In this document: one piece after another, positions 1 to 33,417 of the stretch
Numbering within the stretch: the stretch's first letter is position 1
Layout of the letters: each line of letters begins with the position of its first letter
Assembly: GCA_028277585.1 (NCBI GenBank)
Contig: JANQFY010000021.1
Location: forward strand, 1 to 33,417
DNA: 33,417 nucleotides
Direction: 5' to 3'
Source of the DNA: Sedimentisphaerales bacterium
GTDB lineage: Bacteria > Planctomycetota > Phycisphaerae > Sedimentisphaerales > Anaerobacaceae
Notes under the pieces: generated by a model
Told to the model about the DNA's origin: nothing
The model's input: only the letters and a program-made list of their open reading frames with translations
The model's database searches: none
Program-made: the position numbers and the translations under genes

Positions 1-1311
1 AACAGCGGTCATGGCGTAATGGGCCAGTTCGGGCTCAGCGAAGTCCGCTTCATGTACATCCCGGCCCACGCCCGCGAGCCGCAGCCGGCCGACGGCGCAG
101 TCGACGTGAGCGTGGCGACCGACCTGGCCTGGAGAGCGGGACGTGATTCGGTCTCACACGAGGTTAGCTTTGGGACCGATCCCGACGCATTGGCCGCGGC
201 CGGCGCCGTCGATGTCGCCAGCTTCACGCCTGGTGTCTTGGATCTGGCAACGATGTACTACTGGGCCGTCGAGGAGATCCAGGATGCCGAGTCCTGGGCG
301 GGCAACCTCTGGAGCTTCACAACACAGGGCTATATCGTCATCGACGGTTTCGAGGCCTATGACGACGACGAGAACCGCATCTACCAGAGTTGGGTCGATG
401 GCTATGGCGTCAATAGCAACGGCTCTCAGGTGGGCCATCTCGAGTCGCCGTTTGCCGAACAGACCATCGTCAAGAGCGGCAATCAGTCCATGCCGTTGTT
501 CTATGATAACAGCAGCGCCGCCATGTCCGAGGCGGAGCTGACGTTGTCAGAGGATTTCTCGGCCAGTGGCATCAAGAGCCTGACGCTCTCGTTCCATGGC
601 GATGCGGGCAACATCGGTGGTCAACTGTATGTCAAGATCAATGGCGCCAAAGTTCTCTATGACGGCGTTGCCGCCAAGCTCAGCGCCACCGGATGGAATC
701 TCTGGAGCATTGATCTGTCGACGGTTGGCAACGTGAGCAACGTCACGTCGTTGATCATCGGCGTCGAAGGCGCCGGGGCCAATGGCGTCGTGTACATCGA
801 CGACGTTCGGCTGTACCCTGAGGTCCTGGCGTACCACAGGAACGCGGACATCACGGGCCCGGATGACATCGTTCAAGGTGTCCCGAACGACGACGACTGG
901 CCCGCGGGCGAGAATCCGCCGCTGGCGGTCGATGACGACGTCAACACCAAATACCTGCACCGCAAGGGCGGTTCCATGGCGACTGGTATTCAGATCACGC
1001 CGACGGCCGGCTCCACCATCGTAACAGGTCTGACGCTCACCACCGCCAATGATGTCCCGACCCGTGACCCGATCACGTTTGAGCTGTCCGGTTCGAACGG
1101 GACCATCGATGGGCCGTACACGGTGATTGCAGCGGGTGATATCGTTGACTTCGCCGGCGAAGCCGATTGGCCGCGCTTCACGAAGAACGGCACAATCATC
1201 ACGTTCGACAACGACGCGGCCTACACGCACTACCAGATCGTGTTCCCGACGCTCCGCGGCGCCGACGAGACGCTTATGCAGATTGCAGAGATCGAACTCA
1301 TCGGTCAGTAG
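1..1311 (+). CDS. Secreted carbohydrate-binding multidomain protein, 3' part only
   Basis: The reading frame is open from the first base, so the 5' end lies outside the window; the ATG at 19 is probably internal. What remains (about 436 codons) shows three parts. First is an FN3-like module with PADGAVDVSV near the start, YYWAVEE and LWSFTTQG at its end. Next is a beta-rich domain starting IDGFEAYDDDENRIYQSW and ending in YIDDVRLYP, typical of galactose-binding-like jelly rolls. The C-terminal discoidin-like domain begins ADITGPDDIVQGVPNDDDWP and ends MQIAEIELIGQ. No catalytic domain is visible. By family resemblance this is the C-terminus of a large extracellular planctomycete protein that attaches to polysaccharide; the missing N-terminus could hold LamG or enzyme domains. 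A strong hairpin terminator follows at 1365. Confidence 0.8.
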   Translation, partial: NSGHGVMGQFGLSEVRFMYIPAHAREPQPADGAVDVSVATDLAWRAGRDSVSHEVSFGTDPDALAAAGAVDVASFTPGVLDLATMYYWAVEEIQDAESWAGNLWSFTTQGYIVIDGFEAYDDDENRIYQSWVDGYGVNSNGSQVGHLESPFAEQTIVKSGNQSMPLFYDNSSAAMSEAELTLSEDFSASGIKSLTLSFHGDAGNIGGQLYVKINGAKVLYDGVAAKLSATGWNLWSIDLSTVGNVSNVTSLIIGVEGAGANGVVYIDDVRLYPEVLAYHRNADITGPDDIVQGVPNDDDWPAGENPPLAVDDDVNTKYLHRKGGSMATGIQITPTAGSTIVTGLTLTTANDVPTRDPITFELSGSNGTIDGPYTVIAAGDIVDFAGEADWPRFTKNGTIITFDNDAAYTHYQIVFPTLRGADETLMQIAEIELIGQ

Positions 1312-1364
1312 TGATCCGACAGGCGAGATTCTGATAGAATCTCACCCCAATCGAGCATGTACTT

Positions 1365-1404
1365 GGGGCCTGTGTTCCGAACGCAAGGGACACAGGCCCC
1401 TTTA
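1365..1404 (+). terminator. Intrinsic terminator after the first CDS
   Basis: Arms 1365-1378 and 1387-1400 form a stem of about 14 pairs (GGGGCCTGTGT against ACACAGGCCCC plus three more, one of them G-T) with an 8-nt loop, followed by a short TTT. It lies 54 bases after the stop codon. Confidence 0.7.
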
Positions 1405-1541
1405 CTTGCGCGGAGAAGGAAGCCGGATTCACAGCCGAGCTTGGGAGCCACCTTCGTGAAATTCATTTCCCAATAGAGCACAAGTGCCGTCTGGGTTGTT
1501 ATATTAGTGAGACACGTAGTCTCGACGAAAGGGCCTTTTCG

Positions 1542-2090
1542 GTGCAGGTGGAAGAGAAGTTGCTGGTCTGGCGGCTCAACCGCGGTGATGCGAGTGCGCT
1601 GTCGGAGATCTATGAGAAGTACCGCGACGATCTGCTGCGGCTGGCGGCTTCGATGCTCAACGACGCGGCGAGCGCCGAGGATGTGGTCCAGGATGTCTTT
1701 GTCAAATTCGCCGGATCGGCCCGGACGTTCCGCCTGACGGGCAGCTTGAAGGGTTTTCTGGCGACCTGCGTCGCCAATGGGGCCCGAAACAAACTGAAGG
1801 CCGCCGTTCGGCGCAAGACAACGGGCCTGGACGAGGCGATGGATTTGGCCTCCGGGGCAAGGAGCCCTGAACGTTGGATGATATGCAGCGATGAGTTCGG
1901 GCGGGTCAGTGACGCCATGGCGCGGCTGCCGTTCGAGCAACGCGAAGTCGTGACCATGCATCTGTATGGGGAAATGCCCTTCAAGGACGTTGCCCAGTGG
2001 CAGAAGACATCGATCAAGACCGTTCAGAGTCGATATCGCTACGGCCTGGAGAAACTGCGGTCGTTATTGAACTGTGAGGTAGCAACGTGA
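1542..2090 (+). CDS. ECF-type RNA polymerase sigma factor (cassette 1)
   Basis: A 182-aa sigma-70 family factor of ECF size. Sigma region 2 spans roughly residues 8-85 (SEIYEKYRDDLLRLA, then AEDVVQDVFVKFA, the conserved region 2 signature). Region 4 lies at about 125-175 (ARLPFEQREVVTMHLYGEMP, a helix-turn-helix, then RYRYGLEKLR). The start is GTG at 1542, preceded by GAAAGGG. The stop overlaps the next gene by four bases (GTGA), so the two are probably translationally coupled, as is usual for a sigma factor and its cognate anti-sigma. A TATATT at 1500-1505 could be a -10 box, but no good -35 is seen. The target regulon cannot be read from this window. Confidence 0.9.
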   Translation: MQVEEKLLVWRLNRGDASALSEIYEKYRDDLLRLAASMLNDAASAEDVVQDVFVKFAGSARTFRLTGSLKGFLATCVANGARNKLKAAVRRKTTGLDEAMDLASGARSPERWMICSDEFGRVSDAMARLPFEQREVVTMHLYGEMPFKDVAQWQKTSIKTVQSRYRYGLEKLRSLLNCEVAT

Positions 2091-2989
2091 AACCGAGAGA
2101 CGACATTGAACAATTCGCCCGAGAGGCGTCGATCGAGACGGACGCGACGCGGAACGAGCAGGTCCTTGGCCGGATGCACGAGGCCTACGCCCATTCAACA
2201 CCGGCCTCACGGCGGCCGGACTACTGGGGTCTTCTCTTCGAGAGCCGCGTGGCGCGCCTGGCGGCCGCCGCGGTCATCTTCCTGGCGCTGGGAACCCTCG
2301 TCGGCCAACTGGGCGGGATGCTCACCGGAGGCAGCGTCGCGTGGGCGGATGTCACTCAGCGATTTCAGTCGGTTCCGTTCTTCTACACATCGATCTATGT
2401 GAAGGATTATGCACTCGCCGAGCCCCGCCAGTTCGAGTTGTGGATGGGCGCCGGAGGGCAGGCCCGTATGCGAGTCGGTTCGCAGGTCATCTTCGGTCGA
2501 GACGGTCGTGTCACCCATGCCTTTGATATCTGGCAACGTTGTGAAGTTGAAGCGGATGAAACCGCCGCGGGAATCGTGAGCCTGCTGGCGACGCCGGACG
2601 AGTTCTCTCTGGACACGGTGATTCAGAGTATCTCGGCCGGCAAGCTCATCGACGTGACACCAACCGCCAACGCACAGGCGGCTATCGGGGAGGATCTGAT
2701 GGTCTTTGACGCCCAATCGGCCATCAGCCCGGGATGGGTGCGCATCTACGCTCTGCGCGAGAGCAGACTGCCCGTGAGTCTGCGTATCTGGAATCCGGAA
2801 CAGGGATTCAGTGTCGATGCATCGATCACGTATGCCAAAGAGCAGCCGGAGGTATTCTTCAACGCCGAAGCATTCGCGGAGAAACTTGCGGAGAAGGACC
2901 AGAACGACACCAGTCTGGCGTATGTATTCCTGAAGGATCCGGGCGGACAGATCATCACGCCGACCGACCTCCGGAGTCAGGACCAATAG
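2087..2989 (+). CDS. Putative membrane anti-sigma factor of cassette 1
   Basis: A 300-aa protein whose GTG start overlaps the sigma factor stop. The N-terminal 50 residues are charged and cytosolic-looking; a single transmembrane helix lies at about 57-77 (RLAAAAVIFLALGTLVG). The remainder is predicted extracytoplasmic and resembles LolA/MucB-like beta-rich domains only in general character. No zinc-finger HxxxCxxC anti-sigma motif is present. The stretch around the helix, ESRVARLAAAAVIFLAL then GGSVAWA, matches the same region of the protein at 5604 (ESKLAKLALAAGIILAA, GGVAWA), so the two are paralogous at least there. Function as an anti-sigma factor is inferred from position and topology. 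Confidence 0.7.
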   Translation: MKPRDDIEQFAREASIETDATRNEQVLGRMHEAYAHSTPASRRPDYWGLLFESRVARLAAAAVIFLALGTLVGQLGGMLTGGSVAWADVTQRFQSVPFFYTSIYVKDYALAEPRQFELWMGAGGQARMRVGSQVIFGRDGRVTHAFDIWQRCEVEADETAAGIVSLLATPDEFSLDTVIQSISAGKLIDVTPTANAQAAIGEDLMVFDAQSAISPGWVRIYALRESRLPVSLRIWNPEQGFSVDASITYAKEQPEVFFNAEAFAEKLAEKDQNDTSLAYVFLKDPGGQIITPTDLRSQDQ

Positions 2990-3036
2990 CGGAAGCTGAC
3001 GAGAATCGATCGTCAAACGAGGGAAGGACGTCACCT

Positions 3037-4026
3037 ATGCAAGAAGGCAAGCTTGGACGAATGTTGAGTATCTTGGTGCGAAGCACGCTGTTGTTGACGC
3101 TCCTGGCTCTCGGATCCGTGGCGCAGGCTGCCGACGAACGGACCTATGCCGAGCGTCTGGGTTGGCCCGCGGGCACGAGAGCGGTCATCTTCCACGTCGA
3201 CGACGCGGGCATGTCCCACGACTCCAACATGGGAACGAAGAAAGCCGTCGAGAACGGTGTCGCATCGTCACTGAGTATCATGATGCCCTGCTCGTGGGTC
3301 CCGGAGTGCGCCGCCTGGTTGAAGGAGAACCCAAAGGTCGACGCGGGTATCCACCTGACACTTACGGCCGAGTGGGACTACTATCGCTGGGGGCCGGTGG
3401 CCGGCGCCTCGGTGGTGCCCGGACTGGTTGACAAAGGAGGATATCTCTGGGATAGCGTCCCCGACGTCGTCGCCCATGCGACGCCCGACGAGGTCGAAAC
3501 CGAGATGCGCGCCCAGATCGACAAGGCGATCGCGATGGGCATTCAACCCACCCACCTGGACAGTCACATGGGGACGTGTTTCCAACCTCCGTTCATCGAG
3601 CGCTATGTGAAGGTGGGCATCGAGAAGAACATCCCGATCCTCATGTTCGGCGGGCACATGCAGCACATCGGCGCCGAGGCCGGGCAGTTCAAGCCCCTGC
3701 TGCGCGCCCTGTCGGCTCAGGTGTGGATGGCTGGCCTGCCCGTGATCGACGACTTGGTGACCCAGCCAACCCGCGCCAAGGATTACGGCGAGCGCAAGAA
3801 GGAGTTGATCGCTCTGCTCGACAACATGAAACCGGGCATCACGGAAATCATCGTTCACTGCACCGATCCGACAGAGGTCTTCTCGCACATCTCCGGCTCA
3901 GGGGCCACCCGCCAGGCGGAGATGCGGCTGATGACCGATCCGGACGTCAGGGCCTTCATTGAGGCTGAGGGCATCGTCCTGACCACCTGGCGCGAACTGA
4001 AGGATCGCCGCGAGCGCATCAAGTAA
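3037..4026 (+). CDS. Secreted YdjC/ChbG-family carbohydrate deacetylase
   Basis: A 329-aa protein with an N-terminal signal peptide (hydrophobic 11-28, cleavage likely after AQA at 29-31). It has the YdjC fold signatures: HVDDAGMS with D55/D56, GIHLTLT with H106, THLDSHMGT with H173, D175 and H177, and a late EIIVHCTDP strand. In this family such Asp and His residues hold the metal used to deacetylate N-acetylated sugars such as chito-oligosaccharides; the substrate here is unknown. ATG 3037 is chosen because GGGAAGGA lies about eight bases upstream; the longer frame beginning at 2734 runs inside the preceding gene. It follows the anti-sigma-like gene by 47 bases and is probably co-transcribed with it. 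Confidence 0.85.
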   Translation: MQEGKLGRMLSILVRSTLLLTLLALGSVAQAADERTYAERLGWPAGTRAVIFHVDDAGMSHDSNMGTKKAVENGVASSLSIMMPCSWVPECAAWLKENPKVDAGIHLTLTAEWDYYRWGPVAGASVVPGLVDKGGYLWDSVPDVVAHATPDEVETEMRAQIDKAIAMGIQPTHLDSHMGTCFQPPFIERYVKVGIEKNIPILMFGGHMQHIGAEAGQFKPLLRALSAQVWMAGLPVIDDLVTQPTRAKDYGERKKELIALLDNMKPGITEIIVHCTDPTEVFSHISGSGATRQAEMRLMTDPDVRAFIEAEGIVLTTWRELKDRRERIK

Positions 4027-4035
4027 GGGTGGGTC

Positions 4036-4055
4036 CTCCGGGCAACCGCCCGGAG
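4036..4055 (+). other. Intergenic hairpin between the deacetylase and pseudopilin genes
   Basis: Perfect 8-bp inverted repeat CTCCGGGC/GCCCGGAG around an AACC loop, directly after the deacetylase stop. No T-tract follows, so it may be a weak terminator or an mRNA-stabilising stem. Confidence 0.45.
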
Positions 4056-4111
4056 CCGACAGAACCACAATCCATCGAAGTACCTAACCTTAAACTGGGA
4101 GAGGTCACGGA

Positions 4112-4897
4112 ATGTCTATCTCGAAGTATGTCCGCACACAACAAAGAGGATTCACACTCATCGAACTGTTGGTGGTCATCGCCGTCATCGCCCTATTGAT
4201 GGGCATGCTGCTGCCGGCCCTCAACCTCGCCAAGAGACGTGCCGAACGCGTGGTCTGTCAGAACAACTTGCATCAGTGTTCCGCGGCCATGTTCATGTAT
4301 TCCGGGGATTATGATGATGCTTTGCCTACCGGCAGTATCATCGATCAGACGGCCCCTGGATACACGACCGCTTGGGACCGGGCCGATCAGATGGCGTTGG
4401 TCAATGCAGAAACCATGAGGCGTTTGGGAGAAGGTTACGGCCTGACCGACAAGCATGCCACCTGTGAGACGGCGCGTAAACACTTTGAGGCCAAGGAGGA
4501 CTGGTTGGAGCCGCGACAGCCATCACCGAAGTATACACAGGTATTCCAAATTGGATGGATCTACTGGGGGGCGCGCGGCCGCTGGACAGACCCGGACACG
4601 AATCGCGAGTATGTGACCGCGCGGAAACTCTCGGATCGCCCCACCTCCAAGACCCTGGCCACTTGCTTCTGTTACAACCGATACGATGCCGTGGGAGGCG
4701 CCGGCTCCTGGCCGGCGTGGTACGGCTCACACATCAGAGGCACGTTCCAGCACGCCGTTGATCGGCCCATGAATCCGACCCCAGATGGCCTGGCGGTCGG
4801 TTACCTCGACGGCTCCGTCCGTTTCGTCAAGTGGAACGATCTGACCCCCAGCAACCATGCAGGGGACTACATCATCTATTACGACAGCGGCACATAG
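4112..4897 (+). CDS. Type II secretion-type pseudopilin (prepilin N-methylation protein)
   Basis: A 261-aa protein with a class III prepilin leader: RGFTLIELLVVIAVIALL, so cleavage by prepilin peptidase is expected after G13, with N-methylation of F14 and the conserved Glu at mature position 5 (E18). The hydrophobic helix continues to about residue 36 and is followed by NLAKRRAERVVCQNNL. The C-terminus has YLDGSVRFVKWND, the DG-containing tail found in the very numerous planctomycete pseudopilin-like proteins. The middle is globular and not recognised further. Such proteins are anchored in the cytoplasmic membrane and may act in surface display or secretion; a specific role cannot be claimed. 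A terminator follows at 4926. Confidence 0.85.
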   Translation: MSISKYVRTQQRGFTLIELLVVIAVIALLMGMLLPALNLAKRRAERVVCQNNLHQCSAAMFMYSGDYDDALPTGSIIDQTAPGYTTAWDRADQMALVNAETMRRLGEGYGLTDKHATCETARKHFEAKEDWLEPRQPSPKYTQVFQIGWIYWGARGRWTDPDTNREYVTARKLSDRPTSKTLATCFCYNRYDAVGGAGSWPAWYGSHIRGTFQHAVDRPMNPTPDGLAVGYLDGSVRFVKWNDLTPSNHAGDYIIYYDSGT

Positions 4898-4925
4898 TCT
4901 CTCCTCCGGGACCAGCGGCGATCCC

Positions 4926-4957
4926 AAGGGCCGGATGACGCATGTCCGGCCCTTTCC
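4926..4957 (+). terminator. Intrinsic terminator closing ECF cassette 1
   Basis: Perfect 10-bp inverted repeat AAGGGCCGGA (4926-4935) / TCCGGCCCTT (4945-4954) with a 9-nt loop, running into a short T-tract. Confidence 0.75.
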
Positions 4958-5011
4958 ATGCGCCTCGGCGGCAGAAGTGGGAAATCCCGGCGAGATTTCG
5001 GCGATGAGCGG

Positions 5012-5041
5012 TTGCGCCCCGGCTCACTCGACGTCTATAAT
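5012..5041 (+). promoter_or_regulatory. Sigma70-like promoter for ECF cassette 2
   Basis: TTGCGC at 5012 and a perfect TATAAT at 5036-5041 with an 18-bp spacer, 33 bases before the start codon of the second sigma gene. Confidence 0.55.
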
Positions 5042-5074
5042 GGCGTCTGAGGCACGAAACGAAAGGAGCCTGGG

Positions 5075-5620
5075 TTGGGCGACCGCCAGAAAGAACTGCT
5101 GGAGTTGCTGGAGAAGTCGGGGCCGAAGCTCATGGCCCTGCTCACCAGACTGACCTTGCGCGAGGATGTCGCCGAGGAGCTCATGCAGGATCTGTTCGTC
5201 AAACTCAACGGCGCCAGGACTCCCGGCGGCGTCGACTGCTGGTACGCCTACGCCCGTCGCACGGCTATCAATTTGGCCTTCGACTGGCGGCGTCGGCAGG
5301 CGACCCGGCGGACCTGTTCGCTCGACAGGCTCGGCGAGCGTGCCTCAGACAGCCGCGCGCCGGTGGGACTGCTCATCCAGGATGAGCAGGTCGAACAGAT
5401 TCTCGCAGCCATCGATCGGCTCAGCGGCGTCTCGCGCGAGGCGTTTGTCATGCGACATATTCAGCAGGATTCGTACGAAGAGATTGCCGAACAGCTCGGC
5501 AAGACCGTCCATCAGGTGCGCGCTTTGTGTTCTCGCGCGATGAGCACGCTTCGCAACGTGCTCGGTTGCGACCGTGGCCCGAACGACGGAAAGGAGGTGC
5601 AGCATGTCGAACATGAATGA
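5075..5620 (+). CDS. ECF-type RNA polymerase sigma factor (cassette 2)
   Basis: A 181-aa ECF sigma factor. Region 2 includes REDVAEELMQDLFVKLN (about residues 28-44) and CWYAYARRTAINLAFDWRRR. Region 4 spans about 110-165 (AIDRLSGVSREAFVMRHI, YEEIAEQLGKTVHQVRA, ALCSRAMSTLRNVL). The start is TTG at 5075, supported by AAAGGAG at 5062-5068 with six-base spacing and by the TATAAT promoter just upstream. Its last 17 bases overlap the next gene, whose ribosome binding site lies inside this gene, so expression of the pair is likely coupled. It is only loosely similar to the sigma factor at 1542, which suggests separate regulons. Confidence 0.9.
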   Translation: MGDRQKELLELLEKSGPKLMALLTRLTLREDVAEELMQDLFVKLNGARTPGGVDCWYAYARRTAINLAFDWRRRQATRRTCSLDRLGERASDSRAPVGLLIQDEQVEQILAAIDRLSGVSREAFVMRHIQQDSYEEIAEQLGKTVHQVRALCSRAMSTLRNVLGCDRGPNDGKEVQHVEHE

Positions 5621-7781
5621 AGCTGAGATTCGGCGTCGTTTGGAGCTGCTCTCCGAGGTCACCCCGTCGGCCGAAGCCACCGACCGGGCGATGCAGCGCG
5701 TGCGGCAACGTCTGATGGGATCCCCTGAACAGACACAGGCTCGCAGCGCGAGCGTCTGGAGAATAATCATGGAAAGCAAACTCGCCAAACTGGCCCTGGC
5801 CGCCGGGATCATCCTGGCCGCCCTGATCGGCCTGAACATCATGGGCGACCGCCACCTGGGCGGCGTCGCCTGGGCCCGGATGCTGGAAAACGTCCAGCAG
5901 ATCCAGTCGTACATCCATCGCACCCGGATGACCATTTCCAGAGAAGATCAGCCGGACGCCCAAGTGGAATTCAAAATGTTCCGCTCCGGCGACTTCGGGA
6001 TTCGCCGTGACGCCTATATCGAGGGTGAACTGGCGACCCAGTTGTACGTTCCCTGGGATGCTCAGAAATGCGTCGAGGTCATACCCAGTCAGAAGAAGTA
6101 TGTCAGGGCGATCTTCGGTGAGGCCCAGCTCGCCGAGATTCGCGAGAAGAACGATCCGCGTGAAATGGCCAAGCTCATCATGTCATTCGACTATGTCGAT
6201 CTGGGCGTCCAGACGATCAACGGAAGGCAATGCGAAGGGATTGAAGTAAACGATCCCCGATTCGGACGGATGCTCTTCGAAGAAGGGATCGGACGGATAT
6301 GGGCCGATGTCGAGACGGACCTGCCCGTCCTGATGGAGTTCATCGGAACCTCGGCAGGCGGCGCCATCAGAACCAAAATCGTCCTCGACGAATTCGATTG
6401 GCAGGCGCCGCTGACGGCGGGCGACTTCGAGCCGAACATACCGGCCGACTACACCGTCATGGCTGAGGTGGACCTGTCCCCCGGCGCCGAGAGCGCCGTC
6501 AATGGGCTTCGCATCTTCGCCGGCATCACAGGTGGAACGTACCCCAGCAGCCTGGATCTGATGACCTCAATGAAAGAGGTCCAGTCCGCCTTCCTCATCG
6601 AACGGCGCAAGCGGGGCGTCGCCATGGAGCAGGAGCCGACGAAGGAGGAGATGGGCAGTATCCTGGCGATTCAGGGCGTCTGCATGTTCTACGGCCAGTT
6701 GATGAACGAGGACCGAGACGTCGCCTACTATGGCGATCAGGTGAGCGCCGAGTTTCCACACGCCGTCCTATGGCGCTGGAAGGGCGGCACTGACGAGTCC
6801 GGCAGCGATACATATCGCGTCATTCTGGGCGACCTGACGGTTCGCGACGCAACGGCAGCGGAACTCGAAGCGCTGGAGGCAAGGCCCCTGAATCTCGCTC
6901 CTCAGGCAATCCGGCCTGAGCCAGCCGATGGAAGCGTGGGCGTGCCTCTTCTGGACTTGAAGCTGAGTTGGCTGCCCGGCGCCGGCGCCATCGAGCACCG
7001 ACTCCGTTTGGGCGATGATCCGGATGATCTGCCGCTGCTGACGACCGAGACCGATCCCGACTTCGCCGGCGACCTCGAACTGCAGGCGGACACGACCTAT
7101 TACTGGCGTGTGGACGAAGTCGCATCCGACGGGACCGTCGAGGCGGGGACCTTATGGAGCTTCAACACAGGTCAATTGGTGGCTCTGTGGAGTCTGGACG
7201 AGGGCGAGGGAATGACCATCTCCGACAGCAGTGGCAACGACCACACCGGTGTCCTGAAGGGTGATCCAACCTGGACTTCAGGCGCCATCGGCGGCGCGCT
7301 GGAGTTCGACGGCGATGGTGATTATGTCGACCTGGGGACCTCGCCCAGCTTCGACATCACCGACCGGCTCACGGTGACTGCCTGGATCAAGGTCACGAGC
7401 TTCGACGTGGATTGGCAGACGATCATCAGCAAGGGGGACGTCGCTTGGCGGCTGTCGCGCAGTCAGGGTGACAACCTGCATTTCGCCTGCACAGGCCTCT
7501 GGCCGGAATGGGTGCACGGAAACGCCAATGTCAACGATGGGCGCTGGCATCATGCGGCCGGCGTCTGCGACGGGACGACGCTCCGTCTCTACATCGATGG
7601 ACAACTCGACGTCTCAGTGACGACCGCCGGGCGAATCAATGTGTGTGAGTACCCCGTCACTATCGGCGAGAATCTCGAGGAACCACAACGTGCGTGGAAC
7701 GGCGCCATCGACGAGGTCCGACTCTACAACTACGCCCTCTCCGAAATGGAGGTCAAAGCCCTCTACGACGCCAGGCCGTGA
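5604..7781 (+). CDS. Transmembrane anti-sigma-like protein with FN3-like and LamG sensor domains
   Basis: A 725-aa protein. ATG 5604 is chosen because AAGGAGGT at 5591-5598 sits five bases upstream. Residues 1-55 are charged and presumably cytoplasmic. One transmembrane helix lies at about 60-79 (LAKLALAAGIILAALIGL), followed by GGVAWARML as in the anti-sigma-like protein at 2087. Residues 85-300 form a LolA/MucB-like extracytoplasmic region, with an unrecognised segment after it. At about 432-523 is an FN3-like module (PEPADGSVGV, YYWRVDEV, LWSFNTG). Residues 525-725 form a LamG/concanavalin-like domain (VALWSLDEGEG, SGNDHTGVL, GALEFDGDGDYVDLG, GAIDEVRLYNYALS). Together with the overlapping ECF sigma gene this suggests that outside sugar binding controls sigma release; that role is inferred. 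Confidence 0.8.
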   Translation: MSNMNEAEIRRRLELLSEVTPSAEATDRAMQRVRQRLMGSPEQTQARSASVWRIIMESKLAKLALAAGIILAALIGLNIMGDRHLGGVAWARMLENVQQIQSYIHRTRMTISREDQPDAQVEFKMFRSGDFGIRRDAYIEGELATQLYVPWDAQKCVEVIPSQKKYVRAIFGEAQLAEIREKNDPREMAKLIMSFDYVDLGVQTINGRQCEGIEVNDPRFGRMLFEEGIGRIWADVETDLPVLMEFIGTSAGGAIRTKIVLDEFDWQAPLTAGDFEPNIPADYTVMAEVDLSPGAESAVNGLRIFAGITGGTYPSSLDLMTSMKEVQSAFLIERRKRGVAMEQEPTKEEMGSILAIQGVCMFYGQLMNEDRDVAYYGDQVSAEFPHAVLWRWKGGTDESGSDTYRVILGDLTVRDATAAELEALEARPLNLAPQAIRPEPADGSVGVPLLDLKLSWLPGAGAIEHRLRLGDDPDDLPLLTTETDPDFAGDLELQADTTYYWRVDEVASDGTVEAGTLWSFNTGQLVALWSLDEGEGMTISDSSGNDHTGVLKGDPTWTSGAIGGALEFDGDGDYVDLGTSPSFDITDRLTVTAWIKVTSFDVDWQTIISKGDVAWRLSRSQGDNLHFACTGLWPEWVHGNANVNDGRWHHAAGVCDGTTLRLYIDGQLDVSVTTAGRINVCEYPVTIGENLEEPQRAWNGAIDEVRLYNYALSEMEVKALYDARP

Positions 7782-7795
7782 CAACATGATATCGC

Positions 7796-7826
7796 AAGGC
7801 CGGGTCAAGCGGGCCCGGCCTTCTTT
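7796..7826 (+). terminator. Intrinsic terminator after the LamG anti-sigma-like gene
   Basis: Perfect 9-bp inverted repeat AAGGCCGGG (7796-7804) / CCCGGCCTT (7814-7822), followed by CTTT. It lies between two convergent units; the opposite strand lacks a T-tract, so it probably serves mainly the + strand. Confidence 0.7.
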
Positions 7827-7856
7827 CCAAGTACATATCCCAATCGTGCAGCGATT

Positions 7857-8051
7857 CTACAGATTCCAGGCCTTGGCGAAGGCTTGGAAGCTGCGATCGT
7901 AGGTGCGCTCGACCTCGTCGGGGAAGCAGCAGGCGGGCAATTGCTTCGATGAGAGATGGTAGCTCAGGCACTCGCAGCAGATACCCTTCTTGCCGCAGCC
8001 CCCATACGAACAGTTGCAGATCTTGAGGTTCTTTTCCTTCTGGCATTCCAT
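7857..8051 (-). CDS. Small cysteine-rich DUF6485-family protein
   Basis: A 64-aa protein with eight cysteines, beginning MECQKEKNLKICNCSYGGC and continuing GKKGICCECLSYH, LPACCFPDEVERTYDRS. This pattern fits the small DUF6485 proteins found in anaerobic bacteria, whose function is unknown; the cysteines probably bind a metal. The ATG at 8051 is preceded by AGGAGAA about ten bases upstream. It starts 14 bases after the stop of the zinc-ribbon gene on the same strand, so the two are probably one transcript. Confidence 0.75.
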   Translation of the reverse strand: MECQKEKNLKICNCSYGGCGKKGICCECLSYHLSSKQLPACCFPDEVERTYDRSFQAFAKAWNL

Positions 8052-8065
8052 GAGGCTGTCTTCTC

Positions 8066-8311
8066 CTATCTGCGTCCGACTTTCTCAAACGGATCACTCA
8101 TGATCTTGAACACTTCGCCCCCACATTCGAGGCACTTCCAGGGTCGCGGCCTGCGGGCGTCGCGAATCCAGAAGATCGCCCAGAGCCCCGTCAACAGGGT
8201 CAGAGCCGCATGCGGCACATGGTTGATGCCCTGCCGCCCGACCGGCACCTGTTTGAGGCATTTGCCGCAGTAGCCACTGGCCTCTTCGAATCGACTGAAC
8301 CACCGTCGCAT
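8066..8311 (-). CDS. Small zinc-ribbon membrane protein, hypothetical
   Basis: About 81 aa from ATG 8311 (MRRWFSRFEEASG). Two CxxC pairs, YCGKCLKQ and WKCLECGG, flank a hydrophobic stretch ALTLLTGLWAIFWI that could be one membrane helix. This is a split zinc ribbon around a membrane segment, seen in many short bacterial proteins of unknown function. The frame stays open up to 8389, but the extra codons cross the 8324-8343 palindrome and look non-coding. No strong ribosome binding site is visible, so the start is uncertain. It lies between the end of the giant arabinosidase gene and the DUF6485 gene, all on the - strand. Confidence 0.6.
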   Translation of the reverse strand: MRRWFSRFEEASGYCGKCLKQVPVGRQGINHVPHAALTLLTGLWAIFWIRDARRPRPWKCLECGGEVFKIMSDPFEKVGRR

Positions 8312-8323
8312 GGCATAGGCTCT

Positions 8324-8343
8324 ATAGGTCCTATAGGACCTAT
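8324..8343. repeat. 20-bp perfect palindrome
   Basis: ATAGGTCCTATAGGACCTAT reads the same on both strands and is itself built from repeated GGTCCTAT/ATAGGACC units. It sits just after the stop of the giant glycosidase gene and just before the zinc-ribbon gene. It could be a weak terminator stem, a protein binding site or a copy of a dispersed repeat. Confidence 0.7.
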
Positions 8344-8351
8344 TATGAGCA

Positions 8352-11300
8352 TCAATCCCTGATTCTGAGTTTGTAGATTCGCACGCCATAGCCCGGCGCG
8401 GTCAGCGTATCGGATGCATCCGAGACCCGGTCCTCCTCGATGACCACCTTCGGCTTGGCGTCGGGATCATTGTAGACCATGGGGTCGGGGTGAGCAATGG
8501 TCCAGCAGCGACCGGCCCCGGTCAGCGCCACCCCGTCCAGGTCCAGATCGACCTTGTAGGTCGCCGGGTTGGGATTGACAATCCCGATCGTCAGGGCCTT
8601 GCCGTCCTTCGTCCAGGCGGCCGCGACATCCAATCCGTGCATCTGGCCCGAAACCGCCACCGGCGTCTGCCCGAAGTGCTCGCGATAGAGCTTGAGCACC
8701 AACCCTGTGGTCTCGAAAGCCGCCGCGGTTTTGGACGTCTTGATGGCGCCGATGACGTTCACTGTCTGGGCGTAGTTCGCCATGAAGTACAGATCGCTGT
8801 AGCGCATCATCTCGTGCAACCCCGCTGCAATGCCCAACCCGTCCTTCATGAAGTACCGCGTTCCGAGTTCGCCAAAGACGTGCGGGCCGTACCAGTAGTT
8901 CCATTCGTCCAGGGCGATGCGAATGTCCTTGCCACGAAGCGACTCCATCTTCTCACGATATTCCCGGTGCGCCTCGGCAATCCCGCGCACGGCTCCCGGA
9001 ACCTGTTCGACATGCTCGGTGATGTCGTCCCTGCCCTGGCGGTAGAAGTGCTCGCTGATCAGGTCCATCGTCTCGGTGCAGTGGGTCAGCATGCCCTCGG
9101 TCCACTTGCCGACCGCTCCGACGCCGATCAGTTTGATGTCAGGATCGACCGCCTGCATGGCCTTGGCGAAGAGATTGTGCTTGATGACATAGTGGTTCAG
9201 CGCCATGTGCCCGAGCTGCCAGGCGCCGTACATCTCATTGCCAATGCACCACCACTTGACATCATAGGGCTCGGCATGGCCATTCTCGGCGCGCCATTTG
9301 CCCATCAGAGTCTCAGCCGAACCGTTCGCGTACTCGACTTCCTGGGCGGCCGAATAGTCGTCTCCGAACCCCGCGTTGACCGCGATCATCGGCTCGGTGC
9401 CGATCTCGCGACAGAACACCATGAACTCGTCGAGCCCGAAGTCGTTGTGCTCGACGCCGCGCCAGGCGGGATTCTTCCGCGGCGGACGTTTGTCGCGCGG
9501 GCCGACGCCGTCGCGCCAGTTGTAGCCACTGACGAAGTTGCCGCCGGGCCAGCGGTAGACCGGTGCGTTCAGTTCCTTGAGCAGTTTCAGCGTATCGGCC
9601 CGCATCCCGTGCACGTTGTCGCTTGGCATCAGGGAAACCGTGCCGACGTAGGCCTGCCCGCGACCGACGCGAATCTCCAACATCGCCTCATCGGTCGATG
9701 CACCGGCGGTGAAACCGAGCGGACACTCGATGTATCGCCCCGTATTGACCGTGAAGAAGTTGGACTGACGTTGCTTTCGGCCCTTGCCCCAGACGAGCGT
9801 GACTTCGACGTTCACCCCTTCACGAGTCTTGGGCTTGACCCAGATGTAGCCCGTGTAGCGCTTCGCCTTCAGGACTCCGAGATCGCCCTGCCGCATGCCC
9901 CCGGCGGCGCGGATGATCGGCGTCTGGTCGCCGACAAAGGAATCCTCTGTCTCCATAACCACGCTGCTCGTCGAGCCGATCGTCTTCCAGGGCGACGGCT
10001 CGCTCCCGACGGCGTAGTAGAATTTGCGATCCGCCAGCATCTCAGCCCAGATGCCTCCGTCGATGCAGCGGCCCAGGTGTTCGATGAACTGCCCGTAGAT
10101 GTATTTGGAAATCGGTTCGCCCTTCTGGGCCGCGTCGATTGCCACCGCCGGCCGGATGCTCTCGGCCAGACGGAAGACGTGATTGTCCCGCGGGCGCACC
10201 AGAGCCGGATTGCTCGCGTCGTCCCACGCGACTTTCATGCGAGACAGATACCAACTGGCGCCCTTGTCGTTGTTGCCCTGGAAAAACAAATGCAATTGAC
10301 CGTCCGTATCCCGGAAGACGCCCGGATGGCCCGACTCGCTGGAATTCCACTCACCCGGGCGACCGTTGGGAAGCAGTGGATACTGAGAGAGGCGCTTCCA
10401 AGAGACGCCATCGGTGCTCACGGCGCAGCCCACCTGCTGGGGAGCGTTGTTGTACGCGCCGGCGTAGAACATGTAGAGCTTGCCGCCGTGCTTGAACAAC
10501 GTGGGCGCTTCGATACACTTGCCCTCCCAGGGCAGTTCGGGTTCGAGGATCGACGTATCGCACAGTTGCGTCCATTTGTCGCGACCATAGTCGGAATCGG
10601 CCGGCGCGCCGGCGACGACCAGCTTCTGGATCTTCATTTCAGGATCGCGGGTCGCGCAGTAGAGCAGCATTTGCCCCTTGTACTCGATGGTCTCGGCGTC
10701 GATCGCGCGACCAGAGTTCCAATCTCCCGTCGGTCGGAAGATGGGATTCGTCGGGTTACGTTTGAAGTGAATTCCATCGTCAGAGACGGCGTGGCAGATC
10801 GCGTCGCGCGGGCCGTTGCCGTAACTCTGATAGAACAGGTGGACCTTGCCGTCCCGGACCATAGCGCCCGGCGCGGCCAATCCCTTGCGCTCGTAGTCCG
10901 CGCCGGGCAGGACCTCGCCAACCTTCTTCCAGTTCGTCAGATCCTGGCTGGCCGCGATGCCAACGGCAAAGCCGTCCTTTCCACGACTGATGGAGTAGTA
11001 CATCAGGTAGCGACCTTTGAATCGCGCCACGTCGGGGTCCTTGGCGAACGACCGCTGATACGAGTCATCGGTGTAGTACATCCGGGGTCGACCCGATGCA
11101 TCACCTGAGTCGCCCAATCGCTCGAGCTGAACGTCGTCGTACCAGGCCTTGCCGGTCGACTGGCCCCAACCGCCGAAGAGGCAGTTGATCTGAATGGCCG
11201 TCTGTGTGCTCGTCTCGAATTCGCCGCTGATCTGCGTCCAGTCTTTTGTCCCGGTAACCGCCGGAGTCCGAACAGCCTGCATATTGTGGATGTTCAGCAG

Positions 11301-13529
11301 CGCCCCTTTGCCCGAACCGGCCTTGAGGTCCTCGGTCTTGATCCACGCACTGAGCCGATAGCGCGAATAAGGTTTGACGCGCACCGAGGCGAGCCAACCG
11401 GCGTCAGCCCCACCTTCGGAAGCAATCGTGACGCAGCGCTGCCCCGTGCGTCCCTGGCGAGCCACGCGGAACTGCGCCTGCCCTCCATAGGTGCGGCGTT
11501 CCCAGCCGGTCGGATTCGAGCCGGAGCCCCGCTCGAAGGAGGGGTTGCGCAGCATGCCTTCGGCGATCGTCGGCTCGGCGGTCTGCTCATCGCGGGCCAG
11601 CCAGACAGCCATTTCGCCCTGGCCCCGATGGGCCCAAGCGTAGTACGGGATCGCAACGAGATTCCTCTGCTTCTTCTGCACGGTCTTGCCGTCGCTCGCA
11701 TAGCGCAGCGCCATCGCCTTGCCACGCAGGACGGTGACGCCCCCCAGCAGGTTCGCACGAGACTCGGCGCTCAGCGGTGTCTTGTCGTCAAGCACAAGGT
11801 TGAAGACCTGACCATCATTGTCGGGCCATTCGGCGCAGTAGACCAGCGGCCCGCGCTCCAGTGCGACCCGGCCCCGATCGGCTTCGACACGCTCGTTCGC
11901 TACGACTCGCCGGATCGGCATGGGCAGGTTCAGCTCGATGACATCGCCCGACTTCCAGTCGCGCTCCAGATGGGCGAACCCCCTCGCCAGGTTCAGCTTG
12001 GCTTCGGCCCCGTTGACCTTCAGCGTCACTGCTTCAGTGCTCTTGTCCAAATAGTGATACAGATCGCTGGGAACCGGCTCGTTCCGCGCCCAACCCGGGA
12101 TGCGGAGGCATACCGTGAACCGACCTGCCGTCTGCGGATCGACCTTCAAACGAATCTTGCCGTCCCACGGATACTCGGTTTCCTGGGTCACGTTGACGGT
12201 TCTCTCGTCCATCTCGATGGTCGCCGTGCCCTGGGCAAACAGATTCACGTACAGCCGGTCCTTCGTCTGGGCGTAGACATAGCCCGGCACCGATGCGATG
12301 AACCGCGCGATATTGCCCGGACAACAGGCACAACCAAACCAGGGGCTGCGCTTGTGCTGTCCATGGGAGGCGAGCGGATTGGGGTAGAAGAACAGATTGC
12401 CCTCCAACGAGACGCCCGAGATCAACCCGTTGTACAGGCCGCGCTCAAGCACGTCGATGTACTTGGCGTCGTCGTGGAAGAGGAACATCCGATGATTCCA
12501 GTAGACGTTCCCGATGGCCGCACAGGTCTCGCAGTAGGCGGTCTCGTTGGGCAGTTCGTACGCCTTGCCGAAAGCTTCGCCATGCCCCGTCGCTCCGATC
12601 CCGCCGGTCAGGTAGAGCTTCTTCGAGACGACATCCTCCCAGATTCGGTCGATCGCTTCGAGATACCGTTTGTCGCCGGTCATCGCCGCGACATCCGCCA
12701 TGCCGCTGTACATGTAGGACGCCCGCACGGCGTGGCCCACCGCCTCGCTCTGCTCGTAAGGCTTCTCGTGGGACTGGTTATACGGATTGCCGCCGGGCCC
12801 GCGCGTATCCAGGAGGAACTTCGCCAGCTTCAGATAGCGTTCGTTTCCGGTGATGCGATAGAGCTTGACCAGCCCCATCTCGATGACCTGATGTCCCGGC
12901 GGATCTTCGTTCTTGCCCGGGGCGAAGACGGTATCGAGAAAATCGGCGTTCTTGATCACGACGTCGAGCAGGTTCCGCTTGCCCGTCGCCTGATAGTGCG
13001 CTGCCGCCGCCTCGTAGAGATGACCCATGTTGTACAGCTCGTGACTGTCCGCCAGCTTCTCCCAGCGCTTGTCCCCATACCAGCCCTTGAGCCGCTCGCA
13101 CTTGTTGGTCCGACAAGTGAACAGATAGCCGTCCTCTTCCTGGGCGCCGGCGATCATGGCGATCAGGTCGTCCAGGTACTTGTCCAGCTTCGAGTCCGGC
13201 TGCACGTTCAGGACGTACGAAGCCCCCTCCAGGATCTTGTACGGATCGGTGTCGTCGAAGGGGAAACCACCTCGGTGCTCGCCCTCGCCCTTGCCGGCGG
13301 CCAGCAGGAAATTGTTCATCCGCCCGTTCTCTTCGCACTTGCCAAAGGCGTACGGAATCGTGACCGTTCGATTCGTCTCGATGCGCGGCGCCCAGAACTG
13401 ATCGGTCACCTTCACGCCCGTAAAGGGGACGGGCCGGATGGGATAGTCCCGTTCCGCAGCATCCGTCAGACTCAGGCCGGTCAGGGGCATCCCCACACAC
13501 ATAATCCAGACAGTTGCTCGAGCGGTCAT
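8352..13529 (-). CDS. Trimodular secreted arabinan-degrading enzyme: GH127 - CBM - GH43-like - GH51
   Basis: A single uninterrupted 1725-aa frame. ATG 13529 has AAAGGAGAT just upstream and opens a signal peptide. Residues about 34-640 are GH127 (beta-L-arabinofuranosidase): acid/base candidate E318 in HGEAF, zinc ligands E334 and C336 in CETC, C402-C403 in GCACCPGN with C402 as nucleophile by comparison with HypBA1. Residues about 654-806 are a galactose-binding-like CBM (MLRNPSFERGSG to WYDDVQLERLG). Residues about 814-1120 are a GH43-like beta-propeller with D831 in KDPDV and E1007 in CIEAPTLF. Residues about 1129-1725 are GH51 alpha-L-arabinofuranosidase with acid/base E1432 in WCIGNEMYG and nucleophile E1542 in LDEWNYW. 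All key residues are intact. The substrate is inferred to be arabinan or another arabinose-rich polymer. Confidence 0.9.
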   Translation of the reverse strand: MTARATVWIMCVGMPLTGLSLTDAAERDYPIRPVPFTGVKVTDQFWAPRIETNRTVTIPYAFGKCEENGRMNNFLLAAGKGEGEHRGGFPFDDTDPYKILEGASYVLNVQPDSKLDKYLDDLIAMIAGAQEEDGYLFTCRTNKCERLKGWYGDKRWEKLADSHELYNMGHLYEAAAAHYQATGKRNLLDVVIKNADFLDTVFAPGKNEDPPGHQVIEMGLVKLYRITGNERYLKLAKFLLDTRGPGGNPYNQSHEKPYEQSEAVGHAVRASYMYSGMADVAAMTGDKRYLEAIDRIWEDVVSKKLYLTGGIGATGHGEAFGKAYELPNETAYCETCAAIGNVYWNHRMFLFHDDAKYIDVLERGLYNGLISGVSLEGNLFFYPNPLASHGQHKRSPWFGCACCPGNIARFIASVPGYVYAQTKDRLYVNLFAQGTATIEMDERTVNVTQETEYPWDGKIRLKVDPQTAGRFTVCLRIPGWARNEPVPSDLYHYLDKSTEAVTLKVNGAEAKLNLARGFAHLERDWKSGDVIELNLPMPIRRVVANERVEADRGRVALERGPLVYCAEWPDNDGQVFNLVLDDKTPLSAESRANLLGGVTVLRGKAMALRYASDGKTVQKKQRNLVAIPYYAWAHRGQGEMAVWLARDEQTAEPTIAEGMLRNPSFERGSGSNPTGWERRTYGGQAQFRVARQGRTGQRCVTIASEGGADAGWLASVRVKPYSRYRLSAWIKTEDLKAGSGKGALLNIHNMQAVRTPAVTGTKDWTQISGEFETSTQTAIQINCLFGGWGQSTGKAWYDDVQLERLGDSGDASGRPRMYYTDDSYQRSFAKDPDVARFKGRYLMYYSISRGKDGFAVGIAASQDLTNWKKVGEVLPGADYERKGLAAPGAMVRDGKVHLFYQSYGNGPRDAICHAVSDDGIHFKRNPTNPIFRPTGDWNSGRAIDAETIEYKGQMLLYCATRDPEMKIQKLVVAGAPADSDYGRDKWTQLCDTSILEPELPWEGKCIEAPTLFKHGGKLYMFYAGAYNNAPQQVGCAVSTDGVSWKRLSQYPLLPNGRPGEWNSSESGHPGVFRDTDGQLHLFFQGNNDKGASWYLSRMKVAWDDASNPALVRPRDNHVFRLAESIRPAVAIDAAQKGEPISKYIYGQFIEHLGRCIDGGIWAEMLADRKFYYAVGSEPSPWKTIGSTSSVVMETEDSFVGDQTPIIRAAGGMRQGDLGVLKAKRYTGYIWVKPKTREGVNVEVTLVWGKGRKQRQSNFFTVNTGRYIECPLGFTAGASTDEAMLEIRVGRGQAYVGTVSLMPSDNVHGMRADTLKLLKELNAPVYRWPGGNFVSGYNWRDGVGPRDKRPPRKNPAWRGVEHNDFGLDEFMVFCREIGTEPMIAVNAGFGDDYSAAQEVEYANGSAETLMGKWRAENGHAEPYDVKWWCIGNEMYGAWQLGHMALNHYVIKHNLFAKAMQAVDPDIKLIGVGAVGKWTEGMLTHCTETMDLISEHFYRQGRDDITEHVEQVPGAVRGIAEAHREYREKMESLRGKDIRIALDEWNYWYGPHVFGELGTRYFMKDGLGIAAGLHEMMRYSDLYFMANYAQTVNVIGAIKTSKTAAAFETTGLVLKLYREHFGQTPVAVSGQMHGLDVAAAWTKDGKALTIGIVNPNPATYKVDLDLDGVALTGAGRCWTIAHPDPMVYNDPDAKPKVVIEEDRVSDASDTLTAPGYGVRIYKLRIRD

Positions 13530-13589
13530 CACATCTCCTTTCAACGATATGATTTATGGCGACAGTGCTCTCTTGTAGGATAGCGTTCC

Positions 13590-13617
13590 ATTGTAGGCCA
13601 TCCAGAGCCGAATGCAA
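13590..13617 (-). promoter_or_regulatory. Candidate promoter for the giant glycosidase
   Basis: On the - strand, TTGCAT (13617-13612) and TACAAT (13595-13590) are separated by 16 bp, about 60 bases upstream of the ATG at 13529. Confidence 0.4.
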
Positions 13618-13740
13618 TTGCCATGCATCCGCTTGCGGGCAGATTCTTCGGTCCTCAGAGGTGGACCCGCCTGGCGATTCGCCGAATCGCGACAACCGCT
13701 CAACTTTGCGTCGATGGAGTCACCAAATCCCGCTGATTGC
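13618..13740. other. Divergent intergenic region with no gene seen
   Basis: Core of the 392-base gap between the giant glycosidase and the lipoprotein gene. Outside the two candidate promoters I see no convincing coding frame, repeat or RNA; the short frames here lack ribosome binding sites and family resemblance. Confidence 0.5.
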
Positions 13741-13769
13741 TTGACTTGGGGTCGGGGCGGCGCGATAAT
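13741..13769 (+). promoter_or_regulatory. Sigma70-like promoter for the cysteine-rich lipoprotein gene
   Basis: TTGACT at 13741-13746, a 17-bp spacer and GATAAT at 13764-13769. The start codon lies about 150 bases downstream, leaving a long leader in which I see no clear structure. Confidence 0.55.
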
Positions 13770-13921
13770 CCATCGGAGCAGGCCGAACCGGAGGCGGGAC
13801 GCCGCGGCCCGCCGAGCGTGTGACTGAGGAGCTGAGACCAGAACACAGATTTGCCCGACGCGTACTATTGGGATGGGAACTCGTGTCCATCTGAGAATGT
13901 GACCATAGAAGGAGAAGCCCA

Positions 13922-14254
13922 ATGCAAGCGAGAAGAAGATCTGTTGCGTCACTTCTGACCCTCACAGTCATTCTGGCGGCCCTGGCGTTTTCCGGTTGTC
14001 ACTCCGGACACCAGAAAGCAACCGGGACAGAGAAAGGCTGTCCGGTCTGTGAGACCGAGGTGCGCGTCATGCCGTTGACGGGGCTGACCTATACCGTCTG
14101 TATCTGTCCTGAATGCAAGAAGGTCTCGTCCCTGGATGCCGCGACGCGGGAAGCGGTGGAACAGTACGTCGGCGGCAATCTGGGCGACACCGTTCATGTC
14201 TGCGATAAGTGCGAAGCGATTATCGAGCGCTGCGCTGTGTGCCGGGAGATGTAG
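13922..14254 (+). CDS. Small cysteine-rich lipoprotein, putative metal-binding
   Basis: A 110-aa protein with AAGGAGAA about six bases upstream of ATG 13922. The N-terminus is a lipoprotein signal (LTVILAALAFSGC), so lipidation is expected on the Cys at about 26. The mature part carries four CxxC pairs: CPVC, CPEC, CDKC and CAVC. These would form two treble-clef or zinc-ribbon knuckles, a motif usual in cytosolic proteins but less so in exported ones. I do not recognise a named family. It is followed after 27 bases by the remnant of a beta-lactamase-like gene that also begins with a lipoprotein signal. Confidence 0.7.
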   Translation: MQARRRSVASLLTLTVILAALAFSGCHSGHQKATGTEKGCPVCETEVRVMPLTGLTYTVCICPECKKVSSLDAATREAVEQYVGGNLGDTVHVCDKCEAIIERCAVCREM

Positions 14255-14281
14255 AATCACTTTCATTGAGATGAGGTTGGA

Positions 14282-14538
14282 ATGACGTATCGGGCATCGA
14301 TGCGGCGCATCCTGGGATGCGTCGTGCTGTGGGCCGGACTGAGTCTGACAGGTTGTCAGTCCGGCCCGGTTCGCAATCTGGGTGGGGAGATCAGCATCTC
14401 GGAGGACATTCGCCTGTGCCGCATCGACAAGGGCGTCTGGGTCCACACGACGTATTTCGACCTCCCGGATTTCGGGTGGTGGACCGCTCTGAAGCGATGT
14501 TGATCGACCATACCCTGAGCCTTTGCGAATCAACATGA
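14282..14538 (+). pseudogene. Truncated, frameshifted subclass B1-like metallo-beta-lactamase remnant
   Basis: The frame from ATG 14282 encodes a lipoprotein signal ending LSLTGC, then ISISEDIRLC and VWVHTTYFDLPDFG, which matches the N-terminal strands of B1 metallo-beta-lactamases (BcII has ISISQLNKNVWVHTEL). The frame then breaks at about 14472 and stops at 14503. The adjacent frame continues VVDRSEAMLIDHTLS, the next strand of the same fold, and stops at 14538. The segment usually reading PSNGLV is missing at the junction, and all the zinc-binding region (HxHxD and beyond) is absent. I read this as a deletion plus frameshift followed by loss of the 3' three quarters. A short intact lipoprotein of 73 aa is the alternative. 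Confidence 0.65.
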
Positions 14539-14545
14539 TAGGACA

Positions 14546-14956
14546 ATGATGAATCCCAACAACATCGAGTACAAGACGACCATCGAAGATAAGCATTGGC
14601 GAGACGAGGAGTTCCAGTGGGCCCGCGTGCTCTCGACGGGCCATCCCGCTAGAGGCATGGTGCTGATCTACCTGCAGAAGGCCTGTACGGCGTTTCATGA
14701 GTTCGAACCGGCCCTGAAAGCGGGCGTCCTGGACGAGAGCCGGCTGGACTTCTTCCGCCGGCGACTCGCCAAACGACTCGAGCACCTCCTGACCACCATG
14801 CGTAATAACGACCTCGACAAGCTGGAGGGGGCTTCCGAACTGACAGCGATCCGCGATTCCGTCGAGTCGGCGACCACCGTCCAGGCTTTGGGCGAACTGG
14901 CCGAAGAGCTTCATATGACAGGTCATACCCTCCTGGACGCCCTGGAGCGAGAGTAG
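14546..14956 (+). CDS. Hypothetical helical protein
   Basis: A 136-aa protein, not recognised. It is rich in charged residues and appears wholly alpha-helical, with no signal peptide or membrane segment. Notable stretches are EFQWARVLSTGHPARGMVL, RLAKRLEHLLTTMRNN and LGELAEELHMTGHTLLDAL. ATG 14546 or the adjacent ATG 14549 could be the start; no strong ribosome binding site is present. It begins eight bases after the beta-lactamase remnant stops. The composition looks like a real protein, but no function can be assigned. Confidence 0.6.
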   Translation: MMNPNNIEYKTTIEDKHWRDEEFQWARVLSTGHPARGMVLIYLQKACTAFHEFEPALKAGVLDESRLDFFRRRLAKRLEHLLTTMRNNDLDKLEGASELTAIRDSVESATTVQALGELAEELHMTGHTLLDALERE

Positions 14957-14961
14957 ACCCA

Positions 14962-14979
14962 CCCAGCGCTCCCGCTGGG
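14962..14979 (+). other. Hairpin after the helical protein gene
   Basis: Inverted repeat CCCAGCG (14962-14968) / CGCTGGG (14973-14979) with a 4-nt loop, three bases after the stop. No T-tract follows, so termination is only possible. Confidence 0.4.
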
Positions 14980-15010
14980 CGCCCCGCGAGACAATCGAGC
15001 GCATCGATCC

Positions 15011-15038
15011 TTGACCTGCCCGGCGATATGGTGATAAT
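15011..15038 (+). promoter_or_regulatory. Sigma70-like promoter for the HAD phosphatase gene
   Basis: TTGACC at 15011-15016 and GATAAT at 15033-15038 with a 16-bp spacer, 48 bases before the ATG at 15087. Confidence 0.5.
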
Positions 15039-15086
15039 GGCGGACTTTTCACCAACGACGACTCGAATGCAGGACAAGCACGACAG

Positions 15087-15785
15087 ATGAGCAAGACGGA
15101 GCAGAGGATCTCAACCCTATTCTTCGATCTGGACGGCACGCTGACCGACCCCAGAGAGGGGATCACGCGGTGCTACCAGTACAGCCTGGAGCAGTTGGGC
15201 TACCCGTACCCGACACAGGCCGAACTCGTCCAGTACATTGGCCCCCCCTTGCGGTGCGGCCTGCCCAAGCTACTCGGATCAGAGGACGAAGAACTGATCG
15301 ACGCGGGCGTCCGGCATTACCGCGATCGCTTCAGCCAGGTGGGCCTCTTCGAGAATGAAGTCTACGATGGAATACCTGAGCTGTTGGCGAGCCTGTCCAA
15401 TGCGGGGTTCGGGCTCTATGTCGTAACCGCCAAGCCCGCGGTCTTTGCCAAGCGCATCCTCAGCCACTTCAACCTGGAGAAGTACTTCGTCGAAATCTAT
15501 GGCCCGGAACTGAACGGCCGGTTCGACGACAAGACGGAACTGATCGAGCACATCCTCCGCGAGCAAGGTTTCCAACCCGCCGAAACGGTCATGATAGGCG
15601 ACCGAGCCAGTGATATCGCCGCCGGCAAGGCCAACGGAACCCGGACCCTGGCCGTGACCTACGGATTCGGCGACATGGAGGAACTCACCGGCGCAGAGCC
15701 CGATTACATTTGCCCCAGCCCCGCCGCGATTGGAGAACTCGCTGCGGAATGGCCCGGAATTCAGACAGAATCCGCCGGACCATGA
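15087..15785 (+). CDS. HAD-family hydrolase, phosphoglycolate phosphatase-like
   Basis: A 232-aa cytosolic phosphatase of HAD subfamily I. All four motifs are present: motif I FFDLDGTLTD with nucleophile D14 and D16, motif II VVTAKP with T114, motif III K149 in DDKTELI, and motif IV GDRASD with D172 and D176. The cap helices lie between residues 20 and 95. Length and motif spacing fit the Gph/PpaX group, which removes phosphate from phosphoglycolate or small phosphorylated metabolites; the true substrate is not determinable. The gene ends seven bases from the end of the convergent GPP34 gene. Confidence 0.85.
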   Translation: MSKTEQRISTLFFDLDGTLTDPREGITRCYQYSLEQLGYPYPTQAELVQYIGPPLRCGLPKLLGSEDEELIDAGVRHYRDRFSQVGLFENEVYDGIPELLASLSNAGFGLYVVTAKPAVFAKRILSHFNLEKYFVEIYGPELNGRFDDKTELIEHILREQGFQPAETVMIGDRASDIAAGKANGTRTLAVTYGFGDMEELTGAEPDYICPSPAAIGELAAEWPGIQTESAGP

Positions 15786-15792
15786 GAGGCGC

Positions 15793-16536
15793 TCAGTGCG
15801 CCACCGTGGTGGCCGTCATGGTAGGCACGATGCACGCAGCCATCACGGCAGCCTGCATGGCGGCGATGGCGTCCCCGGCGGCCTTGCCGATGATCTCCCC
15901 GTTGATGATCTGCTCAATCCGTTGTTTCCGGGCCTTCAGCGCCTTCTTGTCAAAGACGACCCGCAGAATACCGGTGCGCTGAGCTAGCGAGATGAGCACG
16001 ACCGTCTCCGGATCGATCTCATCGGTGTCCGTGAAGATAGCCTCCTCCATTCGATCGATGATCCGGCGTTCCGGCCCGGGATCGATCTCGGGGTAGATCT
16101 TCCGCGTGAAGAGGAGCAGGACCTTATCCTCGTCCGCTTGCAGAATGCCCCGTTCGCAGAGCCGCGTCGCCACGCGATGCTTGAGCTGCTTGATGTTCGC
16201 GAAATGGGACACCCAATTCCCCGGCTGCTTGCGCCGCCGGACGGTCTCGATGCGTTCGAGACACTCATCGAGCAGGTCGTCACCGAGCGACGTGTCATTA
16301 GCCAGGGTCACCAGCTTCTTGTTGCGTCGGGGCTCCTCGATGCAGATTCTCTCCTCGAGCAATAGCTCAGCGAGAATGGCGCCTGCCACCGCGTAGTTGT
16401 ACATCGCTCCGGAGGCGATCGTCCCCTCCTCATCCCGCAGGGCCAGCAACATGATCTCTTCGTACAGATGCAAGTTGTCGTTTCTCGTCATCGGTCCATT
16501 CTCCAGATGTTGGGATCCTGCCATCGGTTCCGTCAT
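15793..16536 (-). CDS. GPP34 (Golgi phosphoprotein 3-like) family protein
   Basis: A 247-aa protein with the family signature LHLYEEIMLLALRDEEGTIA, then YAVAGAILAELLLEERI, and a middle part with RRRKQPGNWV and RLCERGIL. The C-terminus ends in an Ala/Met-rich hydrophobic helix (AAMQAAVMAACIVPTMTA), possibly membrane-interacting. Eukaryotic members bind phosphatidylinositol-4-phosphate; bacterial members are known mostly from Actinobacteria and lack a settled function. The start is uncertain. ATG 16536 has AAGGA very close upstream, but the TATATA at 16545-16550 would place transcription start right at that codon. ATG 16491 (MTRNDNLHL) fits the conserved core better. Confidence 0.8.
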   Translation of the reverse strand: MTEPMAGSQHLENGPMTRNDNLHLYEEIMLLALRDEEGTIASGAMYNYAVAGAILAELLLEERICIEEPRRNKKLVTLANDTSLGDDLLDECLERIETVRRRKQPGNWVSHFANIKQLKHRVATRLCERGILQADEDKVLLLFTRKIYPEIDPGPERRIIDRMEEAIFTDTDEIDPETVVLISLAQRTGILRVVFDKKALKARKQRIEQIINGEIIGKAAGDAIAAMQAAVMAACIVPTMTATTVAH

Positions 16537-16634
16537 AGTTCCTTTATATACCAGGACGTCCAGCCGGCGAGAATAATCATGCTTCGCTCGGAAGTTCTCG
16601 AGTCACCGCAAACCACCGAAAGGGCAAGGGAGGT

Positions 16635-16664
16635 TTGCCGGGAACCCCCTCGTCCCGCTATAAT
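16635..16664 (+). promoter_or_regulatory. Sigma70-like promoter for the STAS gene
   Basis: TTGCCG at 16635-16640 and a perfect TATAAT at 16659-16664 with an 18-bp spacer, 74 bases before the ATG at 16738. Confidence 0.5.
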
Positions 16665-16737
16665 GTGGGCCGGCGGATGCTCACGGAATAGCGCAGCCGT
16701 CGGAGAATACAGATCGCAACTGAAATGAGGGGGCCCT

Positions 16738-17127
16738 ATGGGGTTGTCAATAGAGCAGAAGACGCAACACCCGAAATCCACAACGGTTATCCTGTCCGGG
16801 CAGATCAACAACGAGACCAGCACGATGCTCGGCCAGAAACTGCGCGGCGTTCTTCAACGGGGCGTGAGTAATCTGGTCCTGGACATGGCTCAGGTCGATT
16901 TCGTCAGCAGCGCGGGGATCAGCGCCATCCTCAGTACAAGGAAGCTGCTCACAGAGCGAGCGGGCGACCTGGCGCTGGTCAATCTCCAGCCGCAGGTGGA
17001 GAAAGCGTTCGAGGTCATGTCGCTTCTGCCCACCCTGAACGTATTCAAGGACACCGAGGAACTGGACGAGTACCTCACCCGAATCCAGGATCGGATCACC
17101 GAAGAAGGGTCGTTTGCCGACGAGTGA
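16738..17127 (+). CDS. STAS-domain anti-sigma factor antagonist
   Basis: A 129-aa protein that is almost entirely one STAS domain, the SpoIIAA/RsbV fold. It has TTVILSGQINNETS, then NLVLDMAQVDFVSSAGISAI and LALVNLQPQVEKAFEVM. Ser58 in VSSAGI occupies the position phosphorylated by anti-sigma kinases in SpoIIAA. No partner kinase (RsbW/SpoIIAB type) or phosphatase is encoded nearby, so it acts in trans or in another switch. GAGGGGG lies close before ATG 16738. It is convergent with the TGS GTPase gene, with 26 bases between them. Confidence 0.9.
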   Translation: MGLSIEQKTQHPKSTTVILSGQINNETSTMLGQKLRGVLQRGVSNLVLDMAQVDFVSSAGISAILSTRKLLTERAGDLALVNLQPQVEKAFEVMSLLPTLNVFKDTEELDEYLTRIQDRITEEGSFADE

Positions 17128-17153
17128 GATGAGCCGGTCTCAGGCGCCCGGAC

Positions 17154-18137
17154 TCATGAGAAATGAAGTTCGACGATGTCCTTGTCGTGCAGCACGTGGG
17201 TCAGGTGAACGTTCTGCCCGTCGTAAACGTCGGTGCCCCAGGCCTTGGCGGACTTGAGTTTCTCAGCCAGTTCGCGATGGATCGTGCGAGCCAGGTCGTG
17301 AACGTCGGCGCCGATCGGCAGGGTGAAGGGATCGTCCATGTCCGGCGGTTTTCCCGGCGGCTTGGCGTAGACCCGGATGATCTCCAACTGATCGAAAACG
17401 AAGCGACGAAAGGCGTCCATCCCTTCACCTGTCTCCGGTGAAATCTTCACGAACTCCAGCGGCCGGTCACACGACTTCTGGGCCAGCTCGAACGCGCCAT
17501 CCAGAGCGATGTCAGCCTTCGTGCACAGGCAGAAGGTCTTGCGGCCCAGCGAATTGCCCACCGCGTCGACCGCCGGTGTCTCCTCGTCAGCCAGGAGGTT
17601 CCGCGTTTCGAGGAAATCCAGGAGAATGAGCAACTGCTCCTCGACGTCTTCCGCCAGATCGATCACCACCGCAATCAGATCGCACGTGCGATAGGTGCCC
17701 ACCTGCCCCGGCGTGACGAAGTCATCCGTGATGGGCGGCATGTCCACCAGTTGGATCTGAACGTCCTCGTATTTCATCATCCCAGGCACCGGGGCGTGCG
17801 TGGCGAAGGGAAAGTCGGCGACATTGACTTTCGCGTTCGTCAAGGCATGGACGATCGCACTCTTACCCGAGTTCGGCATCCCCAGAAGCACCACTTGCCC
17901 AGCGCCGGTGCGGGGGACATGGAAGATATCGACCTGCTTGGTCTTGCCCTTCTGGGCGGGCCCTTCCTTGAGTTTGCTGAGCTTGCGGCGCAGGTCCGCC
18001 CGGAGGTGTTCGGTCCCCTTGTGCTTGGGGATCACCGCGAGCATCTTCTCCATCGCGAGAATCTTCTCGTCGTGGGTCGTCGCGCTGCGGTACCACTCCT
18101 CGGCTTTGAAATAGTCCGGCGTCAGATTCGCAGGCAT
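17154..18137 (-). CDS. DRG/Obg-like GTPase with C-terminal TGS domain
   Basis: A 327-aa protein. Residues 1-78 are a charged, helical N-terminal region (LRADLRRKLSKLKEG), as in DRG proteins. The GTPase domain carries G1 LLGMPNSGKS (86-93), a switch region ADFPFATHAPVPGMM, G3 VDMPP, and G4 CTKAD. The TGS domain spans about 255-327, from IRVYAKPPGKPPDM to VLHDKDIVELHFS. DRG and Obg proteins bind ribosomes or RNA; archaea and eukaryotes hold the canonical DRGs, and planctomycetes encode such single-domain relatives. AGGTGA lies about eight bases before ATG 18137. A TATAAT on the - strand at 18192-18187 could be the -10 box, though no clear -35 accompanies it. Confidence 0.85.
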   Translation of the reverse strand: MPANLTPDYFKAEEWYRSATTHDEKILAMEKMLAVIPKHKGTEHLRADLRRKLSKLKEGPAQKGKTKQVDIFHVPRTGAGQVVLLGMPNSGKSAIVHALTNAKVNVADFPFATHAPVPGMMKYEDVQIQLVDMPPITDDFVTPGQVGTYRTCDLIAVVIDLAEDVEEQLLILLDFLETRNLLADEETPAVDAVGNSLGRKTFCLCTKADIALDGAFELAQKSCDRPLEFVKISPETGEGMDAFRRFVFDQLEIIRVYAKPPGKPPDMDDPFTLPIGADVHDLARTIHRELAEKLKSAKAWGTDVYDGQNVHLTHVLHDKDIVELHFS

Positions 18138-18164
18138 AAGGCAGTCACCTAAGAACCGGGGTCA

Positions 18165-18194
18165 TTGACATCGATACATCATGCCCATTATAGC
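18165..18194 (+). promoter_or_regulatory. Candidate distal promoter for the dikinase gene
   Basis: Perfect -35 TTGACA at 18165-18170, 18-bp spacer, and TATAGC at 18189-18194 (four of six -10 bases). Confidence 0.35.
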
Positions 18195-18261
18195 AGCCGT
18201 TGAGGATCTCTGCACGCAGGCCTCAGAGGTTTTCTCACCGAGCGTCCCAGGACAATTCACC

Positions 18262-18290
18262 TTGATCGCCGATCGCTGCGCGGATATGCT
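18262..18290 (+). promoter_or_regulatory. Candidate proximal promoter for the dikinase gene
   Basis: TTGATC at 18262-18267, 17-bp spacer, TATGCT at 18285-18290, giving a short leader before the ATG at 18320. Confidence 0.4.
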
Positions 18291-18319
18291 GGTTGGTAGG
18301 ATTCTTCTGCGGAGTGTCT

Positions 18320-20899
18320 ATGGAAAAGAATCGATGGATCATTCCCCTGGCGTCGATCGACGAGGGCAACGCCGCCCAGATCGGCGGTAAAGGCGCCGGC
18401 CTGAACCGCCTCAGGAAGGCCGGATTCCCCATGCCGGACGGCTTCTGTGTCTCCATCGAAGGATACCGCACCCACGTCGCTGAAATCGTCGCCGCCAATA
18501 TCGCAAAGCTTGCGGACGCGCCGGCCGCACAGAGGGCGGATGTCCTGTCCGAAGCCCGAAGCCAGGTCCTTCACACATCGCTATCGGCGGACCTCGTCGC
18601 AGCAATTAAGGGAGCCTACAGCTCGCTGGGCGCGCGATCCGTCGCCGTTCGCTCCTCAGCCTCGGCTGAGGATCTGCCCGACCATTCCTTCGCCGGCCAG
18701 TACGAGACGTTTCTCTCCGTGACATCACTGGAGCACTGCCTGGAAGCAGTTCAGAAATGCTGGGCTTCGCTCTGGACTGACCGTGCGTATGAGTATCGCT
18801 GTCATAACAGTATCGACCACGAGCAGGTAATGATGGCGGTCATCGTCCAGAAGCAGGTCGCCGCGGACAGCGCCGGGGTGGCGTTCACCCTCGACCCGGT
18901 GACGGGTAGTCCGAGCCGCATCGTGATCGAATCGTGTGCGGGTCTGGGCGACGCCCTCGTCTCAGGTCGAGTCCAGCCCGACCGCATTGTGCTGAGAAAG
19001 AAGAATCTGGAACTCCTCTGGCAGACCAAAGTCAGCGAAGAGGCCGAAACCTCGCTCGATCTGCGCACGGCCCGGAAACTGGCGCGGCGCGTAAGGAAGC
19101 TGGAGAAGCGGCTCGGGTGCCCTCAGGACGTCGAGTGGGCGCTCGAGGATGGTCGTCTCTGGTTCCTTCAGACGCGACCGATCACAGCGGTCCCGCCCGC
19201 CAAGCCCTGGGAGGACCGGCAGGTCTGGACGAATTTCAATCTGGGGGAGGTCGTCCCCGATGTCATGACACCCGCGACCTGGTCCATGATCGAGACGATC
19301 CTCTTCCCGATGTTCGACGGCTTGGGCCGTCTGATTGGCGTGGACGGCCGGAAGCACCCTCCCGCCGGCCGGGTCGTCGGAAGGCTCTATTGGCACGTCA
19401 ACGCGGGCCTGGCCGCTGCTCAGCCATTCGTTTCGATGTCCACACTCAACAAGACCAACAGCATGTTCGGCGGCGACCAGCTAAGGATGTATGAACTCGG
19501 TGAACTGGACATCCCCGACGAGGCCCTTCCCGACGTGGGCTTTCGCTGGCCCCGCTATATCCTTTCCTGGCCCCGCATCCTCTACGATCTCTTCATCCAC
19601 CGCGCCAGTCAGGCCGACAAACTTCTGACCCGTCTCAGGAGTCGCCGTGACGAATTGGACCGGCTCGATATCGGCGCCGCGCCGACCGACGAATTGGCCG
19701 ACACCGTGGTCAAGGGGCTGCGAGACAACCTCGCAGACTGCGACCTGCTCTATCTGCTGTCCGGTGCGCTGCCCATCGGCGTCTTCCAGAGAGCTTGCCA
19801 GAACTGGCTGGGTGAAAACGACTCGACGACCACGGCCTACCGACTCTTGGCCGCTCAGGGTGGGATCTCCGACACGGAGGCCGGGCTCGACCTGTGGCGC
19901 CTCGCCGTCCTGGCGCATGAGGATCCTGAAACAGAAGAGGTGTTGAACACGGCGAGCAACTGGGAGGAGGCCCGTCCCAAGGCAGGCAAGCGATTCCTGG
20001 CAGCTTGGGATGAATTCATGGCCGAGCACGGACACCACTGCCGGGGCGAACTGGAATTCGCCAACGCACGCTGGGCCGAGACGCCGGACTATGTGCTGGA
20101 TCTGGTGCGCAGCTATCTACGCTCCATCGATCGCGTCGATCCACTGGCCCGGCACGAGAAGCTTGCCCAGGAGCAGGCAGAACTGGCCGAGCAATGCCGG
20201 CGCAAGTTGAGGAACCCAATCAAGCGATGGCTCTTCAACTGGTCGGTCCGAGGCACGCGCAAAGCGGCGCGCAACCGTGAGAACTGGAAAGACGCCTTCG
20301 TTCGCCTGGTCGCCTTCTATAGACGTGTACTTCTGGAGTTGGGCGAGCGACTGCACGAGGAGGGGATTCTTGTCGAGTCCAGTGACATTCTCTTCCTCAA
20401 GCTCACCGAGATCGCGCCCGTCGCGCGGGGCTGCGCCGAGTTCGATGTGAAGCAGCAGATCGAGGCGCGGCGTGCCGAATACGAGAAGGACTGCTCGGTC
20501 ACACCGCCGCCGGTGATCATTGGGCGGTTCGATCCCGACAAACACGTCGTGCCGGAGGTCGATACGGATGTGGAGACACTGAAGGGGATCGCCGTCAGTT
20601 CGGGAGTCGTCACGGGCAGAGCCCGAGTCATTCTGCGAACTGATGATGACCAGCACATCGAGTCGGGCGAGATCCTGGTCGCGCCTTTCACCGATCCGGC
20701 CTGGACGCCCTACTTCCTGCCTGCCGCCGGGGTCGTCATGGACATGGGCGGCGTCCTGTCCCACGGCGCCGTGATTGCTCGCGAATATGGACTCCCCGCC
20801 GTCGTCAACGTGGGGCCCGCTTCGCGGATCATCCAGACGGGTCAGACGATTCGCGTCGATGGGGACAGCGGGACTGTCACTATCCTCGACAAGCCGTGA
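18320..20899 (+). CDS. PEP-synthase-like / rifampin-phosphotransferase-like dikinase
   Basis: An 859-aa cytosolic enzyme of the PEP-utilising family. Residues about 1-305 form the ATP-binding PPDK-N domain (GGKGAGLNRLRKAGFPMPDG, VRSSASAEDLPDHSFAGQYE, DVEWALEDGRLWFLQTRPI). Residues about 310-740 are a long central domain (VPDVMTPATW, AEHGHHCRGELEF) unlike the PEP/pyruvate barrel of PpsA. The C-terminal swivelling domain holds GGVLSHGAVIAREYGLPAVV with H815 as the phosphorylated His. Length and order match rifampin phosphotransferase (ATP domain, substrate domain, His domain), but these families are hard to separate by eye, so the substrate stays open. ATG 18320 has GGAG five bases upstream and is preferred to the upstream TTG at 18293. 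Confidence 0.8.
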   Translation: MEKNRWIIPLASIDEGNAAQIGGKGAGLNRLRKAGFPMPDGFCVSIEGYRTHVAEIVAANIAKLADAPAAQRADVLSEARSQVLHTSLSADLVAAIKGAYSSLGARSVAVRSSASAEDLPDHSFAGQYETFLSVTSLEHCLEAVQKCWASLWTDRAYEYRCHNSIDHEQVMMAVIVQKQVAADSAGVAFTLDPVTGSPSRIVIESCAGLGDALVSGRVQPDRIVLRKKNLELLWQTKVSEEAETSLDLRTARKLARRVRKLEKRLGCPQDVEWALEDGRLWFLQTRPITAVPPAKPWEDRQVWTNFNLGEVVPDVMTPATWSMIETILFPMFDGLGRLIGVDGRKHPPAGRVVGRLYWHVNAGLAAAQPFVSMSTLNKTNSMFGGDQLRMYELGELDIPDEALPDVGFRWPRYILSWPRILYDLFIHRASQADKLLTRLRSRRDELDRLDIGAAPTDELADTVVKGLRDNLADCDLLYLLSGALPIGVFQRACQNWLGENDSTTTAYRLLAAQGGISDTEAGLDLWRLAVLAHEDPETEEVLNTASNWEEARPKAGKRFLAAWDEFMAEHGHHCRGELEFANARWAETPDYVLDLVRSYLRSIDRVDPLARHEKLAQEQAELAEQCRRKLRNPIKRWLFNWSVRGTRKAARNRENWKDAFVRLVAFYRRVLLELGERLHEEGILVESSDILFLKLTEIAPVARGCAEFDVKQQIEARRAEYEKDCSVTPPPVIIGRFDPDKHVVPEVDTDVETLKGIAVSSGVVTGRARVILRTDDDQHIESGEILVAPFTDPAWTPYFLPAAGVVMDMGGVLSHGAVIAREYGLPAVVNVGPASRIIQTGQTIRVDGDSGTVTILDKP

Positions 20900-20914
20900 C
20901 GACTCCGTCCAGGA

Positions 20915-22318
20915 TCATCTCACGTTGAACACCGAGAGATCTCGAATGAGAGGGTTGGCGATAGCTTTGGTGATTCTCAGCCGGACCTGCGTGACCGTCA
21001 CATCCTCGAACTGCGCGATGTGCTTGTGACCGATACAGCTTCCCTCGTAGAGCTTGACCCAACTCCCGTCGGAGAGCCCCTCCAATACATACGCTCGCAC
21101 GCGCTCGCCCTGGGCGATATATTCTTTGAGAATGGCATGATTGATCGCTTGAGGTCGATCAAGATCTACTGTAAGCGTGCGTCCTCCACCATGGCCTCGA
21201 GCAAGCGGCATCCTGAACCGCCGTCGAATCTCGTCGCCCCACTCCTTCAGACGCCTCACGTCAGGCTCGGGCATCAGCCCCTCAGGATTGGGAGTCAGCC
21301 CCACAATCAGCGTCGAATTGCGTCCCACGGATTTGTAGTACATCTCCACCAACTTCTCCAGTGGATAGACGTGAGCTTCATCACCCGGCTCCCAGAACCA
21401 TTCATGCCGGCCGTTGTAGCCGCGTAGCGGCGCATCCGACATGGCGGGCATCCAGTACTTGCCGTTCGGATCGCCCGTTCGCAGCAGCTTCACACGCTCG
21501 CGCGGCGTGTCGCCCGCATGGGAATAGAAGTTGGGGAACGTCGCCCAGCAGGGATAGGGAACGGTGCCGGATTCGGAGCCGCCCCAGCGGGCCTCGGCCA
21601 GTTGCTCGTTGTGATAGAACAGGCAATTGGGCTGGTGCTTCTTGACGATGGGCAAGACGTCGGGCGCGCCCTTGTCCGGGTGGCTGGCGCCGCCGTCAAA
21701 CCAGATCTCGAACAGTTCACCGTAGCGGGTGCAGATCTCGCGGACCATGCCCTCGCACATCTTGCGGTAGTACGCCTGGCGATGCTCGCGGAACTCGCCC
21801 TCCCCGCTGACCTGGAAATCGTGCACGCCGAAGAACGAGTTCCATCGGATGCCGATATAGATGCCGGGCTTGACGCCGTACTTGCGACACGAATAGACAA
21901 AATCACGAACGATATCGCCCTTGCCGTCCCGCCACTTGACGGCCTTGAGGCAATACGGATTCACGTCCGACTGATACAGCGCGAACCCCGTCTCGTGCGT
22001 CGCCGTCAGGATAGCAAACCGCGCCCCAGCCGCCTTGGCCGCCCGAATCCACTGGTCGGTGTCCAGCCGCTCGGGATTGAAGATGTTGTAGTCTTCAATC
22101 GGCGTGATGCGATTGCCCCCCTGTCCATACTTCTTCCCGTCAAAGACATGTAGGTCGTAGTGGAAGACCATCCCCAATTCCGCCTCCTGCCACGCGATCT
22201 GCCGGGCGTTGGGAACGGGAATGATCGGTTCATCGGACCAGGCGCGGGCGCCGAGCGCCGCAGTGAGTGACAGAAGGATCAGAGTACTTCGTCTGAGCGA
22301 GGCAAACGTGCAATGCAT
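20915..22318 (-). CDS. Secreted alpha-L-fucosidase, GH29
   Basis: A 467-aa protein with a signal peptide (LILLSLTAALGARA). The catalytic barrel has WQEAELGMVFHYDLHVF, AKAAGARFAILTATHETGF and YGVKPGIYIG. D208 in ELFEIWFDGG is the expected catalytic nucleophile of retaining GH29 enzymes. LVEMYYKSVGRNSTLIVGLT closes the barrel, and residues about 370-467 form a C-terminal beta-sandwich of the discoidin type often found in bacterial GH29. It should release terminal fucose from fucans or glycans outside the cytoplasm. GAAGGGAGAG lies about six bases before ATG 22318. The gene lies downstream of leuB on the same strand, beyond a strong hairpin. Confidence 0.9.
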   Translation of the reverse strand: MHCTFASLRRSTLILLSLTAALGARAWSDEPIIPVPNARQIAWQEAELGMVFHYDLHVFDGKKYGQGGNRITPIEDYNIFNPERLDTDQWIRAAKAAGARFAILTATHETGFALYQSDVNPYCLKAVKWRDGKGDIVRDFVYSCRKYGVKPGIYIGIRWNSFFGVHDFQVSGEGEFREHRQAYYRKMCEGMVREICTRYGELFEIWFDGGASHPDKGAPDVLPIVKKHQPNCLFYHNEQLAEARWGGSESGTVPYPCWATFPNFYSHAGDTPRERVKLLRTGDPNGKYWMPAMSDAPLRGYNGRHEWFWEPGDEAHVYPLEKLVEMYYKSVGRNSTLIVGLTPNPEGLMPEPDVRRLKEWGDEIRRRFRMPLARGHGGGRTLTVDLDRPQAINHAILKEYIAQGERVRAYVLEGLSDGSWVKLYEGSCIGHKHIAQFEDVTVTQVRLRITKAIANPLIRDLSVFNVR

Positions 22319-22374
22319 CGTTCTCTCCCTTCGAAGGACACAGGCGGGTGCGGCAATTGACTCGGGTCAAGCGT

Positions 22375-22418
22375 CACGGGGCGGTCACGATCCAGAGAAG
22401 GATCATGACCGCCCCGTG
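22375..22418 (-). terminator. Long hairpin at the end of the leu operon
   Basis: A 19-bp stem (22375-22393 with 22400-22418, one mismatch) around a 6-nt loop, 14 bases past the leuB stop. No T-tract follows on the - strand, so termination strength is uncertain. Confidence 0.6.
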
Positions 22419-22432
22419 TTCATTTCAGGTGC

Positions 22433-23512
22433 TTACTCAGCGACCTTCTCAGCGATAAGGTCGCCCACCTCGGAGGTGGAGTAGCCCATGCGTCCGGCGG
22501 CCAGCGACTGCAGCTTGCTGGCGGTCACGAACATCACGGCCTGCTCGATCTTCTCGGCGGCCTTCTCTTCGCCCAGGGTCTCGAGCATCATCTGGGCCGA
22601 GCAGATGGCGGCCAGCGGATTGATGATGCCCTTGCCTGTGTACTTCGGCGCGCTGCCCCCGATCGGCTCGAACATGCTAACGCCCTCGGGATTGATGTTC
22701 CCGCCGGCGGCGATGCCCATGCCGCCCTGCGTGATGGCGCCAAGGTCGGTGATGATGTCGCCGAACATGTTGCCCGTGACAATCACATCGAACCACTCGG
22801 GGTTCTTGACCATCCACATACAGGTGGCGTCGACGTGGTAGTACTCCCGCTCGATGTCGGGGTACTCGGCCTCGCCGATCTCGTGAAAGGCGCGTTCCCA
22901 CAGGTCGTAGACGTAGGTCAGCACGTTTGTCTTGCCGCAGAGAGCGAGTGTGTTCTTGTCGCCTTTGCCCCGCGCCTTCTTGCCGTGCTTCTTGGCGTAT
23001 TCGAACGCGTAGCGCAGACACCGCTCGACCTGGAAGCGGTTGTAGACCGCCGACTGAACGGCGACCTCGCTGGGGGTGCCCTTCATCGTGAAGCCACCGG
23101 TACCGGTGTAGAGGTCACCCGTGTTCTCACGCACGACGACGTAATCGATCTCGTCCGGGCCCTTGTCCTTCAGCGGCGTGTCCACGCCGGGGTAGAGTCG
23201 GACCGGACGCAGGTTGATGTACTGATCCAGCGCAAAGCGGGCCTTGAGCAGAATGCCTTTCTCCAGGATACCCGGCGCCACATCCGGATGGCCGATCGCA
23301 CCCAGCAGAATGGAGTCGAACTGGCGCAGTTCTTCAACGCCGCTGTCGGGCAGGGTCTCGCCCGTACGTTTGTATCGCTCACCACCGAAGTCGAACTCGG
23401 TCAGTTCCATCTTGAAACCGAATTTGTCGGCCGCGGCCTTCAGCACCTTCACTGCTTCGACCGTGACTTCCGGCCCCGTCCCGTCGCCGGGCATGACTGC
23501 AATCTTGTACAC
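22433..23512 (-). CDS. leuB: 3-isopropylmalate dehydrogenase
   Basis: A 359-aa enzyme that oxidises and decarboxylates 3-isopropylmalate with NAD in leucine synthesis. Visible signatures: [10 protein letters not shown] at the N-terminus, [20 protein letters not shown], and [12 protein letters not shown] with the metal-binding aspartates, followed by [16 protein letters not shown]. The GTG at 23512 is preferred as the start because AAAGGAGA lies about eight bases upstream; the TTG at 23533 would place the ribosome site inside the gene. It is the last gene of a leucine operon whose other genes lie beyond two sulfatase genes. Isocitrate or tartrate dehydrogenase relatives share the fold, but the leu context settles the call. 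Confidence 0.92.
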
Positions 23513-23557
23513 CGTCAATTCTCCTTTGCTCAAAGCTTCATACGTTTATCGCTTAGG

Positions 23558-25045
23558 TTAGGTACTCTTACGATTCGGGTTGGGCGTCGGCATCAACGCG
23601 CCGACTTCGCGGCGCCAGTCGTGCAGCATTTGGCGCAGCGCCGCGGCTTTCTCGGGCATCTGCGCAGACAGATCGTTCTGTTCACCGACATCATCCCGGA
23701 GATTATACAACTCTACGCGGTTGTCCTCATAGTGTTCTATCAGCTTGTAGTCGCCCAGGCGCACGGCGCCACCCGGAGAACCACCCTGGTTGCCGTAATG
23801 CGGATAGTGCCAATACAGGGCGCGCTGCTTCTGTCGGCCCGATCGCTTCAATAGCGGCACCATGCTCCGGCCGTCCAGATGCCGGTCGGGTCGTGCCGGT
23901 AGGGACGCCATCTCCAACATGGTCGGATAGAAGTCCGTGCTGGTCACCGGTTCATCGCAGACGCGTCCGGCCCTGGCCTTGCCGGGCCAGCGGATCATCA
24001 TGGGCTCGCGGATGCCGCCCTCGTAGAGCCAGCCCTTACCCGCCCGCAGGGGCAGGTTGCTGGTCGGATGGCCCTCCGAAGTCGAGAGGCCGCCGTTGTC
24101 CGACATGAAGAAGACCGCTGTATCGCGGGCCAGATCCAAGCGGTCCAGGGCGTCCAGCACCTTGCCCACCGCCTGATCCATCGCCTCGACCATTCCACCA
24201 TAGATGGCGTGGTCCTGCACAAGGCGCACCTTACGTTGCCCTTCCTGGCCCCACTTGGCGCCTTCATGTGCGAGCGTTTTGGCCTTGGCTTCGTACTTGG
24301 CCTGCAGATCCGGCCGCGACATCAAGGGCGTGTGAACAGAATAGAACGACAGATACGCCAGGAACGGCTGGTCCTGATTGGCCTCGATGAACTGGCAGGT
24401 CTCGGACGCCAGGCGGTCGGGCAGATGCTCCCCGTCAGGACCATCCGAAAGCCTGGGGTTCCCATAGGGCGAGAAGTACTTCTTGCCCCCGTAAGGACCG
24501 CCCCGTTGGATGCCGCCCTTGTTCACATCGAAACCCTGATCCTCGGGCCAGAAACCTTCGCGGCCCAAGTGCCACTTGCCCGCAAAGAATGTCGCGTACC
24601 CGTGCTGCTTCAACGCTTCGGCAATCGTCACTTCCTCCAGGGGAAGGCGGTCAACGTACGGGGCCGGCAGAAGCTGGCGACTCTTCGGCCAACGCGGGCC
24701 TATTCTATCCGGCTGAGGCCCGCCGAAGAAATCGGTCGTCTTGAGCCGAGCAGGGTAGCGCCCCGTCATGATGCTGGCCCGAGTCGGCGAGCAGACCGGA
24801 CAGGCGGCGTACGCGTTCGTGAAACGCATTCCCTCGGCCGCCAGACGATCCACGTTGGGCGTTTCATAGAACGTGCTGCCGAAACAGCCCAGATCCGTCC
24901 AGCCAAGGTCATCGACGAGAATGAACACGAAGTTGGTTCTCTTGGTGCCCTGCGCTCGTCCTGAGACTCGTTCCGGTCCGGCGCAACCGGACAGCAGAGC
25001 CGCCGCTCCCGCCCCGGCCGCTTTCAGAAATCCGCGTCGATCCAT
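23558..25045 (-). CDS. Tat-exported arylsulfatase-like lipoprotein (sulfatase 1)
   Basis: A 495-aa type I sulfatase. ATG 25045 is chosen because GGAAGGGAAG lies just upstream and the protein then begins MDRRGFLKAAGAG, a twin-arginine signal, with a lipobox-like LLSGC at 18-21. Metal ligands D45-D46 sit in ILVDDLGWTDLG. C85 in CPVCSPTRAS is the C-x-P-x-R cysteine converted to formylglycine by a maturase that is not in this window. Later motifs are AGKWHLGR, FFMSDNGG and MSRPDLQAKYE. Such planctomycete sulfatases remove sulfate esters from algal or animal polysaccharides; the target is unknown. It is closely similar to the next gene and lies 27 bases after its stop, within the leu gene string. 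Confidence 0.92.
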   Translation of the reverse strand: MDRRGFLKAAGAGAAALLSGCAGPERVSGRAQGTKRTNFVFILVDDLGWTDLGCFGSTFYETPNVDRLAAEGMRFTNAYAACPVCSPTRASIMTGRYPARLKTTDFFGGPQPDRIGPRWPKSRQLLPAPYVDRLPLEEVTIAEALKQHGYATFFAGKWHLGREGFWPEDQGFDVNKGGIQRGGPYGGKKYFSPYGNPRLSDGPDGEHLPDRLASETCQFIEANQDQPFLAYLSFYSVHTPLMSRPDLQAKYEAKAKTLAHEGAKWGQEGQRKVRLVQDHAIYGGMVEAMDQAVGKVLDALDRLDLARDTAVFFMSDNGGLSTSEGHPTSNLPLRAGKGWLYEGGIREPMMIRWPGKARAGRVCDEPVTSTDFYPTMLEMASLPARPDRHLDGRSMVPLLKRSGRQKQRALYWHYPHYGNQGGSPGGAVRLGDYKLIEHYEDNRVELYNLRDDVGEQNDLSAQMPEKAAALRQMLHDWRREVGALMPTPNPNRKST

Positions 25046-25072
25046 TTTCTTCCCTTCCGTACCTTCCATAGC

Positions 25073-26578
25073 TTATCCCCTCTTCGACTCCTGCCAGACC
25101 TTGAAGTCCTTTCTCGGCTCGCCCTGGGGCATCTTGGCGTTCATCTGCTTGCGCCAGACGTGCAGCATCCGGCGCAGCTTGGCCGCTCTCTCGGGCTGCG
25201 CCTCGGCCAGGTCGTGCTGCTCGCCGATATCGTCCTTGAGGTTGTAGAGCTCGACGCGCCCATCCTCGTACCACTCGATGAGCTTGTAATCCCCGGCTCG
25301 AACCGCACCGCTGGGTCGGTTCCCACTGCCATGATAGTGTGGGTAGTGCCAGTACATCGCGTCGCGGCTGAGCGTCCCGGTTCCCCTGAGCAGCGGCGTC
25401 AGGCTCATCCCATCGATGTGCTGTTCGGGCTGCTGGGGCAAACCCGCCATCTCCAGCATGGTCGGATAGAAATCCGTGCTCGTCACCGGCTCATGACACT
25501 CGCCGCCCGGTCTGACGACGCCGGGCCATTTGATCAGCATGGGCTCGCGAATGCCACCTTCGTAGAGCCAGCCCTTGCCCGCCCGCAGAGGCAGATTGCA
25601 CGTCGGACCTTCGCGCGGTACGGTGGACAGGCCGCCATTGTCGGACATAAAGATCACGATCGTGTCCTGCTCCAATCCGAGCGTCCTGATCTTGTCCAGG
25701 ACCCGACCGATACTCTCGTCGACGCTCTGCACCATGCCGGCGTAGACCGCGTGGTCCTGGACCATGCGGGTCTTGTATCGTCCATAGACCGGTTTGGAGT
25801 GCGGCCCCTTGGGTTTGGGCATCTTCTCTGCCTTGGCCCGGTACTTCTCCGTCAGTGTCTTCTTCGATTCCAGCGGTGTATGGACCGCGTAGTGCGACAG
25901 GTACAGCAAGAACGGCTTGTACTTGTTCGCGTCGAGGAACTTGAGCGATTCGTCCGTCAGGCGGTCGGTCAGGTACTCGCCCTTCTCGCCGCCCGGCGGC
26001 ATCGTTTCCAGCTTGCGGTTGCGCTTCTCGTACGGGTAGAAATACGTCGGCGGCGCGCCGGACCAGTCGCCCCCGATGTTGACATCGAAGCCCTGCCGAT
26101 CTGGGTAGTACTGCCAGCGGGTCTCGTCCCGCGTCGAGAGATGCCACTTGCCGACAAAACCGGTCGCATAGCCCGCCCGTTTGAGCGCCTCGGCGATCGT
26201 CACTTCCTCCAGCGGAAGGTAGTGGCGATACGGCGTCGGTTCGTTGGGCCCACCAATCCACTGCGTGATGCCCAGCCGCGCGGGGTACTTGCCCGTAACG
26301 ATACTGGCCCGTGTCGGCGAGCAGACCGGACAAGCCGCGTACGCCTGTGTGAACCGCATGCCTTCAGCCGCCAAGCGATCGATGTTCGGCGTCTCATGGA
26401 ACGAGCTGCCATAACAGCCCAGGTCCTTCCAACCCATATCGTCGATCAGAAAGAAGACGAAGTTGGGGCGCCGAGTCCGCGCACGGGCTCCATCGCCAAG
26501 GCCTCCGGCCTTGACGCTGCCACCCAGACACAGAGCCGCGCTGGCTCCCATGGCTTTGAGGAAGTTGCGCCGATTCAT
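25073..26578 (-). CDS. Tat-exported arylsulfatase-like protein (sulfatase 2)
   Basis: A 501-aa type I sulfatase with a twin-arginine signal (MNRRNFLKAMGASAALCLGG). Metal ligands D46-D47 lie in FLIDDMGWKDLG. The formylglycine site is C86 in CPVCSPTRASIVTGKYPARL. VGKWHLSTRDE, VIFMSDNGGLS and REPMLIKWPG are also conserved with sulfatase 1, and the two share long identical stretches, so they are a tandem duplication. Unlike sulfatase 1 it lacks a clear lipobox Cys at the end of the signal and may be released to the periplasm. It starts 19 bases downstream of leuD, which implies transcription from the leu promoter. Confidence 0.92.
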   Translation of the reverse strand: MNRRNFLKAMGASAALCLGGSVKAGGLGDGARARTRRPNFVFFLIDDMGWKDLGCYGSSFHETPNIDRLAAEGMRFTQAYAACPVCSPTRASIVTGKYPARLGITQWIGGPNEPTPYRHYLPLEEVTIAEALKRAGYATGFVGKWHLSTRDETRWQYYPDRQGFDVNIGGDWSGAPPTYFYPYEKRNRKLETMPPGGEKGEYLTDRLTDESLKFLDANKYKPFLLYLSHYAVHTPLESKKTLTEKYRAKAEKMPKPKGPHSKPVYGRYKTRMVQDHAVYAGMVQSVDESIGRVLDKIRTLGLEQDTIVIFMSDNGGLSTVPREGPTCNLPLRAGKGWLYEGGIREPMLIKWPGVVRPGGECHEPVTSTDFYPTMLEMAGLPQQPEQHIDGMSLTPLLRGTGTLSRDAMYWHYPHYHGSGNRPSGAVRAGDYKLIEWYEDGRVELYNLKDDIGEQHDLAEAQPERAAKLRRMLHVWRKQMNAKMPQGEPRKDFKVWQESKRG

Positions 26579-26597
26579 GATCGCTCCTTGATCCGAA

Positions 26598-27086
26598 TTA
26601 CGATTTCAACTCTGCAGCGATCTTGTCGAGCAGACCGCCGGCCTTGATGATCTCCAACGCAAAATCGGGCAACGGCTGGAAACGGATCTCCTCGCCGTTC
26701 GTCTTGTCCTTGATCACGCCCGCCTCGTAGTCGATCTCGATCTCGTCCCCGTCACCGATTCTCTCTACCGCATCGGCCGACTCGATCAGGTAGAACCCGC
26801 AGTCGATCGCGTTGCGGTAGAAGATCCGCGCGAAGGACCGCGCGATCACCGTCTGGACCTTCGCCCCGCGGATCGCCCAGACCGCATGTTCACGGCTGGA
26901 ACCGCACCCGAAGTCGTCGCCGGCGACGATCACATCATCCGCCGCGACCTTGTTCACAAAGTTCGTATCGAGATCCTCCAGGCAGAACTTCGCCAGTTCC
27001 GCCTCGTCGTCCGTATTCAGGTACCGCGCCGGAATGATCTCATCCGTATTGATGTGATCGCGTTTGTATACATGAGCCTTTGCCAT
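26598..27086 (-). CDS. leuD: 3-isopropylmalate dehydratase small subunit
   Basis: A 162-aa subunit that pairs with LeuC to isomerise 2- to 3-isopropylmalate. It has [13 protein letters not shown], then [17 protein letters not shown] and [10 protein letters not shown], the aconitase swivel-domain signature. The short length fits the archaeal/homoaconitase-like type of LeuD that goes with a LeuC of about 420 aa, as here. ATG 27086 is chosen because GAAGGTGAGG lies seven bases upstream. It is separated from leuC by about 480 bases that hold a four-helix-bundle gene. Confidence 0.93.
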
Positions 27087-27118
27087 GTCTAACCTCACCT
27101 TCTATCAAGTGTGACACT

Positions 27119-27174
27119 CGTTCAAATCAAATATCAAATCGCGAAGATCAAAATGACAGATCAAAACTCAAAAA
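27119..27174. repeat. A/T-rich TCAAA-repeat flank of the four-helix-bundle gene
   Basis: This stretch repeats ATCAAA words (TCAAATCAAATATCAAATC, AGATCAAAATGACAGATCA). Facing inward from the other side of the gene, the - strand at 27570-27545 reads GAAATCAAAGGTCAAAGATC, so the gene has imperfect inverted flanks. The composition differs sharply from the GC-rich leu genes. Confidence 0.55.
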
Positions 27175-27175
27175 G

Positions 27176-27547
27176 CTACCTCTTGCCCTTCAGCGTGAGG
27201 ATGCTCGAGGCGAAGATGTTGGCGATTTCCTCAAGCTCATTGAGAAACCACTCAACTTTGTCGGGCTTCACGCGGCCGCTATCTCGCAGCAACGCCAGCC
27301 ACAGCTTGCTCTCGTTTGCCGACTTGAGCGAGATATTGAAGAAGTTCGTGAAATCCCTCTTGCTGCTAGCGGCCTGACCCTCGACGTAATTCGCAATGAC
27401 ACTTGTCCCACTGCGCAACAATTGGTCACCGAGCCGTTTCGATACGTTATCCTTAGGCAACTTATCCAAGAACTCGATGAGCCTCAACGTGAAGCTATAC
27501 AAGCGTTTCTTGAATTCCCTTTTGAATTTGTCTTTGTCGTTTTGCAT
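27176..27547 (-). CDS. Four-helix-bundle protein, 23S rRNA intervening-sequence (S23) family
   Basis: A 123-aa helical protein. The core YSFTLRLIEFLDKLP, LGDQLLRSGTSVIANYVEG, SKRDFTNFFNISLKSANE and LNELEEIANIFASSI is diagnostic of the S23/four-helix-bundle family. Relatives are encoded in rRNA intervening sequences or act as Avd in diversity-generating retroelements; most, like this one, stand alone with unknown function. ATG 27547 is preferred, because the frame upstream of it runs antisense-like through leuC. Coding is A-rich and Lys-rich relative to its neighbours, and the flanks are TCAAA-rich, which suggests it was inserted between leuC and leuD. Confidence 0.85.
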   Translation of the reverse strand: MQNDKDKFKREFKKRLYSFTLRLIEFLDKLPKDNVSKRLGDQLLRSGTSVIANYVEGQAASSKRDFTNFFNISLKSANESKLWLALLRDSGRVKPDKVEWFLNELEEIANIFASSILTLKGKR

Positions 27548-27570
27548 TTCGATCTTTGACCTTTGATTTC

Positions 27571-28833
27571 TCACAGGTACTTCCGCGGATCGGTCAGCTT
27601 GCCTTCGACCGCACTGGCCGCGGTGGTCGCCGGACTGGCCAGATAGACTTCGCTCTTGGGATGTCCCATCCGACCGACGAAGTTGCGATTCGTTGTGCTG
27701 ACGCATTTTTCCCCTTCGGCCAGCACACCCATGAAGCCGCCCAGACACGCACCGCAGGTCGGCGCGGAAATCACGCAGCCGGCCTCGTAGAATACATCGA
27801 AGAGCCCTTCATCCTTGGCCTGCTTCCAGATCGCCGGCGTCGCCGGGACGACCAGCGTACGGATCGCGACCTGCTTGCCCCGCATGATGTCAGCCGCGAC
27901 GCGGAGGTCCTCGATCCGCCCGTTCGTACAACTGCCGATATACGCCTGGTCCATGGCGCTGCCGGCGCAGTCTCCGATGGCAACCCCGCCGCTGGGTAAA
28001 TGCGGCAGGGCCACCATCGGCTCAAGTGCCGAGCAGTCGATCTTCTCTGTAGCGACATACTCGGCATCGTCATCTGACGCCAGGACAGTGTAGTCTTTGA
28101 CGTCGGTTAGATGCTCGTCCAGATAGGCCTTGGTGACCTCATCGAATCCAATAATGCCGTTCTTGGCCCCGGCTTCGATCGCCATGTTCGTGATGGTCAT
28201 GCGCGATTCCATCGACATCGCCTCGACCGTCGGGCCGGTGAACTCCATCGCCCGATACAGCGCCCCGTCGGTGGCGATGCGTGCGATCACCGCCAGAATC
28301 GCGTCCTTGCTGTAGACGCCCTCTCCGAGCGTCCCCTCCAGTATGAACTTCATCGACGCAGGCACGCGGAACCACAGCTTGCCCGTAGCGATCGAGGCGG
28401 CCAGATCGGTCGAGCCAATCCCCGTGCTGAAAGCAGCCAGGGCGCCGTAGGTACAGCTGTGCGAGTCGCCTCCGACGATGACCTCACCCGGGCGAATGTG
28501 TCCCTGCTCAGGGAGCAGAGCATGACAGACGCCGGCGCGACCCAGCTTGTAGTAGTACTTGATCTTGTGTCGTTTCGCCCACTCGTCGAGCCGTTTGTGC
28601 AGTTCAGCGCTCTTGACATCTTTGGGGGGCTGAAAATGGTCCGGCGTAACCACGATCTTGTTCGGATCGAACACGCGGTCGATGCCCCGTTTGGCCAGCA
28701 TCGAAATCGCCGGCGGCGTCGTCACGTCGTGACACATCACCACATCGATGTTCGCGTCCACCAGTTGGCCCGGCTCGACCTGTTCATGGCCACTCGCCCT
28801 TGCAAGGATCTTCTCGGTTATCGTCATTCCCAT
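27571..28833 (-). CDS. leuC: 3-isopropylmalate dehydratase large subunit
   Basis: A 420-aa aconitase-family enzyme that carries the catalytic 4Fe-4S cluster and works with LeuD. Cluster ligands are visible as C302 in IGSCTNGR and C360/C363 in PTCGACLGG. Other signatures are [22 protein letters not shown] and [13 protein letters not shown]. Its length fits the homoaconitase-like LeuC type. The start is uncertain: ATG 28842 is only two bases from GGAG, whereas ATG 28833 ([10 protein letters not shown]) has an 11-base spacing and fits the family N-terminus; I use 28833. The four-helix-bundle gene follows 23 bases after the stop. Confidence 0.92.
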
Positions 28834-28870
28834 GGCAGTCATCTCTCCGTCTGACGTTTCGGCTTATCTT

Positions 28871-30412
28871 CTACATATCAGTCTTCATTTCGGACTGGAC
28901 GCCCTCGCCGGCGACCATGCGGTTGATCGCGTCGACGTAGGCCTTGGCGCTGGCTTCGATAATGTCGGTGGAGACGCCGCGACCGATGTAGGTTCGGCCG
29001 TTCTCAACGATCCGAGCCGTCGCTTCGCCCAGCGCTTCCTTGCCACCGGTAACGGCCCGGATCGAGTAGTTCTCCAGCTTCGGGGACAACCCCGTCGCGC
29101 TGCGAATCGCCTCGTAGGCCGCGTCGACCGGCCCGTCGCCGCAGGCGGCCGCCAGCTTGGTTTCGCCCTCGATCTGCATCTTGACGCTCGCGGTCGGCAA
29201 CGTACCCGTCCCGCACGCCACGTGCAGATACTCCAGGTGATAGACGTGCTCAACCGAGCGAATCTCGTCGTTGATGATGGCCGCGACGTCCTCGTCGAAG
29301 ATCTCTTTCTTTTTGTCGGCGATGCTCAGGAAGCGATTGTAGGCCTGCTCAGCCTCTTCGTCGCTCAGAATGAAGCCGAGGCTACGGCACCGATCGAAGA
29401 AGCCGTGCCGACCGGTATGCCGTCCCAGAACCACCTTCATGCCGGGTACACCCACCGATTCAGGGCTCATGATCTCGTACGTGCTACGATCCTTGAGCAG
29501 TCCATCCACGTGCACACCCGACTCGTGCGCGAAGGCGTTGGCGCCGACGATCGCCTTGTTCGGCTGAATCACAAATCCCGTCAGTTGCGAGACCAGTTGG
29601 CTCGCTCGATAGATCTCCTTGGTCTTGATATTGGTCGAGAGCTTGAAGAAGTCCGACCGCGTTTCGATCCCCATCACGATCTCTTCCAGGGCGGCGTTGC
29701 CGGCCCGCTCGCCCAACCCGTTGATAGCACATTCGACCTGCCGGGCCCCGTTGCGCACGCCGGCAAGTGAGTTCGCAACCGCCAAACCGAGATCGTTATG
29801 GCAATGCGTGCTGATGACAACCTTGTCGGCGCCGGGGACGTTCGCCTTGATATCGGCGATGATCTGGCCGTACTCGTACGGAATCGCGTAACCGACCGTA
29901 TCCGGGATGTTGAGCGTCGTCGCACCGGCTTCGACCACCGCCGTCAGAAGCTCGCGTACGAAGCTCATGTCACTGCGGGCGATGTCCTGGGCGCTGAACT
30001 CCACGTCGTCGGTGAAGGTCTTGGCGCATTTGACCGCCTCGACCGCCTTGACGAGGACCTCCTCCATCGTCATGCGCAGCATGTGCTTGACGTGCTGAGG
30101 ACTGCTGCTCGTGAACGTGTGTATCCGGCGGTGCTTGGCCGGCTCCAGCGCTTTGGCGGCCGCTTCGATGTCCTTCTGGACCGTGCGGGCCAGACCGGCG
30201 ATGACCGGGCCCTGCACCTTCTCGGCGACCAGACGCGTCGCTTCGAACTGCCCGGGCGAGGAGACCGGAAAGCCCGCTTCGATGATGTCGACGCCCAGAG
30301 CGCCCAACTGCTCGGCGATTTCGAGCTTCTCATTGATCGAAAGCGAAGCGCCGGGCGATTGTTCGCCGTCACGTAACGTCGTGTCGAAGATTAAGACCTT
30401 CTCGTCAGACAT
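28871..30412 (-). CDS. leuA: 2-isopropylmalate synthase
   Basis: A 513-aa enzyme that condenses acetyl-CoA with 2-oxoisovalerate, the first committed step to leucine. The TIM barrel begins IFDTTLRDGEQSPGASL with catalytic D10 and R14. STHCHNDLGLA carries metal ligands H203 and H205, and NGLGERAGNAALEEIVM is conserved. A C-terminal LeuA regulatory domain (about 385-505; KLAAACGDGPVDAAYEA, RAVTGGKEALGEA) is present, so leucine feedback inhibition is likely. The start ATG 30412 is preceded by CTGGAG about seven bases upstream. It heads the leu operon and follows the leader peptide region at 30413-30605. Confidence 0.95.
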   Translation of the reverse strand: MSDEKVLIFDTTLRDGEQSPGASLSINEKLEIAEQLGALGVDIIEAGFPVSSPGQFEATRLVAEKVQGPVIAGLARTVQKDIEAAAKALEPAKHRRIHTFTSSSPQHVKHMLRMTMEEVLVKAVEAVKCAKTFTDDVEFSAQDIARSDMSFVRELLTAVVEAGATTLNIPDTVGYAIPYEYGQIIADIKANVPGADKVVISTHCHNDLGLAVANSLAGVRNGARQVECAINGLGERAGNAALEEIVMGIETRSDFFKLSTNIKTKEIYRASQLVSQLTGFVIQPNKAIVGANAFAHESGVHVDGLLKDRSTYEIMSPESVGVPGMKVVLGRHTGRHGFFDRCRSLGFILSDEEAEQAYNRFLSIADKKKEIFDEDVAAIINDEIRSVEHVYHLEYLHVACGTGTLPTASVKMQIEGETKLAAACGDGPVDAAYEAIRSATGLSPKLENYSIRAVTGGKEALGEATARIVENGRTYIGRGVSTDIIEASAKAYVDAINRMVAGEGVQSEMKTDM

Positions 30413-30605
30413 AGTACTTCTCCAGAAAAATCATTTCGCCGGGCAATTATGCCGCAAGTAGCGCAGAAAAGCTACGGTTTTACATAAGAGTGGGAACTGC
30501 AATGAGTTGTGGTGGTTCCGTTATCTGCGCCTAGCGGCGCAGCAACAGGCCGCCTAGCCCGAGGAGGCTGGTGTGAAGCGAACGAATTGTGCCGGTTCCG
30601 TTCAT
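30413..30605 (-). promoter_or_regulatory. Probable leucine attenuator between leader and leuA
   Basis: On the - strand, the leader codons end in CTGCGCC, which pairs with GGCGCAG right after the stop (arms 30542-30536 and 30531-30525). The same GCGCAG (30530-30525) can pair instead with a second CTGCGC at 30466-30461. There is also a GTAGC/GCTAC stem (30475-30471 with 30462-30458). A 22-bp sequence (30602-30581) recurs with four mismatches at 30522-30501, so either copy of GGAAC can pair with GTTCC at 30497-30493. Such mutually exclusive pairing next to Leu codons is what attenuation requires. A clear terminator with a U-tract was not identified, so the exact switch is not resolved. Confidence 0.6.
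30531..30605 (-). CDS. Leucine-rich leader peptide of the leu operon
   Basis: A 24-codon frame, ATG 30605 to TAG 30531, starting MNGTGTIRSLHTS and ending GGLLLRR. Seven of its 24 residues are leucine (positions 10, 14, 15, 17 and 20-22), including a CTA codon and three Leu codons in a row near the end. It lies about 120 bases before leuA, only about 12 bases after the -10 box, and overlaps a stem that can pair in two ways. This is the organisation of a transcription-attenuation leader: slow translation for lack of Leu-tRNA changes the downstream fold. No good ribosome binding site is visible; the transcript may be nearly leaderless. Confidence 0.7.
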   Translation of the reverse strand: MNGTGTIRSLHTSLLGLGGLLLRR

Positions 30606-30616
30606 AAGTTCGTGTA

Positions 30617-30644
30617 AGTATACCTATCGACGGGACAATTGCAA
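30617..30644 (-). promoter_or_regulatory. Promoter of the leu operon
   Basis: On the - strand, TTGCAA (30644-30639), a 16-bp spacer and TATACT (30622-30617). Transcription would start a few bases before the leader peptide ATG at 30605. Confidence 0.55.
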
Positions 30645-30696
30645 GACTTTTCTGAAAAATCGCACATCGCACTGTTTCCCCACCCACGCCCCGACT

Positions 30697-30806
30697 TGTC
30701 ATCCTGAACGAATGTGAAGGATCTGGCTTGCGAAGAAGGCGTTTGTTGCGCCACGAGAGAGAAACCTCGTTCCCAGCCCAGATGGTTCGCCAGGCTCACC
30801 ATGACA
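30697..30806. mobile_element. 110-bp MITE-like element with imperfect terminal inverted repeats
   Basis: The left end 30697-30724 begins TGTCATCCTGAACGAATG and ends GAAGGATCT. The right end 30780-30806, read inward, begins TGTCATGGTGAGCCTGGCG and ends GAACCATCT. The two match over TGTCAT..TGA....GAA..ATCT, giving inverted ends of about 27 bp. The centre has no coding frame. The words TGTCATCCTGA..GAA and ATGGTGAGCCTG.CGAACCAT resemble short dispersed repeats found in many environmental genomes. It lies between the 622-aa gene and the leu promoter. Confidence 0.6.
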
Positions 30807-30840
30807 GGCCTCCGGAGGGACACCAAAGGAGATTGCCGGC

Positions 30841-32709
30841 TCAGAAGTTGTCCGTGTTCCAGGGATTGTCGGGGCCGACCCGGGCAGCGGTGATTTTCGC
30901 CTGCTCCTTGCTAGGCAAGGGAGTCACGGGGACAGTGAGCGTCAAAATCGTGTCGTTGCTCCTCTGCCAGGTCCACTTATGTCGCGAGACCGTTCGCTCC
31001 GTCGCGGCGGGACTGGCGAAAGCGATTCCCATCCCGACCTGCGGCTTCGTGGTAGGCAAGAGTACGGGCGGGGTCACCAGAGACAGGGTGAAGACCACCG
31101 CCGCCTCTTCGATGGTGTTGAAGTTGAACTGACGCGTGACACCCTGATAGAGGATGATGTCGATCCAGGCCTTCTCCCCCTCCCGGCCCATCTTCAGCGT
31201 GACAGGCTGGTCGTCAAGCACCGCTTCATGGATGCAGAACACGCCGCCGACGCGACCTGAGATGAAACGAATCGGCTCATGCATCTCTATCTTGGCCGGG
31301 AGATTCAGATCGTCGACCGCGCCCTCGAACTCCAAACGCACGCGCAGGTCCCGGGCGCTGATTGTCCCGTTGCGCAGACGATCCAGCGAGATATGCGTAT
31401 CGCCCCGATCCGTGGCAAACACCACCGCACTGAGCGCGTCGTTCTGCTCCTGGACGGTGAACAGGCTGGCCGAGGAGTAGTCGTAGTCATCGTGCAGACA
31501 GCGGACGCGCATGGCGACGACGCCCGTGGCGCTGTTCCAGTACGCCACGAGCGGTCGGCGCTGGTTCCACAAGTCGCCAATGTTGACCGATCCCAGCGCA
31601 AACGCCGAATGCAGATAGGTCGTGCCGATGATGCTGTGCTGATCGCCCGGGTTCAGTACGAAGGCCTCCACCTCCTGGCGCGGCTCGTCCAGTTCCAGGA
31701 AGTTGTCATGAAGCTCGTCGGGGCAGCGCAGGTCGATACGCTGGGCGTGGATGGATTCCCACGCCTTGGCGTCCGGCATGAACTCCACGTCGTCGGATGT
31801 GCCGCGTTGAATGAAGGCCAGGGCGTGGGATCGCAACAGCGTGGCATAGGACCGGCTGTGGGGCCCGGCCCACTGCTTCGTCGGTGCGTGGAACCGCCGG
31901 CCCAGGTGGTGCCATGCGAAATCGTTGAGCGTATCGAGCAACTCCTGAGACGCCGCATCCTGAATATGACGGCGCATCCGCGAGATCTCTTCGATAGCGA
32001 CGAGCGTATAGGTCGGGCTGTTGTATTCACTGAACGAGCCCTTTTTCAGTGTGTAGTCGTAGAAGCGGCGCAGCCGGGCCTTGCCGTAGTCGACCAATTC
32101 GCGAACATCGAAACGCTCGCCCGCGACCAGGGTAACGTACGTCCCCATCAGGGCGATGTTAGTGTACCCCGGCCCGACGTTGCGGCGCTTGATGGACTGG
32201 GCGGCGTGCAGAATCGACTCTTGCACGCGGTGACGTAAGTCGACAGGCAGGCGGTTCTCATGGTCGATGGCGGCCTGGAGCAGTTGCGTACCGCAGAAGT
32301 CGGCCCAGTTCCAATCAGGCGGCGACATCTCTTCGAGCGATTCCTCCAGAAACCAGGGCCAAATCCCGTACGTTCGGCTGCTCGGGTCCTGATCCTGCAG
32401 ACCGATCACGCGATCGATGATCTCCAGCGCCCGGTCCAGGCGGTTGGGATCACCCGAATCGAGCAGCGCGACGGCGTAGGTCAGCGATTGACGCGTGCGA
32501 TGGACGTCGCCCGATTTCAGCGTCGTGTGGTAGCCGGGGGAGGAGAAGGGCGCGCGGAGCATCTTCTCAGCCGGGTCGTAGCGTTTATCCTGCTCGGCCA
32601 GCGCCTTGAGAAAACCCTGACGCCGCGCGGCCGTCGGGAACAGGTCCGCCCCGAGACATGTGCTAGTCAACAGGATCCCGACCAACATGACCTGATAGTA
32701 ACGCTTCAT
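30841..32709 (-). CDS. Secreted protein of unknown class, possible polysaccharide-active (alpha/alpha)-toroid enzyme
   Basis: A 622-aa protein with a signal peptide (YYQVMLVGILLTSTCLGADL) and AAGGAG before ATG 32709. The first 400 residues are helical with repeated aromatic motifs (GIWPWFLEESLEEM, PPDWNWADFCGTQLL, GPGYTNIALMGTYV, FSEYNSPTYTLVAIEE, WAGPHSRSYATLL). The rest is beta-rich. This helical toroid followed by a beta-sandwich resembles heparinase II/III and other polysaccharide lyases or six-hairpin glycosidases, with Asn, His, Tyr and Arg candidates in NSPTYT and GPHSRSY. I cannot name a family with confidence. Its neighbours, a CE15-like esterase and a fucosidase, favour a role in glycan breakdown. 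It ends 34 bases from the MITE-like element. Confidence 0.7.
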   Translation of the reverse strand: MKRYYQVMLVGILLTSTCLGADLFPTAARRQGFLKALAEQDKRYDPAEKMLRAPFSSPGYHTTLKSGDVHRTRQSLTYAVALLDSGDPNRLDRALEIIDRVIGLQDQDPSSRTYGIWPWFLEESLEEMSPPDWNWADFCGTQLLQAAIDHENRLPVDLRHRVQESILHAAQSIKRRNVGPGYTNIALMGTYVTLVAGERFDVRELVDYGKARLRRFYDYTLKKGSFSEYNSPTYTLVAIEEISRMRRHIQDAASQELLDTLNDFAWHHLGRRFHAPTKQWAGPHSRSYATLLRSHALAFIQRGTSDDVEFMPDAKAWESIHAQRIDLRCPDELHDNFLELDEPRQEVEAFVLNPGDQHSIIGTTYLHSAFALGSVNIGDLWNQRRPLVAYWNSATGVVAMRVRCLHDDYDYSSASLFTVQEQNDALSAVVFATDRGDTHISLDRLRNGTISARDLRVRLEFEGAVDDLNLPAKIEMHEPIRFISGRVGGVFCIHEAVLDDQPVTLKMGREGEKAWIDIILYQGVTRQFNFNTIEEAAVVFTLSLVTPPVLLPTTKPQVGMGIAFASPAATERTVSRHKWTWQRSNDTILTLTVPVTPLPSKEQAKITAARVGPDNPWNTDNF

Positions 32710-32902
32710 GCCGCCAACTCCTTCCGTTCCACACGCATTCCCATGAGGCTCTGGTCAATCTCACCCAATCAACGATTCGCTCCATGATAAACCACTCAGT
32801 CACTGCGATCTACCCTTTCAATGATGGTTCAAATGCGCCCTTTCTGATAGAGTGTCCGAACATCCAGGAATGGCGCAAACGACTCTGTGTTGGAGAGGTA
32901 CG

Positions 32903-33417
32903 ATGCATTTCAGATTGGCATCTGCGATTGTCCTACTGCTGACGGCGCTTCCGACCGAAGCAGCCAACGGCAGGCTTCCCGATCCTCTGGTGTTGAAAGA
33001 CGGCTCACGCGTCGTCACGAAGGCCGACTGGCAACGACGCCGGAGCGAGATGACCGAGATTCTGCTGCGCTGGCAGTTCGGCCGCATCCCGCGGGTACCA
33101 ACGGTCCGCGTTGAGAATATGCAGGTCGAGAAGGAGCCCGTCGAAGGTCTGGAAGTGACACCGACGCTCATTACAGGCGAGCTGGTCTTCGGCCCCCGAA
33201 ACTCCCTGCGTATGAAGGTGGGCTGTTGGATCCCGGGCGATGTGAGCGGGCCGGCACCGACGATCCTGGGCATCGAGCCGGTCTGGTGGCCCGATCCTTT
33301 TCTGCGGCACGGGATCGTCGCGCGGCTCCTGTCACGCGGCTACGCGTTCGCCGGCTTTGACCACAACGCGTTGAGCAGCTACGAGGACCCAACCGTCCGC
33401 GCAGTCCAGGACGCCTA
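32903..33417 (+). CDS. CE15-like carbohydrate esterase, 5' part only
   Basis: The frame from ATG 32903 (GGAGAG six bases upstream) runs off the window end after about 171 codons. A signal peptide (RLASAIVLLLTALPTEA) is followed by RLPDPLVLKDGSRVVTKADW, RRRSEMTEILLRWQFGRIP and PAPTILGIEPVWWPD. This matches the N-terminal part of the alpha/beta-hydrolase esterases of the CE15 glucuronoyl-esterase/acetyl-xylan-esterase type, which cut ester links between glucuronoxylan and lignin or remove acetyl groups. The catalytic Ser, His and acid lie beyond the window, so activity cannot be judged. It is divergent from the 622-aa gene, with a 193-base gap in which I see no clear promoter. Confidence 0.75.
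   Translation, partial: MHFRLASAIVLLLTALPTEAANGRLPDPLVLKDGSRVVTKADWQRRRSEMTEILLRWQFGRIPRVPTVRVENMQVEKEPVEGLEVTPTLITGELVFGPRNSLRMKVGCWIPGDVSGPAPTILGIEPVWWPDPFLRHGIVARLLSRGYAFAGFDHNALSSYEDPTVRAVQDA

Follow-up and report, generated by a model that had tools for sequence, protein, structure and literature searches.

The gene at positions 8352–13529 of the window (the whole 33,417-nucleotide stretch of DNA analysed) encodes a single polypeptide in which a GH127 module, a carbohydrate-binding module (CBM), a GH43-type propeller and a GH51 module follow one another. The protein is probably a secreted, multi-catalytic, exo-acting arabinofuranosidase relay, and was probably formed by insertion of the propeller into a GH127-CBM-GH51 gene at the same chromosomal slot. 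Each module is of a known kind, and the GH127-containing combination, which is conserved in one genus, may be new.

Overall architecture of the four-module protein

The first-pass annotation described a continuous 1725-codon frame, and frame reading bears out both its length and its intactness; the strand, which had been left out, is minus, with the ATG at 13529 and the stop codon ending at 8352 (Table 1). The opposite (plus) strand of 8352–13529 is interrupted by an internal stop. The mechanical open reading frame runs to 1730 codons by way of a TTG five codons 5' of the ATG; domain and residue numbers are counted from the ATG. Pfam places the GH127, GH43 and GH51 segments in their families, each above the curated cut-off, and the eight residues named earlier (E334, C336, C402, C403, D831, E1007, E1432 and E1542) all lie at the positions claimed for them. 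To these we add E318 in the GH127 module and D944 in the propeller.

The view of one polypeptide with three catalytic modules and their residues, a CBM, a secretion-like leader and plausible combined action on both beta- and alpha-L-arabinofuranose (L-Araf) stands, whereas the GH43 label and the scope of the novelty are weaker than had been claimed. The earlier module list was also incomplete, as a beta-sandwich within the GH51 module had been missed, and so had the partial architectures whose succession accounts for the fusion. Across five orthologues, a hydrophobic leader of variable sequence precedes a nearly constant mature start, RDYPIRPVPFT. The leader resembles a Sec signal, and the protein is apparently secreted.

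Table 1 Features of the four-module gene in the window
Feature	Position	Strand	Basis
Whole gene, leader-GH127-CBM-GH43like-GH51, 1725 codons + stop	8352..13529	-	Frame reading, Pfam, orthologues
Predicted Sec-type leader, about aa 1–26	13452..13529	-	Orthologue alignment; cleavage site by eye
GH127 catalytic domain, aa 39–415 (E318, E334, C336, C402, C403)	12285..13415	-	Pfam, 378.6 bits vs cut-off 24.9
GH127 middle domain, aa 426–537	11919..12254	-	Pfam, 81.3 bits vs cut-off 24.2
GH127 C-terminal domain, aa 539–644	11598..11915	-	Pfam, 90.3 bits vs cut-off 23.7
CBM_4_9-like carbohydrate-binding module, aa 659–777	11199..11555	-	Pfam, 33.1 bits vs cut-off 25.9
GH43-type five-bladed propeller, about aa 815–1118 (D831, D944, E1007)	10176..11087	-	Pfam, model, Foldseek, alignment
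GH51 alpha-L-arabinofuranosidase module, aa 1126–1725 (E1432, E1542)	8355..10154	-	Pfam, sequence match, model, Foldseek
Beta-sandwich inserted in GH51, about aa 1181–1302	9624..9989	-	Strands in model of aa 645–1725; MgGH51 match across insert

Family assignment of the propeller module

The propeller appears to be GH43-type, its sequence being ambiguous between GH43 and the sister propeller families. The Pfam GH43 model covers aa 827–1092 at 69.2 bits against a cut-off of 32.2, and the same stretch also exceeds the Pfam cut-offs of GH32N and GH130. The GH43-like label of the first-pass annotation holds in so far as Pfam GH43 matches all 17 of the 17 family members scanned and the top structural match is a GH43 protein; it is loosened by GH32N and GH130, which match 17 of 17 as well (E 0.001 or better), and by a profile of the 17 members, with which two beta-1,2-mannoside phosphorylases, which we take to be GH130, score 66 and 60 bits, ahead of the best GH43-type protein, 3kst (58.5 bits), and of 4qqs (GH43, 44.8 bits).

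The propeller model (mean pLDDT 77.8, built from 6 sequences) has GH43 4qqs as its top Foldseek match (E 5.5e-15, TM 0.68–0.72), and below it stand arabinanases and arabinofuranosidases, including BT_3675. None of the 50 structures in the Foldseek list exceeds 24% identity to the module; among them are also GH32, GH159, a mannan phosphorylase and BT_0996 (5mt2/5mui), presumably GH137. A search of NCBIfam with the propeller returned no model over its cut-off, and the viral contigs scanned held zero relatives. D831, D944 and E1007, which in module numbering are D26, D139 and E202, show no variation across the 17 members and align with the Asp, Asp and Glu of 3kst; we take them to be the base Asp, the pKa-modulator Asp and the acid Glu, respectively. 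Since this GH43-type triad is invariant, a hydrolase is favoured.

It is conceivable, though on balance doubtful, that the propeller acts on a non-arabinose sugar, such as galactofuranose, a beta-mannoside or an anhydro-sugar, and that the protein trims a mixed glycan. The preference of the profile for the two phosphorylases, its reach to BT_0996 and to an anhydro-alpha-L-galactosidase (4ak5-7), and the mixed Foldseek list all point that way, none of the solved structures or NCBIfam models is close enough to name an activity, and in one genome (G102) the same module sits after GH5-like domains, not arabinose enzymes. Nevertheless, GH43 gives both the best structural match and the best Pfam score of the window propeller, its triad is invariant, and the module is also joined to GH51 in three CBM-GH43-GH51 proteins, which argues for an arabinose-type substrate.

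The GH127 module

The closest solved relative of the GH127 module is 6ex6 (780 bits), presumably BT3674, followed by the GH127 beta-L-arabinofuranosidase 4qjy (512 bits) and by 5mqo (350 bits), which we take to be the aceric acid hydrolase BT1003. The Glu-x-Cys and Cys-Cys motifs of the solved beta-L-arabinofuranosidase 3wkw align with E334, C336, C402 and C403; we assume that these four form the Zn/nucleophile set and that E318 is the acid/base Glu. Similarity to 6ex6 and 4qjy predicts beta-L-arabinofuranosidase activity. In the parts of the source cited, BT3674 is described as a GH127 beta-L-arabinofuranosidase that is synergistic with exo-galactanases on larch arabinogalactan (PMC10850190).

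Cleavage of another unusual sugar by this module, for example aceric acid or 3,6-anhydrogalactose, seems unlikely. Aceric acid hydrolase and 3,6-anhydro-D-galactosidases are both reported within GH127 in the portions cited (PMC10850190, PMC5698469), and the 113 sulfatase matches in the genome suggest sulfated glycans. However, the identity as an aceric acid hydrolase is rejected by the NF049879 model (499 bits against an equivalog cut-off of 950), the module is much nearer to 6ex6 and 4qjy than to 5mqo, a comparison outside which the anhydrogalactosidases lie, and its partner modules are arabinose-type enzymes. We therefore retain beta-L-arabinofuranosidase as the predicted activity.

The CBM and GH51 modules

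The CBM scores above the Pfam cut-off for CBM4/9, and its ligand binding is putative. The GH51 assignment is well supported by sequence and by the modelled structure: Pfam gives ASD1_dom at 41.3 bits (cut-off 22.2) and Alpha-L-AF_C over aa 1541–1708 at 68.0 bits (cut-off 27), and the top Foldseek matches are the GH51 arabinofuranosidases 3ug3, 3ug4 and 6zps. E1432 in GNE and E1542 in DEWN are each at least 90% conserved over 24 aligned rows, of which L042 stops short of the two residues. E1432, the Glu after Asn, is presumably the acid/base residue and E1542 the nucleophile.

The beta-sandwich inserted in GH51 is spanned by the match to MgGH51 (6zps), presumably from Meripilus giganteus, whose sequence match (query 1140–1470) and Foldseek alignment (673 columns) both cross the inserted region; we take MgGH51 to be a stand-alone enzyme, unlike the fused GH51 here. 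The 1081-residue model of aa 645–1725 has a pTM of 0.61, so that the relative seating of the modules is not given by the model.

Distribution of the architectures

Other proteins with the order GH127-CBM-GH43-GH51, the combination singled out in the first-pass annotation, do occur: among the matches listed, the four-module protein is found in 6 of the 161 genomes of the order, all from this genus, and CBM-GH43-GH51 proteins (frames of 1114–1145 aa) in at least three (G111, G508 and G515). This survey of 161 genomes used a threshold of 1e-250 and scored few candidates per genome, which makes its counts lower bounds. At family level, GH127-CBM-GH51 single frames of 1443–1565 aa occur in at least nine of 89 genomes (G028, G029, G067, G068, G076, G077, G078, G095 and G098) and GH127 + GH51 frames of 1306–1315 aa in at least three (G010, G071 and G073). 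A sample of the phylum (392 genomes, 1e-260) gave three matches, the window's own at full length and the other two over GH127 only. In a scan of 84,980 genomes, the four-module form appeared only in L039–L042 among the best 80 of 467 relatives (79 loci); L042 is cut, and all four agree in identity and range with G001–G004.

The propeller itself (E 1e-40 or better) is present in 20 of the 89 family genomes, and at this threshold the fused copy is the sole one in the six genomes of this genus. Ten of the remaining 14 carry it as a frame of 334–418 aa, two in fused form (G111, 1145 aa; G102, 990 aa) and two cut by a contig end (G105 and G107). Across the phylum sample, 65 of 392 genomes match at 0.001; besides the window's own genome, strong matches are confined to G268, G306 and G460 (57–62% identity). 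In four genomes (G018, G077, G095 and G097), the propeller gene is separate and lies on another contig than the GH127-CBM(-GH51) gene, whose frames in G018 and G097 extend only as far as the CBM.

Three further arrangements were observed. The 990-aa frame of G102 (L191:5008-7977, plus strand) combines GH5-like (cellulase) domains, the same propeller and a weak C-terminal CE2_N match below cut-off. In G111 (L163:1507-10110, plus strand), the CBM-GH43-GH51 gene comes immediately after two GH127 genes, an arrangement that matches the four-module protein in separate genes. A 1585-aa frame at L059:7395-12149 (plus strand) contains a tandem pair of GH127 matches (27% and 60% identity).

A conserved chromosomal slot and the probable origin of the fusion

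The partial architectures share one conserved slot, which holds GH127-CBM-GH51 in the nearest lineage, a solo GH43-like gene in another genus and, in the present genus, the two combined, the propeller lying at the CBM/GH51 junction. In the window, the four-module gene is flanked by a pilin-like gene and a gene for a 300-aa protein on one side and by a HAD gene on the other. The same flanking genes, in the same order and orientation, surround the solo propeller gene of G036, and the three-module gene of G029 has a HAD gene on one side and a homologue (45%) of the 300-aa gene on the other. On two short contigs, G109 (5.7 kb) keeps the HAD side and G105 (4.5 kb) the pilin side; the G105 propeller is cut before its N-terminus, leaving only the absence of GH51 downstream visible. 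In G003, no pilin-like, 300-aa or HAD gene was found within the stretch taken around the gene.

The GH51 tree (54 rows) unites the four-module proteins in a single clade (99/97), with the GH127-CBM-GH51 protein of G029 as its sister (100/100). A quick GH127 tree (43 of 95 rows, its 22 solo GH127 rows being chosen by similarity) groups the G029 protein in one clade with the four-module proteins (SH-aLRT 99), with its sister position not resolved. In the propeller tree (24 rows), the G111 fusion is nearest (86/84), followed by the G036, G109 and G105 genes (99/96); support at the nearest forks is just 82–86%. The aligned junctions reveal that the propeller enters after the CBM and ends where the solo enzyme ends, the ends of the insert coinciding with those of the mature solo enzyme, and that G029 passes straight from CBM to GH51. 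A complete, mature solo GH43-like enzyme was probably inserted at the CBM/GH51 junction of a resident GH127-CBM-GH51 gene in the same slot.

In the simplest history, a three-module gene already resident took up a solo enzyme that was also resident, and we infer the direction of fusion from it; because the trees are unrooted, the reverse direction is also possible. A four-module ancestor at the slot, of which the three-module protein and the solo GH43-like enzyme would be reduced remains, is compatible with the slot common to all three forms and with the unrooted trees, but is improbable in view of the wider record. Solo propeller genes that begin with a leader-like stretch are found in other genera of the family, as well as in three genomes from other families within the phylum, GH127-CBM-GH51 proteins occur in several genera outside the four-module clade, and no GH51 or GH127 remnants were found in six solo or contig-cut propeller loci (L164, L165, L166, L192, L193 and L194; tblastn at E 1, short weak matches only).

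We also considered a single origin of all propeller-GH51 fusions, which is rejected. The GH51 tree excludes a clade of the four-module proteins with the G111 form (AU p 2e-75) or with the L043 form (p 6e-6), where L043 has the same range as the G508 match; these p values are optimistic, as the test groups were defined after the tree had been seen, and the G515 form lies outside that tree. The propeller tree rejects one clade of all fused forms weakly (p 0.03). The GH51 modules of G111 and L043 come from other lineages, indicating that the junction was used more than once or that modules were exchanged.

Conservation within the genus

All five other genomes of the genus examined carry the gene, four of them at full length (frames of 1732–1745 aa, 75–77% identity); the G001 copy is cut by a contig end, and its missing GH51 part lies on another contig (77%). 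The eight residues named earlier are shared by the window protein and all four full-length orthologues. Pairwise dN/dS (NG86, 10 pairs from five sequences) is 0.10–0.21 for GH127, 0.10–0.32 for the CBM, 0.08–0.19 for the propeller and 0.12–0.22 for GH51, the ratios of the deeper pairs being rough where dS is near 1. Every module is under purifying selection. With the catalytic residues in place and selection acting on the frame, a chance frame is rejected. An assembly or binning error that fused separate genes into the long frame can be set aside with near certainty: the source assembly is a draft fragmented into 532 contigs (80% complete), but the frame recurs in full-length orthologues of four other assemblies, one a single contig (G003). 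Assembly joins at the junctions, the doubt raised in the first-pass annotation, are rejected by the repetition of the architecture in five further assemblies of the genus, in one of which a contig end truncates it.

Proposed relay of arabinofuranosidases and comparison with known systems

In the reading we favour, the GH127 module, with a cysteine nucleophile and a Zn-type active site, would remove terminal beta-L-Araf, the GH51 module would remove alpha-L-Araf, and the propeller would most likely remove alpha-L-Araf in a different linkage or context. The CBM would hold the protein on the glycan, and the cut made by one module would expose the substrate of the next. In the source passages cited, beta-L-Araf is found on AGPs, extensin, arabinan and RG-II (PMC10850190), and alpha-L-Araf is common on those same glycans (PMC8939339); their occurrence together makes joint action plausible. 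L-arabinose isomerase (AraA) is present in four of the five other genomes of the genus, and was detected neither in the draft genome of the window (80% complete) nor in G001 (94%). The neighbourhood, with YdjC, pilin-like, LamG and HAD genes, is unlike a recognisable arabinan utilisation locus.

More speculatively, the relay may cross anomers, GH127 uncapping beta-L-Araf and GH51 and the propeller taking the exposed alpha-L-Araf, or the reverse on extensin-type chains; the propeller would then be an undescribed family between GH43 and its sisters, recruited repeatedly to the CBM/GH51 junction because one natural side chain would call for the three cuts in succession. We offer this extended version tentatively and think it rather unlikely to hold in full. 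More generally, fused catalytic modules hint at the cuts that are consecutive on a natural glycan, and the present fusion would tie a beta-L-arabinofuranosidase to two more arabinose-type enzymes. With its solo, three- and four-module forms, the slot documents unusually clearly how a multi-enzyme protein was assembled, and the propeller family is an uncharacterised target that comes with a strong hint about its partners.

The nearest counterparts are the GH127-CBM-GH51 proteins of the same family (e.g., G029, frame of 1565 aa, at the same slot), which have the same modules without the propeller; we know of no characterised member. Our literature searches, with CAZy itself and most subscription papers outside their scope, found no GH127-containing fusion or multi-enzyme protein. 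The suggestion that the combination is undescribed can therefore be kept for the GH127-containing form, but not for its other parts, as a CBM4-GH51-GH43 hybrid, G12, from a termite-gut fosmid assigned to Bacteroides, has been published (PMC3662619). As described in the portions cited, G12 likewise joins a CBM4-type module, GH51 and GH43 in one polypeptide, and was expressed and assayed, being active on pNP-alpha-L-Araf; it differs in having no GH127 and in its order, printed as both CBM4-GH51-GH43 and GH51-GH43-CBM4, whereas the propeller lies in the middle here (PMC3662619).

In the literature examined, a relay has its best tested precedent in BlArafE of Bifidobacterium longum (GH43_22 + GH43_34), which by the account cited carries two catalytic modules in one surface enzyme and acts sequentially on doubly arabinosylated side chains; unlike the present protein, both of its modules are GH43 and act on alpha-L-Araf, without GH127 or GH51 (PMC8939339). 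In Bacteroides thetaiotaomicron, BT3674 (GH127), active on larch arabinogalactan, and BT3675 (GH43), an alpha-1,3-L-arabinofuranosidase at the next locus number, are described in the sections cited (PMC10850190, PMC8939339). These are separate proteins, and the propeller here is distant from BT_3675 (3qz4, 17% in Foldseek).

Neighbouring genes and genome

A short frame just downstream of the gene (window 8069-8401, minus strand) is 75–81% identical to frames beside solo and fused propeller genes. Parts of window 19-1311 and 5574-7781 (plus strand), the latter with a LamG-type domain, match one 956-aa frame adjoining the CBM-GH43-GH51 gene of G111 (31–36% identity). Window 15793-16536 (minus strand) encodes a GPP34 (Golgi phosphoprotein 3 family) protein, here in a planctomycete. 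The 113 Pfam sulfatase matches of the genome (G000, a 7.17 Mb draft) include some that are pieces of one gene. Pfam also identifies leuA-, leuC- and leuB-like genes at window 22433-30412 (minus strand), where a pair of sulfatase genes separates leuC from leuB; leuB (85%) and leuC (81%) of G076 (L200) likewise have a sulfatase of 74% identity between them, and a GH127-CBM-GH51 gene lies one gene away.
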